DNA from: Marinomonas balearica
GTDB lineage: Bacteria > Pseudomonadota > Gammaproteobacteria > Pseudomonadales > Marinomonadaceae
DNA length: 64,000 nucleotides
Assembly: GCF_004362145.1 (NCBI RefSeq)
Contig: NZ_SNXC01000012.1
Coordinates: 372,001-436,000, forward strand
Direction: 5' to 3'
Part shown: positions 1-64,000 of the stretch, piece by piece
Layout of the letters: each line of letters begins with the position of its first letter
How positions within the stretch are numbered: position 1 is the stretch's first letter
Program-made: the position numbers and the translations under genes
Notes under the pieces: model-generated
Told to the model about the DNA's origin: nothing
Database searches by the model: none
Seen by the model: only the letters and a program-made list of their open reading frames with translations

Positions 1-1792
1 ACTGGTCATGATGAATAATAATGCCCTTATCCATTTGCACATAACCGACAATTGGGTCACCTGGAATCGGCGAACAGCACTTCGCGTACGAAATTAACAT
101 GCCTTCTGAGCCATTTACCTTAAAGGACTTGGGCGTTGCCAACTCTTCTTCATTGTAATTCGGGAACAGTTCACGAGTAACCACATACCCAACATGGCGG
201 CCTTTGCCAATCGATTCTAGTAGATCGTCGAAGGTTTCTAATTCGTAGTGCTCAAGGACCAAATTAATCTGTGTTTCTGAAAGCTCTTCAATGGTGGTTT
301 TGAAGGCATTTAGAGATCGGGTCAACAAACGATAACCAATGCTAATGGCGTTTTCTCGCTGCTTACCTTTTAAATAATGGCGGATGTTTGTGCGGGCTTT
401 GCCAGTAATCGCAAAGCTCAACCAAGCAACGTTCGGCTGAGCCGTTTTTGCCGTAATAATCTCGACTGTTTGGCCGCTTTCTAGTTGGGTACTGAGCGGT
501 GCAAGGCGTCGGTTAACTCGACAAGAAATACAAGAGTTGCCCACTTCGGTATGTACGCCGTATGCAAAGTCTACAGCGGTTGCACCAGAAGGTAATTCAA
601 TGATTTTCCCTTTTGGAGTAAAAACATACACTTCATCTGGGAATAAGTCGCTTTTCACATTATCGACAAATTCCATAGGGTTGCGGGCTTTTTCTTGAAT
701 TTCGATCAAGCTTTTAACCCACTTGGTCGCTCGGTCGTGATTGCCTGCGATGGATTGCCCAGATGCTTTGTAAGACCAATGCGCCGCAATACCATTGTTT
801 GCTACGGTATCCATCTCGTTCGTTCTAATCTGAACTTCCATAGGCAAGCCATTGGTGCCCATTACCGTTGTATGGAGAGATTGATAACCGTTTGATTTTG
901 GTACTGCGATGTAGTCTTTGAATCGACCTTCGATTGGTTTAAATAGGGTATGGATAACACCCAAAATTCGATAACAGGTATCGTGTTTGTCCGTGACGAT
1001 GCGAACACCGACCACGTCCATAATTTCTTCAAGAGAGCGCCGTTTCTTTTCCATCTTTTTATAGATGCTGTAAAGGTGCTTTTCCCGAATACTGACTTCA
1101 ACTTCAAAGTACTCTGATCGAAGCTCAGACTGAAGATACGTTTCCAGTTTCTCCATGGCCTTTTGACGTTGGCCATACTTCTTATTGATCGCCCTTTGAA
1201 GCATGTTCGCACGCATCGGATAGTAAGCCTGGAACGCAAGAGATTCTAACGCTAGGCGAACATTGTACATACCGAGTCGGTTGGCGATGGGTGCATAAAT
1301 ATCAAGGGTTTCTTTTGCGATGCGACGTTTCTTATGAGCCGGCATTGCATCCAGTGTGCGCATGTTATGCAGGCGATCTGCAAGCTTGACCATGATGACG
1401 CGAATGTCATCAGCCATAGCCATGGCCATTTTCTGGAAGTTGTGTGCTTGCTTCTCAAGTTGATCATTAAACTCAAGGTGTGTCAGCTTACTGACACCGT
1501 CTACGAGCAAAGCGACTTGTTCGCCAAATTGCTTAGACAGCGCTTCGCGTGGGATGCCTGTGTCTTCGATGACATCGTGCAGCAATGCGGCCGCTAAGCC
1601 ATCACAATCCATTCGGATATTGGCTAAGATATCAGCAACCGCCAAAGGATGCGTAACATACGGCTCGCCACTTTTACGACGTTGGCCGTCGTGAGCTTGC
1701 TCTGCGTAGTAGTAAGCGCGTTTTACTTTAGCGATTTGATCGAGAGGTAGGTACTCACTCAGAGATTCTGCAAGACTTTCGATAGTTAACAT
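1..1792 (-). CDS. spoT: Bifunctional (p)ppGpp synthetase/hydrolase SpoT, 3' end outside the window
   Basis: This frame is open from an ATG at 1792 to the left edge, giving 597 codons; the family is about 700 residues, so roughly the last 100, including most of the ACT domain, lie outside. The N-terminal hydrolase domain has THPLAVADIL followed by LLHDVIEDT, the HD-type metal-binding motif. The synthetase-like region contains VRTNEMDTVANNGIAAHWSY, and the TGS domain reads VYVFTPKGKIIELPSG. The start follows an AGGGG ribosome site. SpoT makes and degrades the stringent-response alarmone (p)ppGpp in the cytoplasm. It lies 66 bp downstream of rpoZ, the usual gmk-rpoZ-spoT order, which separates it from RelA. 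The intact HD motif points to active hydrolase. Confidence 0.96.
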   Translation of the reverse strand, partial: MLTIESLAESLSEYLPLDQIAKVKRAYYYAEQAHDGQRRKSGEPYVTHPLAVADILANIRMDCDGLAAALLHDVIEDTGIPREALSKQFGEQVALLVDGVSKLTHLEFNDQLEKQAHNFQKMAMAMADDIRVIMVKLADRLHNMRTLDAMPAHKKRRIAKETLDIYAPIANRLGMYNVRLALESLAFQAYYPMRANMLQRAINKKYGQRQKAMEKLETYLQSELRSEYFEVEVSIREKHLYSIYKKMEKKRRSLEEIMDVVGVRIVTDKHDTCYRILGVIHTLFKPIEGRFKDYIAVPKSNGYQSLHTTVMGTNGLPMEVQIRTNEMDTVANNGIAAHWSYKASGQSIAGNHDRATKWVKSLIEIQEKARNPMEFVDNVKSDLFPDEVYVFTPKGKIIELPSGATAVDFAYGVHTEVGNSCISCRVNRRLAPLSTQLESGQTVEIITAKTAQPNVAWLSFAITGKARTNIRHYLKGKQRENAISIGYRLLTRSLNAFKTTIEELSETQINLVLEHYELETFDDLLESIGKGRHVGYVVTRELFPNYNEEELATPKSFKVNGSEGMLISYAKCCSPIPGDPIVGYVQMDKGIIIHHDQ

Positions 1793-1858
1793 CGCTCACC
1801 CCTTAACAACAACGGTACAACAAAACAGCTTTAGGAGGAGCGACGAATACCATATAGA

Positions 1859-2086
1859 TTAAAACTCTGGAAGCGGTTCGACAGCAGGCTTATCGACATT
1901 ACCTGCATTGACCAAATTTTCTGCAATTTCACGTAGCGCTACAACAGTCATTTTGTCGTCTTCCAATGCTACTTTTGCTTCTTCGCCGCCTGTCGCTAAT
2001 TGACGAGCGCGTTTCGCTGCAACCATTACCAATTGAAAACGGTTGTCTACGTTTTCCAAACAATCTTCTACTGTAACTCGAGCCAT
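1859..2086 (-). CDS. rpoZ: RNA polymerase omega subunit RpoZ
   Basis: A 75-residue protein beginning [20 protein letters not shown] and continuing with AAKRARQL, the typical omega signature. Omega binds the beta' subunit and helps assemble and stabilise RNA polymerase; in proteobacteria it also forms part of a ppGpp-binding site. The length is slightly below the roughly 90 residues of E. coli because the acidic tail is short (ending PAVEPLPEF). It sits between gmk and spoT on the same strand, with gaps of 57 and 66 bp, so the three are probably cotranscribed. The grouping links ppGpp metabolism with one of its targets. Confidence 0.96.
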
Positions 2087-2143
2087 TTTGACCTCTAATT
2101 GTGTTTAGCTAGTTTCCTAACTGTAATTCTACTGAACCGCCTC

Positions 2144-2770
2144 TTACAATGACAAGAGATCATTTATCAGATTTGTATGTTTTTCCTTCATTACGACTGA
2201 TTTGGAGCGCATTGCTGTGAAAATACTGCACAGTTGCGCAAATGCCTCATCAAATTCATCGTTCACGATCACAAAATCGTATTCATCATAGTGACTGATT
2301 TCATCGACGGCCTTCGACATGCGGCGAGCAATGACCTCGTCACTGTCCGTTCCGCGACCTCGTAATCGGCTTTCAAGTGCCTCAATGGACGGCGGCAAAA
2401 TGAAGATGCCAATGGCATCTGGGTATTGCTCTCTGATTTGTCGTGCGCCTTGCCAATCGATTTCTAAGATGACGTCTAAACCTTGCTCCAACATATCAAA
2501 GATCGCTTGCTTGGACGTGCCATAGTAGTTGTCAAACACCTGTGCATGTTCGAAAAAAGCTTCGTCAGCAATCATGTCTAGGAAATGATCGACGTTGGTA
2601 AAGAAATATTCGCGTCCATCCTGTTCGCCGTCACGGGGCGCTCTCGTCGTATGAGAGACGGAAATTCGAACATTACTGTCCTCTGCAAGCAGTGCTTTAT
2701 AGAGGGACGATTTGCCAGCACCGGACGGTGCGGAAAGAATGAATAAATTGCCTAAATGCTTGTTCGCCAT
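2144..2770 (-). CDS. gmk: Guanylate kinase Gmk
   Basis: Cytosolic enzyme converting GMP and ATP to GDP and ADP. The P-loop SAPSGAGKSSL lies near the N-terminus, followed by VSHTTRAPRDGEQDGREYFF, the GMP-binding region, and later LEIDWQGARQI. The length of about 208 residues is normal. The start is uncertain: an in-frame GTG lies at 2779 and an ATG at 2770. I prefer the ATG because the protein then begins MANKHLGNLF directly before the first strand, although neither start has a strong ribosome site. It is the first gene of the gmk-rpoZ-spoT set. The gene immediately upstream is an MFS transporter rather than yicC, which is the expected neighbour in Pseudomonas. Confidence 0.95.
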   Translation of the reverse strand: MANKHLGNLFILSAPSGAGKSSLYKALLAEDSNVRISVSHTTRAPRDGEQDGREYFFTNVDHFLDMIADEAFFEHAQVFDNYYGTSKQAIFDMLEQGLDVILEIDWQGARQIREQYPDAIGIFILPPSIEALESRLRGRGTDSDEVIARRMSKAVDEISHYDEYDFVIVNDEFDEAFAQLCSIFTAMRSKSVVMKEKHTNLINDLLSL

Positions 2771-2852
2771 TGCTGTCACTTTAGTGAATTGCCAATATGA
2801 TTGTGACCTCCAACTATAACAGAGGTTACCCTACAACGACTATGCTGGAATG

Positions 2853-4076
2853 TCAGAAATTGGGGCGCGAAACCTTCCAACCAATCATTGACCACATCAC
2901 CGCGACCAACCCAAGAATCAACAGGAGTGGATGCCATGTGCCCACTTGATCATGAAGCGCGCCAAAAGTAACCGGACCAATCGCAGCAAGAGAATAACCT
3001 AATAGTTGCGCCATGCCCGATAACTCCGCTGCTTCAAGAATGTCTTTTGATTTAATGGCAACCAAGGACAACCCAAGAATAAACCCTAAACTGCTGGAAA
3101 AACCGAACGTGATTGCCCAAATTACGGCCAATTTCGGCAACAAAAACAAAGCAAAAATAGACAGAGTGCTTGTGCTGGTGGCGAGCAAACAAAGCAGAGG
3201 AAAAACACTCTTGCGATTGATAAACGGGGTTAATAATAGAGAGGGTAGAGCGCCTGCAAGTTGCATATAGCCTAGATTCAGCCCAGCGGTTGTTTGGGAG
3301 AAATGGGATTCGATCAAAATCGATGGAAACCAAGCCACCATCACATAATTAAGAAACGAGTTCAGTGCCAAGAAGCCTGAGACCTGCCAAGCGGTAGTCG
3401 AGCGCCAAATACTCGTTTTAGAAGGCGGAACAGGCTTGTTATCAGAATGATGAGGTGCGTCTGATTGAGTGTGTTTGGTTGGTTTGTTCTGCTTAATAAA
3501 AAAGTAAGCAAGCACAGGTAACAGAACGATACTGGCTTGGCAGAGTAATGCAAAGCGCCACCCTGACTCTGCGTAATTGGATTCAACATACCATAAAGAA
3601 AGAGGGACGGATGAGCTGGCAATCACAAATCCGCCGATGCTCATCATCAAAACGTACAGAGCAGTCAATGAAGGGATATGTAACGGGAAATGGCGCTTTA
3701 ACACACTGGGAAGTAAGGTGTTACCAACCGCAATCCCAGCGCCAATGAGAGTCACCCCGACGACCAATGTGCTGTAACCGTTTGCCGCACGGCACAACAT
3801 TCCTAATAGAATGAGCCCAGTGCCTACTAACAAAATACGATAAACATCAAAATGCCTCACCAGTTTGGAGGTAAGCAATGCGAATAGAGCAAAGCACACT
3901 AATGGAATCGTGGTAATGAGCCCTAACTGACTGCCGTTTAACGACAGATTTGCTGCAATCTCCGGAATGAGAGGCGAAAAACTGGTAACAGGGCCACGAA
4001 GGTTCAGTGCGAGCAATAGAATAAAGGCGAGTAATGCAAGGTTGTTGGCTGTAAAAATTCGCGTTTGTGCCGACAT
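2853..4076 (-). CDS. MFS transporter, CynX/NimT-like
   Basis: About 407 residues with twelve predicted hydrophobic segments, so an inner-membrane permease of the major facilitator superfamily. The first helix reads ALLAFILLLALNLRGPVTSF, the pattern of the CynX/NimT branch (LRP-x-TS-x-GPLL). Members export or import small anionic or azole compounds; the substrate here cannot be read from sequence. A longer frame reaches 4205, but its extra 43 residues are not hydrophobic or conserved-looking. The ATG at 4076 has an AAGGA site at good spacing, so I use it. The gene is divergent from the AraC/GyrI regulator at 4341, which may control it by sensing a small molecule. Confidence 0.85.
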   Translation of the reverse strand: MSAQTRIFTANNLALLAFILLLALNLRGPVTSFSPLIPEIAANLSLNGSQLGLITTIPLVCFALFALLTSKLVRHFDVYRILLVGTGLILLGMLCRAANGYSTLVVGVTLIGAGIAVGNTLLPSVLKRHFPLHIPSLTALYVLMMSIGGFVIASSSVPLSLWYVESNYAESGWRFALLCQASIVLLPVLAYFFIKQNKPTKHTQSDAPHHSDNKPVPPSKTSIWRSTTAWQVSGFLALNSFLNYVMVAWFPSILIESHFSQTTAGLNLGYMQLAGALPSLLLTPFINRKSVFPLLCLLATSTSTLSIFALFLLPKLAVIWAITFGFSSSLGFILGLSLVAIKSKDILEAAELSGMAQLLGYSLAAIGPVTFGALHDQVGTWHPLLLILGLVAVMWSMIGWKVSRPNF

Positions 4077-4340
4077 GCTTGTCAGTCCTTTATTGTTGTC
4101 AATTGAATGGGATGCAATGCTCAGATTTGTCTGTGTTTCGCAGCGGGCAAAGTAACAAACGGGTAACGCTTTGACTACATTTATTGTATGTAACCTAACG
4201 CACATTGATGAAACAATCAGATAGGCTCAAATAAGAGCGCAATAATGGTCAGGAATATTTGGTGTGTTAGAGAGACACTGGCTCGGCCACAACACGTCGT
4301 GAGGTGCGAGCTGAAAATAATAAAATAAGAGAGTGAAACA

Positions 4341-5201
4341 ATGGGCAATGGCAGATATGGTGAGCGAGTAAACCAAGTATGCAAGTATATAGAAGACAAT
4401 CTTGATTCAGAGCTAACGCTTGAAGAAATCAGCGAGAAAGCCTTCTATTCTAAGTACCATTTCTTAAGATTATTTTCTGCGCACATGGGTGTGAGCCTGT
4501 ATCAATTTATTCAACAAGCAAGGTTAAAGCGAGCCGCTTATCAACTGGCGTTTCATCCTGACTTGTCGATCACAGAAATTGCGTATCAGGCAAAATTTGA
4601 ACACTCTGAATCGTTTTCGAGAACGTTCAAAAAACGATTTCAAATGTCGCCGTCTCAGTTTAGAAAATCTCCCGATTGGTTGTTGTGGCATCGTTACTAC
4701 CATCGAATAGAGAGCAGACTGGAGTTACATGTGAACGTAGATATTAAAGACATAGCGGATATGCCCATTGCTGTAGTTGAGCACCATGGCTCACCCCAAA
4801 AAGTGATGGAAAGCGTCGCTAAGATGATCGGCTGGCGTAAAAGCACCGGTTTATCACCTGTCACCGAATCCAAAAGTTTTGGCATTGTTTTCCATGATCC
4901 CAAAAGTGTTCCTGAAGAGGCGTTCCGCTTTGATATCGCGGCAGAAGTGAAAGAACCGATTCCTCCTAATGAATTTGGATTGGTTAATAAAACACTGACC
5001 GGAGGGCGTTATGCGGTTGCACGTCATTTGGGTTCCCACGATCAAATCAGTGATACAGTCTATGCTATGTATCGCCAGTGGTTGCCTGAAAGTGGAGAAG
5101 AACTGCGCGATGCACCAATGTTCTTCGAATACATTAATCGCTTTCCTGACGTTAATGAACATGAACTGATAACCGATGTGTATCTGCCTATTCAATCGTA
5201 A
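4341..5201 (+). CDS. AraC-family regulator with GyrI-like effector domain
   Basis: 286 residues in two parts. Residues about 8-108 form a double helix-turn-helix AraC domain (LTLEEISEKAFYSKYHFLRLF and ITEIAYQAKFEHSESFSRTFKKRF, ending MSPSQFR). Residues about 130-286 form a GyrI/SbmC-like ligand-binding domain (MPIAVVEHHGSPQKV, then FGIVFHDP and GGRYAVARHLGSH). This is the architecture of Rob and BmrR-type sensors that bind drugs or other small hydrophobic ligands. It is transcribed away from the MFS transporter at 2853-4076, across 264 bp that must hold both promoters, which suggests local control of that exporter. An intrinsic terminator follows at 5264. Confidence 0.88.
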   Translation: MGNGRYGERVNQVCKYIEDNLDSELTLEEISEKAFYSKYHFLRLFSAHMGVSLYQFIQQARLKRAAYQLAFHPDLSITEIAYQAKFEHSESFSRTFKKRFQMSPSQFRKSPDWLLWHRYYHRIESRLELHVNVDIKDIADMPIAVVEHHGSPQKVMESVAKMIGWRKSTGLSPVTESKSFGIVFHDPKSVPEEAFRFDIAAEVKEPIPPNEFGLVNKTLTGGRYAVARHLGSHDQISDTVYAMYRQWLPESGEELRDAPMFFEYINRFPDVNEHELITDVYLPIQS

Positions 5202-5263
5202 AAGCTAGGGAAAGCGTGAACAAGTCCACTGGCTTCACACTTGTATTCTGGTTCAGCTGCCTT

Positions 5264-5295
5264 AAACTGTTTTATGGATAAACAGTTTTGTTTTT
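5264..5295 (+). terminator. Intrinsic terminator after the AraC gene
   Basis: A 9-bp stem AAACTGTTT (5264-5272) / AAACAGTTT (5280-5288) with a 7-nt loop, followed by TGTTTTT. It lies 63 bp past the stop of the AraC-family gene and before the esterase gene. Confidence 0.6.
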
Positions 5296-5402
5296 CCATC
5301 AATGAAAAGCATTCGTTGAAATGTATGTTTTCGAACGCATTAGTTTGAATGCATTAGAATGTTTGGTGTTAAAGCCAGAGTAAAAAAATCGAGGAGCTCA
5401 AA

Positions 5403-6293
5403 ATGAATTTGGCAGAAAAAGTTAAAAAAATAACAATTGGCCTTACTATGTTAGGCGCTTTTTCCGGAGCAGTGCAGGCAATGGAGCTGATTAAAGACGT
5501 TACATATGGTGAGCGTACGCGAAACCAATTGGATATCTATCTACCGGACACCATGAAAGCAGAAAAACCGCCTGTTGTTGTATTTATTCACGGTGGTCGC
5601 TGGTTCCGAAACGACAAAACACAATTTGAATTGTATAACCGTGTGCCTCAAGTAACTGATGCAGGTTACGCCGTGGTTGCAATTAATTATACCTACAGCA
5701 GCGAAGACATTTGGCCAACGCAACTGCACGATTTACGTGATGCGTTTGATTTCGTCAGAGCTAATGGCGATAAGTATGGTTATGATGCCGATCGCATGGC
5801 GGTTTGGGGGCAATCTTCGGGGGCACATTTAGCCTTGTGGGCGGCATTTGATCAGGCGCAAAACCCTGAAACTCAACTTGATGCTTTAGTCTCTTGGTAT
5901 GCTCCTTCCGATTTGATCAGCATCATTCCTGACCGTGCAAACGATGACGTCCCTGACCGTGGAAATATGGCAAAAGAACCGACGCCAGAATCTTTGTTGG
6001 TTGGGAAACCCGTACCGGAAAACAAAGCGTTAGCAGATGCTGCGAGCCCTTATCGATTCCTTATGAAATTGCCGCTGAGCACGCCGCTTCCACCAAGCTT
6101 GCTGGTTCATGGTGCTAAAGATTTCGTTATTTCTCCGCTGCAAACAGAGCGTCTTTATAATGAAATGAAGAAACGCTCAGGCGTAGAATCGGTTGAGCTT
6201 CGTCGTGTTAAAGAAGGCAAACACGGTGGTGATGCGTTCAATGCAGAAGTTCCAGCCGTGATTGAATTCTTAAACAACACGTTTGAAATGTAA
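5403..6293 (+). CDS. Secreted alpha/beta-hydrolase (esterase/lipase-like)
   Basis: 296 residues with an N-terminal signal peptide (positive start, hydrophobic core, cleavage probably after AVQA near residue 26), so periplasmic or secreted. The alpha/beta-hydrolase fold is supported by the oxyanion motif HGG at 63-65, the nucleophile elbow GQSSG at 136-140 (Ser138), and likely acid and base Asp240 (VHGAKD) and His274 (KHGG). It resembles the BD-FAE/carboxylesterase branch; the ester substrate is unknown. A GAGGAG ribosome site precedes the ATG. It stands alone between two terminators. A second, divergent member of the same fold lies at 41661. Confidence 0.85.
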   Translation: MNLAEKVKKITIGLTMLGAFSGAVQAMELIKDVTYGERTRNQLDIYLPDTMKAEKPPVVVFIHGGRWFRNDKTQFELYNRVPQVTDAGYAVVAINYTYSSEDIWPTQLHDLRDAFDFVRANGDKYGYDADRMAVWGQSSGAHLALWAAFDQAQNPETQLDALVSWYAPSDLISIIPDRANDDVPDRGNMAKEPTPESLLVGKPVPENKALADAASPYRFLMKLPLSTPLPPSLLVHGAKDFVISPLQTERLYNEMKKRSGVESVELRRVKEGKHGGDAFNAEVPAVIEFLNNTFEM

Positions 6294-6316
6294 TACCTGC
6301 TAAGGTATTGAATGAT

Positions 6317-6371
6317 AACGGCTGCGTGCAGCGGTGTAGAATGCATCGCATCATCACGCAGCTGTTTTTTA
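6317..6371 (+). terminator. Intrinsic terminator after the esterase
   Basis: GCTGCGTG (6321-6328) pairs with CACGCAGC (6355-6362), extended by further pairs outward, then a run of T. The apical loop is long (26 nt) and can itself fold. It is placed just after the esterase stop. Confidence 0.5.
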
Positions 6372-6418
6372 TCGACCTTGCTATCGCTTTTTCTAGCAAT
6401 ACAATTGTTTTATTCTGC

Positions 6419-7078
6419 TCAGTCTTCTAGGCTTATTAAGGTTTTCTTGTAAAAAGCGAAAGCCTCTGTAGCGCCCTTCACGGCTTCGCTCTCTTCTAGG
6501 CTTATTAAGGTTTTCTTGTAAAAAGCGAAAGCCTCTGTAGCGCCCTTCACGGCTTCGCTCTCTTGTTCTTCTGTCAGGTTCAACGCATCCAATTGTGCGA
6601 CAAATTTACGCCAGTGCGGTGCTCGACCTTCCGGGTGTGCTGCTAAGTGTTTAGCACCATGTTCCGCATCAAAATTAAGCTTCTGCGTTTCCTTATACAA
6701 AAATGCCGCACCGATGTTGGAGCCTTCAGCGCAATACAACCAGCCAATTGCTTGGAAGAGATTTGACACAGTCGCGAGTTGATAAGATGAGACATTTGGC
6801 TCAAGCCCTAGATCTTTTAAATCAGATTCTACTGCGGATAGCCTTGGTAAATCGGCTAATCCAGGGAACCAATCCTGTAAAACATCATTTTGATAAAAAG
6901 GCGCGACGCTTAAGTGGAAGATGTGCTGTAGACGCAGAAATTTTGCGTAATTTATGTTGTTCAAAAAGGGTGCGGATTGCATTACAAGTTGATCAACGCT
7001 GTCGTGATTGGTTCTGGTTGAAAACTTCAGTTTTTTTGCAAAGGTAAGAGTTTCTGGCTTTTCTTGAATAGTTTCCAT
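6419..7078 (-). CDS. Biliverdin-producing heme oxygenase with duplicated C-terminal segment
   Basis: About 219 residues. The N-terminus has FSTRTNHDSVDQLV, whose His is the likely proximal heme ligand. Further on, GWLYCAEGSNIGAAFLY matches the distal-helix pattern (YxxEGSxLGA) of bacterial heme oxygenases of the HmuO/BphO group. The enzyme opens heme to biliverdin, CO and iron in the cytoplasm. I use the ATG at 7078, which has a GAGG site; an upstream ATG at 7096 would add six residues. The last 46 residues are two identical 23-residue copies (ESEAVKGATEAFAFYKKTLI plus three more), from a perfect 69-bp tandem duplication; without it the protein would have normal length. It follows the DUF454 gene by 101 bp on the same strand. 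Function in iron release from heme is inferred from the family. Confidence 0.85.
   Translation of the reverse strand: METIQEKPETLTFAKKLKFSTRTNHDSVDQLVMQSAPFLNNINYAKFLRLQHIFHLSVAPFYQNDVLQDWFPGLADLPRLSAVESDLKDLGLEPNVSSYQLATVSNLFQAIGWLYCAEGSNIGAAFLYKETQKLNFDAEHGAKHLAAHPEGRAPHWRKFVAQLDALNLTEEQESEAVKGATEAFAFYKKTLISLEESEAVKGATEAFAFYKKTLISLED
6423..6560. repeat. Perfect 69-bp tandem direct repeat inside the heme oxygenase gene
   Basis: Unit 1 is 6423-6491 and unit 2 is 6492-6560, identical at every base. The length is a multiple of three, so the frame is kept and the last 23 residues of the protein are doubled. Identity between copies suggests a recent event. Confidence 0.97.
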
Positions 7079-7179
7079 TGGGCACCTCGATAACATTTGA
7101 AATTCTTAAAATAATAAGAACTGACTGATCAAATAGCCATGAGATTTATATTAAGAAAAACTCATAGTTGTTTGTTTTT

Positions 7180-7551
7180 TTATACACGACTTGGTCGTGA
7201 CCAAACCCAAATAAAACTAATGCTGATGCCAATGAGACCAAAACTAATCAGATAAATGTGGATGCCGCTATAAAATAAAAAAAAGACACATAGAATCATG
7301 CTGATCGATGAGAAAATTTTATTATTGAGTGATATAACTTTTCCATTTTTCCAGTCGTTTAAAACCGGGCCAGTGAAACGATTGGTGTGTAAAAGATGAT
7401 AAATTTTCGGTGATCCCTTAGCAGAAGACCAAGCGCACAATAATACAAACTCCGTTGCCGGAAAACCTGGGGTAATGACACCAAATATCGCCAGCCCTAA
7501 ACTAATTACGGCGATTACTTGATACATAAACTGTTTACTTTTTGTCAGCAC
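7180..7551 (-). CDS. DUF454 (YbaN-like) inner-membrane protein
   Basis: 123 residues, mostly hydrophobic, with about three to four membrane segments. The pattern GLAIFGVITPGFPATEFVLL followed by AWSSAKGSPKIY matches the DUF454/YbaN signature (G-x-x-G-x-x-x-P-x-L-P-T-x-P-F, then a W/F-A-R-x-S-P region). Function is unknown for the family, though members often lie near heme or iron genes. The start is a GTG at 7551 with AAGGA about 12 nt before it; the next ATG (7527) has no ribosome site. It begins only 15 bp after the tadF stop and is followed by the heme oxygenase, so it may be read from the tad transcript. Confidence 0.75.
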   Translation of the reverse strand: MLTKSKQFMYQVIAVISLGLAIFGVITPGFPATEFVLLCAWSSAKGSPKIYHLLHTNRFTGPVLNDWKNGKVISLNNKIFSSISMILCVFFLFYSGIHIYLISFGLIGISISFIWVWSRPSRV

Positions 7552-7566
7552 CTTGTTTCTTCGTCC

Positions 7567-8130
7567 TTATTCTTCATATTCCACACCGACTTCCCCTGAA
7601 AGTCTCTTATCCAACACAACAGAATGATAAAGCAGGCGATTTATGGACGTCGATTCCATTTTTTTACTGCCCAACAAACCACTGTTTATTATCAAATCAT
7701 CATTGTAACGGCATAACTGAATAACTAAAAAGGAGGCCGTATTGCTATCGGGGTCTTCTTCTGGCATTTGATCTGAATAGTACTTCCCAGAGCTCTTGTC
7801 AGCACAGACATCGCTTATCTCTCCCCGCCTAATGGGCGACCAATCCATTGATCTATCTATATTGACCTTGGATACAATCAATTCATACTCTTCACCCACT
7901 GAGTTATCAATGGTGTGTTCAATTAAATAGTCAAAACTGTCGGCATTCCACTCCTGCTGATTGGCCAAAATAGAAGCAAGATTATGAGATGCCTGCTCCA
8001 TATCGCCCCTCATACGATTGATGTTGTATAAGTCAGTGCTTACTAACAGTATTCCAAACATTATGGGGAGCGACAAAGCAAATTCAATAACGGTTGCCCC
8101 GCTTTCGTTGGCTAAGAAGCGTCGACGCAT
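7567..8130 (-). CDS. tadF: TadE/TadF-like pseudopilin of the Tad pilus
   Basis: 187 residues. The N-terminus MRRRFLANESGATVIEFALSL is the TadE/F class signature: a short basic leader, a G then TVIEF at the prepilin-peptidase site (conserved Glu), and one hydrophobic helix. The rest is predicted periplasmic. Such minor pseudopilins are processed by TadV and needed for Flp pilus assembly. Its ATG overlaps the stop of the upstream tadE (TAATG), so translation is probably coupled. Naming as tadF rests on position and length; the family is divergent. Confidence 0.8.
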   Translation of the reverse strand: MRRRFLANESGATVIEFALSLPIMFGILLVSTDLYNINRMRGDMEQASHNLASILANQQEWNADSFDYLIEHTIDNSVGEEYELIVSKVNIDRSMDWSPIRRGEISDVCADKSSGKYYSDQMPEEDPDSNTASFLVIQLCRYNDDLIINSGLLGSKKMESTSINRLLYHSVVLDKRLSGEVGVEYEE

Positions 8131-8615
8131 TAGGCTTCGTCTCCTAATAGATCGCCTAAAACGTGTCGGTATTCATGCTGGAATGAATCACCTAGGCCAA
8201 AAAACTGAGGCAATGGCGTTATAAAATTCTCATTTAGATACACACTGAAGTTAAGAATTGGCAGAGAGTAGTACGTATTTTCAGACTCTTTGACATCTGC
8301 AAATTCATTTAGGTTTGAGAATCGCTGTAATTCAATTTGAATACTGTCTTCATGAATCATATTAAATGAGTGCGCAATGATATTTTCACTTGTCGTGGTT
8401 TTTATCTCTTCTTCAGTTAAGGTATTAAACAGAGCATCTTCTCTAAAACTCTGCACACTTTGCTCAATAGATACGTCGACTAAGGTAATAACAAGTGCGA
8501 TTCTTGCCAGCTCAAAAAACATCATCAATATAAATAAAATCACGGGGAATATAAGAGCAACTTCGATTGAAACAACGGCATCTTTATTCCTTAAAAAATG
8601 CGCAATAGAGCCCAT
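8130..8615 (-). CDS. tadE: TadE-like pseudopilin of the Tad pilus
   Basis: 161 residues starting MGSIAHFLRNKDAVVSIEVA, followed by a hydrophobic helix (LIFPVILFILMMFFELARIA). The SIEVALIFP stretch is the TadE pattern with the conserved Glu after the prepilin cleavage site. The remainder is a predicted periplasmic domain. It overlaps tadD upstream and tadF downstream by one base in TAATG junctions, the sign of a tightly coupled operon. The role inferred from the family is that of a minor pseudopilin for Flp pilus biogenesis. Confidence 0.82.
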   Translation of the reverse strand: MGSIAHFLRNKDAVVSIEVALIFPVILFILMMFFELARIALVITLVDVSIEQSVQSFREDALFNTLTEEEIKTTTSENIIAHSFNMIHEDSIQIELQRFSNLNEFADVKESENTYYSLPILNFSVYLNENFITPLPQFFGLGDSFQHEYRHVLGDLLGDEA

Positions 8616-9502
8616 TAGTCCAGATCCTTTAATTTAATAGGCGTGTTGCTTAGCGCAAAAAGTTCAGTTTCGATGGCAACGCCATTTTCCACACGATGAA
8701 GAGAAGAGGAATATTGATCGAGTATTTGTTCCGTGTTCTCTTGAGGCAGTGCTTCTAGTAACACCTTCCTTGCCATGTCTTCTCTATGGTTAAAAACATA
8801 CACCAAGGCCAAATTAAGGCGAGTCGAAATGGCCATGTTATTGTGTTTTGTTCTTAATAAACTAATGGCTTTTTGATGTTTTCCCAGAGCGAGCCACGTT
8901 AGAGATAAGTTATTGACCACCAATTTACTTGATGGGGATAAGTCGATGGCTTTTTGTAGATGTTTTAAGGCTTCAGGAAAGTTTCCCTGCTTATTTAAAA
9001 CAACGCCCATCCCATTCAATGCGACTACACTGTTTGGGTTGGCCTGAAGAGCGCATTGAAAATTAGAGGAAGCCTGTTCGAGCTGTGATAGCGCCAGATG
9101 AGCACGGCCCGTGCCGACGCAAATTGCCTGCGTTTGTTCCGAAGTTATGTTGCCATCTAACGCCAATTCTGCGCGCTTAAACAAGGCAATGGCCTCCAGT
9201 GGAGGCAAAAAAGACGCAGATATGCTGGCATATTCCAATACAAAAGCGCCTTCTAATTGGCCTTTTTCATCCATATTTTCGTAGACTTCATAAGCGGCTT
9301 TATAGCGGCCATTGTCTCTTAATAAATGTGCCAATTTTAACGCTTCTTCTGCACTTTCTGCTTCGTAGGGCGCGTTCTCTATCACTGGTTCGCCGTCTTT
9401 TATCACTTGGCTGGAGCACCCAGCGAGCATTACTAACAAGAGTGCGGTTGCGGTTAGAGCGCCAAAACGGAATGAATTGTGAGTGTTTTTTATCAGTGAC
9501 AT
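8615..9502 (-). CDS. tadD: TadD, TPR lipoprotein of the Tad system
   Basis: 295 residues with a lipoprotein signal: a hydrophobic stretch ending LVMLAGC, so Cys29 is the likely lipidated residue. Downstream are several tetratricopeptide repeats, for example VVALNGMGVVLNKQGNFPEA and KLVVNNLSLTWLALGKHQKA. TadD is an envelope lipoprotein thought to assist secretin or pilus assembly. It lies two bases after tadC and overlaps tadE. Length and position fit the tad family order. Confidence 0.85.
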   Translation of the reverse strand: MSLIKNTHNSFRFGALTATALLLVMLAGCSSQVIKDGEPVIENAPYEAESAEEALKLAHLLRDNGRYKAAYEVYENMDEKGQLEGAFVLEYASISASFLPPLEAIALFKRAELALDGNITSEQTQAICVGTGRAHLALSQLEQASSNFQCALQANPNSVVALNGMGVVLNKQGNFPEALKHLQKAIDLSPSSKLVVNNLSLTWLALGKHQKAISLLRTKHNNMAISTRLNLALVYVFNHREDMARKVLLEALPQENTEQILDQYSSSLHRVENGVAIETELFALSNTPIKLKDLD

Positions 9503-9504
9503 TG

Positions 9505-10455
9505 TTAACTTCCTAGCATACGGATAATGCGAATCATGGCGGGCGTTCCCATCATGGCGATTACGGGAGGTAAAATGAAAACCATCAGCGGGACACTTAA
9601 TTGAGCCGGTAACTTTCCCGCTTTCTCTTCCAACTCTAAAACCATGTTTTTTCTACTTTCTACCGAAATGGTACGTAGAGCCTGAGACAGGGGAGTGCCG
9701 TAACGTTCTGCTTGTATCAAGGTCGATACCATGGCTGCGACGTTATCGACACCACAGCGGTCGGCCAAATTCATTAACGCTTTTGATCGATCACTGAGAA
9801 TTTGTAATTCAGCATGGGTATAACCGATCTCTTCGGCCAATTCCGGTGAGGAAAAAGCCAGTTCTTTAGAAACGGTTTTAAAAATACGCCCTAGGGGCAA
9901 ACCTGCTTCCGCGCAAATGACCATCAAATCCAATGCATCCGGTAAACTGGATGACAATTTTCCTCCACGGCTGGCTGCGCGCATTTTTAACCAGATTTCT
10001 GCACTGAATGACGATAAAAAGAGAATGATCAAACTGCCTGCTAAAGCGCTTAAGCTGAGTCGGTCGCCTTTTTCTAATACAAAAAAGACAAACATTACCG
10101 ACAAGAAAAGACCCACTGCCAACTTGCCGAAGGTATAAAGTCCTAAGGATTGAGAATGTCTTAACCCCGCCATCAACAATAACTTTCTCGTTGCAAAACG
10201 ATCGCTTTCGGTTCCGGCCAATTCTTGGCCGATACGATCGATAGGAGCCAAGCATTTACGCCACCATGAGGAACTCATTTCGGCTTCAACCAAAAGCGAC
10301 GCTTCGTGTGCTGTAGTAGAAGCATTATCTTGCTGTGACGCCAACCGCTCGGCCAACGTCTTAGGTTTGGTTCGCACATACAGAGCCAGTAAAACCATGC
10401 CCGCAGCGCACAGTAAAAAACCTATGAGTGCTGGGAGTATCATCTGTTCGTTCAT
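9505..10455 (-). CDS. tadC: TadC, inner-membrane platform protein (GspF domain)
   Basis: 316 residues with N-terminal, central and C-terminal membrane helices and a cytoplasmic GspF/T2SSF domain, roughly residues 165-290, beginning LPDALDLMVICAEAGLPLGR. TadB and TadC form the membrane platform that couples the TadA ATPase to Flp pilin polymerisation. The start overlaps the tadB stop by four bases (ATGA), so the pair are translationally coupled, the usual arrangement. Confidence 0.92.
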   Translation of the reverse strand: MNEQMILPALIGFLLCAAGMVLLALYVRTKPKTLAERLASQQDNASTTAHEASLLVEAEMSSSWWRKCLAPIDRIGQELAGTESDRFATRKLLLMAGLRHSQSLGLYTFGKLAVGLFLSVMFVFFVLEKGDRLSLSALAGSLIILFLSSFSAEIWLKMRAASRGGKLSSSLPDALDLMVICAEAGLPLGRIFKTVSKELAFSSPELAEEIGYTHAELQILSDRSKALMNLADRCGVDNVAAMVSTLIQAERYGTPLSQALRTISVESRKNMVLELEEKAGKLPAQLSVPLMVFILPPVIAMMGTPAMIRIIRMLGS

Positions 10456-11435
10456 CGAATCACCCGTTTGATCATAAAGTGCGTAATTGCCAATCCAGTC
10501 AGAACGCTGCCAAACGCATAGATCAAGACACTGTTTCCCGTGGGGTCGCTTAGCAAAAACTGAAAATCTTTGGGAGAATTGAAATACATATAGGCTAAGG
10601 ATAAAGGCGCTAGCATTGCCACAATAACAGCAGACGCTCTCACTTCTGACGTTTTGGCGCGGATTTTCAGAGCCAATTCATGACGTTCGCGTAATGTTTC
10701 AGAAAGACGCTCTAACGTATCACTCAGTCGTCCCCCGGCTTCTTGGTTAATCACCAAAATGACCGCAAAAAATCGATATTCATTAAGAGGCACGCGGATG
10801 GCGGAATCTTGCATTGCTTGACGCAATGACAACCCTAGCGACAGCCATTTATCAATGAGGGCAAGTTCTTTTGCCAAGGGACCCGGTAAGTTGTTTGCAA
10901 TGAGTCCAAATGCGTTGGTTGCAGGTACGCCCGCTTTTACGACACGTACAATGGAATCAATGGCCTGTGGTAAGTTTTGCTTAAATTCTTTTAAATGCTT
11001 CCCCATCGCATTGCGGTACAACAAAAAAATTAGGGCGAAAAAGAACCCTAAGGACAACAACACACTGGCTCCAATGGGGAATTGACTGCTTTTGCCCAAG
11101 GTAAAACCCAGCAGCAAACAAGGTGTGGCTAATAGTGTGGCTCTAGAGCGCCATTTTTCTTGCCAACCGAGCAAGGAAAAATCGAGCCAAATACGGTTGA
11201 TCCAGCCACCGATAATAGGCAAATCAAACCAAAACGATTCTGCATTGTTTCGCTTAATGTTCATAGACTCTTCAACGGCAGCACGTTGGTTCATGGTTAA
11301 TTGCTGCTTCAATGAAGTCAGAAAGGCTTCGCTCTGTTTCGCTTTCTTGCGACTTTGAACGCCTAAATAGACCAGTAAAAATGCACCGAGAATTAAGCTG
11401 AAAATTACAACGGGAAGCAGGTTAAATGCGCTCAT
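10452..11435 (-). CDS. tadB: TadB, inner-membrane platform protein (GspF domain)
   Basis: 327 residues with an N-terminal helix (LLPVVIFSLILGAFLLVYLG), two helices around residues 100-140, a GspF/T2SSF domain from about 150 (LPQAIDSIVRVVKAGVPATN, later NQEAGGRLSDTLERLSETLR), and two C-terminal helices. It is the partner of TadC in the pilus platform. It starts directly after the tadA stop and overlaps tadC by four bases. All expected elements are present and no truncation is seen. Confidence 0.92.
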   Translation of the reverse strand: MSAFNLLPVVIFSLILGAFLLVYLGVQSRKKAKQSEAFLTSLKQQLTMNQRAAVEESMNIKRNNAESFWFDLPIIGGWINRIWLDFSLLGWQEKWRSRATLLATPCLLLGFTLGKSSQFPIGASVLLSLGFFFALIFLLYRNAMGKHLKEFKQNLPQAIDSIVRVVKAGVPATNAFGLIANNLPGPLAKELALIDKWLSLGLSLRQAMQDSAIRVPLNEYRFFAVILVINQEAGGRLSDTLERLSETLRERHELALKIRAKTSEVRASAVIVAMLAPLSLAYMYFNSPKDFQFLLSDPTGNSVLIYAFGSVLTGLAITHFMIKRVIR

Positions 11436-12803
11436 TTACTCAACGTCCTGAAAATAATGAGAATGAGTGGCATAGAACGCGGGCCGTTGACCTGAGGATA
11501 CAAATTCCCCGACAATTTTACCCAACGAATCAACGCTGTCAGTTCGAAAGCCGAATATTTCTTGAGTTTGAATGACATCGTCTTCCATACCACACACTTC
11601 TGTCACAGAAACAATTCGACGAGAGCCATCTCGCATTCTTTCAACTTGTACAACCAAATCGACCGCACTCGCGATTTGTCGTCGTATGGCTTCTTGCGGC
11701 AACTGCATTCCCGCCATCATCACCATATTTTCAAGCCGCATAATGGCGTCGCGTGGGGTGTTTGCATGTACCGTACAAAGCGAGCCGTCATGCCCGGTGT
11801 TCATGGCTTGTAGCATGTCAAAGCTTTCGCCACCTCGTACCTCACCCAAAATAATACGATCTGGTCGCATCCGTAACGCATTTCGCACTAAATCGCGTTG
11901 ATCTACTTTCCCGGTTCCTTCCGCGCTGACAGGGCGCGTTTCTAAGCGCACCACGTGAATTTGTTGCAATTGAAGTTCGGCTGCATCTTCAATTGTGATG
12001 ATTCGATCATCACCGCTGATCTCTTGAGATAAGGCGTTAAGAAGTGTCGTTTTACCTGCGCCCGTTCCGCCAGAAACAATGATGTTTAATTTACCCTGCA
12101 TCGCTCTGCGCAGCACTGTCACCATACCAGTAGATAGGGCGTTTCCGCTTTCTAACACTTCTAATGACATGTTGCGGCGCATGAATTTCCGTATCGAAAT
12201 TGACGTGCCATCAATCGCAAGAGGGTGCGTGATTATATTGACTCGACTGCCGTCCGCCAGACGTGCATCCACCATGGGTTGAGTTTCATCGATACGGCGG
12301 CCAACGGCTGCGGCAATCCGTTGCGCAATGTTCAATACATGCTCTTCGTCAATAAATCGGATGGTCGATAACTCAAGCTTTCCGTAGCGTTCAATGAACA
12401 CTTGTCCAGCACCGTTTACCAAAATATCGTTCACGGAATCATCGGCCAATAAAGGTTCAATTGGACCTATTCCAATCATTTCATGAAACATTTCACGGCA
12501 AATGGTTTGCTCATCATCGAGTGATAACTGCAATCGGTTGTGGTCTGAAATGCCTCGAATGATCGATTCAATTTGTTGATTCAGTTGCTCGTGGCTTAGA
12601 GTGGCCGCTTTAACGGGGTCAATTTGCTCGTAGAGTTTCTGGCGAATCAAACGTTTATTCTTATAGTTTAAGTCGCTGGACTCATCTGCCATTTTAGACC
12701 GTGAAATTGGCTGATCATGCGGCTTGTCTGTGCTCCCCGATGGAGAGTGTTCGGGCGCTTTCTTTACCGTTTGCTTTTCTTTTAAAGCCGACTTAATGAT
12801 CAC
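11436..12803 (-). CDS. tadA: TadA/CpaF secretion ATPase
   Basis: 455 residues. This is a VirB11/GspE-type hexameric ATPase that powers Flp pilus assembly at the cytoplasmic face of the membrane. It has a Walker A GGTGAGKT at about 245-252, an Asp box ITIEDAAELQL, a Walker B region DRIILGEVRGGE, and a His box TGHDGSLCTVHAN. The N-terminal domain contains GIGPIEPLLADDSVNDILVN, typical of CpaF. An additional polar N-terminal stretch of about 45 residues is Ser/Lys-rich. It overlaps tadZ by four bases and abuts tadB. Confidence 0.95.
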   Translation of the reverse strand: MIIKSALKEKQTVKKAPEHSPSGSTDKPHDQPISRSKMADESSDLNYKNKRLIRQKLYEQIDPVKAATLSHEQLNQQIESIIRGISDHNRLQLSLDDEQTICREMFHEMIGIGPIEPLLADDSVNDILVNGAGQVFIERYGKLELSTIRFIDEEHVLNIAQRIAAAVGRRIDETQPMVDARLADGSRVNIITHPLAIDGTSISIRKFMRRNMSLEVLESGNALSTGMVTVLRRAMQGKLNIIVSGGTGAGKTTLLNALSQEISGDDRIITIEDAAELQLQQIHVVRLETRPVSAEGTGKVDQRDLVRNALRMRPDRIILGEVRGGESFDMLQAMNTGHDGSLCTVHANTPRDAIMRLENMVMMAGMQLPQEAIRRQIASAVDLVVQVERMRDGSRRIVSVTEVCGMEDDVIQTQEIFGFRTDSVDSLGKIVGEFVSSGQRPAFYATHSHYFQDVE

Positions 12804-14044
12804 AATCGTGCTCCTTTCAGGCGCAGCTTCTTGCTTGTGTTATTTGGTCGAAGTTTACTCAAAAAAGACGCCATAAAAGGGAGCGAAGAGGAGAGTTCTT
12901 GAGGTTCTTTCCCACATGCCAGATCCGTAAGGTGCAGCAAATGTCGTGTTAATTCAGGGAACGCGTCAAATGACAATTTACCTTGCAGTAGACTTTTACT
13001 TAAGCCTCCCCCAACAAAGGGCAGCTGCATGTCGATTTTTCGTCCCACAAATTCTTCAAAAGCGGTTTGAGTAATCACATCGACATTCTGTTGGCGACAG
13101 GTATTGCGTACTAATAAAATGCGCTGACCGTTTGACTCATCTCCGATTTCGTTGAGTAATCTCAGGGTATTTCTCGCATCGGCCACGGTCAGATCAACCA
13201 GAATAATTCGGGCCTGGCTGTGCTTTAAGACTTCCAATGATCCATAGGGTTGAGAAGAAGGTAAATCCCAAATCACTTGATTAAATATACGGCACAGCCC
13301 CGCCCCTAACAGCAACAGCTGATCGGTATCGTCGATGTCTTTTGCTTGATAGTTTGGTTGTTGTGCCAGTAGGCTCAAGCGACCGTCAATTTCTGTCATA
13401 GAGCGTTCTAGCAAACGAGAATCGATCTTGTCGGTCTGTAATACGCTGTCTAAGCCAGACTCGCCTTGCGCGCCTAGCATCAGATCAAGACAGCCATTTT
13501 TACGGTCAAAATCGACTAAAGCTGATTTAAAGTAGCGTTGATTTGAAAGCAGCCTCCCCAAAGCATAGGCAACGAGTGATGTGCCGATTCCACCTGAAGA
13601 GCCTGTGACAGAAATAGTGCGACCTGTGCCGAACGATTCACTTTCGTCGCCTCTGCGTGCCTTCTGGATCATTTTGGCCATCATGTCTAAAGGAGCGGGT
13701 TTCACCAAGTAATCAAACACCCCAATGGAGAGCAATGCGCGATATTGATCAATACTCTGATCTGACCCCACGACAATCAGTTTGCTGGTGGGACTTGTTC
13801 GCTCTATCAGTTCGGCCACGGCGAGCAAAGGCGTGTTCACTTTATCGATATCCGCAAAAATAAGATGAGGAATGGCGTTGTGCTTACACCACTCATTAGC
13901 CGCTGAAATACCACCAGAATGCACCACATCACTGGCGTACCCCAGCCTCACCAAACGATCACAGACGGCCGCTTTTTCTTCTTTTTGCGCAGTAAAATAG
14001 ACGATTGAAGCCGCTTTCTCAGTTTGCATGTTTATATCACTCAT
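12800..14044 (-). CDS. tadZ: TadZ/CpaE localisation ATPase
   Basis: 414 residues. The N-terminal part resembles a receiver-like domain (IVYFTAQKEEKAAV, then SIGVFDYLVKPAPL). The C-terminal MinD/ParA-like domain has a degenerate P-loop, ISVTGSSGGIGTS, lacking the usual lysines; this form is common in CpaE/TadZ proteins. TadZ is known to mark the cell pole for Tad assembly. A GGAGATG ribosome site precedes the ATG. It lies 15 bp after cpaD and overlaps tadA by four bases. Confidence 0.88.
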   Translation of the reverse strand: MSDINMQTEKAASIVYFTAQKEEKAAVCDRLVRLGYASDVVHSGGISAANEWCKHNAIPHLIFADIDKVNTPLLAVAELIERTSPTSKLIVVGSDQSIDQYRALLSIGVFDYLVKPAPLDMMAKMIQKARRGDESESFGTGRTISVTGSSGGIGTSLVAYALGRLLSNQRYFKSALVDFDRKNGCLDLMLGAQGESGLDSVLQTDKIDSRLLERSMTEIDGRLSLLAQQPNYQAKDIDDTDQLLLLGAGLCRIFNQVIWDLPSSQPYGSLEVLKHSQARIILVDLTVADARNTLRLLNEIGDESNGQRILLVRNTCRQQNVDVITQTAFEEFVGRKIDMQLPFVGGGLSKSLLQGKLSFDAFPELTRHLLHLTDLACGKEPQELSSSLPFMASFLSKLRPNNTSKKLRLKGARL

Positions 14045-14059
14045 CTTGCATCTCCAAGC

Positions 14060-14734
14060 TTAGTCTTCATTGAAATCGATATCTAAAAGCGGTGTCACGT
14101 CAGATTCGTGATAACGTGTCATCGCTTCAACAGCATGAACACCATCAGCGTCATCCAGTGTCCTGCCACGAATGAGATCACGAGGGTCGGAAACCATCTG
14201 CGCAATATTGGCTCGATTGGCACACCCCAGTGTTCCAATTGACTCATATGAATGTACTGACCAAGCTTGTGAATCCTCAATGCTGCAATCCTTTGTCACT
14301 ACCACCATGGCTTCAGAGGTGAGCGACAGATCCCACTTGTCTTGTTTATCGTTTTCTAAATCAGGCTCGGTGGTCGTGGCTTGGTATTGAATGGGCAAAA
14401 TCTTGAGCTTGCTTTCCTGAGCACCCAGCGACAACAACGAATCTTTTAAATGCGAAGCGAATACATTGCCTTTGTCCGTATAAGGCTGGAGCCTAATGAC
14501 TTGGCTGGATAAACGCCCTTGGTTTCGTAACAAAGCATTCACACCGTCAAGAGCAGACTTTTTTAAACTCCCGTTTTCTTGTAACTGCAATGAAATAGAC
14601 GAAACCGTTGGCTTTACGACAAACGCTGGAGTGCCTTTTTCCGCTTCAGAAGAACCATTTCGTAGACGATGAACGGTGTGATCACAGCCACTTAAAAAAA
14701 GTAAAAACACAATACTTATGGAAAAAATACGCAT
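14060..14734 (-). CDS. CpaD-family Tad lipoprotein (RcpB position)
   Basis: 224 residues. A hydrophobic signal ends FLLFLSGC, giving a lipidated Cys17. The conserved CpaD block is visible near the C-terminus: LGCANRANIAQMVSDPRDLI, matching the family pattern GCanxxNlaxmvxDPxDL. CpaD-like proteins are outer-membrane-associated lipoproteins needed for secretin stability in Tad systems. It lies between the secretin gene and tadZ, the expected place. Sequence outside the block is divergent, so I give no gene symbol. Confidence 0.82.
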   Translation of the reverse strand: MRIFSISIVFLLFLSGCDHTVHRLRNGSSEAEKGTPAFVVKPTVSSISLQLQENGSLKKSALDGVNALLRNQGRLSSQVIRLQPYTDKGNVFASHLKDSLLSLGAQESKLKILPIQYQATTTEPDLENDKQDKWDLSLTSEAMVVVTKDCSIEDSQAWSVHSYESIGTLGCANRANIAQMVSDPRDLIRGRTLDDADGVHAVEAMTRYHESDVTPLLDIDFNED

Positions 14735-14750
14735 ACTAGAACCCTCTTGA

Positions 14751-16145
14751 TCAATATAAATAACCGGCCGATGCTAAAGGCGGTAAATGCGCGTCAATCG
14801 TGCTGATGCCTTGTGCCGGGGATTGAAGATTGTTGGCTGACGTAGGTTCGACAATATACGCCGTTGCAATAATGACCAGCTCCGTTTCTTCCTTTTGATT
14901 TAGTTCCGTTTCAAACATGCGTCCTAGTACGGGAATACTGCGTAAGCCAGGGACGCCGCTTACCGTTTGACTGACACTGCTTCGAAGCATCCCGGCCAGC
15001 GCAAAACTTTGACCACTGGCAAGCTCAACGGTGGTATTCGCCCGTCGAACTTTAAAGGCTGGAATTGTTGTGCCATTAAGTACAACGGATCCATCATCCG
15101 ATAGGTCACTGACTTCAGGGGCAATGTGCAAACTGATTCGATTGGGCGATAGGAGTGTTGGCGTCATGCGCATAATGACCCCATATTGTTTATATTCAAT
15201 GGTTACGCTGTTGTTGGTCTGAATCACGATAGGCACTTCTCCGCCCACCGCAAATCCCGCTGTTTCACCCGACATGGCGGTCAAGTTAGGCTCTGCTAAA
15301 ATACTCGCCATTCCATCATTAGAAAGCGCTGAAAGTACGCCACCCACGTCGCCTATGGTGCCGCCCAACACCCCCAAGGAGAGACCACTTCCATCGAAGA
15401 CACCTGTTGAGGCATCGAATAAGCTACTGCCGTTACGGATAAAACCTGTGTTGTTGTCAAACAATGTATCCCAACTAAACCCTAAGGCGTGAGTTAGGCT
15501 ACGAGACACTTCAACGATTCGAACGCTGATGTTCACTTGCGAGGACAAGGCAACTTTAAGCTGATTAACAATTCGTAGGCTTTGGTTGCCCTGACCGCCC
15601 TGACCGCCCCGACCGTTTGCTGATGTGCTGGCCCCCAGATACGACTCCACACTGCTAATGACTTGTTTGGCTTGCTGCGGAGTTTGAACGGTTCCTCGAA
15701 CAATTAATCCTTTATCTGTTGCTGGACCGACCTGAACTTCTGTTCCGGGAACCTCTTTTGCGACCTGACGGGTTAATCCCTCTAAGTCATAACCTGATGT
15801 TAACGTCACCGCAATAATCACATCGTTGTTTTCATCTAATGCATATAAGGTTGTGTCCCCCGGTGCTTTGGCAAACACGAAGACATTATCCGGTGAAGGC
15901 ATTTGGAAGCTGGCCACTTCTGGATTGGCGATCAATACCTTTGACGCGGCTTTTGGCAAATTAAGCAATGTGCCTTGGTTGACGTGCAGCTTAACTTGAC
16001 CACTGACAGCAACTTCTTCGAATCGAGACTCGGCGATACGACTATTGTTATCAGCGGGTTGTTCCACATCATAGGTGGCAAAAGCGAGCGTTGACTGAAC
16101 GCTGCAAACGGCAAACAATGTTAAAAAATAGTATTTGGAAAACAT
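14751..16145 (-). CDS. rcpA: RcpA/CpaC outer-membrane secretin of the Tad pilus
   Basis: About 464 residues. A signal peptide at the start is followed by a BON-like N-domain (VSGQVKLHVNQGTLLNLPKA), then a Gly/Gln-rich linker. The secretin domain holds GGEVPIVIQTNNSVTIEYKQ and YGVIMRMTPTLLSPNRISLH, ending with LRSIPVLGRMFETE. It forms the outer-membrane ring through which the Flp pilus passes. The ATG at 16145 is preferred over an in-frame TTG one codon upstream. It is flanked by cpaB and cpaD as in other tad loci. Confidence 0.92.
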   Translation of the reverse strand: MFSKYYFLTLFAVCSVQSTLAFATYDVEQPADNNSRIAESRFEEVAVSGQVKLHVNQGTLLNLPKAASKVLIANPEVASFQMPSPDNVFVFAKAPGDTTLYALDENNDVIIAVTLTSGYDLEGLTRQVAKEVPGTEVQVGPATDKGLIVRGTVQTPQQAKQVISSVESYLGASTSANGRGGQGGQGNQSLRIVNQLKVALSSQVNISVRIVEVSRSLTHALGFSWDTLFDNNTGFIRNGSSLFDASTGVFDGSGLSLGVLGGTIGDVGGVLSALSNDGMASILAEPNLTAMSGETAGFAVGGEVPIVIQTNNSVTIEYKQYGVIMRMTPTLLSPNRISLHIAPEVSDLSDDGSVVLNGTTIPAFKVRRANTTVELASGQSFALAGMLRSSVSQTVSGVPGLRSIPVLGRMFETELNQKEETELVIIATAYIVEPTSANNLQSPAQGISTIDAHLPPLASAGYLY

Positions 16146-16192
16146 CAAAAAAATTCCATTGTAAAATTAACTAGGCGGTTCATGAGCCGCAC

Positions 16193-17140
16193 TTAATTCA
16201 TGAATTCTGCGGTATCTTGCTCTTCTCCTCGGAACATCAACACAGAGGTCATATCGTCGTCTTCCATTGGTTTGAAGCTGTCATAAATGTCAGTCACTTG
16301 TCCTAACGTGGTGACTTCACTTTGAGATTCTTTTGAATCTTTTTCAGGGGAGGTAGACAAGGCAAGGTCTTGACCTTGAACGCTTCTTAGCGCTAATTGT
16401 AATATCCCGACTTCGCGCGCAACGGTGAGCCGCTCAACGTCTTTGGGAAGCACTTCTAACGTGACGGTTTCGTAGGATTTACGCTTGTTTGAATCGGTTT
16501 TCTTCTCTTTCTTTGATTCGACTTTCTGTACTTTTTCTCGAAAGGCGTCCAGTGTGCCGTTCAGTGATAAGACACGGACATTTCGCAACAAGGTTTGCGA
16601 GGCCAATTTTGGAAGCTTAATGGTCGCGAGTGGATTGTTATTAGCCCCTTGCTCATAATCTCGTTTTAAACTCAAAATCACATCGACACGATCGCCACCT
16701 GAGATTAACCCTGCATTACTCGTTACTACATCAGCTGGTATCGCCACCGCTCTCATTCCCGGCTTTAATACTGATGCAATGAATCCAGGCTCACCCGGAG
16801 ATACCAGCAAGTCGCTTTCTAATTCTGTTCCGGCTGGAATCGGTTGCGTTACGGTCGCGCCGTACAGTTGACTTTTTTCATCCAACCCTTTTAGGAAAAA
16901 AGCATCTTCTGGATACTGTTTGTCTGCAGCTCGCCATTCGATGGACGTTGCGTTCATAAAGTCCCCCGGCCTTAACGTATTTGACGCCACTAGCACCGCG
17001 CGATAATTGGGCTTTTTCGGCACAACTTTAGTTACCGTTTTTGGCGGTGGCTCTGAGGTCAAAAGAGCGCTACCAAGAAGCGCACCGCCTAATGCGAAAA
17101 TCAGCGCACCAGACACGAAAAAAACAGATGAAGCTTTCAT
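16193..17140 (-). CDS. rcpC: RcpC/CpaB, Tad pilus assembly protein
   Basis: 315 residues. One N-terminal helix (VFFVSGALIFALGGALLGSA) anchors the protein. A SAF domain follows (YRAVLVASNTLRPGDFMNAT), then the CpaB core with LKPGMRAVAIPADVVTSNAG and GGDRVDVILSL. A Lys-rich insertion (KVESKKEKKTDSNKRK) lies near residue 215. CpaB/RcpC is periplasmic and associates with the secretin. The position between tadV and rcpA is canonical. Confidence 0.92.
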   Translation of the reverse strand: MKASSVFFVSGALIFALGGALLGSALLTSEPPPKTVTKVVPKKPNYRAVLVASNTLRPGDFMNATSIEWRAADKQYPEDAFFLKGLDEKSQLYGATVTQPIPAGTELESDLLVSPGEPGFIASVLKPGMRAVAIPADVVTSNAGLISGGDRVDVILSLKRDYEQGANNNPLATIKLPKLASQTLLRNVRVLSLNGTLDAFREKVQKVESKKEKKTDSNKRKSYETVTLEVLPKDVERLTVAREVGILQLALRSVQGQDLALSTSPEKDSKESQSEVTTLGQVTDIYDSFKPMEDDDMTSVLMFRGEEQDTAEFMN

Positions 17141-17158
17141 TTAACAATCTCTCTTGTG

Positions 17159-17719
17159 TTAACGAAATAAGGGGCTTATGAGGACGTAAAAATAACCAAC
17201 CGATATGGCCAGTCCATAGGGCAGTCCTTTCACTCCTTCACGTGAGAACGCGATAGGAGCCGGGATTTTGAAACTTGGATATCGTTCTGAAAGCTGCAAT
17301 ATGGCTTTCGCGCCAGCAAGCTCGATGAGCGAAATAAACGGCAAAAACAAGGCCAGCACGCCGCCCGCTAACGCCGTCACTACTAAAAACGTCAGCTGCT
17401 GCTCAACGCCTACCCATAAGCATAAAATTGACATCAACTTAACGTCTCCTGCACCCATTTGACCGACCAAGAACAAGCAGAACCCCACCAGTAAAACGCC
17501 GACAGCCCCCAAACTCGTATAACCAAAATCCGCTAATAGCGCAGATCTATTTTCGTCTGATGTGATCAAAGATAGGGCGGCAGAAACCAGCCAAAGCACC
17601 AACAGCATCAACACCAAACGATTGTGTATACGTCGGTAAAATAGATCCGTCACAATGACCCACAAAGAGGCAAACGTCAGGATGACTGGCATGGCGAAAT
17701 CAAACATGAAGGGCGTCAA
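17159..17719 (-). CDS. tadV: TadV/CpaA prepilin peptidase
   Basis: 186 residues and polytopic. Catalytic aspartates of the A24 family are visible: Asp25 in VTDLFYRRIHNRL and Asp92 in GAGDVKL. The enzyme cuts the leader from Flp and the TadE/F pseudopilins. The start is uncertain: the longest frame begins with TTG at 17719, close after an AGG, and an ATG at 17707 would shorten it by four residues. It follows the flp stop by four bases. Confidence 0.9.
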   Translation of the reverse strand: MTPFMFDFAMPVILTFASLWVIVTDLFYRRIHNRLVLMLLVLWLVSAALSLITSDENRSALLADFGYTSLGAVGVLLVGFCLFLVGQMGAGDVKLMSILCLWVGVEQQLTFLVVTALAGGVLALFLPFISLIELAGAKAILQLSERYPSFKIPAPIAFSREGVKGLPYGLAISVGYFYVLISPLFR

Positions 17720-17723
17720 TTGC

Positions 17724-17921
17724 CTATTCTGTGCCAGGGTTGTTGGTGTTTGTAATCTGATCGGCGATCGAAGAAAAACGATCTTTTAGTGCCGTTACAA
17801 ATACGCCGTCTGAACCAAATATGACACCGATGGCCGCCGCCATCGCCGCAGCAAGAATGCCGTACTCAATCGCCGTTACGCCGCGCTCGTCAGACAAAAA
17901 ACGTTTTATGCTTGATTTCAT
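17724..17921 (-). CDS. flp: Flp major pilin
   Basis: 65 residues with the class IVb prepilin hallmark: a short leader ending DERG, then VTAIEYGILAAAMAAAIGV. Cleavage is expected after Gly14, leaving Glu at +5 and Tyr at +6, the Flp motif. A single hydrophobic helix is followed by a short polar tail. The ATG has a GAGAGGAAG ribosome site. It is the first gene of the tad operon and the only flp copy in the window. The mature protein would be about 51 residues. Confidence 0.95.
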   Translation of the reverse strand: MKSSIKRFLSDERGVTAIEYGILAAAMAAAIGVIFGSDGVFVTALKDRFSSIADQITNTNNPGTE

Positions 17922-17971
17922 TTCTTCCTCTCAATATCACAATAGTGGTTGTTCCTGAATCGAGACATATT

Positions 17972-17990
17972 AAGATTGATTCTCATTAGC
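17972..17990 (-). promoter_or_regulatory. Fur-box-like sequence upstream of flp
   Basis: Read on the minus strand, GCTAATGAGAATCAATCTT matches 14 of 19 positions of the Fur consensus GATAATGATAATCATTATC. It lies about 50 bp upstream of the flp start codon. The match is by eye only, and AT-rich DNA gives partial matches by chance. Confidence 0.4.
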
Positions 17991-18204
17991 GATACAATAG
18001 GCAAAGCATTAAGAATGCTTAATGAATACAGACTGGCTCTTGTTGCGTGGCCGTTGGTAGGATGAACCCCTGAATGTCACATAGGACAAGCAGGCACCAC
18101 ATTGAACGTTTACTGCTTGAAATATGGATTCTTTTTGAACAGTTAAGATTAAGTAACGAATGTGAAAGTTAAGTTATGTAACGCTAGGTAAAGATAATGT
18201 AGTT

Positions 18205-18223
18205 GATAATGATTATCGTTGAG
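18205..18223 (+). promoter_or_regulatory. Fur-box-like sequence upstream of the response regulator
   Basis: GATAATGATTATCGTTGAG matches 14 of 19 positions of the Fur consensus, including nine consecutive ones. A further GATAATG lies just upstream. It is about 80 bp before the ATG at 18301. Iron control of the pair is inferred, not shown. Confidence 0.45.
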
Positions 18224-18300
18224 TCTAGAATCCGACAAACTGTTGTGTGAAAACCAAAGTTTCAAAACCCATAAATTCAACCCTTGCCGAGATTACTATT

Positions 18301-18966
18301 ATGCGTATTCTGATTGTTGAAGATGATGCCTCTGTCAGTCATTGGATTAGCAGTAAACTGCATACCTCAGGGCACTCGTGTAAATTAGTCGATAATGGGG
18401 AAGATGCCCTTAAGCTCATCAAGGAAGAAGTGTTTGATGTCATCTTGCTTGATCGGGTCATTCCCAAGATTGATGGTATTCAACTGTTGGGTTTGCTGGC
18501 AAATGAATCTCATCCACCGGTTTTAATCTTATCCGCAAATGATCAAACTTCAGATCGGATTGAAGGCTTGAGAGCCGGAGCGGATGACTACCTAGGTAAG
18601 CCATTTGATTTTGCTGAGTTGCTGTTGCGTCTGGAAAGACTTTACTGCCGTACAAAACAAGTCGCATCGAGTAACTTCATAAAAATCAAAGACATGATCA
18701 TTAATTTAGAGCGCCATGAAGTGACTCGCTCTGGACATCGAGTAGATCTCACCAACAAGGAATTCAAACTGCTTTATGTGTTGGCTGAGCACCCGGGGCA
18801 GACGGTAACGCGCAGTATGTTGCTTGAAAAAGCATGGGGCTACCACTTTGATCCACAGACCAATGTGCTGGATGTTCACTTGTCCAAACTTAGAAACAAG
18901 CTCGATGGTGGTTCTAAAAACCCAATTATCCGAACGATACGGTCCGTTGGGTATGCATTAGGGTAA
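18301..18966 (+). CDS. OmpR-family response regulator
   Basis: 221 residues. The receiver domain starts MRILIVEDDASVSHW, has the acidic pair, the phospho-acceptor Asp51 in VILLDRVIPKIDG, and the conserved Lys in DDYLGKPF. A winged-helix domain follows (LTNKEFKLLYVLAEHPGQTV, ending IIRTIRSVGYAL). A GTG-initiated frame from 18247 exists, but the canonical family start is the ATG at 18301. It is followed after three bases by the kinase gene. The pair sits between the tad operon and the operon at 20.3-33 kb, so it is a candidate regulator of either; this is inferred from position. Confidence 0.9.
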   Translation: MRILIVEDDASVSHWISSKLHTSGHSCKLVDNGEDALKLIKEEVFDVILLDRVIPKIDGIQLLGLLANESHPPVLILSANDQTSDRIEGLRAGADDYLGKPFDFAELLLRLERLYCRTKQVASSNFIKIKDMIINLERHEVTRSGHRVDLTNKEFKLLYVLAEHPGQTVTRSMLLEKAWGYHFDPQTNVLDVHLSKLRNKLDGGSKNPIIRTIRSVGYALG

Positions 18967-18969
18967 ACT

Positions 18970-20346
18970 GTGTTTATAAAGCCATTACTTCATAGCAGCA
19001 GTTTTCGGCAAGCTGCGACCATTGCGTTTATTTGTTTACTTATTTCTTCTGCCGCCATACCCATTTGCGATCATGTTCTCAGCAATATTATGAAAAGCCA
19101 TGTTCGCGGGATGATTTTTGAAAACCTTGAAAATCAAAAACTTAAAGGACTTTTTAACAACAGTAGATGGCTCGCTAATCAGCTCTCCACCGATTACCAA
19201 CTAGACACTCGTAAAGACCATTTTTCATTCATTCTGGATAGCCAAGATCAGCTGATATATGGCCAACAGGCGATACTTACGCAAGCTCAAATTCTGGTTT
19301 TGAGCGACAACCGGTCGAATGCCCCGAAAATTTTATCGTTAAAAAGCCAGCACAGTGAATTATTCGGGTTGTTGACACCTCTGGCTGACGGCGGCCTTTA
19401 CTTTAATGCCTATAACGTTCAACCCATGCTGCAACAAACGCGCATTATTCCTTTGATGACAGGTGCAGGCTTGCTGGCCATCCAATTGTCGATCTTACTG
19501 ATTAGTCTGCCTTTCAGTCTGCACAATCTCTTTCGCGTAAACCACATCATCGAAGTCTTAGAGCAGTATGCACAAGGCAAGCACGACGTTAGAGTCAATT
19601 ATAAGAACAACGGTGATGAGTTTGGCCAATTGGGTAAAGAAATTAATTTGGTTCTCAGTCGCACTGAAACCTTAATGGGCGAAGTACGCACCATTACTAG
19701 TCATGTTGCCCATGAACTGAGAACGCCATTAACGCGTTTACAACATAAGCTTATTAACGTGTCTGAAAAAATAGATGAAAAAGAGCTTCAGGAGTTGGAA
19801 GACGCGATTAAAGAAACAGAACAAATCCAGAGGTTGTTTCGCTCAATTATGCGTTTGTCTGAGGTTGAAACCGGACAAGTCAGTCATCAAAAAAATAAAA
19901 TAAATGCATACGACATACTCCATGAAGCGTATGAGTATTACCTACCTCTGGCAGAAAACCTCGATATTCAATTAAACATAGTGGCCAATAAAAAATACCA
20001 TTTTTATGCGGATAAGATCTTAATTTTTCAGGCCATTGCTAACCTATTGGATAATGCTCTTAAGTATGCGCCTGACAGTAAAATCATCACTCTTAGCATA
20101 GAATCTTCATTAGGTAACACCCTTATCAAGGTGTCTGATCAAGGAAAAGGGATCGCCGAAGAAGATCAATCTGTTGTCACCAAGCGCTTCAAACGGCTCA
20201 CCAGTAAACAAGATGTTTTTGGTCATGGTTTGGGACTCACTCTAGTTCAAGCCATCACCACTTTGCATAATGGCGAGTTAACGCTAATCAATAATCATCC
20301 GGGATTATCCGTCTGCATCGCACTTCACTCTAATGAAATAAACTAG
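18970..20346 (+). CDS. Sensor histidine kinase
   Basis: 458 residues, GTG start three bases after the regulator stop. There are two membrane helices (about 12-36 and 160-183) around a periplasmic sensor of roughly 120 residues, then HAMP, a HisKA box TSHVAHELRTPLTRL (His248), and an ATPase domain with N box NLLDNALKYAP, G1 DQGKGI and G2 GHGLGLTLV. All catalytic boxes are present. The signal is unknown. The last four bases overlap the convergent M50/HlyD gene, leaving no room for a terminator between them. Confidence 0.9.
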   Translation: MFIKPLLHSSSFRQAATIAFICLLISSAAIPICDHVLSNIMKSHVRGMIFENLENQKLKGLFNNSRWLANQLSTDYQLDTRKDHFSFILDSQDQLIYGQQAILTQAQILVLSDNRSNAPKILSLKSQHSELFGLLTPLADGGLYFNAYNVQPMLQQTRIIPLMTGAGLLAIQLSILLISLPFSLHNLFRVNHIIEVLEQYAQGKHDVRVNYKNNGDEFGQLGKEINLVLSRTETLMGEVRTITSHVAHELRTPLTRLQHKLINVSEKIDEKELQELEDAIKETEQIQRLFRSIMRLSEVETGQVSHQKNKINAYDILHEAYEYYLPLAENLDIQLNIVANKKYHFYADKILIFQAIANLLDNALKYAPDSKIITLSIESSLGNTLIKVSDQGKGIAEEDQSVVTKRFKRLTSKQDVFGHGLGLTLVQAITTLHNGELTLINNHPGLSVCIALHSNEIN

Positions 20347-22463
20347 AACGAAGATTCCCTAACAAGGACTGAGACCACTCTTTTCACAAGCTGACTCAAT
20401 AGACTTTCTGCCTTGGCATCAATATAGACTTCACCCCGTATTACCCAATTTGGCGAAACCGCATTAGGTTCTGTTGGTGTTAGAAAAGCCCGATAGACCG
20501 CTTCCTCAGCGATAGGAATTGGGTCATTTTTAGCGTTGCTAGACGCCACTCTTCCGCCATAAACCGAAGCTAATTCCGGTGCAGAAGTTAACTTAGTCGA
20601 AGCAATATTTTCAACACCTTCTAAGAATAGAGACAACTTCGGATAAGAAAGGCTTTCGGGGATAAAATACGCGTCAGAATCGACCTTAATTCGATTGAGA
20701 TCGCTTTCCTTTATATAAGCTTCGACGGTATTTGATCGAGTATTAACAAGCATTCCTAACCCTTCCCCTGCGGCCAGCCAATCGCCTTCCTGATGCAGAT
20801 TGGATTGCGTCATCACGACACCCTCAAAGGGCGCGGTTAGGGTTAACTGTGCCAATTGTTGGTTGATTAGCGTTAAACGCTGGTTGGCTGTCACAAGCTC
20901 CTCGTTAATCACCTTTATACTGGCGGAAGCGTTCGGACTGAATGGATTCACATCGGCTTGTTTTTGCAATCGAGTAATACGCAACGTCAACCTGTCCGCT
21001 TCTCGGTTCAGCTCCGGTGAAACAAATTCAAATAGCTTTTGTCCTTTCTTTACGGCCTGATGAGGCTCAACAAATGAACGATGCAGCTGCGCGTTTGCAG
21101 GAACGTATAGGTTAAACTGTTGAGAAGATCGCATCACAGCAGGCGCTCCGACTTGGCTTTGCCATGGGTAGCACAATACAAATAACAGAATGGCCAACAG
21201 TGTCAGACTGCATACGGTGTTTTTATTCCAACTCATAATACTTCTCTTCTGCTGCCAAACTTTCAATTCTTTGAATACAGGCAATACAATAAACACCCAC
21301 AATTCCACGATAAATAAAGCAATGCCCAATAACTTAAACGCAAAGTGGTACACCATAAGGGCGATGCCGACGTATAAAAACAATCGATACAACCAGGTGA
21401 CAAGCGTATAACTCAACAATACTCTCTGCATTTGCACAGAGAAAATCTCGGGTGGCGATTGATTAAACGCAAAAATCCATTCTCTAATCTTCCACCGAGT
21501 GAAAGCAAAAGCTCTGGGTTGTAAGTTTGCTATTCCAAGAAAATCGGATAACAAAAAATACCCATCAAAACGCATAAAGGGGCTTAAATTAATCAGTAAG
21601 GATAAGATCCAAGTCGTCGTAGCCAACATAAAGGCGAGGCTCTTGCCCGTTCCTTCTGGCATGAAACTCCACAGCAACAGCCCCCAAGCGCCTACTAACA
21701 GCTCAACGATGACGCCAGCCGCACCAATCAACATCCTTTGTTTTTTACTTTTTAACCGCCAAGCACTTGAGGTGTCTGTGTATAAAACCGGCCACAGTAC
21801 GAGTAAAGCAACGCCCATTGTTGCGACCTTTCCGCCGTAATGTTTGCAAGTATAGGCATGGCCTAACTCATGTAGCGACTTAGTAAAAAAGAGCGCTAGT
21901 ACAAGGGCTAACATGCCTTCAAAAGAAAAAAAGTGCATATAAGTATGCGTAAACGCTTGCCATTGGCGGCTCACTAAAAAGAGCCCTAGAACAGCTGCAA
22001 GTACAGAGAGAAATATAAATAACCGACTGAAAAAGAACCGCGTTAAAGGCAAGGTAAGCGCTAAAAAAGCATCAGGGCGACATAGGGGAACGCGCATAAA
22101 TAAATAATGGCGTAACAGCCATCGAATAGGGTTTATTGAACCCCATTTCGCTTCGTTCTCAGGCTTGGCGAGACGCGTATTTATCAATAAATGGCGACCC
22201 TGCAAAAAATTATAAAAGGCCTTCACATCCTCTACTGAGACAAGCAAAGTCAAGTGCTGGCAAATATCCTCAGCAATCGCTTGAGCACTGTTCAGAGACC
22301 AGCGTGCTAGCATCTCCATTTCATGCCAACCGAGACGATAAAATTGCCCACTGATTGGATCTTCTAGTGTCCAAGTCGGCGCACCGAATGCATCTTCTGG
22401 CGCTTCGAAGAGTTTCAGATCTTCTCTTAACGGAGCCCATTCTGTCGCCGTTGCATCAAGCAT
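20343..22463 (-). CDS. M50 site-2-protease-like membrane protein fused to HlyD-type adaptor
   Basis: 706 residues in three parts. An N-terminal cytoplasmic region of about 130 residues resembles PqqD-like substrate-binding modules. A polytopic part has the zinc motif HELGH (198-202) and the second S2P motif NLSPFMRFDG (292-301), followed by more helices up to about residue 430. The C-terminal half is a periplasmic adaptor with lipoyl-like segments (VPANAQLHRSFVEPHQAVKK and LTAPFEGVVMTQSNL). The protease motifs look intact. Such fusions are annotated as peptidase M50 or HlyD-like but are poorly characterised. It is the last gene of the operon that also makes two other adaptors, a TolC-like protein and the large surface protein. 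Processing or export of that protein is inferred from context. Confidence 0.82.
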   Translation of the reverse strand: MLDATATEWAPLREDLKLFEAPEDAFGAPTWTLEDPISGQFYRLGWHEMEMLARWSLNSAQAIAEDICQHLTLLVSVEDVKAFYNFLQGRHLLINTRLAKPENEAKWGSINPIRWLLRHYLFMRVPLCRPDAFLALTLPLTRFFFSRLFIFLSVLAAVLGLFLVSRQWQAFTHTYMHFFSFEGMLALVLALFFTKSLHELGHAYTCKHYGGKVATMGVALLVLWPVLYTDTSSAWRLKSKKQRMLIGAAGVIVELLVGAWGLLLWSFMPEGTGKSLAFMLATTTWILSLLINLSPFMRFDGYFLLSDFLGIANLQPRAFAFTRWKIREWIFAFNQSPPEIFSVQMQRVLLSYTLVTWLYRLFLYVGIALMVYHFAFKLLGIALFIVELWVFIVLPVFKELKVWQQKRSIMSWNKNTVCSLTLLAILLFVLCYPWQSQVGAPAVMRSSQQFNLYVPANAQLHRSFVEPHQAVKKGQKLFEFVSPELNREADRLTLRITRLQKQADVNPFSPNASASIKVINEELVTANQRLTLINQQLAQLTLTAPFEGVVMTQSNLHQEGDWLAAGEGLGMLVNTRSNTVEAYIKESDLNRIKVDSDAYFIPESLSYPKLSLFLEGVENIASTKLTSAPELASVYGGRVASSNAKNDPIPIAEEAVYRAFLTPTEPNAVSPNWVIRGEVYIDAKAESLLSQLVKRVVSVLVRESSF

Positions 22464-22469
22464 GATTGA

Positions 22470-23819
22470 CTACCAACTTAACCAAATACGCAGCTTGGTG
22501 AGCGGTTTTCTAAACACATAGTAAAACAGAGAAGTTTGCTCCCCATATAACTTTGCTAAGCCCTTTTTTCCTAACCTGAGCGTCGCATTATCATTCACAA
22601 ATACTGCTGTAAGGTGTAAAGCATATTGCCCATCTTGAGTAGGCCGGGCTTGGTAATCAATGCTCTGAACCTGCGCTTTAATTGGCGCACTAGGGTTGCT
22701 ATCGAGAAAGTATTTCACACTAGAGCCTGCTGTGATACCAATCACATCTTCAAGGGGTAAGCGCACCTCAAGCTCAATCTCATCCGGATTGGCGATGGTC
22801 ATGAGAGGTTCACCAAGCGTCATGGGCTTGCCCAGCCAGTCGCCCGCATCATCAAAAATAGCGACGCCACTGTGAGGTGCTCTAAATTCTGTGCGGCGCA
22901 GCTGATCCTGCAAGTAGTTCATATCTGATTTGGCTTGCAGAAGTTTGCCTTCTAGAATGGCCAGAGTCGCCTTCCTCTGCTCATCAATGAACGACTGCTG
23001 TTGGGCCATTCTCAACTCTGCACCGGTTATCACATAAGTCTGATGCGCGCTTTCTAATTCTTGTGTTAATGCTTGAGCATTCAACTTAGCGACCAGTTGA
23101 CCTTGCTTAACCTGTTCATTGGGTTTAACCAATAGCTCGCTGATCACCCCTTCAATGGGGGCTCTTAACACACTTGGCTGCTGCGGTACGATATCCGCCG
23201 GAGCGATAACAGATTGTTGAACAGGGAGCGATAAAACCCCAATCGTCGCAAGCAGGCCCAGCAACCACCACAGTGCGGATTTTTTCCGCTGCCCTTTGGG
23301 CTTTTTAGCGCCAGTTAACCCAATCCAAGCGTGGCCGTAGGCTTCTAGCAGAAAGCCTAATAGTTTTTTGTCTCGTAGGTTTAGCGGGGTTGATCTTGAT
23401 AATAATAAAGCCCCGATTAAATCCCCCTTGGCAGATTTAATCGGGAGCCAAATGAATCGTGTAGAAAAGTATTCCGAACCTTGTTTTGCATCTTCAGGAC
23501 TTAAATCTGCCACTTCAATAGCATGGATTCTATCGGCTTTCTCTGTTTTCGCGATCCCAGATAACACACGATTTAACCAGCTGCAAAAGGGGGCATTGGA
23601 ATCGACATCAACTAAGCCTGATGCGCCTTCTACTTTTTTAGAGCCAAACATCCACAACAAACTTTGCTGAAAAGGCACTAATAACTGCGTGTCATTCAGG
23701 CAGATAAATTGCCATTCTTGTAAATTTTCCGCGCCCCGTATTTTTTGCTCTAACTGCACTAACGTGAGCAGCGTTTCCTCTACCGTAACGGCCTTTTGAT
23801 CCTTTAGGCTGATCGTCAT
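22470..23819 (-). CDS. HlyD-family adaptor with N-terminal GAF-like domain
   Basis: 449 residues. Residues about 15-165 look like a GAF domain (FSTRFIWLPIKSAKGDLIGA, LRDKKLLGFLLEAYGHAW). A basic stretch KKPKGQRKK then a single helix (182-200) would leave this domain in the cytoplasm. The periplasmic part is a membrane-fusion adaptor: VLRAPIEGVISELLVKPNEQ with VKQGQLVAKLNAQ, a coiled coil, then FRAPHSGVAIFDDAGDWLGK. A cytoplasmic GAF-like domain on an adaptor is unusual and could sense a ligand or bind a partner. The start overlaps the upstream adaptor gene by four bases, and the next gene starts six bases after its stop. Confidence 0.82.
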   Translation of the reverse strand: MTISLKDQKAVTVEETLLTLVQLEQKIRGAENLQEWQFICLNDTQLLVPFQQSLLWMFGSKKVEGASGLVDVDSNAPFCSWLNRVLSGIAKTEKADRIHAIEVADLSPEDAKQGSEYFSTRFIWLPIKSAKGDLIGALLLSRSTPLNLRDKKLLGFLLEAYGHAWIGLTGAKKPKGQRKKSALWWLLGLLATIGVLSLPVQQSVIAPADIVPQQPSVLRAPIEGVISELLVKPNEQVKQGQLVAKLNAQALTQELESAHQTYVITGAELRMAQQQSFIDEQRKATLAILEGKLLQAKSDMNYLQDQLRRTEFRAPHSGVAIFDDAGDWLGKPMTLGEPLMTIANPDEIELEVRLPLEDVIGITAGSSVKYFLDSNPSAPIKAQVQSIDYQARPTQDGQYALHLTAVFVNDNATLRLGKKGLAKLYGEQTSLFYYVFRKPLTKLRIWLSW

Positions 23820-24631
23820 CTCACGCTCTCAGTTGTTGATGTCCATTGAGACGGATCGAAATAAGCGTTGCCACTCATTCCGGGAATGAGGCGCACATTT
23901 GGCGTCTTTAGGATCTCCCCAAACACCGTAAAAGACTGACTAAGCGGGTCTATGACTGCGCCTAAACGCGTTACCTTGGCGTTATACATTTGCTGAGTTT
24001 CGTCCAATTTAACTTGGAAGGCGTGCCCAATTTTTATATCGCTAATCCAACGAGATGGGACTATTAAAGCGACCTCAAAGACTTTGCTGTTGTAGACTTC
24101 GAGAATCGGTTCGCCTTCCGATACGAACTCGCCTTGCTGTACTAAACGTTTAACCACACGACCATTAAAAGGGGCGTAAACACCACATCGGTTGACCATT
24201 ATTTCACCAATACGACGCTCGGCTTGCGCCATCAAGGCATCGGATTCAGCTTGATTGACTTCCATCACACTGATTGACTGCAAATTGTCTAAGCGCTTAG
24301 CAACGGCTCGCTTTTGTTCGGCGGCTTGCGCCGCCGCTTTGGCATAATCCAGCTTGGCTTTATAAATGTCACAATCAAACTCAACGAGCGTTTGCCCCTT
24401 TTTAAAACTTTGGCCTTCTTTTAAGGTCAGTGTTTTAATCCGACCAGAGAGCTGGCTGGATAGCACCGCTCTGTCTTTGGCGTTCAACTGCACTCGAATA
24501 GTCGGCTGAGATACCCACTTCGCGCCAAGCGGTTCATTGTCTTTTAACAAGGTATTTGCATTTAAGACACCGCTTAACATCATGCCAAGAACAAACGTAA
24601 CACACGATCTAGTACGACAATAAACACTCAT
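23816..24631 (-). CDS. Periplasmic adaptor protein (HlyD/RND type)
   Basis: 271 residues with an N-terminal signal segment (SCVTFVLGMMLSGVLNANT). The adaptor pattern is clear: VLSSQLSGRIKTLTLKEGQS with FKKGQTLVEFDC, a short coiled coil (about 95-145), then CGVYAPFNGRVVKRLVQQGE and VSEGEPILEVYN, ending in a beta-barrel region. It is shorter than most RND adaptors. It overlaps the TolC-like gene and the GAF-HlyD gene by four bases each, so the three are translated as a unit. A role in joining the inner-membrane parts to the TolC-like channel is inferred. Confidence 0.85.
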   Translation of the reverse strand: MSVYCRTRSCVTFVLGMMLSGVLNANTLLKDNEPLGAKWVSQPTIRVQLNAKDRAVLSSQLSGRIKTLTLKEGQSFKKGQTLVEFDCDIYKAKLDYAKAAAQAAEQKRAVAKRLDNLQSISVMEVNQAESDALMAQAERRIGEIMVNRCGVYAPFNGRVVKRLVQQGEFVSEGEPILEVYNSKVFEVALIVPSRWISDIKIGHAFQVKLDETQQMYNAKVTRLGAVIDPLSQSFTVFGEILKTPNVRLIPGMSGNAYFDPSQWTSTTESVR

Positions 24632-26319
24632 GGCTGGACGTAATTCGTATAATCAATGATGGCCGTTTCTTGTAAAGAATCGCCAGTGGACAGCATCACC
24701 AGTTGTGGCTTCGGTATTTCTTCTTTTGGCTTAGTGTCGGTCTTTTCATATTGATCTGACAGGTTGCCTAATGCGCCGTTCAGAGCGACCTGTGATGCAA
24801 GTGCTTCGTCTGAAATGCGGCCTTGCTGAAGTAATGCATCTTGATGCGCAATTGACGCTGATAAGGTTTCAACACTGGTGTCTGCAATGGATTTCGGTAA
24901 TGGATCAAGCCCAGCGGCTTTGTAAATCGCGCCATATGCACTTTGCATCATAGCGAAGCTTTGATCTCGGTTACGTTTCGCCAGCACGCTTTCTGTCGCG
25001 ATACGGACACGTTCAACCAAAGATTGGGTGTTATTTTGATACGCTCCCGTACTTTGCACAAAAATGGCGTCTTGAATCCTCGACAGCTCAGCCGTACGTT
25101 GAAATTGATTATCGGCTTGTTTGTACTGTTGCCATGCGAGGTTAACCTGAGTTAGAACCGCCATTCTCAATGCTTGACGACGTAAATCTGCAATTTTTTC
25201 TTTTGCTTCACCAACGCTTTTTACATCGCTATAGGAAAACGCACTGAGTAGATTCCAACTAACTTGGACACCTGCATCGGCCCAATCATTGTTCAAGGAG
25301 TAACTGTTACTATTGTAGTGAGCACCGACAAACAAAGATGCGCCGGGCAACAAACGCATTAGTGAAGAGCGCGTCTCTAAGACCGTGTTTCTTGCACGAT
25401 AAGCTTCTTCATTGATTTCTGGTCGATTGACCATAGAAAGTGTCTCAAGCTCTTCCAGCTGATAAGGCAGCGCTAACGGCTGAGTACTTTGAGAGGCTAG
25501 CTCATATTGCGTTGCGGGTGGAAGGTTCATTAAACCTGCTAAACGAGATTTGGACGCCGCTAGATCGCCTTCCAGCGTTTCCAAACGACTGATCATTTCG
25601 AGCAAGCTTTTCTGATATTTCAAGGATTCTAATGGCGAGATCAAACGCTCAGCGGCGGTTTGCTTGGAGGTTTCTAACGCACTGTAGGCGTCTTTTAACG
25701 TACGTTTTACCAGCGGCTGAAGCTCTTGAGCTTTCACTGCTTCCCAATACGCACCTCGTACATTTTGAATAATATCGGCGACCACACTGCGACGTCTTTC
25801 TTCTGCGGCAAGGACATTGTTCGCCTGTGCTTTCGAGCCAAAATACCCAATCCCAAAGTCCAGAACATTCCAAGAAACGCTTAAATCTGCCGATGACGAT
25901 TGCTTATCTTGGCTAGTAGAAGACACCAAGGACTCAGTGCCTGTAGCAATCGATTTACTCGATGATGCGGCTTCGTTATTTCGTGCTGTCCATCCTGCAC
26001 TGGCGGCCACTTTTGGCAACATATCAAAGCTTTGCAGACCCAAAATATTGTCTTGCGCCAATTTTTCCATCAAGGCGAGACGTTCTTTAAGGTTGTATTT
26101 AACGGCTCTCGCCATTGCTTCTTCAAGGCTGATTGGCTGTGTAATTGGCTCTTGATCCTGAAACATGGCTTTTCGGTCTGCGTCCACCAATGCTAATTTT
26201 TGCTCAAACGTAATGGGCGTTGGTGTGACAGAGCAGGCCGTCAGGCTGAATAAAATGGCACCTGCAACCGCCGTACGATGTAACGTTTTATACTCTAATA
26301 CTTTGCTTTTTATAGTCAC
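24628..26319 (-). CDS. TolC-like outer-membrane efflux lipoprotein
   Basis: 563 residues. The start is a GTG at 26319 with AAAAGG eight bases upstream. The signal ends FSLTAC, so Cys29 is probably lipidated. Two outer-membrane-efflux repeats follow (ISLEEAMARAVKYNLKERLA and, later, LPYQLEELETLSMVNRPEIN), with long alpha-helical stretches typical of the TolC barrel-tunnel fold. The C-terminal tail of about 60 residues is polar and Lys/Glu-rich. The protein likely forms the outer-membrane exit duct used by the neighbouring adaptors. It lies 34 bp downstream of the giant surface protein gene. Confidence 0.87.
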   Translation of the reverse strand: MTIKSKVLEYKTLHRTAVAGAILFSLTACSVTPTPITFEQKLALVDADRKAMFQDQEPITQPISLEEAMARAVKYNLKERLALMEKLAQDNILGLQSFDMLPKVAASAGWTARNNEAASSSKSIATGTESLVSSTSQDKQSSSADLSVSWNVLDFGIGYFGSKAQANNVLAAEERRRSVVADIIQNVRGAYWEAVKAQELQPLVKRTLKDAYSALETSKQTAAERLISPLESLKYQKSLLEMISRLETLEGDLAASKSRLAGLMNLPPATQYELASQSTQPLALPYQLEELETLSMVNRPEINEEAYRARNTVLETRSSLMRLLPGASLFVGAHYNSNSYSLNNDWADAGVQVSWNLLSAFSYSDVKSVGEAKEKIADLRRQALRMAVLTQVNLAWQQYKQADNQFQRTAELSRIQDAIFVQSTGAYQNNTQSLVERVRIATESVLAKRNRDQSFAMMQSAYGAIYKAAGLDPLPKSIADTSVETLSASIAHQDALLQQGRISDEALASQVALNGALGNLSDQYEKTDTKPKEEIPKPQLVMLSTGDSLQETAIIDYTNYVQP

Positions 26320-26353
26320 GTTATAAACCTTTTAATTCCATCATTTACAATTC

Positions 26354-29300
26354 TTAAGATGCCGCCGTCAGATCATTCAATAACAGCTTGTTAATGTTAA
26401 AAACACTCAGCGAACTCGCGTCATTCACCTGTTCTGAGAAAGGCGCGTTATTCACTTGGGCATGGCTGCCGGATTCCAATTTCACTTCTACGGGTATCAC
26501 TGACGTCTCACCATTTTCATCAACTACAAGCACATGCAGCTCTATTTGTTGAGTGTCTCCAAGCACGTCCTTGTCTAGATTCAGCCGACCCGTCTCAAGG
26601 TCATATTCAACGCCTTCTGGCAACCCAATACCATCTGCCGACATCACCGCAAGAATGGCTTTTTCCTCTTCTGACATCACACTGTCTAGTAATGAAAGTT
26701 GAGCGTTACTTATGCCTTGCGACCATTCTATGGACGTTGATCTATAGGACTGCAATGACGTTGTAGACTCGGTTTGTGCGCTGTCTAATCGAGTATTTTC
26801 AGTAAACGAAAGTGACGTGCTAAATGAATCGGAACCAAGGGTCGATGTGATAAGGGCGGTATTTGCAGAAACATCCATGCTGCTTACTTGGTTGTCTAGT
26901 GAAGAAATATTTTGTGAATCGAACTGAGTAAAGTACTGCATTGCCGCTTCGCTTGGACTCACTGTCGTGCTACTTGGACTCACTGTCGCGCTACTTGGAT
27001 TAGCGGTCGTTTCGCTCGCGTCTATTTGAGACGAACTGGGCGATGAGGGAACCACCATAGATTCCACCGTGAGCGTCACTTCAATTTGAGCGCTCTGACC
27101 TTTCGTATCGGTGGTTTGTATGACCACTAAAAATTCACCTGACTCGACCGCATTGCCAGAAATGACCAAGGTGTCTGAGTTAAAGCTTAAACCGTTTGGT
27201 AACCCAGTGACTTGCCACGTTAACGTGTCATTAGAGGCATCGGAGAACAATGTATCCGGTAGCTGGATACTTACGGATTCCGTTTCCGTGATATTGGAAA
27301 ATTGATAACTGTCTGCAAGCTGTGGCGGTAGATTTTCTGCGACATTTAGCGCTATTTCGACAGAATTACTCGATGCGTCGCCGTCATTAATTGAGACGGT
27401 AAAAGACAAGGTGGCCGCTTGCGTGAGTGAGGCATTTTCAAAGGTTAGGCTTCTTGCTAGGGCGTTTACTTGATCTTGCGTTAGCGCGGATGAGATCGCG
27501 ACTGAGAGAGTACCGTCATCATTTACAAAGCGGCCAACCACCTCGCCTTGATACAATAAATTTTCACCGTCCAGTGTAAACTCACTGTCGCTTGCCAAAC
27601 CGAAGGTATCGGAGGCATTGATGGTCGAACCTGAAAGCGTAATGGTTAGGCCTGAGTAATTGTCAGAGGCTGACATTTCTTCATCAAAAATGGTCAGTTC
27701 AGGAGCCAATACAACTGCATCAAAACCGATTTCATACAAGGACTCTTCACGCCCCGTCGCATCATAAATTGCAACGACATCAGTACCTTGCAGGAACACA
27801 TGGCCGGCGTCCGAAATAGAAAGATACGCTCCCTCAGACGACGCTCCTTGCATAATGCCCGCCTGCGTTAAGGATCCGTCTTCACCGATAATATAGCGGT
27901 ATAAGCTGCCGTCAGAGGTCAATACGAACAACTTCTCATTATCCGCAGACACGACTAAATCCGATAGGTTTTCGACAAGAATGGCCTCGTCAGTAACCAG
28001 TAAAAAGGATTCGCTTTCAGCATCATACGAATAGGTATAAATACTCGTATCGTTCACCACATAGATGTATTCACCGTCGTCTGTTGCCGCCACATGTGTG
28101 GTTGAACTCAATATGGCACTATTGCCAGCCGAGTCTTCACTGCCATCACGAATGTAAGCTTTCCATTCAAGGCCGGATTCCTCTTGTTCAAATACAATTA
28201 GCGTTGAGGTACGAAAATTAGTGGTTACGAAGACATAATCTCCCGAAACAGTCAGGCTGCTAGGGTTCCACAGGTAGGGGGAGCTCCACGCATCGGCTAT
28301 CTTTTGCACAAAGCTTAATTCACCGGTTTCGGCGTCACGAGTCATTTCACTTAACGCTGTACTGTTGATGTAATAAAAGTGCAGTCCATCTTCTGATAAG
28401 ACAATGTCTTGAACGCCACTCACGGTGATTTCGTTGGTTTCATAGTCAGCAACAATTACTTGAGTATTCGACAACACAAGATCTTCTGATAACGAATACA
28501 CGGCGATAACATCGCCCTCATTGCCAAGCAGATAAAGGTTTTGACCATCGGCCGTGGTAATTAATTTATCCACGGAATCAACACCATCAACGGAGGTTAG
28601 GGTGCTTTGATATTCCCATTCGCTGCTTTCATCGTTGAGGGTAAAGACCGCAATGTTGCCACTGCTGTCCGCCACATAAAGCACACCGCCGTCACTCGAC
28701 ACATTGGAAGCGCTAACATCCGTAAGCCCTTCGGCCGCACTTAACGTCTCAGTTAAAGACATTTCACCCGCCGCAATGGAAGCGTCTTGGGTAACCTCAG
28801 GCGTATCGTTGAGCGCTGTAATGTTAATTTGAGCCATCAGGATATTTGACGTGAGGCCAAATTGATCCGACAAGGTCACGGACACATTGACTGTCGACTC
28901 AGGCGTTTCGCTGCTGTTTTGGTATTGAATTTGGTTGAGAACATTTTGCACGTCTTCTGTGGTAGGGACAGTGCCGTTATCTTCCGTAAAGGTAATGGTT
29001 AAAACCCCACCCTCATTTGAAACAGTGGCAATCACCACACCGTCTTTTGTCAAAGAACTTCCTGTTAAAGCCAGCCCATTTGCCTCTTCAAATACCAGCT
29101 GATCGCTCGACGTTACGTCGGCTATAGACACAATTAATTCAGCACCGTGATAATTACCTGCCCCGTCGTTGTAGGCGTCCATTTGCGAATCTGTTAGAAC
29201 AGCATCGGGGAACACTGACGTGGCGGCACCATTTTCTGTGTAAGCGATCTGATTGGTTGTGCTGGTTATGGTTGGAGCAACATTATCTTCATCTGCGGCG

Positions 29301-31393
29301 GCTAAGGTGATTGTGGTCGTACCATCGTACAAAGTGGTCGTTTCACCGATATCCGACTGGCTTGTGTACTCGATAATACTGAGGCTTACGGTTCGTTCTC
29401 CACTCGTGTCATCCCCCGTATATTTATAAGCAATACCGTCAATAACTGACGCCGCATTTTCGGAAGAGTCCATGATATAAAGCGTCACCGTCACGACACC
29501 ATCTTTTTCTGTGATGGAGTACGATGTATTGTCCACCGTTTGGGATGTTCCTGAAAAAGCTTCTAAGGTGATCTTACCCTTGCCTACTTTTAGTAGGTCA
29601 TCGGCGGTGGCTCCTGTAATGGCGATCTGAACTTTCCAGATGGTCTGGTCTGCTTCTATGGTTTCGATGCTGGTATCGCTAAACAAGAGAGTGTAATCAT
29701 CGCCAGTCTGGTAGGTTATCTCGTTTGTGGTCGTGGAGATCTCCGCCGGATTATTCACCCCGATCAAATTCACTTGAACATTCACCGAGGTTTCATTACC
29801 GTCCCCGTCATTGACCGTGATTGAAAAACTAGGACTGGCGCCATTCGCTACCGGATCATTACTTGAGTTGGAATAGGTGATTTGACGCAACACTTGTTGT
29901 GCCGTGGCTTGAGACGTTGAAGCCGTAAAAGACACGGTTAACAAATTGTCTACCACCGTGAATGTCGCGATTTCACTTCCATCCTTGAGAATCTTTCCGT
30001 CTTCAAGTGTTAGGCCATTCGCCTCTTGAAAACCGAATTCGTCTTCTACTAACGCGCCAGATTCGCGGGTGATGGTGTAGCTGGCACCCTGATAGTCATC
30101 CAGTGCGTCCAGCTCCGAATCACTGATGATGCCAGTGGGCAGCAATAGCGTACCTTGTTCATTTTCGGTGTAAGACGCCGCAGGGACATCAAAACTAAAC
30201 GATAAAATGCCATCACTGATCACCACAAACAGTTTTGAATGATCTGCGCTTAAATAGGCTTGAGTGATGCTAGAAAAGTTCGCACCGAGATCGTTGTCAG
30301 AGCCATCAATAGTTTGAACTGCCGTTAGGTCAGCAGTGTCATCTTGCAAGAAGACATCTATGTATGCGCCCATAACAAAAACGCCCGTACCGTCTTCCGA
30401 CACTAAAATGGTTCTGGCTTCATCGGACACAGAATAAGTATCCGCCAAGGTCAATTCACCGGCATCGTCGTACGTCATGACCAATAAACTAGAGCCGTCG
30501 TTATCATTCAACGCATAGATGGTTTGACCGTCAGCAGAAATTTTTACCGAATTGATAAAATACTGATCGTCTTCTCCCGTTACGGAGCTGACGTAGGTAA
30601 GTGTGCCGTCGTCGTTTACATCAAAGAGTGTCACCGCATTCGAACCACCACTGGCTCCCACCACCAGACGAGTACCGTCTGCACTAATCGCAATACTGTT
30701 TGCGCCTGTTAGCCCAGAAACGCCTTCCGTATCATTGCTATATTGCGCAACAAGAGACAGCGACCCTTCATCATCTGACGATAAAACAAGGACTTGGTCG
30801 CCTCCCGTGACGTACAAATAATCGCCGGAGGTTTCTATATCGAAGACAAAACTGGATACGCCATCAATACCAAAGTCGGTTATTTCAGTACTGCTCAGGC
30901 GTGTTAACTCGCCCGTCTGCGTATCTCGACTAAACACAACCAAGCTGTTGTCGTCTTCACCAAACACATAGAGGTAGTTTTGATCAGACGACATACTGAT
31001 CAAACTGGCACCCGCCAAGCCTTCGTTTTGTACCACTTGGTCGTTAGTATAAGTCTCTAAATTGAACACAGACGTGTAGTTGTAATAGCTTTGCACTAAG
31101 GTTAATGAGCCATCTTCCGCCACGCTAAACACACTTAAAACGGAGGAATCAGTGCTCCATGAACTTGAGTTACTGCTCACTGCATAGACAAAATTGCCGT
31201 CTTCAGAGACAGACACGTCTTCGGCCGCAGCCAATACATTAGAATACGTGCTTGAATCGTAATCGTTCGTCTCGTCGACATAATCAATGTTGGTTGACTC
31301 CACTTCCAAAGTGGCGGCCCCAGCAGCATCGAACATCATTCTCTGCTCAAGGGCAAAGACCCCTAATGAACGCGATGGTTTGGCAAACAACAT
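26354..31393 (-). CDS. Large surface protein with LEPR-like N-terminal motif, beta-propellers and cadherin-like repeats
   Basis: 1679 residues, strongly acidic. There is no ordinary signal peptide; the N-terminus is MLFAKPSRSLGVF followed by LEQRMMFDAAGAA at 15-27, close to the LEPR-x-x-FDAA motif found at the N-terminus of many giant extracellular proteins. Two beta-propeller-like regions (about 50-400 and 880-1220) contain repeated strands such as ISADGTRLVVGASGG and TADGQNLYLLGN. Between and after them are cadherin/Calx-like repeats, for example SITVNDGDGNETSVNVQV. An Ig-like domain starts near 1354 and a Ser/Thr/Pro linker lies near 1444-1490. I found no RTX nonapeptides. A CAGGAG ribosome site precedes the ATG. 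It is probably the substrate of the transporter genes that follow. Confidence 0.8.
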   Translation of the reverse strand: MLFAKPSRSLGVFALEQRMMFDAAGAATLEVESTNIDYVDETNDYDSSTYSNVLAAAEDVSVSEDGNFVYAVSSNSSSWSTDSSVLSVFSVAEDGSLTLVQSYYNYTSVFNLETYTNDQVVQNEGLAGASLISMSSDQNYLYVFGEDDNSLVVFSRDTQTGELTRLSSTEITDFGIDGVSSFVFDIETSGDYLYVTGGDQVLVLSSDDEGSLSLVAQYSNDTEGVSGLTGANSIAISADGTRLVVGASGGSNAVTLFDVNDDGTLTYVSSVTGEDDQYFINSVKISADGQTIYALNDNDGSSLLVMTYDDAGELTLADTYSVSDEARTILVSEDGTGVFVMGAYIDVFLQDDTADLTAVQTIDGSDNDLGANFSSITQAYLSADHSKLFVVISDGILSFSFDVPAASYTENEQGTLLLPTGIISDSELDALDDYQGASYTITRESGALVEDEFGFQEANGLTLEDGKILKDGSEIATFTVVDNLLTVSFTASTSQATAQQVLRQITYSNSSNDPVANGASPSFSITVNDGDGNETSVNVQVNLIGVNNPAEISTTTNEITYQTGDDYTLLFSDTSIETIEADQTIWKVQIAITGATADDLLKVGKGKITLEAFSGTSQTVDNTSYSITEKDGVVTVTLYIMDSSENAASVIDGIAYKYTGDDTSGERTVSLSIIEYTSQSDIGETTTLYDGTTTITLAAADEDNVAPTITSTTNQIAYTENGAATSVFPDAVLTDSQMDAYNDGAGNYHGAELIVSIADVTSSDQLVFEEANGLALTGSSLTKDGVVIATVSNEGGVLTITFTEDNGTVPTTEDVQNVLNQIQYQNSSETPESTVNVSVTLSDQFGLTSNILMAQINITALNDTPEVTQDASIAAGEMSLTETLSAAEGLTDVSASNVSSDGGVLYVADSSGNIAVFTLNDESSEWEYQSTLTSVDGVDSVDKLITTADGQNLYLLGNEGDVIAVYSLSEDLVLSNTQVIVADYETNEITVSGVQDIVLSEDGLHFYYINSTALSEMTRDAETGELSFVQKIADAWSSPYLWNPSSLTVSGDYVFVTTNFRTSTLIVFEQEESGLEWKAYIRDGSEDSAGNSAILSSTTHVAATDDGEYIYVVNDTSIYTYSYDAESESFLLVTDEAILVENLSDLVVSADNEKLFVLTSDGSLYRYIIGEDGSLTQAGIMQGASSEGAYLSISDAGHVFLQGTDVVAIYDATGREESLYEIGFDAVVLAPELTIFDEEMSASDNYSGLTITLSGSTINASDTFGLASDSEFTLDGENLLYQGEVVGRFVNDDGTLSVAISSALTQDQVNALARSLTFENASLTQAATLSFTVSINDGDASSNSVEIALNVAENLPPQLADSYQFSNITETESVSIQLPDTLFSDASNDTLTWQVTGLPNGLSFNSDTLVISGNAVESGEFLVVIQTTDTKGQSAQIEVTLTVESMVVPSSPSSSQIDASETTANPSSATVSPSSTTVSPSEAAMQYFTQFDSQNISSLDNQVSSMDVSANTALITSTLGSDSFSTSLSFTENTRLDSAQTESTTSLQSYRSTSIEWSQGISNAQLSLLDSVMSEEEKAILAVMSADGIGLPEGVEYDLETGRLNLDKDVLGDTQQIELHVLVVDENGETSVIPVEVKLESGSHAQVNNAPFSEQVNDASSLSVFNINKLLLNDLTAAS

Positions 31394-31433
31394 AGCAATA
31401 CTCCTGCTTAGTGAATCTTTTTCCTGACGTTTT

Positions 31434-33020
31434 TTACTTTATTAAGCGTACGTAATAATTCTGTCGAATCTCTTCTGCGATCTCTTCAAGTGAGTTGTCG
31501 ATTTGGCTTTTTCCTTCGACAAAGCTAGATGCGTCAGCGAAATACAGGCCACCACCGCCCCCTGCACATTCTCGTAATCCTGGGCCTGCAATATCTGCAA
31601 ATAACGTCCTGCTGAAATCTGCTGGGTCGCCCGGGCGAACACCGATGAAGAAAAACTTAATATTCTTATCTCTAAAACTCCGGCACACATCGTGGAAGCG
31701 CTGCGTCGCAAAGGCTTTAGCTGAGCCTGGCCCCGTTGAATCCAAAGCTTGATCACGGTTGAAGTTATAAGCATCCGTGTCGAACCACTCTCCGGCTGTA
31801 TTTGCCAGCATCACAATCACCTTCACATTGCTCTTGCTTTTACTGAAGTCGAGCGGTAATTCGCTGTCCCCCCAGCCAGAGCTTCCGCGCATGTTTGGTG
31901 AGAGCGCATGGCCGGCCCAACCCATTGCAATGGCATAATTGACGTTGAATCGAGTCGACATTTCATCAAGGCGGCCATCAATCGCGTCTAAGTCATTTGT
32001 TAAGGGTAGGAGTGGGGCATTAGGGCAGCCTTTATCCGCAACAATCCAGCGAACATCCTCAGCCACCGAGCTTGGCCATAAGCTGGGGTTAGGGCCTACC
32101 CACGAAATGGGCGTCGCGCCGGGACTGCCGTTTTGAGGGAGGTCATGGCGGTAATACACCCCGAATTGACTGTCAGGTTGTTGATCCCAATTGAAATTCT
32201 CTCCAGCCCCCAACCCACGATACATACAAAGCAATTTCGCTACGCGATCTGGAAAACGGGGGTCCGCTAAACTGCGGACTTTTCCGGTCTTAAATAAGCT
32301 GCGCAATTCAGGTGGGTTCAAGGCTCCGGCGGCCGCCCATCTGGAGATTCGTTCCGGATCATCAGCATCATAGACATTCACGGTCTGACTAAATGGCACT
32401 AAAGACAGCCAGACTTTTTGTGCGCTATTAGATGCATCCGTATCTTCCCCAAGAAGGTTTCGAGCAAAATTCTTCCCCAGTTTTCGCAAAGCGACCAGCT
32501 CAGGTTCATCCTCTGTTAGGGTATTCGGCAATAACAAGGCGACTTCTGTGGGAGTAGACACCACTTCAACCTTTGAAGAAATAACCTGATCTTCCGTCTG
32601 CGCATTCAATAAATCAGATTGAGTTTTAAGTGTGACGGTAACGGTAAAAGTAGGGTGGCCATCGTTCGTACCCTGCGTGACAGAAATGGAAGTTGTATCA
32701 ATTTGATCTATAAGGCCTGAATCCATACCAAGGTTATTCAGCACATAGCCTTGGGCAATGGAATCTAGATCGGTTTCATCATCGTTGTTGTTTCGCAGTT
32801 GTATCTGACCAATCGCAAGGGCGGCAGCGTCAGTAGCGCGTTTTAGCTGGCCAGCGGTATTCACCATTCGAACCGTATCAAACGCAAATGAAAGCCCCAC
32901 GAGCGCGCCCACTAATATCAACACAATGAAAGGTAAAGCCGCGCCAGAATCGCTTCTTAAAAAAGTGTTTAATGCATTTCGTGTGCTCGAAACATGGGTA
33001 TGCAGACAACGGGTTTTCAT
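31434..33020 (-). CDS. tadG: TadG-like Tad pilus assembly protein with degenerate vWA domain
   Basis: 528 residues from an ATG at 33020 (an in-frame TTG lies one codon upstream). The N-terminus has the TadE/G pattern LRSDSGAALPFIVLILVGAL and FAFDTVRMVNTAGQLKRATD with AAALAIG. A C-terminal part has the layout of a von Willebrand A domain (KVIVMLANTAGEWF, later KNIKFFFIGVRPGDPADFSR). At the place of the metal site (about 161-170) the sequence is VALLLPNTLT rather than DxSxS, so metal binding is probably lost. TadG is normally the last gene of a tad operon; here it is 13 kb away and starts the surface-protein operon, which suggests that the two loci work together. Confidence 0.8.
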   Translation of the reverse strand: MKTRCLHTHVSSTRNALNTFLRSDSGAALPFIVLILVGALVGLSFAFDTVRMVNTAGQLKRATDAAALAIGQIQLRNNNDDETDLDSIAQGYVLNNLGMDSGLIDQIDTTSISVTQGTNDGHPTFTVTVTLKTQSDLLNAQTEDQVISSKVEVVSTPTEVALLLPNTLTEDEPELVALRKLGKNFARNLLGEDTDASNSAQKVWLSLVPFSQTVNVYDADDPERISRWAAAGALNPPELRSLFKTGKVRSLADPRFPDRVAKLLCMYRGLGAGENFNWDQQPDSQFGVYYRHDLPQNGSPGATPISWVGPNPSLWPSSVAEDVRWIVADKGCPNAPLLPLTNDLDAIDGRLDEMSTRFNVNYAIAMGWAGHALSPNMRGSSGWGDSELPLDFSKSKSNVKVIVMLANTAGEWFDTDAYNFNRDQALDSTGPGSAKAFATQRFHDVCRSFRDKNIKFFFIGVRPGDPADFSRTLFADIAGPGLRECAGGGGGLYFADASSFVEGKSQIDNSLEEIAEEIRQNYYVRLIK

Positions 33021-33329
33021 CAACAGCGAAACTCTTAAGAGTGATTAAAAATAATGTCGGGAGAGGTTAGTGCAGATGATTACTATTCGCAATAAAATAA
33101 CGATTTGGCTTTATTAATAATCATTAATATTTGTTCGTCGAAAAGCAGCAGAACGCTTGAATGTACCGTTACAGCGGAGAGGGAAGAGGGTCTTTCTTTC
33201 ACCCGCGCCCTTTAAGGGACGGGTGACATGATCTCAACCAAAAGGAAGGGAGAGACCAAATAAGCGTTAGAAGGAATAAAAGCGAGAAGAAGCAAAACTC
33301 GAAAAGCCGTTGCGGCTGATGCGAATAGC
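33021..33329. promoter_or_regulatory. Intergenic region upstream of the tadG/surface-protein operon
   Basis: 309 bp without a gene. It holds the promoter of the leftward tadG operon. An AT-rich sequence at 33110-33128 with ATAATCATTA matches 13 of 19 Fur consensus positions. A GC-rich hairpin CACCCG (33200-33205) / CGGGTG (33220-33225) with an inner CCCT/AGGG stem lies near the rluF end; it has no T-run on either strand, so I do not call it a terminator. Confidence 0.5.
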
Positions 33330-34400
33330 TTATCGAGAAGGCTTTCTTTTTCCAGCAGGCTTTGGAGCACTGCGCCCAGCAGGTGGTCTGCCTTTTGTTC
33401 CTGGTCCTGTTTTACCTTTTGGAGCGGGTTTGCCGCTGCCTTTGTGATGCGGTGGTTTTGAGCTGTTCGGCTTTGAACTGTTTGGTTTCGAGCTTCCAGG
33501 CTTACCTTTAGCAGGCGTGTTAGGTCGATTGCCGCTTTTCGGTTTTTCGTTTTGGCCCGTTCCGCGTCTTGCTCCACCAGTATTCTTACCGTTTGCACTG
33601 CGATTATCTGAGCGGTTCCCAGAATGTCGATTGCCTTGTGGCTTGGGTTTTCTCGGGTTCTTCGCAGGTGGGTTTGTTGTATCCGAATCGGCGGTCAGCT
33701 GAACGAGCGTTGTCAGCTCTTTTTTCGTCAGATCGCGCCAATCACCAAGTGCAAGCCCTTTGAGTGAGACATTCATGATACGCACACGTTCAAGGCGCGT
33801 AACTTCGAAACCAAAATGTTCCGCCATACGGCGAATCTGGCGGTTTAAGCCTTGAACAAGCGTAATGTTGAACACATAGGTCGATTCTTTAACCACTTTA
33901 CACTTTTTCGTGACTTGTCCAAGAATCGGCACGCCGTTCGACATTCCATCAATAAATGCTTGAGTGATGGGCTTGTTCACCGTGACCAGATATTCTTTTT
34001 CATGATTGTTCGCGGCGCGGAGAATCTTATTCACCAGATCGCCATTATTGGTCAGAAAGATCAGACCTTGCGAATCTTTATCAAGACGGCCAATCGGGAA
34101 AATCCGAGCTCCGTGTTTCACAAAGCTGACAATATTGGACGGTTCGCTGGATTCGGTCGTACTGACAATGCCAACAGGCTTATTTAAAGCAATAAAGATC
34201 AGATCTTCGGCTTCTTGCGGCTCAATGGTTTGGCCGTTAACTTTGACTAAATCACCCGGTGATACCTGATCGCCTGTTCCAGCACGCTTACCATTGATGA
34301 AGACATTTCCCTGATCGATAAAACGGTCGGCTTCGCGCCTTGAGCACAAGCCGCTTTCGCTGATGTATTTATTGATACGGATCGAGGTTTTAAAGTTCAT
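33330..34400 (-). CDS. rluF: 23S rRNA pseudouridine synthase RluF with a long basic tail
   Basis: 356 residues. An S4 RNA-binding domain ([20 protein letters not shown]) precedes the RsuA-type catalytic domain with [20 protein letters not shown] (Asp107). [31 protein letters not shown] and [20 protein letters not shown] match RluF, which makes pseudouridine 2604 of 23S rRNA. From about residue 240 there is a tail of some 115 residues rich in Lys, Pro, Gly, Ser and Asn, including three SSKPN-type repeats. Such tails occur in some RluB/RluF proteins and probably help RNA binding. An overlapping same-strand frame at 33212-33598 is not a gene. Confidence 0.92.
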
Positions 34401-34470
34401 CTTATGGTGTGCCTTCGGGGTGAATTATCTGTATTTTCTTGTGTTCTAAGAGGACGGTCTGTTCGCCGTA

Positions 34471-35091
34471 CTAACCTTTGAAACCTTTACCAACAAGATA
34501 CACTTCGCGAGATCGAGCGCGAGACGAATCTGGCTTGCGTATTACAACGGTTTGAAAGTGCTTACGTACTTCTTTAACGAACTCGTCGTAGCCTTCACCG
34601 TGAAAGACTTTGACCGCAAAGCTGCCTTTGGGCTTCAGTACCTGAGTCGCCATATCCAACGCAAGTTCTACCAAATAGATAGAAGACGCCTGATCTGAAG
34701 AAGAGATACCGCTTAAATTTGGAGCCATATCTGAAACAACAACATCGACAGGGTCGCCGTTTACCGCCACCATGATCTCATCAAACACACTTTGTTCGGT
34801 AAAATCACCCTGAATAAATTCAACGCCAGCAAGCGAATCCATCGGTAATATATCCGACGCGATCACCTTGCCCTTGTTGCCAACGAGCTTCGATGCGATC
34901 TGTGACCAACCGCCCGGCGCTGACCCCAAATCCATCACCAAATTTCCGGGCTTGATCAGCTTATCCTTATCGTTTAATTCTAATAACTTGTAACTTGCTC
35001 GTGAACGGTAGCCATCGACCTGAGCTTGTTTAACGTAAGGGTCGTTGACATGTTCGTCTAGCCAACGGTTGCTGCTTTTGGATCTCGCCAT
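34471..35091 (-). CDS. rlmE: 23S rRNA 2'-O-methyltransferase RlmE (FtsJ/RrmJ)
   Basis: 206 residues, the usual size. It methylates U2552 of 23S rRNA in the 50S subunit using SAM. The SAM-binding motif is [13 protein letters not shown], and the K-D-K-E catalytic tetrad is visible at Lys35, Asp121 ([11 protein letters not shown]), Lys161 ([10 protein letters not shown]) and Glu196 (SREVYLV), spaced as in the E. coli enzyme. The usual neighbours yhbY and ftsH are absent; instead it lies next to rluF and is divergent from another rRNA/tRNA methyltransferase. Confidence 0.95.
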
Positions 35092-35216
35092 GATATCGTC
35101 GTATTACTTTATTGCTGAGTGAAGCGCTCATTGTACCTTAAATAGAGTGAAATGTGGGTAGGGCGTTGGAGAGAGTCTCTCCTTGTTTTCCGGTTTTCTG
35201 CGCCGTGATAAGAGCA

Positions 35217-35245
35217 CTGACTTACTGCCAACGGGCAGGTATAAT
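35217..35245 (+). promoter_or_regulatory. Probable sigma-70 promoter of the TrmH-family gene
   Basis: CTGACT (35217-35222), a 17-bp spacer, then a perfect TATAAT (35240-35245), 33 bp before the ATG at 35279. It also supports that ATG over the longer frame that starts upstream of the promoter. Confidence 0.6.
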
Positions 35246-35278
35246 GCAGCCTTCAAAACTACTGCTCTCTTATATCTT

Positions 35279-36001
35279 ATGAAACTAGACAACATTAAAA
35301 AGCTACACCAAAAGAAGTATCGTCAAGAGCTGGGTCATTGTCTGGTGGAAGGAGAGCATCTGGTACTGGAGCTGGAAAAAGCGGCCAAAAATAACCCGGC
35401 CTTGAACGCATCAAAGCTCTACGTTACACCCGCTTATCAGGATTGGCCGACCCGTTTTGAGAAACACGACGTCACAGAACGTCAGATGGCGACCATCGCA
35501 GGGACAAAAACACCACAAGGTGTGCTTGCCGTTGTGCCAATGGAAGCGATTCAACCGGCACAAGACACATCGTTGGCCGCAATCTACCTGCATGAAATAC
35601 AAGACCCCGGAAATCTGGGCACGATCCTTCGCACATTGGCTTGGTTTGGTGGCTTTCGTTGCTTATTAAGCCCCGGCAGTGTGGACCCGTTTAACCCCAA
35701 AGTGATTCGCTCTAGTATGGGCGCGGTGTTTCACGTGCCAATGGAACTGGATGTATCAATCGACACGTTACCAGAACGCTTCGCCAAAATCGGCTGCCTT
35801 GATATGGAAGGGGAAACCTTAAGCTCACCAGAGTTCAAAGCTTGTGATTGCTATATCTTTGGCAACGAAGCACGCGGCGTACCGCGAGAGAAACTGCAAG
35901 CGCTAAAAGCGCAACCGTTTACCATCTCTGGTGTTGGTTTAATCGAATCTCTAAACCTCGCCACCGCGGTGAACCTCAGCGTGTATGAACGTCAGCGATA
36001 G
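35279..36001 (+). CDS. TrmH/SpoU-family RNA 2'-O-methyltransferase
   Basis: 240 residues from the ATG at 35279; a longer frame from 35183 would run through the promoter and is rejected. The N-terminal part (IKKLHQKKYRQELGHCLVEG) is the small RNA-binding domain. The SPOUT knot motifs are present: motif 1 LHEIQDPGNLGTILRTLAWF, motif 2 IFGNEARGVP, and motif 3 IESLNLATAVNLSVYERQ. The exact nucleotide target cannot be read from sequence. It converges with the SAM methyltransferase gene, with six bases between stops. Confidence 0.9.
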   Translation: MKLDNIKKLHQKKYRQELGHCLVEGEHLVLELEKAAKNNPALNASKLYVTPAYQDWPTRFEKHDVTERQMATIAGTKTPQGVLAVVPMEAIQPAQDTSLAAIYLHEIQDPGNLGTILRTLAWFGGFRCLLSPGSVDPFNPKVIRSSMGAVFHVPMELDVSIDTLPERFAKIGCLDMEGETLSSPEFKACDCYIFGNEARGVPREKLQALKAQPFTISGVGLIESLNLATAVNLSVYERQR

Positions 36002-36007
36002 ATCTTG

Positions 36008-36748
36008 TTAAGACTCTTTCTTCAGCACAAACATATGGTAGCCAAACTCACCCAAGTAACGTTCATAAATCGCAATTTCGCGCTCTAAATCGGCGATTGC
36101 GGCGGAATCAGGCATGCTGGCTTTAACATCGGCAACACGTGCTTTTAATGGTTGGTAATAGTCAAACCACGCTTGTTCACTGAGAGTGAAGTGATCGATC
36201 ACGTCAAAGCCAGCTTGCTGCATTTGCGCTAAGCGTTTCGTTACCGATTGCATGTCAGCGTATTCACTCTTCCAGAACTTTATCGCATCGCTACTTGGGT
36301 TGTCAGTTAACCAGACTAAATCACTGATCACCATACAGCCGTTTTCTTTAAGTAACGGTCGCCACTGTGTTAACGCTTGTTCGACTCCCATAACGTAAGC
36401 AGAACCTTCCGACCAAACACAATCAAAGCTTGAAGGAGAAAACGGCAGCTCCGTCATACTGGCGCAGAAAAGAGAAACGCGTGCATCTAATGCTTGCTCA
36501 GCGAAGCGTTCACCAAGAGTATCGAGCGCGCTTGGCTCGTTATCCACAGCGATGATCTGCGCCTTTGTATGTTGTGCTAACAGGCGGGTAGAAAACCCTT
36601 TACCGCAGCCAATATCAATGATGTTTGCAGGCGTGATGGGCAGCATTGATAATGCTTTTAACGAGTCGGCATCGGTGCTTGGCCCCCAACGCTCTAACGT
36701 TTGGAACACCGTCATAAAGTCAGCCATGTATTCATCATGCTCATTCAT
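36008..36748 (-). CDS. Class I SAM-dependent methyltransferase
   Basis: 246 residues. SAM motif I is IIDIGCGKGFSTRLLAQ, the ribose-binding acidic residue lies in IIAVDNEPSAL, and motif II/III is FDCVWSEGSAYVMG with WRPLLKENGCMVISDLVWLT. This is a small-molecule type methyltransferase of the UbiE/Methyltransf_11 group. The substrate is unknown and the neighbours (RNA methyltransferases and a toxin-antitoxin remnant) do not help. No truncation is visible. Confidence 0.85.
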   Translation of the reverse strand: MNEHDEYMADFMTVFQTLERWGPSTDADSLKALSMLPITPANIIDIGCGKGFSTRLLAQHTKAQIIAVDNEPSALDTLGERFAEQALDARVSLFCASMTELPFSPSSFDCVWSEGSAYVMGVEQALTQWRPLLKENGCMVISDLVWLTDNPSSDAIKFWKSEYADMQSVTKRLAQMQQAGFDVIDHFTLSEQAWFDYYQPLKARVADVKASMPDSAAIADLEREIAIYERYLGEFGYHMFVLKKES

Positions 36749-36952
36749 ATCGTTCTACAACCTTCTTAGATGTTGGGCTTGCTGTTTATTAAGACCTTTA
36801 AGTTATAATGTCAGGTAGCAAGAGTATAGCAGGGTGACAAACGACGACGTTATAGAGGGGTCAAAACTTTGATGAAGAACCGCTGTAAAAATCGATTGGC
36901 TTACGGCTGATTTAGAGAATAGATGCGGTAGATAAGGTCTACAGATTGTGAC

Positions 36953-37192
36953 CTATAAAGTCACTTTGTGCAGAGCTCTTACCGCTGGTTTTTCCTGTTC
37001 AGTAAGACGCATGGACGAGTACTCAACTAGATTTAGAGAGGGATCAATTTGGCGAACATAGTCAGAGGCTAACCACTTCTCATCATAGCTAAAGCTGAAA
37101 TGCTCTTTACCTCTAATTTCAGACGAGCGTAATGTACCGACCAATATTGGGTCAGTTAAGTCTGTCCAATCAGCATAAACGTAGATTTCCAT
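36953..37192 (-). pseudogene. HipA-like toxin remnant, N-terminal domain only
   Basis: 79 codons. The first 55 or so residues match the HipA N-terminal domain (MEIYVYADWTDL, VGTLRSSEIRGKEHFSFSYD, then EKWLASD and IDPSL). A complete HipA is over 400 residues and would continue with the FGLFxDSSPDRWG region and a kinase core; none is found downstream. The last part (LVEYSSMRLTEQEKP) resembles a later segment of HipA and suggests an internal deletion, but this is by eye. It lies 12 bp after the hipB-like gene, as an operon partner would. Alternatively it is a HipS-like single-domain protein, but no HipT follows. Confidence 0.65.
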
Positions 37193-37204
37193 AATGCGGC
37201 GCTC

Positions 37205-37519
37205 TTATTTTTTATTCAGCAATTGGATGTCTTGCAGCTTTCTTCCCAGCTCGTCATCAAATGCAACTTTGGTTAGGTCGTCCAATAGGCCGAGGGAAGC
37301 TAATACGTTGACATAGTGACCAAGTGAAACGGAAGGATCGCCCTTTAAAATTTTTCGTAGCGTCGGTTTAGAGATCCCTGTTCTGCTGTGCATCATTTCT
37401 TGTGTAATGCTACGTCGCTTCATCGCCAGCGTTAAATTTTCGCCCAAGATGTTTAACACTTTTTTGTGTTTTGGGAAAACGACAGCGGTACGCTTTGTTT
37501 TTGATTCGATAATATTCAT
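37205..37519 (-). CDS. HipB-like antitoxin, XRE-family DNA-binding protein
   Basis: 104 residues. The helix-turn-helix reads LGENLTLAMKRRSITQEMMH and SRTGISKPTLRKILKGDPSV, followed by LGHYVNVLASLGLLDDL, the pattern of HipB-type and related antitoxins. The protein appears complete. It would neutralise HipA and repress its own promoter. Four related operator-like repeats lie immediately upstream at 37521-37666. The toxin gene downstream is reduced to a fragment, so this is probably now an orphan repressor. Confidence 0.82.
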   Translation of the reverse strand: MNIIESKTKRTAVVFPKHKKVLNILGENLTLAMKRRSITQEMMHSRTGISKPTLRKILKGDPSVSLGHYVNVLASLGLLDDLTKVAFDDELGRKLQDIQLLNKK

Positions 37520-37520
37520 A

Positions 37521-37666
37521 GTGAAACTATAATTTCTCTAATGGCTGTTTTGTGAAAGTATAGTTTCGCTATCTGCTTTAAGCAAATTGACAGTTTGATG
37601 TTATTAGGCGCACCGATGTGAAACTAAAATTACCTTTTTATATTTATTGTGAAGCTATAGTTTTCT
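37521..37666. promoter_or_regulatory. Four-copy operator array upstream of the hipB-like gene
   Basis: Four copies of an imperfect palindrome close to GTGAAACTATAGTTTCAC start at 37521, 37552, 37618 and 37649. The intervals are 31, 66 and 31 bp, close to whole numbers of helical turns within each pair. The first copy abuts the start codon. Autoregulation by the HipB-like protein is the natural reading; it was not tested. Confidence 0.7.
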
Positions 37667-38409
37667 TTTGGTTCGGTTTTAAGTTGTCACCCATCAAATG
37701 GCTAAAAGTGCGAAGTAGAGTGAGCTGAGATCTTAAGAGTTTAAGTCGATCCATTCTTCTTTTTTCGACATGGTTTATCAGGCTAAAGTTTATACATATG
37801 CAAAGTGACATGTATAAAAAAACCGTTTTTCTATACATGTTAATTTCTAACGAAATGTAACAGACCAGTGAGGACTGTTTTGAAAAAAGAACTGCATGAA
37901 CCCAGCCATTCAGCGGGGTATGAGTTGAGGTAACAGTGTAAAGCTTGGCGGCTACTTTGGTTTTATTATCCTGAAATGAATGAACGCGTTACCCAAAAAC
38001 TATAATTTGGAACTGCATTGGCTACTTCACTTTTTGAAAAAAATTTTCCCACAGGATTTGCTTAATCTAACAAGACGGCAACCGAAAAAGCGAGCTAAAG
38101 TTGGTATGAGCGCAGACACGCAGATAGAGCTACTTTTCAAATTGGAAGCTGTGTTTTATGGGGGGCTTGAATAAGTTTTTATACGCATAAAAGTGCTGTG
38201 GTGCTCTAGTCGAGTCTAAAACAGCCCCTCAATAGCTCTCTTTCTTCTTTACTGCTAACTCATAGGGCTATTCATCGTGCGCGAATACCAATACTGTCGA
38301 TTCGTGCGTTTGGTTAGGGTAGAAGACAATATACTGGTTAGGCGGTTGAGTTCTTCGTCTTCTATATTGTGTGATTAGTTGATGCGGTTGTTACGTCTAA
38401 ATTCAGTCG
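37667..38409. other. AT-rich gene-poor stretch between the two toxin-antitoxin remnants
   Basis: About 740 bp with no gene I can support. Frames of 64 codons at 37644-37838 (minus) and 37980-38174 (plus) show no recognisable domain, no clear ribosome site and unusual composition. The DNA may be the decayed remainder of mobile or toxin-antitoxin modules. Confidence 0.4.
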
Positions 38410-38835
38410 CTAGTCGAGAGTGCTTTGCTGTTGTTTTACTTCTTCTATAAAGTCTGATAATTCACTTAGTTTGTGTTCCACAACATGCTTGACTCTCTCT
38501 AGGTTGAGATTTTGGTAGTCGCTCACGGCGATGTCTCTAACACCAACCATTTTTTGTAGGTTGTCGGCCAATTGAGCTGAAAGTAGCCCTACTTTTTTGA
38601 GTTGTTCAAAACTGTCCACACCACTTTGTGGAACACCTGTTTTGTGGTGTTTGTTGAGAATGTTGGCGATGTCGATACTGGCTTCACAAGCCCGTTGGAG
38701 GTTGAAGATGACGGAGTCTTGGCGGGTTAAGTCGTTTTCGAAGTGAGAGGAAGCGAAATACACTTCTTCGATGCGTTTTACTGCATGTTCAATAGAAGCA
38801 AATTTATGGTGAATAGCATCACTAATCAAAACCAT
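38410..38835 (-). CDS. HepT-like (DUF86, HEPN) protein lacking the catalytic histidine
   Basis: 141 residues with a GGAG site. The helical HEPN fold and the block LQKMVGVRDIAVSDYQNLN match HepT ribonuclease toxins, where the active motif is R-x4-H followed by Y, as in RNIAVHDYQ. Here Arg100 and Tyr107 remain but residue 105 is Ser (AGC) instead of His, and Asn is Asp. The protein is therefore probably inactive as an RNase. The partner MntA nucleotidyltransferase antitoxin is absent on both sides: yicC lies 49 bp upstream, and downstream is gene-poor. It looks like a degenerate orphan. Confidence 0.75.
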   Translation of the reverse strand: MVLISDAIHHKFASIEHAVKRIEEVYFASSHFENDLTRQDSVIFNLQRACEASIDIANILNKHHKTGVPQSGVDSFEQLKKVGLLSAQLADNLQKMVGVRDIAVSDYQNLNLERVKHVVEHKLSELSDFIEEVKQQQSTLD

Positions 38836-38884
38836 AAAATGCTCCTATTGAATTCTGGAAGGTAATTAAAACAGCCCGAATGAC

Positions 38885-39751
38885 TTACTCAATATTCTGA
38901 ATCTGTTCTCTCATCTGTTCAATCAATACCTTCAATTCCACCGCGCTCTGTGTCGTTTCGACCACGATAGACTTAGAAGAAAGCGTATTCGCTTCGCGGT
39001 TGAGTTCTTGCATTAGGAAGTCCAAACGGCGGCCGATAGGGCCTTTTTGTTTAAGTTGGCGGCGGACTTCTTTGGTATGAGTGATTAGGCGGTCAAGCTC
39101 TTCGGCGACGTCGGCTTTTTGTGCCAAAAGGACGATTTCCGCTTCGACGCGCATTGGGTCAAGTTCCGCTTTAGCATCGGCCAGTTTGTCGAGTAGGTTT
39201 TGTTTTTGCGCGGCGATGATGGTTGGTAGCTTTTCTTTTACATCAGCAACAATCGCGTCGATGCTTGTTAGGCGTTGTTCGATGATCTCGACCAGTTGTT
39301 CGCCTTCACGCAAACGCATTTGAATCATTTCGTCGACGGTCTTGTTGAACAGCTCAACAACGGCTTTTTTCATTGCTTCTGCATCGTCGCTGGTGTCGCT
39401 TAGGATGCCCGGCCATTGTAAAATTTGCAGTGGAGAAGGGGTTTTGATGCCATCGAACCAAGTACCCAGCTCTTGTACAGCGTTGGCCAGAGCTTGTGCG
39501 TTGTCTGGGTTAATGGTTAGGCTGGTGGCCGCTTTATCGACGGCTTGAAAACGAAGCTGGCATTCCACTTTGCCTCGATTTAGCTTTTTACGCAGTACAT
39601 CACGGAAGCTGAACTCTAACTCACGAAAATTTTCAGGCAGGCGGAAATGCGGCTCAAGGTAGCGTTGGTTTACCGAGCGAACTTCCCAGCTGATTGTACC
39701 CCAATCGAATACAGCCTCTTGGCGTGAGAAAGCGGTCATGCTTGCGGTCAT
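38885..39751 (-). CDS. yicC: YicC-family endoribonuclease
   Basis: 288 residues from the ATG at 39751, which has an AGG eight bases upstream; a GTG at 39760 would add three. The N-terminal YicC domain starts MTASMTAFSRQEA with WEVRSVNQRYLEPHFRLPEN, and the C-terminal DUF1732 region has LLAQKADVAEELDRLITH and GRRLDFLMQELNREANTLSS. YicC proteins are stress-related RNases in E. coli. In Pseudomonas the next gene is gmk; here that place is taken by the HepT-like gene, and gmk is 36 kb away. It is divergent from rph, the common arrangement. Confidence 0.92.
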   Translation of the reverse strand: MTASMTAFSRQEAVFDWGTISWEVRSVNQRYLEPHFRLPENFRELEFSFRDVLRKKLNRGKVECQLRFQAVDKAATSLTINPDNAQALANAVQELGTWFDGIKTPSPLQILQWPGILSDTSDDAEAMKKAVVELFNKTVDEMIQMRLREGEQLVEIIEQRLTSIDAIVADVKEKLPTIIAAQKQNLLDKLADAKAELDPMRVEAEIVLLAQKADVAEELDRLITHTKEVRRQLKQKGPIGRRLDFLMQELNREANTLSSKSIVVETTQSAVELKVLIEQMREQIQNIE

Positions 39752-39902
39752 ATGTATCACCTAATTGCAGTTTATTTAAAGGCGGATAGTGTACCGCAAA
39801 TGATCTGGATAGGTCAGATGGTCAAGTATGAAATTTCGGGAAGTAAAATGACTTTTGGTTCGCTATAATGGCGCTTCCATTGAATTAAGTAGAGAGACAA
39901 GT

Positions 39903-40628
39903 ATGCGTCCAAGTGGTAGAGCAGCAGATCAATTGCGCCCAATGAAGTTCACCCGTAATTTTACCAAACACGCGGAAGGTTCCGTGCTGGTTGAGTGTGG
40001 TGATACTAAGGTCATCTGTACCGCGACGGTTGTGCCGGGCGTTCCTCGTTTTTTGAAAGGTAAGGGACAAGGCTGGATTACTGCTGAATATGGCATGTTG
40101 CCGCGTTCGACACACAGCCGTATGGATCGTGAAGCTGCGCGTGGTAAGCAGGGCGGTCGTACTGTTGAGATTCAACGTTTGATTGGCCGTTCTTTACGTG
40201 CTGCCATCGATCTTAAAAAACTGGGTGAAAACACCATTACGATCGACTGTGATGTGATTCAGGCAGACGGCGGTACGCGTACCGCGTCTATTTCAGGTGG
40301 TTTTGTTGCACTTGCAGACGCCGTGAAAACCTTGGTAGAAAAGAAGAAGCTGAAAGAAAACCCGATTGTATCTCAGATCGCGGCGATCTCAGTCGGTGTA
40401 TACAAAGGCACGCCAGTTTTAGATTTGGATTACCCAGAAGATTCCAATGCTGAGACAGACATGAACGTGATCATGAACGATAAAGGCGGCTTTATCGAGA
40501 TTCAAGGCACGGCTGAAGGCGCAGCGTTTGGTGATGAAGAGATGCTGGGCATGTTGTCTGTTGCTCGTAAAGGCATTAACGAGATTATGGAAATGCAACG
40601 CCAAGTATTATTTAACGAGGCAGAATAA
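39903..40628 (+). CDS. rph: Ribonuclease PH
   Basis: 241 residues from the ATG at 39903, preceded by a GAGAG site; a longer frame from 39855 overlaps the TATAAT at 39864-39869 that is the likely -10. The start [14 protein letters not shown] is typical. RNase PH trims tRNA 3' ends phosphorolytically as a hexamer. Motifs include [40 protein letters not shown], and [20 protein letters not shown]. An intrinsic terminator follows at 40661. Divergent from yicC. Confidence 0.96.
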
Positions 40629-40660
40629 GAGCTTCAGACTCTCTTTAATCTCTGTTGACG

Positions 40661-40686
40661 AAAGGAGCCATTGGCTCCTTTTTTTT
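40661..40686 (+). terminator. Intrinsic terminator of rph
   Basis: AAAGGAGCC (40661-40669), a 3-nt loop, GGCTCCTTT, then a T-run. It lies 33 bp after the rph stop. Confidence 0.9.
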
Positions 40687-40887
40687 GGTTCATTTTTAGT
40701 AAGGTCGTTTTTTCGTTTTGTTTCGCTGTTTGTTATTTGAACATTCGTAGGATTAGATGGTAGAGAGATATTGATTCAATATGTCACCCAGTTTGATGTT
40801 TTTTGCGCCTAAATTTGAGACCGGTCTGTGTCAAACTTGTACCGTTTATCAATGAATACCAACAATAAAAACAAGAGGTGAAAAACC

Positions 40888-41418
40888 ATGAAACGAGCGT
40901 GTTTTAGAAGGGTTATGGGCTCTGTTGTTTCTATCAGTGCTCTTGTAGCTATGAATACGTTGGCTGCCTCGCCGATTGAAGGGGTTTGGCAATTGAATCA
41001 AGAGGGTGATATTTCCAAACAGCTAGAGCGCTCAGTTGACGAAGTGGTGGCAGATATGAACTTCTTTGTTCGCTCATTTGCCCGCCCCATTCTGAAAAAA
41101 GAAACAAAAGTATGCGACACATGGCAGATACTGCTCGATAGCAAAACCGTTCTTTGGCAATGTGGCGACGAGTCAGCACAAGAGTTGCCTGCCAATGCTC
41201 TTCGCTATGAGACGAAGGCTGAAGATGATAAAGACAGAACGATTTACAATACTGTCCAGTTTGATGAAAAGAGCCTAACCATCGAGCTTGCTTCTGACCG
41301 AGGAACGCGCACCAATTATTGGCTGCTGACCGATCCCAATACATTGGAATATACTGCGACACTGGAGTCGGAAAAGTTGCCCAAACCGCTTACTTGGACG
41401 CTTACTTATAAACGCTGA
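40888..41418 (+). CDS. Small secreted protein of unknown function
   Basis: 176 residues. There is a clear signal peptide (MKRACFRRVMGSVVSISALV through LAAS, cleavage near residue 27). The mature part begins SPIEGVWQLNQEGD, and a G-x-W start of a beta-strand is reminiscent of lipocalin-like or DUF-type beta-barrel proteins, but I do not recognise a family. Two cysteines (KVCDTW and LWQCGD) could form a disulfide in the periplasm. GAGGTG precedes the ATG. It is monocistronic, with about 240 bp to the next gene. Confidence 0.7.
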   Translation: MKRACFRRVMGSVVSISALVAMNTLAASPIEGVWQLNQEGDISKQLERSVDEVVADMNFFVRSFARPILKKETKVCDTWQILLDSKTVLWQCGDESAQELPANALRYETKAEDDKDRTIYNTVQFDEKSLTIELASDRGTRTNYWLLTDPNTLEYTATLESEKLPKPLTWTLTYKR

Positions 41419-41660
41419 TTTAAAGACTTGCTTCTGTCTCCCTCTTAAGTAAGGGGGAAAAGCGGCACAGCAACTCTCGCAGGTGTGCGCCCTTATTATT
41501 CGCACAAATCGAAATCAAAAAGCAGAAATTGAAATAGCGAACAAAGCATTTTCATCCGACACTTGAGAGGTTTAAGATGGCGAATACGGGTTCGGTTGCA
41601 ATGGACTCTCTGTACCTTGCTTTTGGGCCGTTTGTTTGAAAACAATAATAAGGATTTTGT

Positions 41661-42650
41661 ATGAAATACGGTTTACCGCTTATCGCGCTTACGTTCAGCT
41701 TGAACGTCTTGGCTCACGATCACATCATTCCTGCGACACCTTCCAGTTTTGAAGACTTCCCGTTCAGCACAGTGTCCACTGACGGCATTGAAACGTTGAA
41801 TGCTCAAAGAGACCGACGTTCTTTGCGTACATTTACGAAGGTGAAGTATGCGCACAAATCGGATATGGATTTGCACCTTACCATTATTCGACCAGAGCTT
41901 AGACGAGTGCTGGGTGAAACAGAGGAAAATAGCCAATTTCCAATGATCGTTTATGTTCCAGGCTCTGCTTGGTTTAAACAAGATATGGACAATGGATTAG
42001 CGCAACTTGCTCGTTTCGCTGAGCGTGGTTATGTGGTCGCGATGGTAGAGTACAGGCCGTCACCTCTTGCTCCGTTTCCAGCACAGGTAGAAGATACCAA
42101 AACCGCGATTCATTATATGAAGGCTCATGCTAAGCAATATTTGGGTGATCCTAATAATATGATTGTTTGGGGGGATTCATCCGGCGGCCATACGTCTGCG
42201 ATGGTGGGTGCAACGCTTGATACGCGTGATTTTGACGACACGACAAAACCTGCGATTACCTTAAAGGCGGTTGTGGACTACTACGGACCAACAGCCATCG
42301 ATAAGATGAACGAAGAGCCGTCCACTTACGATCATATTCAGCCGAATTCGCCAGAAGGTATGTTATTGGGTGGGGTAAATGTTTTGGAGAACAAAGATAA
42401 AGCCAAGCTTGCCAACCCTATGCACTATGTTTCCAGCACAGAAAATATGCCACCGTACTTGATTGTTCATGGTGACAAAGATCGATTAGTCCCTTTTGGA
42501 CAAAGTGTGATGTTGTTTGAAACGTTAAAAAAGCACAAGCAACCTGCGCGCATGATTCGATTGCACAATGCAGATCACGGCAGAGCGCCGTATTGGCAAG
42601 ATGATATGCTCGATATTGTGGATAATTTTATACAACGTAATATTGATTAG
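41661..42650 (+). CDS. Secreted alpha/beta-hydrolase (esterase-like)
   Basis: 329 residues with a short signal peptide ending LAH near residue 19. The nucleophile motif is GDSSG at 171-175 (Ser173); likely acid and base are Asp274 (VHGDKD) and His306 (NADHGRAP). In place of the usual HGG oxyanion motif there is VPGSAW at 99-104, unusual for this group. It belongs to the BD-FAE/esterase branch like the gene at 5403, but is clearly divergent from it. A strong bidirectional terminator follows. Confidence 0.83.
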   Translation: MKYGLPLIALTFSLNVLAHDHIIPATPSSFEDFPFSTVSTDGIETLNAQRDRRSLRTFTKVKYAHKSDMDLHLTIIRPELRRVLGETEENSQFPMIVYVPGSAWFKQDMDNGLAQLARFAERGYVVAMVEYRPSPLAPFPAQVEDTKTAIHYMKAHAKQYLGDPNNMIVWGDSSGGHTSAMVGATLDTRDFDDTTKPAITLKAVVDYYGPTAIDKMNEEPSTYDHIQPNSPEGMLLGGVNVLENKDKAKLANPMHYVSSTENMPPYLIVHGDKDRLVPFGQSVMLFETLKKHKQPARMIRLHNADHGRAPYWQDDMLDIVDNFIQRNID

Positions 42651-42698
42651 AGCGTTAACGCGTTTTGATCAAAGATAAGAAATAATAAAGAAGAATTA

Positions 42699-42735
42699 AA
42701 AAAGCCCTGACAAGATAACTTGTCAGGGCTTTTTA
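42699..42735. terminator. Bidirectional intrinsic terminator
   Basis: A perfect stem AAAAGCCCTGACAAG / CTTGTCAGGGCTTTT with loop ATAA, flanked by A and T runs. It lies between the convergent esterase and ushA-like genes and suits both. Confidence 0.93.
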
Positions 42736-42761
42736 GCATTACGCAGAGTTAAAGAAGAGTC

Positions 42762-44372
42762 TTAACGCTTAACTGCGCCAGATGGAGCGAATGCTGCAAC
42801 GTCTACTGGAGAGTTGTTTTGGAAGTATTCAACCAATACATCTGCATCAACATAGCCAGAGTTCACGTAGTTAGGGTGATCCGTTACTTTAGGGTAACCG
42901 TCGCCGCCTGTTGCTACGTAGCTGTTAATCGCGATGCGGTACGTTTTACCTTCTTCTAAAGGCGCACCGTTTACCTGAATCTCAGTTGCACGGCCGTCTT
43001 TAAGCGTTAGAGCAACACCTGCGAATTGAGCGAAAGCACCGCTTCCTTGTTGCTTCGCAGCAACAACAGATAGGTAATCTTTAAGCTCTTCAGCCGTTAG
43101 ATCAACGTAAGAGATCGCGTTACCGAAAGGCTGTACTTTCAATACGCTTTTGTAGGTGATGTCGCCTGCTTCCATGTTGTCGCGAATACCACCAGAGTTC
43201 ATGATGCCGATGTCTGCGCCAACTTTGTCCATCATTGCAGTAGCAATCAAGTTACCTAGGTTAGTCTCGTTGCTACGAACAACTTTACGCTCACCTACTA
43301 GGTCAGCCGTTGCGTAACCGATTTTAACATTAAGCTCTGCTTGGCCTTTTTCTTGGAAAGGTGTCAGCATTTCTAGCATTTCAGCGTTTTCAGGAATTTC
43401 TTTCTCGATGAATACGCGCTTCTTAGTGCCGTCAGCCTGTTTCACTTTCTTCTTCAAGTTAACTGGAATGAGTCGGTAATCTGGAGCTACGATTTCGCCG
43501 TTTTTGAACGTGAAGTCTAAACGACCCACGTATTTACCCCACTCGTATGCCTGAAGAATGAGTGTGCCATTTTGCACATCAGGTTCGAACAATGGGTTTT
43601 GAGAGTGACCACCAACAATGATGTCGATGCCGGGTACAGAGCGGGCTAGTGTTACGTCACCCGGTGCATTACCACCGTAGTTGCCGTTTGCGTAGTGCCC
43701 CATGTGAGTCGCAGCAATGACGATGTCCGCTTTTTTGCGAAGCTCAGGAATCAAGGTTTTCGCCACTTCGACAGGCGATTTGATTTCTAGGCCTTCAAGG
43801 TATTCAGGGTTACCGATACGGATTGTATCATCGGTAGTGAAACCGACTACTGCAACGCGAAGGTCTTCAACTTGGAAGATTTTGTACGCGTCGAACAGAG
43901 GCTTGCCTGTTTCTTTGTCTAGGATGTTTGCAGAAAGGAATGGGAAACCCGCCCACTCTTGCTGTTGTTTAAGTACAGAGATCGGGTTGTCGAATTCGTG
44001 GTTACCCAATGCCATTGCATCGTACTTAAGCATGTTCATGCCACGGAAATCTGGCTCTGCGTCTTGTAGGTCAGACTCTGGAACACCTGTGTTGATGTCA
44101 CCACCTGAAAGCAACAACGAGTTACCGTTTTCTAATGCAACTTCTTCACGAATGTTGTCAATCAGCGTCTTACGAGCAGCCATGCCGTACTCGCCTTTGC
44201 CGTTTTTCCAGAAGCGACCATGGTGATCGTTCGTATGAAGTATAGTTAGGTTGTACTCTTTATCTTGTTCCCACATTGGGCCTTCAGACGTACCAGACAT
44301 AACTGAACAGCCAGCTACTGCCAGAGCAACGCCTGACACAGCTAGATGCGTAAAATAGCGAGTTGCTTTCAT
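42762..44372 (-). CDS. UshA-like 5'-nucleotidase/2',3'-cyclic phosphodiesterase lipoprotein
   Basis: 536 residues. The signal ends LAVAGC (Cys22), so this is a lipoprotein of the periplasm or outer membrane. The N-terminal metallophosphatase domain has TILHTNDHHGRF (metal ligands near 49-51), LLSGGDINTGVPESD and ALGNHEFDNP. The C-terminal nucleotidase domain has NLGNLIATAMMDKVGADIGI, NSGGIRDNMEAGDIT, and the substrate region VATGGDGYPK. It would dephosphorylate extracellular nucleotides for uptake, as UshA or the Vibrio NutA do. Monocistronic between two terminators. Confidence 0.92.
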   Translation of the reverse strand: MKATRYFTHLAVSGVALAVAGCSVMSGTSEGPMWEQDKEYNLTILHTNDHHGRFWKNGKGEYGMAARKTLIDNIREEVALENGNSLLLSGGDINTGVPESDLQDAEPDFRGMNMLKYDAMALGNHEFDNPISVLKQQQEWAGFPFLSANILDKETGKPLFDAYKIFQVEDLRVAVVGFTTDDTIRIGNPEYLEGLEIKSPVEVAKTLIPELRKKADIVIAATHMGHYANGNYGGNAPGDVTLARSVPGIDIIVGGHSQNPLFEPDVQNGTLILQAYEWGKYVGRLDFTFKNGEIVAPDYRLIPVNLKKKVKQADGTKKRVFIEKEIPENAEMLEMLTPFQEKGQAELNVKIGYATADLVGERKVVRSNETNLGNLIATAMMDKVGADIGIMNSGGIRDNMEAGDITYKSVLKVQPFGNAISYVDLTAEELKDYLSVVAAKQQGSGAFAQFAGVALTLKDGRATEIQVNGAPLEEGKTYRIAINSYVATGGDGYPKVTDHPNYVNSGYVDADVLVEYFQNNSPVDVAAFAPSGAVKR

Positions 44373-44572
44373 TATTACTTACCTTGCAGAGTTGTTAGTG
44401 ATCCGTTTAACACTCGTTTGAACCAAACTGATTATGCGGTTTTTGTTTTGGACAAAACGACGTCATATCACTCTATCTCATAATTGTTACAAGTTCGAGT
44501 GCAAATAGCACAATAATTAACCATTTGATCAGATTTAGTAAGACTGAGGCCAATTTAAGGAAGGAATAAGCA

Positions 44573-44610
44573 TAAAAAAAGCCCTATACCGTTTGATAGA
44601 TACAGGACTT
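44573..44610 (-). terminator. Second minus-strand terminator-like hairpin
   Basis: On the minus strand a 10-bp stem with two G-U pairs (AAGTCCTGTA with TATAGGGCTT) is followed by seven T. It lies about 190 bp beyond the gtsD terminator, so it may end a separate small transcript or catch read-through. Confidence 0.6.
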
Positions 44611-44803
44611 AAGGGTGATTTTTTCAAAATTGAACGTGTTTTAACAGTAAGTTGTTAGAACGGATATCTAGGTGGAGTGCTTTCTGCCAGTGGCTTGAGT
44701 AGACATTATTCTACTAAGGGCTTTGCTTCAGAATCGTGCTCATCTGCTTGTTCTTCATTGTTATTATATTTTCGTTTTTTGAGTAAAAAATACAATCGAG
44801 AGG

Positions 44804-44830
44804 CGAAAAAAACCAGCCCGAAGGCTGGTC
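44804..44830 (-). terminator. Intrinsic terminator of the glucose importer operon
   Basis: On the minus strand ACCAGCC-TTCG-GGCTGGT followed by six T: a 7-bp stem with a stable UUCG tetraloop, 33 bp after the ATPase stop. Confidence 0.92.
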
Positions 44831-44862
44831 GAAAAGTACATACTTAAGAGTATGTTGGAGTA

Positions 44863-45972
44863 TTATTTGTCTAAACGTTCTTCGGTTTCGCAATCAAAGA
44901 CAACGGCCTTAGACGTGTCGAACATCATGGCGATGGTGTCGCCTGGTTGAGCGGAGTACGCGGGGTTTGAACGACAGTTTACTTCGGCGTTTTCAATGCG
45001 TGTGACAATCATGGTGTCTGCTCCCATCGGTTCTGTAACTTCCACTTCGATGTCGGCTTTTACGACAAACTCTAAACCTTCTTTATGGGGCTGAGGTTCG
45101 GTGATCATCTCAGGGCGCAAGCCAAGTAATACGGTTTGACCAAGGTGACCGGAAAGAGCGTCAGGTTTAGGGAAGGGCAATACCACATTGGATTGAGTTT
45201 TTAGTGACAAAGCACACACACCGTTTTGTTCAACAACTTGCGCGGGAATAAAGTTCATCGCCGGTGAGCCCATGAAGCCAGCCACAAATAAGTTGGCTGG
45301 ATCATCGTAGATTTCTTGAGGTGTACCAAGTTGCTGTACTTCACCGTCTTTCATGACCGCGATACGGTCTGCTAATGTCATTGCTTCGATCTGATCGTGA
45401 GTTACGTAAACAATGGTGGTGCCCAGCTTTTGATGGAGCTTTTTAATCTCGGTGCGCATTTCAACACGCAGCTTAGCGTCAAGGTTGGACAGCGGCTCAT
45501 CAAACAGATACATTTTTGGTCGACGTGCCAATGCGCGACCCATAGCTACACGTTGGCGTTGTCCGCCTGATAGTTGCGCGGGTTTACGTTTCAGTAAGTG
45601 TCCAATTTGCAGCATGTCTGCCACGCGAGAGACTTCCTTTTCGCGTTCTTCTTTAGGGACTTTACGCATTTCCAAACCAAAGGAAATGTTCTCTGCAACG
45701 GTCATGTTTGGGTACAGGGCATATGATTGAAAAACCATTGCGATGTCGCGGTCTTTCGGGCTTGCAAAGGTGACGTCTTGCCCATCGATCATAATGCGAC
45801 CATCGCTTACTTCTTCTAGACCCGCAATCGAGTTCATAAGAGTCGATTTACCACAGCCAGACGGACCAACTAGAATTAGGAACTCACCCGTCTCGATGGA
45901 AATATTGATGCCTTTTAGGATCTCATTTTGACCGTAACGCTTTTTAACATTTTCAATGACTAAATTTGCCAT
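44863..45972 (-). CDS. gtsD: ABC transporter ATPase of the glucose-type importer (MalK/UgpC family)
   Basis: 369 residues. Walker A is LVGPSGCGKSTLMNSIAGLE, the Q-loop MVFQSYALYPNMTV, the signature LSGGQRQRVAMGRALARRP, Walker B MYLFDEPLSNLDAKL, and the switch His YVTHDQ. The C-terminal regulatory domain (LLGLRPEMITEP) is typical of the MalK/UgpC group. It powers uptake through the two permeases upstream. The gap to the permease gene is 100 bp, and a UUCG terminator follows. Confidence 0.92.
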   Translation of the reverse strand: MANLVIENVKKRYGQNEILKGINISIETGEFLILVGPSGCGKSTLMNSIAGLEEVSDGRIMIDGQDVTFASPKDRDIAMVFQSYALYPNMTVAENISFGLEMRKVPKEEREKEVSRVADMLQIGHLLKRKPAQLSGGQRQRVAMGRALARRPKMYLFDEPLSNLDAKLRVEMRTEIKKLHQKLGTTIVYVTHDQIEAMTLADRIAVMKDGEVQQLGTPQEIYDDPANLFVAGFMGSPAMNFIPAQVVEQNGVCALSLKTQSNVVLPFPKPDALSGHLGQTVLLGLRPEMITEPQPHKEGLEFVVKADIEVEVTEPMGADTMIVTRIENAEVNCRSNPAYSAQPGDTIAMMFDTSKAVVFDCETEERLDK

Positions 45973-46072
45973 GTTTTTACTCCAGAATACTGTAACGAGC
46001 GTGCCGTCTTGTTGGCTCAGCTCTCATGAAACTCACCTGAATCAGTCGGCGTGTGCTTCGAATAAAATGTGA

Positions 46073-46954
46073 TTAACCTTTTACCGCACCAGCGGTTAAA
46101 CCGCGGACAAAGTATTTACCTGCCAATACATAGACGAGTAATGTAGGTAATGCGGCGATGATGGCAGCAGCCATGTCGACGTTGTATTCCTTACCGCCAA
46201 AGCTGGTATTTACCAAGTTGTTCAGTGCGACCGTTACAGGTTGAGTATCAAACCCTGAGAAGGCGACACCAAATAGGAAGTCGTTCCAGATTTGTGTGAA
46301 TTGCCAAATGATCGTTACGACAATGATCGGAGTCGAGATTGGCAAAATAATACGATAGAAAATGGTAAAAAAACCTGCTCCATCTAAACGCGCTGCTTTT
46401 ACCAATTCAGCCGGAACCGCTTGATAAAAGTTACGGAAGAACAGCGTCGTGAAGGCAACACCGTAGACGACGTGAACAAACACCAGCCCTGATGTGGTGT
46501 TGGCGACGCCCAACCAGCCCAATGTCTTCGCCATCGGCAAAAGAATCACTTGAAATGGGATAAAGCAGCCCAGTAGTAAAGCGGCGAAGAAGAAGTTACT
46601 ACCGCGAAACTTCCAGTGTGAAATAACATAGCCATTCAGCGCACCGACAATCGTAGAAATCAAAACGGCGGGAATAACGATCTGGAAAGAGTTAAGAAAG
46701 TAAGGCGCAATGCCTTCACATGTTCCGCCTGTACAGGCACCCGACCATGCTTTACCCCAAGCGTAGAAATCTAAGCTTGCTGGCAACGAGAGTAAGGTTC
46801 CTGTACGGATCTCTTCGACGTCTTTCAGTGACGTTAGCAGCATTACTATGAAGGGCGCTAGGTAAACGAATGCCATGGCAAGCAACGTTACATACAGTGC
46901 AACGCGCAGTACTTTATCGAGTGTAGAGGTTTGGCGTTTTGCAATATTACTCAT
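46073..46954 (-). CDS. gtsC: Sugar ABC transporter permease (GtsC-like, MalG family)
   Basis: 293 residues and polytopic. The EAA loop reads VPAELVKAARLDGAGFFTIF followed by YRIILPISTPI. I start at the ATG at 46954, which has AGG eight bases upstream; the longer frame's GTG at 46963 overlaps that ribosome site. The gene overlaps the end of the upstream permease by eight bases. The C-terminus KYFVRGLTAGAVKG is characteristic of MalG-type subunits. Confidence 0.9.
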   Translation of the reverse strand: MSNIAKRQTSTLDKVLRVALYVTLLAMAFVYLAPFIVMLLTSLKDVEEIRTGTLLSLPASLDFYAWGKAWSGACTGGTCEGIAPYFLNSFQIVIPAVLISTIVGALNGYVISHWKFRGSNFFFAALLLGCFIPFQVILLPMAKTLGWLGVANTTSGLVFVHVVYGVAFTTLFFRNFYQAVPAELVKAARLDGAGFFTIFYRIILPISTPIIVVTIIWQFTQIWNDFLFGVAFSGFDTQPVTVALNNLVNTSFGGKEYNVDMAAAIIAALPTLLVYVLAGKYFVRGLTAGAVKG

Positions 46955-47876
46955 GACGCTCACCTCGCAATTCTGAGTACAGGTATGGGATTAAGATGGC
47001 AAGAACACAACCCAGCATCACCATAGCGGAGGCGGAGCCGAGTCCCATCTGGCTGCGGTTAAAAGCGTGCGTGTACATGAAGTTAGCGGGAAGGTCTGAT
47101 GAGTATCCCGGACCACCGTTTGTTAAAGACGCCACCAAATCAAAGCTCTTAATCGCAATGTGGGACAAAATCACTAAAGCACTGAAAAAGACGGGTTTCA
47201 GTGATGGCAAGATGATGCGACGATAGGTGGTGAAAATGCCTGCGCCATCAAGTTGCGCGGCTTTTATCATTTCGCCATCAACACCGCGAAGGCCTGCTAA
47301 AAAGAGCGCCATAACAAAGCCAGATGCCTGCCAAACGGCGGCAATAACAAGACAGTAAACCACCATGTCTGGGTCGCTTAACCAGTTGAATTTGAAATCT
47401 TCAAACCCAAACTCGATCATCATTTTCTCGATACCATTGGTTGGGTTGAGGAGCCATTTCCAAGCGGTACCCGTTACGATGAAAGAAATCGCCATTGGGT
47501 AAAGGTAAATGGTTCGAATGGCGCCTTCAGCTCGGATCTTCTGGTCTAGGAAAATGGCCAGCATAACCCCTAGAAACAGACAGATTAGGATGAACAATCC
47601 ACCAAATACACCTAAATTCGACAGGGCAACCAACCAACGGTCGTTTTCAAAAAGGCGTTCATATTGAGCGGTACCGACAAATTTGTACGTTGGCAGCATA
47701 CGCGAGTTGGTAAAAGACAGTACGGCAGTCCATATCATATAGCCGTAAATGCACACTATCGTCGTAATGACAGTCGGTGCCATAACCAGTTTGGGCATCC
47801 AGTCGGCCAAACTAAGGCGTGCAGGACGCCTTGACTGAGTCATTCCTGACCCAGAATTGGCGGATTTAGTAGTCAT
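46947..47876 (-). CDS. gtsB: Sugar ABC transporter permease (GtsB-like, MalF family)
   Basis: 309 residues with six or more helices. The EAA loop is DGEMIKAAQLDGAGIFTTYR followed by RIILPSLKP, and FDLVASLTNGGPGYSSDLPA is the conserved segment after it. It forms the membrane channel with GtsC. A 223-bp gap with a hairpin separates it from the binding-protein gene, while the downstream permease overlaps it, so the permeases are made together and at a lower level than the binding protein. Confidence 0.9.
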   Translation of the reverse strand: MTTKSANSGSGMTQSRRPARLSLADWMPKLVMAPTVITTIVCIYGYMIWTAVLSFTNSRMLPTYKFVGTAQYERLFENDRWLVALSNLGVFGGLFILICLFLGVMLAIFLDQKIRAEGAIRTIYLYPMAISFIVTGTAWKWLLNPTNGIEKMMIEFGFEDFKFNWLSDPDMVVYCLVIAAVWQASGFVMALFLAGLRGVDGEMIKAAQLDGAGIFTTYRRIILPSLKPVFFSALVILSHIAIKSFDLVASLTNGGPGYSSDLPANFMYTHAFNRSQMGLGSASAMVMLGCVLAILIPYLYSELRGERHE

Positions 47877-48049
47877 AATTGATGTTTCTTCGCTATGAAA
47901 GAGGTCATTTCAAAACGGTTAACTAAAAGCGTAACGATTTAAAATAATCTCTTTGAAAGAGTGAATTTAAATAAAACACAGAAGGGTTAAGATTCTCAAC
48001 AGAGTTTGAAAAGCTCAATCCATCTGCGTTTTATTTAGAGTACAGTCTT

Positions 48050-48085
48050 CGAAAAGGCCTCCATCAAATGCTCAGATGAAAGCCT
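48050..48085 (-). terminator. Terminator-like hairpin between gtsA and gtsB
   Basis: On the minus strand AGGCTTTCATC pairs with GATGGAGGCCT (11 bp, two G-U) around a 9-nt loop, then TTTTC. Located just after the binding-protein stop; probably partial termination or 3'-end protection. Confidence 0.65.
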
Positions 48086-48099
48086 GATCAGAGAGTGAA

Positions 48100-49350
48100 T
48101 TACATATTAGCGGCTTTCACTGCACGAGCTAACTTGTCGACCGCTTCTTCAGCGGTCATGGATTCGCTGTTGAAGAAGTTTGTTACAACGTCATTGATCG
48201 CACCTTGAACCATAGAGTTCACTGCCATGCCATGAGCATAACTCGGTACTAAATCACCCGTTGAAGCGCTGGCTAAAAATGCGTCCATAGATGCGTGTGC
48301 ACAGGTATCAAACTTGTCACGAGGCATGTTTAAACGTGCAGGGATCGAACCTTTATTCAGGTTGAATGTTTCTTGGAATGTCGGTTCTAGGATAAGGCGA
48401 GCAAGGTCTTGTTGTGCCATTTGCGCGTCTTCGCTGTCCACTTCGAACATCGCTAATGAGTCGATGTTAAAGGTAAACTGACCGCTGGTGCCAGGTGCTG
48501 GGTAACAAACATAGTCTATACCGGCTTTTTTACCTGCTGCGGTGAACTCGCCTTTCGCCCAGTCACCCATGATTTGCATAGCTGCTTCGCCGTTGATGAC
48601 CATAGACGTTGCGATGTTCCAGTCTCTACCTGAGAAACCTGGATCAACGAATTCACGCATGGCTTTGAACGTAGAAAATACATCGATCATGTCTTGGCTA
48701 CGCAATGTCTCGTCAGACATAGATAGGAAAGCACTGTTGTAGAAATCAGATCCTTTCGCCAGAGCAATGGCTTCGAATAGTGTTGCGTCTTGCCAAGCTT
48801 GTCCGCCGTGCGCCAAAGGCGTGAACCCAGCGGCTTTGATTTTTTTCGCTTCTGTGATGAATTGATCCCATGTGGTCGGGATGCTCGCACCCGCTTTCTT
48901 GAAGACTTCAGGGTTTGCCCACATCCAGTTTACACGGTGAACGTTCACGGGCGCTGCAACATAGTGGCCATCGTACTTCATTACGCTGCTGACCACGCTT
49001 GGAAGTACTGTATCCCATTCGCCTTTTGCTGCGACATCGTCAAGATTTGTTAGGAAACCTAGATCACCCCATTCTTGGATAGTGGGGCCTTTGATCTGAG
49101 CACTGGCAGGAGGGTTGCCAGCAATTGCGCGAGATTTAAGAACCGTCATTGCGGATTCACCGCCGCCGCCAGCTACAGCGAAATCTTTCCAGGTATGACC
49201 GGCATCGGTCATTTCTTGTTTAAGAACGTTAATCGCTGCTGCTTCACCGCCTGATGTCCACCAGTGGAGAACTTCTACTTCGCCTGCCTGAGCTGTGGCA
49301 GCGGCAAGTGATAAAGCCACGGTAGATAAACCGAATGCAATTTTTTTCAT
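48100..49350 (-). CDS. gtsA: Glucose-type sugar-binding protein of the ABC importer
   Basis: 416 residues with a signal peptide ending TAQAG (about residue 22). The mature start EVEVLHWWTSGGEAAAINVL, then AVAGGGGESAMTVLKSRAIA and TPLAHGGQAWQDATLFEAIA, matches the glucose/mannose-binding proteins of Pseudomonas GtsA and the Thermus homologue. It acts in the periplasm and delivers sugar to GtsBC. AAGGG precedes the ATG. The upstream region has an 18-bp dyad that could be a regulator site. Confidence 0.9.
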   Translation of the reverse strand: MKKIAFGLSTVALSLAAATAQAGEVEVLHWWTSGGEAAAINVLKQEMTDAGHTWKDFAVAGGGGESAMTVLKSRAIAGNPPASAQIKGPTIQEWGDLGFLTNLDDVAAKGEWDTVLPSVVSSVMKYDGHYVAAPVNVHRVNWMWANPEVFKKAGASIPTTWDQFITEAKKIKAAGFTPLAHGGQAWQDATLFEAIALAKGSDFYNSAFLSMSDETLRSQDMIDVFSTFKAMREFVDPGFSGRDWNIATSMVINGEAAMQIMGDWAKGEFTAAGKKAGIDYVCYPAPGTSGQFTFNIDSLAMFEVDSEDAQMAQQDLARLILEPTFQETFNLNKGSIPARLNMPRDKFDTCAHASMDAFLASASTGDLVPSYAHGMAVNSMVQGAINDVVTNFFNSESMTAEEAVDKLARAVKAANM

Positions 49351-49816
49351 GATAGTAACCCTTGTTATTGTTATCTGTCGTAATCACGTATTTTATGATT
49401 CTTAGTAAGCGTTCAGATTGGATTGTGTTCAGGCAAAAGCGCCTGATATATGAATCCGCTGCTAATAAATAGCTTAAATGAAGCTTACCCTGAAGATAGC
49501 AAAAGCCTTGTTGCTGTGGGAGTAAAGTAGAGCAACCTAGTGTAACAAAGTCTTGCAAGCTGTATTTGATTAATCTCTAATGGGTTTTAACGAAGAACAA
49601 TGTTACGCGATGCAATTTATCAAAGTGTAACTGGGAAGTTACATATTGGAACTAAGGTTAAATTTTGTACAGTTTGTGGCCAGTACTCTGCAATTTTCAG
49701 AGGTGCACTATACTATCGGGACTCGCCGGATCTTTTATTATGGACGTCCTTATTACTAGGAAAGAGGGCGTAAGAGTCACGATAAGTGAGTAAAACTAAC
49801 TCAAAATTAAGAGTGA
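49351..49816. promoter_or_regulatory. Divergent region between gtsA and the GGDEF-EAL gene
   Basis: 466 bp without a gene, holding promoters in both directions. It contains the dyad described at 49626 and several scattered TGTAAC half-sites. A TATACT near 49711 is a possible -10 for the rightward gene; no matching -35 is evident. Confidence 0.45.
49626..49643. promoter_or_regulatory. 18-bp dyad, candidate operator
   Basis: TGTAACT-GGGA-AGTTACA is a perfect 7-bp inverted repeat with a 4-bp centre. It sits about 280 bp upstream of gtsA and 170 bp upstream of the GGDEF-EAL start. A GltR-type regulator is encoded nearby at 53010 and is the obvious candidate to bind it, by inference only. Confidence 0.5.
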
Positions 49817-51553
49817 ATGTTAATGGAAAAACAACACTACACATTATTATTAGTTGAAGGTGAGCATCAACCTCCTAGCGTCGTTCGCCGTTATCTGGAG
49901 CAATGCCAGAAAACGGAATTCTCGGTCGATGTTGCAAATGGCTTTCACGAATCCATCGCACGATTGATGAGTGACCGTTTTGATCTGGTCTTGCTAGACA
50001 TGTCGGTGGATGGCTTGATCGCAACGGACTTTTTAAAGCATGCCAATATTGTCGGCTTTGAGATGCCTGTTATTGTCTTGAATGACGATCGTGTGACGAA
50101 AGATGTCTCTGAACTTGAAGAAGCGTTGCTACATCTGGGGGCTTCGGACTTTATTCCTCAATCTGAATTGACTCGTGGCTTGCTCGAACGCAGTATCCGC
50201 CACGTTGTAGAACGAAAATACATAGAAACCCAAATTGCTCAATTATTGAAACGTGACCCGCTGACGGGGTTAGGTAATCGTCTGATTTTTGAAGAGCATG
50301 CTGAATTAGCGATTGCTAGAGCGAGACGAAATTCCTATCAAATTGCCGTTATTTTCATGGATTTGGATCGCTTTAAGCAAGTAAATGACTCGTTAGGTCA
50401 TCATGTAGGGGATTTGTTGCTAACGCTTATTTCCCAACGTCTTGATCGTTCAATCCGTAAAAGCGATGTGGTTGCTCGTATTGGCGGGGATGAGTTCGTT
50501 TTGTTACTGGACAATATTGAGCGCCCTAATAATGCCAGTTTGATTGCTGGCAAAATTCTACATGCGGTTACTCGTCCCGCCATTATCGGTGAACATTCTA
50601 TTGAGGTAAGTGCAAGTATGGGGGTCGCGATGTACCCTCAGCATGGAACAAATTGTACCGAACTCATGCAAAAAGCCGATATGGCCTTGTACGAATGTAA
50701 GCAGCAACTTGATCAGCAATTTTTGCTATTTAATGAGCGTATGCAGGAAAAACTTAAGCATATGCTGACATTAGAACGTGAATTGAATCATGCCATCGAG
50801 ACAGAAGCGTTTGAGCTGTATTATCAACCTAAAATCGATTTGAAAAGCGAAACTGTTATTGGGGTTGAAGCTTTGATTCGTTGGCCCATGCCGGATGGCT
50901 CGATCCGAATGCCAGGAGACTTTATCCCTGAAGCGGTTCGAACCGGCGCGATCATTCCTATTGGCGAATGGGCACTTGAAGTGGCGTGTAAGCAAATTGC
51001 CCAATGGCGTGATTTAGGCGCTCGTATTCCCATTGCCGTCAACATATCGCCTAGACACCTTAAGCTTCCAGAATTCACTGGAAAGCTTCTGGAAAAGGTA
51101 AAGCGCTATGATATTGACCCAGGGCTTCTTGAGTTAGAATTGACGGAAGAAGCGTTAGTGGAAACTGGCGCGAGCAATATCTTTATTCTTCAAGAGATCC
51201 GGCAGGCGGGCGTCAGAATTGCCATTGATGACTTTGGTACCGGGTACTCTTCAATGCGGTATTTGAAAGTCTTGCCCATTGATTGTGTAAAGATAGATAA
51301 AACCTTTATTTCAGGTGGAGAGGGGGTGGAATTGTCCGATCCTACCATTACCCAAGCCATTATTTTCTTAGCGAAAGGCCTGTCTCTTGATGTGGTCGCT
51401 GAAGGTGTTGAGACGGAAGCGCAAAAACAAACATTGAAAGACATTGGTTGCGATAAAGTGCAGGGCTTTGTGTTCAGTCCACCGATTCCATCGCGTTTAC
51501 TTAATCAAATATTATTCCCAGAAATTGGCTACAAAGCACAAGAAACCTACTAG
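49817..51553 (+). CDS. Receiver-GGDEF-EAL cyclic-di-GMP protein
   Basis: 578 residues. The receiver (about 8-125) has Asp61 in LVLLDMSVDG, but the acidic pair reads VEGE and the usual C-terminal Lys-Pro is FIPQSEL, so phosphorylation may be altered. The GGDEF domain is intact: DPLTGLGNR, MDLDRFKQVNDSLGH, and IGGDEF (223-227), with an RKSD I-site five residues before. The EAL domain has GVEALIRW (350-352), ELTEEAL and DDFGTGYSSM, all expected for an active phosphodiesterase. It may make and degrade c-di-GMP; the net direction is unknown. It lies between the glucose importer and the gltR/gtrS-like pair. Confidence 0.92.
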   Translation: MLMEKQHYTLLLVEGEHQPPSVVRRYLEQCQKTEFSVDVANGFHESIARLMSDRFDLVLLDMSVDGLIATDFLKHANIVGFEMPVIVLNDDRVTKDVSELEEALLHLGASDFIPQSELTRGLLERSIRHVVERKYIETQIAQLLKRDPLTGLGNRLIFEEHAELAIARARRNSYQIAVIFMDLDRFKQVNDSLGHHVGDLLLTLISQRLDRSIRKSDVVARIGGDEFVLLLDNIERPNNASLIAGKILHAVTRPAIIGEHSIEVSASMGVAMYPQHGTNCTELMQKADMALYECKQQLDQQFLLFNERMQEKLKHMLTLERELNHAIETEAFELYYQPKIDLKSETVIGVEALIRWPMPDGSIRMPGDFIPEAVRTGAIIPIGEWALEVACKQIAQWRDLGARIPIAVNISPRHLKLPEFTGKLLEKVKRYDIDPGLLELELTEEALVETGASNIFILQEIRQAGVRIAIDDFGTGYSSMRYLKVLPIDCVKIDKTFISGGEGVELSDPTITQAIIFLAKGLSLDVVAEGVETEAQKQTLKDIGCDKVQGFVFSPPIPSRLLNQILFPEIGYKAQETY

Positions 51554-51571
51554 AAAGTAGGCAAGGTACTT

Positions 51572-53026
51572 TTAATGCCTTGGTAGCCAAAGTCTCGCTT
51601 CAAGCCCTTGATTGGCTTGGTTACTGAGCGACACTTCTCCGCCGTGTGCTCGGGCAATGTTGCGAGCGATGCTTAAGCCTAGTCCCATTCCTGTAGGATG
51701 ATGTCCAACGTGCTCAGGAACCAATCGCGTGTAGGGTTGAAAGACTTTATCCAGTTTATCAAGCGGAATCCCTGGCCCTTTGTCACGGATACGAATGCAC
51801 AATGAATCTTCGGTGTCTTCAATGATGATGTCTGCGCTACTGCCGTAATAGAGCGCATTGTCTATTAGGTTGCCGATGCAGCGTTTTATCGCCAATGGTT
51901 TGCCGACGTAAGGGTGAAGCAATGTTCCTGACACCTGAACTTTGGTGCCTTGAATATTGGCTGAGCTTTGAATGTCTTTTAGTAAGCGCTCGATATTGAG
52001 TTCGACGCGATTTTCGTGAATGTCCGTCTCTTTTACACTCTGAAGCGCGCCTTTTACGAGCATGTCCAAATCTTCCAAATCTCGGATCATGGCTTCACGA
52101 GCCTCGTCTTCGTCGAGCATTTCAGCGCGCAAGCGTAGACGTGTAATGGGCGTTTTTAAATCGTGAGAAATGGAAGCAAACAAACGTTCTCTGTCATCAA
52201 CATAGCGTTGAATGCGCTTTTGCATGTCATTAAATGCGTGGGCGGTTTTTCGGACTTCCAGTGCGCCGTCTTCTTTTAGAGGCTTCCAATCTCCTTTACC
52301 AAATTGCTCCGCAGCTCGGACAAGTAGCGCAAGTGGGCGTGTCACACGTCGAATAAAAAGAAGCGTCAGCAACAGTACGGTAATCACTGACGCCGTCAGC
52401 GAGAATAAACGGTCGGCCGTTAACAGAGAGGATTCATCAAGGAAGTACGGGGAGGGCATTATGCTCGCTAAGTACAACCAATCAGATTCATTGATTTGAA
52501 TCTGGATGACGACAATAGGAGGGGTTAACGGCTTCATCATCAGGCTATGATGCCCCCAACGTTCGGGTAAATCCGACAGTTTGGTTTGATTATTGATGAC
52601 ATGTAAGTTGGTAGGGCTGGAGAACGAAATATCTGCGTTATGGATGCCCAGTTGACGTGAAAGCGTATCGTGAATTTCGTCCTTCACGATGTTTTTGAGT
52701 TTCGATTCGGGCAGAGCGTTTATATGAATGTGTGTTTTATTAAGCGTAACAAAAAATCGAGTTCCCCCCATATCTTGCAGCTGATCAATGACAATGTGGC
52801 GATAATTTTGCGGAAGAGAGCTGAAGTAGCTGACGGTTGCGGCAATACGAAAGGCCATATGAGTCGATACTTCTTGGACATTTTTCTCCGTATCTGTCTC
52901 GATCTGGCGCAACCAAATGGCCGAACTGATGAGCTGGGCGCTGGCTACACCAAGCGCCATTATAATGAGGATTTGCCCTGTTAAAGACTGAAACCAGCGC
53001 GAGAGGCGCTTACTCAGCAAGCTCAT
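51572..53026 (-). CDS. Sensor histidine kinase, GtrS/GltS-like
   Basis: 484 residues with helices at about 17-39 and 207-226 and a 165-residue periplasmic sensor, then HAMP (RRVTRPLALLVRAAEQFGKG), HisKA SISHDLKTPITRLRLRAEM (His288), and ATPase boxes NLIDNALYYG, DKGPGIP and GMGLGLSIA. It overlaps the regulator gene by 17 bp. The pairing and the neighbouring glucose importer resemble GtrS-GltR of Pseudomonas, which controls glucose uptake; this assignment is from context and family, not from a tested match. Confidence 0.87.
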   Translation of the reverse strand: MSLLSKRLSRWFQSLTGQILIIMALGVASAQLISSAIWLRQIETDTEKNVQEVSTHMAFRIAATVSYFSSLPQNYRHIVIDQLQDMGGTRFFVTLNKTHIHINALPESKLKNIVKDEIHDTLSRQLGIHNADISFSSPTNLHVINNQTKLSDLPERWGHHSLMMKPLTPPIVVIQIQINESDWLYLASIMPSPYFLDESSLLTADRLFSLTASVITVLLLTLLFIRRVTRPLALLVRAAEQFGKGDWKPLKEDGALEVRKTAHAFNDMQKRIQRYVDDRERLFASISHDLKTPITRLRLRAEMLDEDEAREAMIRDLEDLDMLVKGALQSVKETDIHENRVELNIERLLKDIQSSANIQGTKVQVSGTLLHPYVGKPLAIKRCIGNLIDNALYYGSSADIIIEDTEDSLCIRIRDKGPGIPLDKLDKVFQPYTRLVPEHVGHHPTGMGLGLSIARNIARAHGGEVSLSNQANQGLEARLWLPRH

Positions 53027-53756
53027 TACGTGTTTCTACGGTTGCGGTCATGATATAGCCTTCGCCCCTTACGGTTTTGATCAGTTGGGGGTGTCGAGCA
53101 TCTTCTTTTAAGCGTTGTCTTAGTCGACTGACATGTACATCGATAAAGCGATCCAGCGGCGCGCTGTCTCTACCTCGGGTGTTTTCGGCAATATAATCTC
53201 GGCTTAATACTTCTCCAGGCCCTGCTAAGAACAGCATGAGTAAATTGAAATCTGCTCCTGTTAATGCCTCTTTGCTGTCTTCATACATCAGCTCTCGGGA
53301 TAATGTATCCAGTGTAAATTGGGCAAATTGATAATAGCGGCAGGCTTTGCTTTTTTCGGGCTCTTCTTTTGTAATGTCGCTAGGTTCAATACGGCGGAGG
53401 ATGGCTTTCATCCGTGCCAGTAGTTCGCGAGGGTTGAACGGTTTTGCTAAGTAATCGTCTGCCCCGATCTCAAGACCAATGATTCGATCCATCTCATCGG
53501 AATTGGCGGTAAGCATGATGACAGGCACTTCAGATACGGATCGAAGTGCACGGCAGACTGCAAAGCCATCTTGCCCAGGTAGCATGATATCTAGAATGAC
53601 GAGTTCAACGCCGAGATCGGGATGAAAATTCTCTAGAAACGCTTCGCCAGACTCTGCAGTTAATACTTGGAATTGATGTCGTTCAAGATAAGATTTTAAC
53701 AATGAGCGGATATCATTGTCGTCGTCGACTACATAAACATACCTTGATTTTGTCAT
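53010..53756 (-). CDS. OmpR-family response regulator, GltR-like
   Basis: 248 residues. The receiver has VVDDDNDIRSLL, Asp56 in LVILDIMLPGQDG, and Lys105 in DDYLAKPF. The winged helix has LTGADFNLLMLFLAGPGEVL and VSRLRQRLKED, ending IKTVRGEGYIMTA. It is cotranscribed with the downstream kinase, whose gene overlaps it. AGGA lies upstream of the ATG. A perfect 29-bp inverted repeat lies about 90 bp upstream. Regulation of the gts operon is inferred by analogy to GltR. Confidence 0.88.
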   Translation of the reverse strand: MTKSRYVYVVDDDNDIRSLLKSYLERHQFQVLTAESGEAFLENFHPDLGVELVILDIMLPGQDGFAVCRALRSVSEVPVIMLTANSDEMDRIIGLEIGADDYLAKPFNPRELLARMKAILRRIEPSDITKEEPEKSKACRYYQFAQFTLDTLSRELMYEDSKEALTGADFNLLMLFLAGPGEVLSRDYIAENTRGRDSAPLDRFIDVHVSRLRQRLKEDARHPQLIKTVRGEGYIMTATVETRNELAE

Positions 53757-53843
53757 AACAACATATCCTAGTCCCTAATTTATCAAATGATACTGTAAAA
53801 CCTCACCTATGATATAGAGACGCAAAAAATAAGTTAAATTTAT

Positions 53844-53912
53844 AAAAGTATGCGGATAGAAGGGCATTAAATAAATTTAGTTGATTTAATGCCCTTCTAT
53901 CCGCATACTTTT
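53844..53912. repeat. Perfect 29-bp inverted repeat between divergent genes
   Basis: Arms 53844-53872 and 53884-53912 are exact reverse complements with an 11-nt loop. The left arm starts with AAAA and the right ends in TTTT(T), so it looks like a bidirectional intrinsic terminator, but it lies upstream of both flanking genes rather than after any gene. Confidence 0.93.
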
Positions 53913-53959
53913 TCATCAAACTTCCGGTATATGCCTTTGAACATTTGAGACAAACAGTT

Positions 53960-54928
53960 ATGACAACAAAAATACTTTCTTTTGGTGAAGCGTTAATCGA
54001 CTTTCTTTCCAATGGTGCGATTCAAACAGGTGAATTAGAAACGTTTACGAAATTCCCTGGTGGTGCGCCTGCGAATGTCGCGGTTGCTGCGGCATTGTTG
54101 GGTGGCGATAGCCACTTTGTTGGTCAAGTTGGTGATGATGCGTTCGGTCATTTCTTAAAAAGTGAGCTTGAAGGATACGGTGTAAAAACCGATGCCATGC
54201 TCATGACCAAGGAAGCAAAAACAGCATTGGCGTTTGTTAGCCTTGACGAGACCGGGGAGCGTAGCTTTGAATTCTATCGTAACCCTTCTGCTGATATGTT
54301 ATTTGCAAGTGACGATTTTCAGTCGAGCTGGTTTGAGAGTGACCAAGGTGTTTTCCATACCTGCTCAAACACGCTTACTGACGACAATATTACTGCTGCA
54401 ACGATGGCGGGAATGGCGTTGGCAAAAGAAGCAAATTGGGTCGTGAGCGTTGATGTCAATTTACGTGCAAACTTATGGCCGAACAATGAAGTGGATTCAG
54501 AGCGCGTTATTCAATGGATGCAAGCTGCGGATGTCGTGAAAGCGAGCCTTGAAGAGCTAAGCGTTTTAGCGTCAGACCCTTTTGAGTTGATTAAAGCGTC
54601 GCTTGAAAATGAAGTCGCAGTGTTCGTACTGACAGACGGTGGGAACCCTGTTCGTTATTATACTTTGGCAGGAGAAGGTGAGGTACAAACACCAACCGTT
54701 GCTGTGAAAGACACCACTGCAGCAGGTGATGCCTTTGTGGGTGGATTACTTTATCAGCTTGCGGAACAAGCGGGAGATCGTGCTTCCATTCAGTCGCTAA
54801 CCGCTGACCAGCTTCATGCAATTATACGTTTTGCTGTCGCTTGCGGTGCTGATTCTGTTACGCGACTCGGCGCGTATCCATCGTTGCCTAACTTGGCACA
54901 GGTCGAAGCGCGTTTAGCTCAAATTTAA
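53960..54928 (+). CDS. Fructokinase, PfkB family
   Basis: 322 residues from the ATG at 53960; a frame from 53945 would add five. The start MTTKILSFGEALIDFLS with FPGGAPANVAVAAALLGG is PfkB signature 1, and VKDTTAAGDAFVGGLLY is signature 2 with the catalytic Asp. It phosphorylates a sugar, most likely fructose, in the cytoplasm. It lies just upstream of the alpha-glucoside operon; with AglA cutting sucrose, this kinase would use the fructose. The specific substrate is inferred. Confidence 0.87.
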   Translation: MTTKILSFGEALIDFLSNGAIQTGELETFTKFPGGAPANVAVAAALLGGDSHFVGQVGDDAFGHFLKSELEGYGVKTDAMLMTKEAKTALAFVSLDETGERSFEFYRNPSADMLFASDDFQSSWFESDQGVFHTCSNTLTDDNITAATMAGMALAKEANWVVSVDVNLRANLWPNNEVDSERVIQWMQAADVVKASLEELSVLASDPFELIKASLENEVAVFVLTDGGNPVRYYTLAGEGEVQTPTVAVKDTTAAGDAFVGGLLYQLAEQAGDRASIQSLTADQLHAIIRFAVACGADSVTRLGAYPSLPNLAQVEARLAQI

Positions 54929-55408
54929 CCTGTTATAACCTGCCCAAAAATTCATTCATTTTCGAAAATAGAAGGTGAATGAATTTCCAGGATCTTAAAA
55001 CGATTAAGATTTTCTTAAGAGCCTTGTCTCTCACTTCCAAATTACAAATCAAAAGCAAACTCTGCGGGTTAACCGTGATATTATTGCTCCATAAAATTGT
55101 GTCAAATTTAATCTGATTGGTTTGTTTTATAAATTTTTTGTATGACTTATAACCAGTGTAGGTTGCTTTGTAAGCAATTGATCTAAATAGCTTGATGGTT
55201 TCTGTACTAATTTTCTACTGGTATGTTCTAAAATTAAGTTAAATTTAAGTCTGTATCTTGCTTGATGAACTTTGAACGATTGACAATAATTCTAGGTCAT
55301 CTTAATGCATAAAGATGGTGTGTTAAGGTTATACATAAACTTATCCCCAACAGATAATAACAACAAGGTTTTATGCTCTAGCGCATGAAGCCGATTTGAG
55401 GAGTGAAT
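54929..55408. other. 480-bp region with hairpins and the aglE promoter
   Basis: After the kinase stop there is an inverted repeat AAATTCATTCA (54948-54958) / TGAATGAATTT (54976-54986), then a weak terminator-like stem ATCTTAA / TTAAGAT (54992-55010) followed by TTTC. Further right is AT-rich leader DNA with a TTGACA at 55280-55285. No LacI-type operator was obvious. Confidence 0.5.
55280..55308 (+). promoter_or_regulatory. Possible aglE promoter
   Basis: A perfect -35 TTGACA at 55280-55285, then 17 bp and a poor -10 TAATGC. About 100 bp upstream of the aglE start codon. Confidence 0.35.
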
Positions 55409-56770
55409 ATGAAAAAGCGTCTCTTGTCTGTAGCTGTTGCTGCAACTCTCAGTGCCTCGTTCTCTTACGCAGATGGTCATGATGGTTTAATTTTTGAACC
55501 TGGCCAAGATTCTCGTTTCCACTGGTCTAGCTATGAAGATCTGAAATCTGTCGATTTGACAGGTCAATCTTTGACTGTATTTGGCCCTTGGTTGGGTTCT
55601 GAGAAAGAACGTTTTGATAAAGTTATTGCGTATTTTGCAAATGCAACGGGTGCAAAAGTAAGTTATGCAGGCTCTGATTCGTTTGAGCAGCAAGTCGTTA
55701 TTGATGCACAAGCTGGCAGTGCGCCAAACATTTCTATATTCCCACAGCCAGGTCTGGCGGCGGATTTAGCAGCAAAAGGTTTGCTAACGCCATTAGATGA
55801 TGAAGATAAAGATGCGATTAAGAAAGATTATGCCGCAGGGCAATCTTGGGTTGATCTTGCTACCTTCAAAGACCAAGACGGAAATAAAGACTTGTACGGT
55901 GTTTTCTACCGTGCCGATCTGAAATCGTTGGTGTGGTACTCTCCTGATAACTTCTATGATGCAGGCTACGAAGTGCCTAAAACCATGGAAAGCCTAAAAG
56001 CGTTGACTGAGCAAATTGTTGCCGATGGCGGCACTCCTTGGTGTATCGGTCTGGGTTCAGGCGCTGCAACGGGTTGGCCAGCGACAGACTGGGTAGAAGA
56101 TCTAATGCTTCGTACTCAACCTGCTGATGTGTATGACCAATGGGTAACAAACGACATTAAGTTTGATGATCCTCGTGTTGTTGGTGCTGTTGAAGAGTTC
56201 GGTTGGTTTGCTCATAACGATGCCTTTGTTGATGGCGGTACGAAAGCGGTCGCGGCGACTGATTTCCGTGATAGCCCTAAAGGATTGTTTGCATCACCAC
56301 CAAAATGTTATTTGCATCGTCAAGCATCCTTCGTTCCTGCGTTCTTCCCAGAAGACGTTGAGCTAGGCCTTGATGCGGATTTCTTCTACTTCCCTTCATA
56401 TGAGTCAAAAGATCTGGGTAGCCCAGTACTGGGTGCTGGTACCTTGGTCAGTATTACCAATGACTCTGAAGCGGCTCGTGAATTCATCGATTTCATTCGC
56501 TCACCGATTGCACACGAACTTTGGATGGCTCAAAAAGGCTTCTTAAGTGCTCATTTGGGTGCAAACCCTGAGTTGTATGCGACGGAGACGGCTAAAAAAC
56601 AAGGTGAAATTCTACGTTACGCTACGACATTCCGCTTTGATGCATCTGATCTAATGCCAGGTAAAATTGGAGCAGGCGCATTCTGGACTGGCATGGTTAA
56701 CTATGCTGACGGAGAAAGCGCAGAAAGCGTTACGAAAGAAATCCAAAAAACTTGGGATGCTCTTAAGTAA
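55409..56770 (+). CDS. aglE: Alpha-glucoside ABC transporter binding protein AglE
   Basis: 453 residues from the ATG at 55409, with GAGGAG at 55398-55403; the longer frame's GTG overlaps that site. A signal peptide ends SFSYADG. The mature protein has LTVFGPWLGSEKERFDKVIA, GSAPNISIFPQPGLAADLAA, and FFYFPSYES, a layout matching the AglE family of rhizobia. It binds alpha-glucosides such as sucrose, maltose or trehalose in the periplasm. A strong terminator-like hairpin lies between it and the permeases, as for gtsA. Confidence 0.9.
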   Translation: MKKRLLSVAVAATLSASFSYADGHDGLIFEPGQDSRFHWSSYEDLKSVDLTGQSLTVFGPWLGSEKERFDKVIAYFANATGAKVSYAGSDSFEQQVVIDAQAGSAPNISIFPQPGLAADLAAKGLLTPLDDEDKDAIKKDYAAGQSWVDLATFKDQDGNKDLYGVFYRADLKSLVWYSPDNFYDAGYEVPKTMESLKALTEQIVADGGTPWCIGLGSGAATGWPATDWVEDLMLRTQPADVYDQWVTNDIKFDDPRVVGAVEEFGWFAHNDAFVDGGTKAVAATDFRDSPKGLFASPPKCYLHRQASFVPAFFPEDVELGLDADFFYFPSYESKDLGSPVLGAGTLVSITNDSEAAREFIDFIRSPIAHELWMAQKGFLSAHLGANPELYATETAKKQGEILRYATTFRFDASDLMPGKIGAGAFWTGMVNYADGESAESVTKEIQKTWDALK

Positions 56771-56792
56771 AACACTTTAAGAATAAATAGCC

Positions 56793-56831
56793 ATAAAGCG
56801 TTAGGTTGATGAAACCTGACGCTTTATTTTT
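56793..56831 (+). terminator. Terminator-like hairpin between aglE and aglF
   Basis: A 15-bp stem with one G-U pair (56793-56807 with 56813-56827), a 5-nt loop GATGA, and a T-run. It probably ends most transcripts after the binding-protein gene. Confidence 0.88.
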
Positions 56832-56915
56832 AACTGCTATTTAGAGAACGGACTCTCATCGAATACTCGCATTTTTGTGACTCCACGTAATCAAACATTG
56901 TAAAACGGAGACTCT

Positions 56916-57926
56916 ATGGGACAGCTCGCTATTGCGTTTGTGACCATGACCCTTGGCGTCCTTGCCTGCGCAGGCTATTTTTATGGCTCTAACGCGCTCT
57001 TGGACTCTATCTTTCCATCAAAAAACCGCCCCGCAGAAGTCATCGCACGAAATTTGCGTATCGTTAATCAGGTTCGCCCTTGGTTGTTCTTAGGGCCTGC
57101 TTTGCTGCTATTGGTTTTTTATCTGTTTTATCCAGTAGTACAGTCCGCCATCTTGTCTTTTTATGGCCGTACTGGGGAAGAATTTGTGGGATTTGCCAAC
57201 TACATTTGGCTGTTCCAGAGCGGTGAATTTTTAGAATCGTTCCGCAACAACATGCTGTGGTTGATTGTTGTGCCTACTTTATCGACCTTTTTCGGTTTAA
57301 TCATTGCGACAATGACAGACCGTATCTGGTGGGGCAACATTGCCAAAAGTTTAATTTTCATGCCAATGGCGATTTCTTTCATTGGTGCTTCCATTATTTG
57401 GAAGTTTATTTACGAATACCGCAGTGGCGGCGATGAACAAATCGGCCTATTAAATGCGCTGGTTGTGTTCTTTGGTGGTGAGCCGCAGACGTGGATCCAA
57501 ATACCATTCTGGAACAACTTCTTCCTAATGATCATATTGGTTTGGATTCAAACCGGTTTTGCTATGGTGATTTTGTCTGCTGCATTACGTGGTATTCCAG
57601 ATGAAACCATTGAAGCAGCGGTACTGGATGGCGCGAGTGGCCTTCAGATATTTTTCCGCATCATGGTACCACAAATTTGGGGCACGATTGCTGTTGTCTG
57701 GACAACCATTACCATTCTGGTGTTGAAGGTTTTCGATATCGTATTGGCCATGACAAACGGGCAATGGGGAACACAAGTTCTCGCAAATCAGATGTTTAGT
57801 TGGCTGTTCCAAGGCGGCGGTGATTACGGTCGAAGCGCAGTAATTGCTTTGGTTATCATGGCTTTGGTGGTACCGATTATGGTCTGGAACATTAAAAACG
57901 CCAATGCTGAAATGGAGGGTCGTTAA
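56916..57926 (+). CDS. aglF: Alpha-glucoside ABC transporter permease AglF
   Basis: 336 residues and polytopic. The EAA loop reads IPDETIEAAVLDGASGLQIF followed by FRIMVPQIWGTI, and VFDIVLAMTNGQWGTQVLAN follows as expected for this branch. A GGAG site precedes the ATG. It has an extra N-terminal helix (IAFVTMTLGVLACAGYFYGS). The next permease starts two bases after its stop. Confidence 0.9.
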   Translation: MGQLAIAFVTMTLGVLACAGYFYGSNALLDSIFPSKNRPAEVIARNLRIVNQVRPWLFLGPALLLLVFYLFYPVVQSAILSFYGRTGEEFVGFANYIWLFQSGEFLESFRNNMLWLIVVPTLSTFFGLIIATMTDRIWWGNIAKSLIFMPMAISFIGASIIWKFIYEYRSGGDEQIGLLNALVVFFGGEPQTWIQIPFWNNFFLMIILVWIQTGFAMVILSAALRGIPDETIEAAVLDGASGLQIFFRIMVPQIWGTIAVVWTTITILVLKVFDIVLAMTNGQWGTQVLANQMFSWLFQGGGDYGRSAVIALVIMALVVPIMVWNIKNANAEMEGR

Positions 57927-57928
57927 TC

Positions 57929-59065
57929 ATGGTTACATCAAATAAAGGCTCTGCATTAAATCTGGTTGTTCATGCAACCGTGCTTTTTTTAGTTATTATG
58001 TGGACGATTCCAACGGCTGGACTGTTTATTTCGTCTATTCGTGATAAAGACCAGTTGTCAGTCTCTGGCTGGTGGACTGCCTTGTCTGCTTCTGAGCAGC
58101 AAAAAGTCTATCGTACTGCTGGCGCTGAATCCGAAATTCAGGAAAACGGCGTGTATGTGTTGCGTGGAAACCTGCTAGAAGGTGGAAGCGGTGAGGTGAC
58201 TAAGTTCGGTATTAGCTCACTAAAACCAGAAGCATTTGCGCCCGGTCAAGAAGCCAAAAGCCGTCGCGATGTTAGGTTCAAGGTGATGGAAAATGGCGAC
58301 TATGAAGTGATTTCAGAAAAATCCTTCCGTCGTGGTGTTCGTATTTTCTATACGGCCGAAATACCGCCTCGTTTTACGCTGGACAACTATCGCACCGTCA
58401 TGAGTTCAGAAGGGTTAGGTCAGTCTTTTATTAACTCTTTAACCGTTACGATTCCGGCAACCGTTATTCCGATTTTGATTGCGGCGTTTGCTGCGTATGC
58501 ATTGGCTTGGATGAAGTTTCCGGGACGCGCATTACTAATCGCGGGTGTGGTCGGACTGTTGGTTGTACCGCTGCAAATGTCGTTGATTCCTTTGCTTACG
58601 GTGTACAGCAAAATAGGCGCTTTCTTCGGTGTTGATGCTAAAGGGTATGTCGGGATATGGCTCGCACATACTGGGTTTGGTTTACCGCTTGCGATCTATC
58701 TATTGCGTAACTACATTTCCGGTCTACCCGGTGAAATTATTGAATCTGCACGCGTGGATGGCGCCTCTGATTTCGTGATTTTCCGCAAAATTATATTACC
58801 GTTGTCGTTCCCTGCACTGGCATCGTTTGCGATCTTCCAATTCCTATGGGTATGGAATGATCTGTTGATTGCCACGGTATTCTTGGGGAATACGGAAGAA
58901 AGTCTTGTATTGACTGGTCGTTTGCGTGAGCTTCTCGGATCTCGCGGCGGTAATTGGGAAATTCTGACAGCGTCCGCGTTTATTACGATTATTATCCCGC
59001 TGTGTGTTTTCTTCGGGCTGCAACGTTATTTAGTACGTGGCTTATTAGCGGGTTCTGTTAAATAG
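57929..59065 (+). CDS. aglG: Alpha-glucoside ABC transporter permease AglG
   Basis: 378 residues. Between the first helix (VVHATVLFLVIMWTIPTAGL) and the second there is a periplasmic insertion of about 120 residues, a feature of the AglG family. The EAA loop is LPGEIIESARVDGASDFVIF followed by RKIILPLSFPA. The C-terminus RYLVRGLLAGSVK is MalG-like. A 101-bp gap with a hairpin separates it from aglK. Confidence 0.9.
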   Translation: MVTSNKGSALNLVVHATVLFLVIMWTIPTAGLFISSIRDKDQLSVSGWWTALSASEQQKVYRTAGAESEIQENGVYVLRGNLLEGGSGEVTKFGISSLKPEAFAPGQEAKSRRDVRFKVMENGDYEVISEKSFRRGVRIFYTAEIPPRFTLDNYRTVMSSEGLGQSFINSLTVTIPATVIPILIAAFAAYALAWMKFPGRALLIAGVVGLLVVPLQMSLIPLLTVYSKIGAFFGVDAKGYVGIWLAHTGFGLPLAIYLLRNYISGLPGEIIESARVDGASDFVIFRKIILPLSFPALASFAIFQFLWVWNDLLIATVFLGNTEESLVLTGRLRELLGSRGGNWEILTASAFITIIIPLCVFFGLQRYLVRGLLAGSVK

Positions 59066-59084
59066 TAAACAGCAAAAATAACTG

Positions 59085-59136
59085 AATGCCTTCCTAGCAG
59101 CGATAAATTGCATAACAAGAAAGGAAGGCATTATGC
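59085..59136 (+). repeat. Hairpin with alternative pairing between aglG and aglK
   Basis: AATGCCTTCCT (59085-59095) pairs with AGGAAGGCATT (59122-59132). A second stem, GCATAA (59110-59115) with TTATGC (59131-59136), uses part of the same right arm, so the two exclude each other. No T-run follows. Confidence 0.7.
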
Positions 59137-59166
59137 TCACAAGAGCGACAACGGAGTAAGATTAAG

Positions 59167-60264
59167 ATGGCAAATGTAAAATTAACCAACGTAAAGAAAG
59201 TCTACTCGAATAATGTCGAAGTAATGCGCGACATTAACTTAGATATTAAACAAGGCGAATTTATTGTATTCGTTGGTCCATCAGGTTGTGGTAAATCAAC
59301 GCTTTTACGTATGATTTCTGGCTTGGAAGACATCTCTTCTGGCACGCTTGAAATAGACAATCAAGATGTAACTCAAGTCCCACCTTCACTACGTGGTGTG
59401 GCGATGGTGTTCCAAAGCTACGCGTTGTACCCGCATATGACGGTGTACGACAACATGGCGTTCAGCCTTCAAATCGCGAAAATTGATAAGAAAGAAGTGG
59501 ATGCTCAAGTGCGTCGCGCTGCTGAGATGCTACAACTGACTCCTTATTTAGATCGCTTGCCAAAAGCGCTTTCAGGCGGTCAGCGTCAACGTGTCGCGAT
59601 TGGCCGAGCGATTGTACGTCGCCCTAAAGTTTTCCTATTCGATGAGCCTTTGTCTAACCTAGATGCGGCTCTTCGTGTTGCGACACGAATGGAAATTGCG
59701 AATTTAAAAGAAAGCATGCCTGATTCGACCATGATCTATGTAACGCATGATCAGGTTGAAGCGATGACGCTTGCGGACCGTATTGTTTTGCTTTCTGCGG
59801 GTAATATTGAGCAAGTGGGTTCACCTCTGGATCTGTATGCAAACCCAGAAAATGTATTTGTCGCGAAGTTTATCGGCTCTCCTGCAATGAACGTAATGCC
59901 GTGCATCGTTGAGACTGCTGGAGAAAATACTCAAATTAAAGTAGCGAATACATTCTCAATCAATACGCCAATTGCATCACCAGCGGGTGACAGCGGTAAG
60001 CCAGGTTTCTTCGGTGTACGTCCTGAGGACCTCGCACTGGCACAAGACGGCGAACCTGCGTTATTGGAAGGTGAAGTGTCTTTTGTTGAATCTCTAGGTG
60101 AAGCAACTCTGTTGTATATTACCGTGCCTGGTTTGGAAGAGGCTGTTATTTCTAAGCAGCAAGGTACTCTTCAGATTCAGAAAGGCGATACAATACGCGT
60201 GACCGCAGTACCGGAAAAACTGCATCTATTTAATCAAGATGAGCAGTCTTACCGCTGCTTGTAA
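59167..60264 (+). CDS. aglK: Alpha-glucoside ABC transporter ATPase AglK
   Basis: 365 residues of the MalK/UgpC family. Walker A is FVGPSGCGKSTLLRMISGLE, the Q-loop MVFQSYALYPHMTV, the signature LSGGQRQRVAIGRAIVRRP, Walker B VFLFDEPLSNLDAAL, and the switch His YVTHDQ. The regulatory domain has FFGVRPEDLALA. GGAG lies upstream of the ATG. It is a paralogue of the ATPase at 44863; the two importers have their own ATPases. Confidence 0.92.
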   Translation: MANVKLTNVKKVYSNNVEVMRDINLDIKQGEFIVFVGPSGCGKSTLLRMISGLEDISSGTLEIDNQDVTQVPPSLRGVAMVFQSYALYPHMTVYDNMAFSLQIAKIDKKEVDAQVRRAAEMLQLTPYLDRLPKALSGGQRQRVAIGRAIVRRPKVFLFDEPLSNLDAALRVATRMEIANLKESMPDSTMIYVTHDQVEAMTLADRIVLLSAGNIEQVGSPLDLYANPENVFVAKFIGSPAMNVMPCIVETAGENTQIKVANTFSINTPIASPAGDSGKPGFFGVRPEDLALAQDGEPALLEGEVSFVESLGEATLLYITVPGLEEAVISKQQGTLQIQKGDTIRVTAVPEKLHLFNQDEQSYRCL

Positions 60265-60296
60265 TTGAGATAAAGAATTAAAATTTGGAGAAGGTT

Positions 60297-61916
60297 ATGA
60301 CATCCAATCTTAATTGGTGGAAAGGCGGGATTATTTACCAAATTTATCCACGCAGTTTTATGGACTCCAATGGTGATGGTGTCGGCGATCTAAAAGGGAT
60401 TACAGGCAAACTAGACTATGTTGCTTCCTTAGGTGTCGATGCGATTTGGCTTTCTCCAATCTTTACCTCACCCATGAAGGACTTTGGGTACGATGTGTCT
60501 GATTATCGAGACATTGACCCTATGTTCGGTTCATTGGCCGATTTTAAAGAGATGACAGATCGTGCCCATGATTTGGGCCTTAAGGTTATGATTGATCAGG
60601 TTATCAGTCACTCTTCCGATCAGCATCCATGGTTTGAAGAGAGCCGCCAAAATAAATCCAATCCAAAAGCGGATTGGTATGTTTGGGCAGACCCTAAACC
60701 CGATGGATCGCCACCAAATAACTGGCTGTCTATTTTCGGTGGAAGCGCATGGAAGTGGGACAGTCGTCGTCTTCAGTATTATCTGCATAACTTTTTAGAC
60801 ACTCAGCCAGACTTGAACTTCCATAACCCTGAAGTACGTCAGGCGAACTTGGATAACATGCGCTTCTGGTTAGAGTTAGGTGTCGATGGATTCCGTTTGG
60901 ATACGGTTAACTTTTACTTCCACAGCGAAGGCCTTGAAGATAACCCACCAGTTCCTGCCGGTGAGCCAAAAACCAAAGGCGCTCCAGAAGATAACCCGTA
61001 CTCTTACCAGCGTCATGTATATGACTTAAGTCGTCCTGAAAACTTGGACTTCCTTAAAGACTTGCGCGAGATGATGGATGAGTATCCTGGTACAACAACG
61101 GTAGGGGAGATCGGAGATGATTTCCCTCTTGAGCGCATGGCTGAATACACCTCAGGTGGCGATAAGCTGCATATGGCGTATACATTTGATTTCTTAAATA
61201 AGCCTCATTCTCCAGAATATATTCGCGAAGTATTGGCGAATATGGATGAGATTGTTGGAGACGGTTGGCCTTGTTGGGCTCTGTCTAACCACGATGTGGT
61301 GCGTTCACGCACTCGCTGGGGTGCCGAGGAAGATCCACAAGCGTATCCTCTCGTTGCATTAGCATTGATTATGTCTTTGCGTGGCAGTGTGTGTATGTAT
61401 CAAGGTGAAGAGCTGGGCCTACCGGAAGCTAACGTACCGTTTGAGCGCATACAAGACCCTTATGGCATTCCTTTGTGGCCTGTATTTAAAGGTCGTGATG
61501 GTTGTCGTACGCCAATGGTTTGGGAGAATACTCAGCAGGGTGGTTTTTCAAACGTTGAGCCATGGCTACCTGTCGACGCAAATCAGTTGCCTTTGAGTGT
61601 AGCGGAACAGGAAAAGGATACGAGTGCCTTACTTCACAAGGTACGCCAATTTATAAAATGGCGCCAACAACAGTCAGTACTTGTTAACGGTTCTTTGACT
61701 TTGGTTGAAGTAGGAAACGAGAAATTGGTGAGTTTTGTTCGTGAATTTGAAGGTGAGCGTTGGGTGGTTGTGTTGAATATGACCGCAGACACGCATACAG
61801 CTCAACTTGAAGGCACGCTAGAAACTTCGATTGAAGGGCATGGCTTCGATGTATCTATTTCTGGTAACACGGTTACATTGCCACCTTATCAAGTCGCTTA
61901 TGTTAAACTTGTTTAA
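60297..61916 (+). CDS. aglA: Alpha-glucosidase AglA, GH13
   Basis: 539 residues from the ATG at 60297, with GGAGAAGG before it; a TTG-started frame would add four residues. The GH13 barrel begins WWKGGIIYQIYPRSFMDSNG. The nucleophile is Asp202 in GVDGFRLDTVNF, the acid/base Glu271 in TTVGEIGDDF, and the third acid Asp333 in ALSNHDVVRSRTRWG. No signal peptide is seen, so it is cytoplasmic and acts on sugars brought in by AglEFGK. The product glucose enters metabolism, and fructose from sucrose could go to the kinase at 53960. Confidence 0.93.
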   Translation: MTSNLNWWKGGIIYQIYPRSFMDSNGDGVGDLKGITGKLDYVASLGVDAIWLSPIFTSPMKDFGYDVSDYRDIDPMFGSLADFKEMTDRAHDLGLKVMIDQVISHSSDQHPWFEESRQNKSNPKADWYVWADPKPDGSPPNNWLSIFGGSAWKWDSRRLQYYLHNFLDTQPDLNFHNPEVRQANLDNMRFWLELGVDGFRLDTVNFYFHSEGLEDNPPVPAGEPKTKGAPEDNPYSYQRHVYDLSRPENLDFLKDLREMMDEYPGTTTVGEIGDDFPLERMAEYTSGGDKLHMAYTFDFLNKPHSPEYIREVLANMDEIVGDGWPCWALSNHDVVRSRTRWGAEEDPQAYPLVALALIMSLRGSVCMYQGEELGLPEANVPFERIQDPYGIPLWPVFKGRDGCRTPMVWENTQQGGFSNVEPWLPVDANQLPLSVAEQEKDTSALLHKVRQFIKWRQQQSVLVNGSLTLVEVGNEKLVSFVREFEGERWVVVLNMTADTHTAQLEGTLETSIEGHGFDVSISGNTVTLPPYQVAYVKLV

Positions 61917-62002
61917 TTAAATTGCGACAACTGAACTGTGATTAATGAGCCACATACAATGGATTGAGTGGTTCATATCGCTGGCTTATATTTGAGAATA
62001 GT

Positions 62003-63067
62003 ATGAAAAATAATAGTAAAAAACTGACTCTCAAGGACGTGGCCGATCATCTTAATGTATCAACTGCCACCATCTCTAATGCGTTTAATCGACCTGATCA
62101 GCTTTCGGCCAATCTTCGTCAGAGCATTCTGAATGAATGTGAACAAATGGGCTATTTTGGTCCAAACGCGGCAGCTCGAAGCCTACGTACCGGCCGTACG
62201 GGGATTGTGGGGATCGTATTGTCAGACGATCTGAGTTACTCGCTTACCGATCCTGTAGCCAACCAATTCTTAAAAGGAATGGCAGAGGTATTGAGTGAAA
62301 ACGATTACAACATGCTGCTTCTGTCTGCCTATGAATCGGAGCAGGATGCCAAGTCTAGAATGCAAGCCTCTATGGTGGATGGATTTGTGGTGTACGGCCA
62401 TAAACCTCAGCAGTGTAAAAACGCACCTTGGCTTGTTTCGAATAAAAACGTTATTACGGTCGACAGCTTTATAAAGGGCATGACATCGGTCAACGTTGAA
62501 AACTCCGAGAGCGCTTATCAAATTGCTCGTCATGCGTTGTCTCATAAGCCATCCAGTGTCGCTATTATGGGGCTGGCGTTGTTGGATACGGATCGGGTAT
62601 GTCGTATCCGTGAAGATGAGCTTTGGGATGCGGCGGCGTCAATCTCCATTCAGCGTTTAAAAGGCTATGAAAGAGCACTCAAAGAGACTGGAATGAGCCT
62701 ACCGTCTGAGCGTGTCTGGCATATTCCAATCAACAGCCATAAGTTGGCTTACCAAGCTGCACGTGAAGCCTTGACCATGGCTGACAGACCGCAACTATTA
62801 ATTTGTATGAGTGACCGGATTGCCATTGCGGCCGTTCAAGCTGCATTGCATATGGGCATTAAGGTACCTGAAGAGCTTCAGGTTGTCGGTTTTGATGGCA
62901 TTCCAGAGAGTGGAAATTTTCACCCTTCAATAACGACCGTACACCAGCAAACGGTTGAAAAAGGGCGTGTCGCTGCGGAAGTATTTCTCGGCCTTCGCGA
63001 GGAGAAAGACGTCGTTCTGGAAACAGAATTGGTCATTCGCGAAAGTTGCCCACACACCTTGTCTTGA
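62003..63067 (+). CDS. LacI-family regulator, probable AglR
   Basis: 354 residues from the ATG at 62003 (a frame from 61964 adds thirteen unlikely residues). The DNA-binding helix-turn-helix is LTLKDVADHLNVSTATISNA followed by FNRPDQLS. The effector domain includes GIVGIVLSDDLSYSLTDPVA, VDGFVVYGHKP and VVGFDGIPESGNFHPSITTV, the conserved LacI pattern. It follows aglA by 86 bp on the same strand and is the natural repressor of the agl genes, as AglR is in rhizobia. No operator was identified by eye. Confidence 0.88.
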   Translation: MKNNSKKLTLKDVADHLNVSTATISNAFNRPDQLSANLRQSILNECEQMGYFGPNAAARSLRTGRTGIVGIVLSDDLSYSLTDPVANQFLKGMAEVLSENDYNMLLLSAYESEQDAKSRMQASMVDGFVVYGHKPQQCKNAPWLVSNKNVITVDSFIKGMTSVNVENSESAYQIARHALSHKPSSVAIMGLALLDTDRVCRIREDELWDAAASISIQRLKGYERALKETGMSLPSERVWHIPINSHKLAYQAAREALTMADRPQLLICMSDRIAIAAVQAALHMGIKVPEELQVVGFDGIPESGNFHPSITTVHQQTVEKGRVAAEVFLGLREEKDVVLETELVIRESCPHTLS

Positions 63068-63120
63068 TCTGAACATACAAGGAAGGCGGAACACGTTCTA
63101 ACAGAGATTTGTGCCCTTCC

Positions 63121-64000
63121 TTATTGGATCACGGTGAGTTGCTTTTGGTTGTCTCTAGCGTAACGTTCGAACGTGTCTTCTGCCATGGGCGGTGAATAAT
63201 AGTAGCCTTGTCCATATTGGCAGTGATGCATGACGATGAGCTGGTGATGTTCAATGTCTTCAACGCCTTCTGCAACCACTTCCATAGACAGAGATTGGGC
63301 AAGCTCAATGATTGTTTTAAGTATCTTCCCGCTCACATTTTCTTTTGTCGCCGTCGCAATAAAAGAGCGATCAATCTTGAGCGTGTCTACGGGCAAGCGT
63401 TGTAAGTAGCTTAATGACGAGTAACCTGTTCCAAAGTCATCCAGTGATAATTTCACCCCCAAACTTTTTATCTGATTCAAGATATCAATTGCACGTTCCA
63501 TATTTTTGATGATGGAAGATTCGGTTATTTCAATTTCAAGTAGATCGGGTCTGATGCCGCTTTCTTGCAAGTTCTCTTTTAAATAATGAACGATATTTTC
63601 ATCATAAAGTTGAACGGTAGATAAGTTTACGGAAATTGATAACTCACTGAGTTCGGTGTTTTTCCACGATAGAAGTTGAGCGATCGCTTGTTGGATAACC
63701 CACTCTCCTATCGGAATAATTTGTTTGGTTTCTTCCGCGATAGGAATAAATTTATCAGGTCTAATGAGAGATCCATCTTGCTTTATCCAGCGAATGAGCG
63801 CTTCAGCAGCGACGATTTTATCGTCGATTAAATCAATCTTAGGTTGGAAGTACAGCGTAAATTCCTGTTTTTCCAGTGCAGATTCTATGTCTCGGTACAC
63901 GTCTAAATGATGGGTAAACTCGTCATTCAAAGCGTGAGAAAAGAATGAATACTGGCTCTTGCCAAGTCGTTTGGCATTGTACATGGCGATATCTGAATTT
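63121..64000 (-). CDS. GGDEF-EAL protein, C-terminal part; N-terminus outside the window
   Basis: The frame is open to the right edge, with about 292 codons visible. The first residues SDIAMYNAKRLGKSQYSFFS are the end of a GGDEF domain. The EAL domain follows with AAEALIRW, ISVNLSTVQLYD, EITESSI and LDDFGTGYSSLSYL, then DTLKIDRSFI and VVAEGVE: all catalytic motifs look intact. It is likely a c-di-GMP phosphodiesterase, possibly also a cyclase. It converges with the LacI gene; an 8-bp stem (63079-63086 / 63115-63122) overlaps its stop codon. Confidence 0.9.
   Translation of the reverse strand, partial: NSDIAMYNAKRLGKSQYSFFSHALNDEFTHHLDVYRDIESALEKQEFTLYFQPKIDLIDDKIVAAEALIRWIKQDGSLIRPDKFIPIAEETKQIIPIGEWVIQQAIAQLLSWKNTELSELSISVNLSTVQLYDENIVHYLKENLQESGIRPDLLEIEITESSIIKNMERAIDILNQIKSLGVKLSLDDFGTGYSSLSYLQRLPVDTLKIDRSFIATATKENVSGKILKTIIELAQSLSMEVVAEGVEDIEHHQLIVMHHCQYGQGYYYSPPMAEDTFERYARDNQKQLTVIQ

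Follow-up and report, generated by a model that had tools for sequence, protein, structure and literature searches.

A TadG-like minor pilin whose sequence lacks the acidic metal-site ligands heads a giant-protein operon beside the tad genes of Marinomonas balearica

Genes and features of the locus

The window (the whole stretch of DNA analyzed, 64,000 nucleotides of Marinomonas balearica contig NZ_SNXC01000012.1) contains a TadG-like gene, called TADG here, at the head of a tight operon (Table 1). Giant-protein, TolC, two HlyD and M50-HlyD genes follow it, with successive intergenic distances of 40, 34, -4, -4 and 6 bp. The tad operon lies 13.5 kb away (17921-31434). As the preliminary description had stated, tadG is absent from this operon (7567-17921) while the other expected genes are present: flp (Flp_Fap, 55 bits), cpaA, cpaB, rcpA, cpaD and tadA-tadD were assigned by Pfam, and tadZ, tadE and tadF were named from weak matches and position. 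The same description placed a TadG-like gene 13 kb from the tad genes at the head of the giant-protein operon, which our coordinates bear out. The TADG reading frame starts at TTG 33023 or ATG 33020, the latter being the gene end given earlier.

Table 1. Coordinates of the genes and sequence features in the window
Feature	Position	Strand	Remarks
tad operon: flp, cpaA, cpaB, rcpA, cpaD, tadZ, tadA, tadB, tadC, tadD, tadE, tadF	7567..17921	-	
Two-component system: OmpR-type response regulator (18247-18966), histidine kinase (18970-20346)	18247..20346	+	Counterpart in relatives
M50 metalloprotease-HlyD fusion	20343..22463	-	HExGH and RFDGY invariant in 9
HlyD-type periplasmic adaptor 2	22470..23819	-	
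HlyD/RND-type periplasmic adaptor 1	23816..24631	-	
TolC-type outer-membrane channel	24628..26319	-	OEP domains
Giant protein	26354..31393	-	1679 aa; no Cys; lactonase-type beta-propeller and He_PIG Ig domain; probably secreted
LEQRMMFDAAG motif near giant N-terminus	31319..31351	-	LEPRMMFDAA in most relatives
TADG: TadG-like minor pilin, vWA-derived C-terminal part without MIDAS	31434..33023	-	529 aa; Pfam, orthologues, profile match
Former MIDAS loop 3, residues 403-411	31791..31817	-	Canonical TDG, here ANT
Former MIDAS loop 2, residues 357-365	31929..31955	-	Canonical GxTN, here FNVN
Former MIDAS loop 1, residues 162-172	32508..32540	-	Canonical LDNTGSM, here LPNTLTE
Prepilin-type site G27-AALP-F32	32928..32945	-	Fits G/A-X4-F/E consensus (PMC12607857, accessible part)
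Conserved 57-bp block upstream of TADG	33075..33131	-	All 7 Marinomonas loci; candidate regulatory region

Upstream of TADG, the window DNA matches the six other Marinomonas loci as far as 108-111 bp from the TTG in five cases and 204 bp in one, and homology stops at or near the outer edge of the conserved 57-bp block in 5 of the 6. Because the match ends near this block, TADG looks like the edge gene of an apparent island. Promoter-like sites were not more frequent than in shuffled sequences (21 vs. a mean of 25.1), and terminator-like sites were (32 vs. 18.2), though we drew nothing from the latter.

Just upstream of the response regulator gene, at 18204-18218 on the plus strand, lies a Fur-box-like palindrome with 1 mismatch to the consensus. 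In the regulator-flp gap of seven Marinomonas loci, the best Fur-like match has 0-1 mismatches in six and 3 in one; across the window, Fur-like matches with up to 3 mismatches are at chance level (5 vs. a mean of 4.1). In 7/7 Marinomonas loci, tadF is followed by genes for a DUF454 protein and a heme oxygenase (6419-7096 and 7180-7551, both on the minus strand), the Pfam naming being that of the window copy. Together with the Fur-like site, these two genes hint at iron-responsive control.

TADG and its former metal site

The Pfam Tad domain PF13400 was matched on residues 27-70 of TADG, at 20.4 bits in one run (cut-off 22.3) and 24.8 bits in another, and the same segment was matched in 9/9 TADGs at E up to 0.1 (best 1.7e-5). 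The predicted prepilin peptidase site precedes a hydrophobic stretch, and its G27 and F32 are invariant in nine orthologues. Four cysteines, N360, N362 and W369 are also invariant in the aligned sets. The named relative found comes from Marinomonas rhizomae (92% identity). The gene is encoded in a tad locus as its sole TadG, and it lies in the same locus in all seven Marinomonas genomes that carry it. The preliminary description had named a canonical tadG elsewhere in the genome as the counter-finding to look for, and none was found: TADG is the sole PF13400 match in the 3.88-Mb genome (17/17 first-look candidates scored), and a canonical vWA-TadG profile gave one match at E up to 1e-15 (3/5 candidates scored).

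Pfam VWA models matched 0/9 TADGs vs. 8/8 canonical TadGs. Profile-profile comparison of nine TADGs with eight canonical vWA-TadGs nevertheless aligned 429 columns, nearly the whole length, with a probability of 99.9 (E 8e-37), which points to clear homology with canonical TadG, and the C-terminal part is thus predicted to have a vWA fold. AlphaFold2, run on the window TADG and its M. rhizomae relative (two sequences), gave a pLDDT of 33. A search of solved structures with a 7-row TADG profile gave chance matches to two chains of cytochrome c-prime (E about 0.6).

CpaL of Caulobacter crescentus, a TadG orthologue, is a predicted vWA minor pilin at the Tad tip that is tied to surface sensing, and its MIDAS ligands are D160, T162, S164, T470 and D515 (PMC12607857, as far as its accessible part goes). 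TADG resembles CpaL in its pilin-like N-terminus, its G/A-X4-F/E site and a vWA-type part apparently split by an insertion. C. crescentus also has, like M. balearica, a CpaD-type tad system, which served as the control match in our CpaD search. Unlike CpaL, whose MIDAS is complete, TADG has P166, T168, T170, V361 and N408 at these positions and thus lacks both aspartates (replaced by P and N) and one threonine (replaced by V). The profile-profile alignment pairs LLLPNTLTE of the window protein with the canonical loop 1 LVLDNTGSM. The earlier reading of VALLLPNTLT in place of DxSxS stands, at residues 161-170, and with it the absence of the complete D, T, S, T, D set. Loss of metal binding would follow from the missing acidic ligands, and altered binding by TADG, as proposed earlier, is plausible.

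We aligned 35 TADG orthologues, from 7 Marinomonas genomes, 25 genomes of genus g68, 2 of g454 and 1 of g542 (locus L155, the same ORF as L154, was left out). The first ligand position is proline in 35/35, compared to aspartate in 30/30 other proteobacterial vWA-TadGs, which are the strongest matches to the canonical profile and so biased towards intact sites. Position 168 is Thr in 31, Ser in 3 and Ile in 1; position 170 is Asp in 24, Thr in 5, Ser in 2 and another residue in 4; position 361 is Val in 23, Thr in 10, Ile in 1 and a gap in 1. The last position (408) is Asn in 31, Asp in 2, Lys in 1 and a gap in 1, the Asp count being 2 or 3 as one Marinomonas row reads Asp in another alignment. 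Loop 2 falls in the top tenth of windows by conservation (35/360 as conserved or more), but loops 1 and 3 are averagely conserved (270/362 and 146/359), which lends at most weak support to a rebuilt binding site. The metal site seems to have changed once, in a single clade, and the tie of this change to the giant protein is therefore a single evolutionary observation.

The TADG frame is unbroken in 34/35 loci; the break in one g68 genome (G728) is a sequencing error or real. dN/dS values of 0.12, 0.16, 0.18 and 0.10 in four pairs show that TADG is under purifying selection.

Another tad type occurs in Marinomonas. By eye, its TadG in genome G014 (L046:9716-11104) has NYAST for DxSxS and keeps TDG, which reads as a second, partial erosion of the metal site; giant and exporter matches are absent from the 20-kb stretch of this locus. 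The TadGs of the same type in G017 and G028 are intact and keep DFSGS, also by eye.

Distribution, gene order and the giant-protein exporter

Among the M. balearica genome and 55 relatives, TADG was found in 7/56, that is, in 7/35 Marinomonas genomes. CpaD passes its cut-off in the same seven only, two more genomes matching weakly below it. All seven share one gene order: TADG, giant, TolC, HlyD, HlyD and M50-HlyD, the regulator pair on the opposite strand, then flp to tadF. A class-wide sample of 274 genomes gave TADG in the M. balearica genome only. In a phylum sample, 38/398 genomes matched at E up to 0.001; four of the matches, from two Marinomonas and two g68 genomes, span the full length, and all others are partial. 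Outside Marinomonas, TADG relatives are present in 25/25 g68 genomes, and a sample of the g68 family gave 6/246 genomes at E up to 1e-20 (three g68, two g454, one g542). A plasmid search yielded three Azospirillum records, annotated TadE/TadG, in which an identity of about 30% extends over 29% of the query; we did not retain them.

TADG is immediately followed by the giant gene in 28/28 enterobacterial loci (25 g68, 3 further), and these giants carry the LEPR motif in 25/25 and 3/3 loci. The spacing of the two genes was measured in 12 loci and amounts to 19-49 bp, or to an overlap of 4 bp. Five enterobacterial loci, covering three genera, were read at length, and in all of them flp to tadF are followed by TADG, giant and exporter on one strand. 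The Marinomonas order corresponds to a circular permutation of this locus in which the cut falls between tadF and tadG and the regulator pair is inverted. It thus appears to be a rearrangement of an enterobacterial-type locus, although a block swap would look alike. The view of TadG as detached holds locally in Marinomonas, but the gene is not stray, since the giant directly follows tadG in 28/28 and tadG follows tadF in 5/5 enterobacterial loci. The proposed link between pilus and surface-protein loci is borne out as one conserved locus (7/7 Marinomonas, 28/28 enterobacterial). The attachment island has probably moved horizontally. Our literature search found no description of the TADG-giant pairing.

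We infer that g68 is Pectobacterium, because of the gene order, the presence of TADG in 25/25 genomes and an flp ORF in G384 that, at 222 bp, has the flp length given in PMC3767616. According to the accessible part of this source, mutation of the adjacent response regulator in Pectobacterium lowers transcription of the flp/tad genes tested, and Brenneria and Marinomonas sp. MWYL1 are named as carrying this cluster type, the latter with the regulator. The Marinomonas locus shares with the Pectobacterium cluster its regulator pair and its run of flp, cpa/rcp and tad genes, with the block order permuted. The main text of PMC3767616 as available to us contains none of the words tadG, HlyD and TolC, and the accessible part does not discuss a giant gene or an exporter.

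A lactonase-type beta-propeller and a He_PIG Ig domain are present in the window giant and in that of G933. Giants of two g68 genomes reach 3244 and 3255 aa. Cysteine is absent from 9/9 giants, which share the N-terminal motif LEPR/LEQRxMFDA. The giant frame stops early in 2/25 g68 loci, at 392 aa (L154, G728) and 262 aa (L150, G726), and the giant gene of G882 (L214/L215) is divided between two ORFs (558 and 2163 aa); these are sequencing errors or real breaks. The giant protein is probably secreted. No ABC gene lies in the giant-exporter operon, which in its own gene content thus differs from classical type I secretion.

The M50-HlyD fusion family was detected in 257/398 proteobacterial genomes (E up to 0.001, a count that takes in weak generic matches) and in 74 plasmid records, among them 18 from Escherichia and 8 from Citrobacter. 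In one E. coli plasmid record, the fusion gene has TolC, two adaptors and a gene for an Ig-like giant as neighbors. In 20 further exporter loci, hand-chosen from the M50-HlyD matches with four tad-linked ones omitted, tad matches were found in 0/20, over at most 18 kb upstream, much of it filled by large giants, with three loci ending at 5-10 kb; a LEPR-type motif occurs in an ORF of 11 of them. Since the fusion family is widespread and none of these loci had tad matches, tad-linked loci would represent a special form of an export module that is otherwise common. A second M50-HlyD gene of M. balearica (C12:94257-96350, L174) adjoins an HlyD gene and part of a giant-like ORF, with no tad match in the 4.9 kb between it and the contig end. 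Our literature search, which left most subscription journals outside, found no description of a LEPRxxFDAA-type giant exporter.

Compared to G009, the TADG-giant-exporter block of the window is 90-98% identical and the tad block 84-88%, with dS of 0.12-0.36 in the TADG block vs. 0.47-1.03 in nine tad genes. This fits an exchange of the TADG block as a unit. Such a difference was seen in 1/4 comparisons only: in G010 and G004 the two blocks have similar values, and the TADG of G025, at 93%, is set off from the giant's operon as well as from tad (mostly 95-99%). We also considered the correlation of TADG and giant distances as evidence of coupling, and discarded it as not specific, since the partial r of 0.67 was exceeded by RcpA (0.75).

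A composite attachment island

We think it rather probable that TADG serves the Tad pilus encoded at 7.6-17.9 kb as a minor pilin of the TadG/CpaL type, and that it belongs to an attachment island in which the giant protein has taken over the adhesive or sensing role. TADG would still be processed by the prepilin peptidase and would cap the pilus together with TadE and TadF. Its gene may be expressed together with the giant and exporter genes as a single apparent transcription unit, next to the tad genes and the two-component system. The role of a metal-bearing vWA tip would then be shared with, or handed over to, the giant, which would be made together with TADG and might either attach to the tip or work alongside it. 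We infer a tip location for TADG, a division of labour with the giant and co-regulation of pilus and giant. Pilus and surface protein are thereby suggested to form one attachment system, in which TADG would be coupled to the giant genetically and perhaps physically; direct contact between them is speculative.

Two known systems offer partial parallels. In P. aeruginosa, the tad and BapA genes form separate loci rather than one island. A single two-component system there, PprAB, nevertheless stands over Tad pili and a large secreted adhesin, its regulon comprising Tad pili, BapA with BapBCD type I secretion, and CupE (PMC6821963, accessible part). The adhesin and the type I secretion genes are other than those of the Marinomonas operon, which lacks an ABC gene. 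The "adaptable tips" of TadEFG/Kil likewise place a large minor pilin of the TadG type, bearing a C-terminal module, at the end of the pilus (PMC12075869, accessible part). A MIDAS-less vWA derivative next to a giant protein is not mentioned in that part, nor is a giant-protein gene beside cpaL in the available part of PMC12607857.

The same data have a serious competing explanation, to which we give a considerable but not a prevailing chance: the Tad pilus and the giant exporter may be separate adhesion systems that travel together and maybe share a regulator, with TADG a plain pilin whose unneeded metal site has drifted. The exporter is common without tad, as the 20 chosen loci indicate, and PprB controls both tad pili and type I-secreted BapA in P. 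aeruginosa (PMC6821963, accessible part). The altered TadG of G014, whose 20-kb stretch has no giant or exporter match, adds that the metal site can erode without a giant neighbour. On the other hand, tadG and the giant gene have stayed within 49 bp of each other across a rearrangement and four genera, TADG shares the higher identity of the giant operon and not that of tad in one of the four comparisons, and P166, invariant in 35/35, is not drifting. At the opposite end of coupling, the MIDAS-less vWA domain could be a dock by which TADG, at the pilus tip, binds the co-encoded beta-propeller/Ig giant, which we regard as unlikely. If true, a retractable pilus would present a giant adhesin from an exporter operon without an ABC ATPase, and the tip adhesin of a Tad pilus would be separately secreted and exchangeable as opposed to built-in.

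Two further explanations concern the vWA part itself. A non-canonical ion site might have been rebuilt with further acidic residues in the neighborhood of loop 3, for instance D415 and D417, which follow the former TDG loop and are invariant in 35/35; position 168 also keeps Thr or Ser in 34/35. Yet loop 1 offers no conserved acidic residue, with proline always at 166 and a variable position 170 that is Asp in 24/35, and we consider a moved site improbable. That tadG is dispensable and its vWA part degenerating would agree with the failure of Pfam VWA models on all nine TADGs and with the frame break in G728, but is disfavored by the low dN/dS (0.10-0.18), the otherwise unbroken frames and the invariant cysteines, N360, N362 and W369, so that we give it hardly any weight.

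Under the favored reading, a minor pilin paired with a giant protein, TADG is a conserved variant, in a composite attachment island, of an already known kind of TadG. Adhesion, force sensing or priming are candidate functions of the vWA domain at the Tad tip, and a clade that lacks the metal site while the gene is under selection is a natural experiment that may separate metal-dependent binding from pilus assembly. The linkage of TADG to the giant also provides an entry to a widespread exporter of LEPRxxFDAA-type giant proteins.
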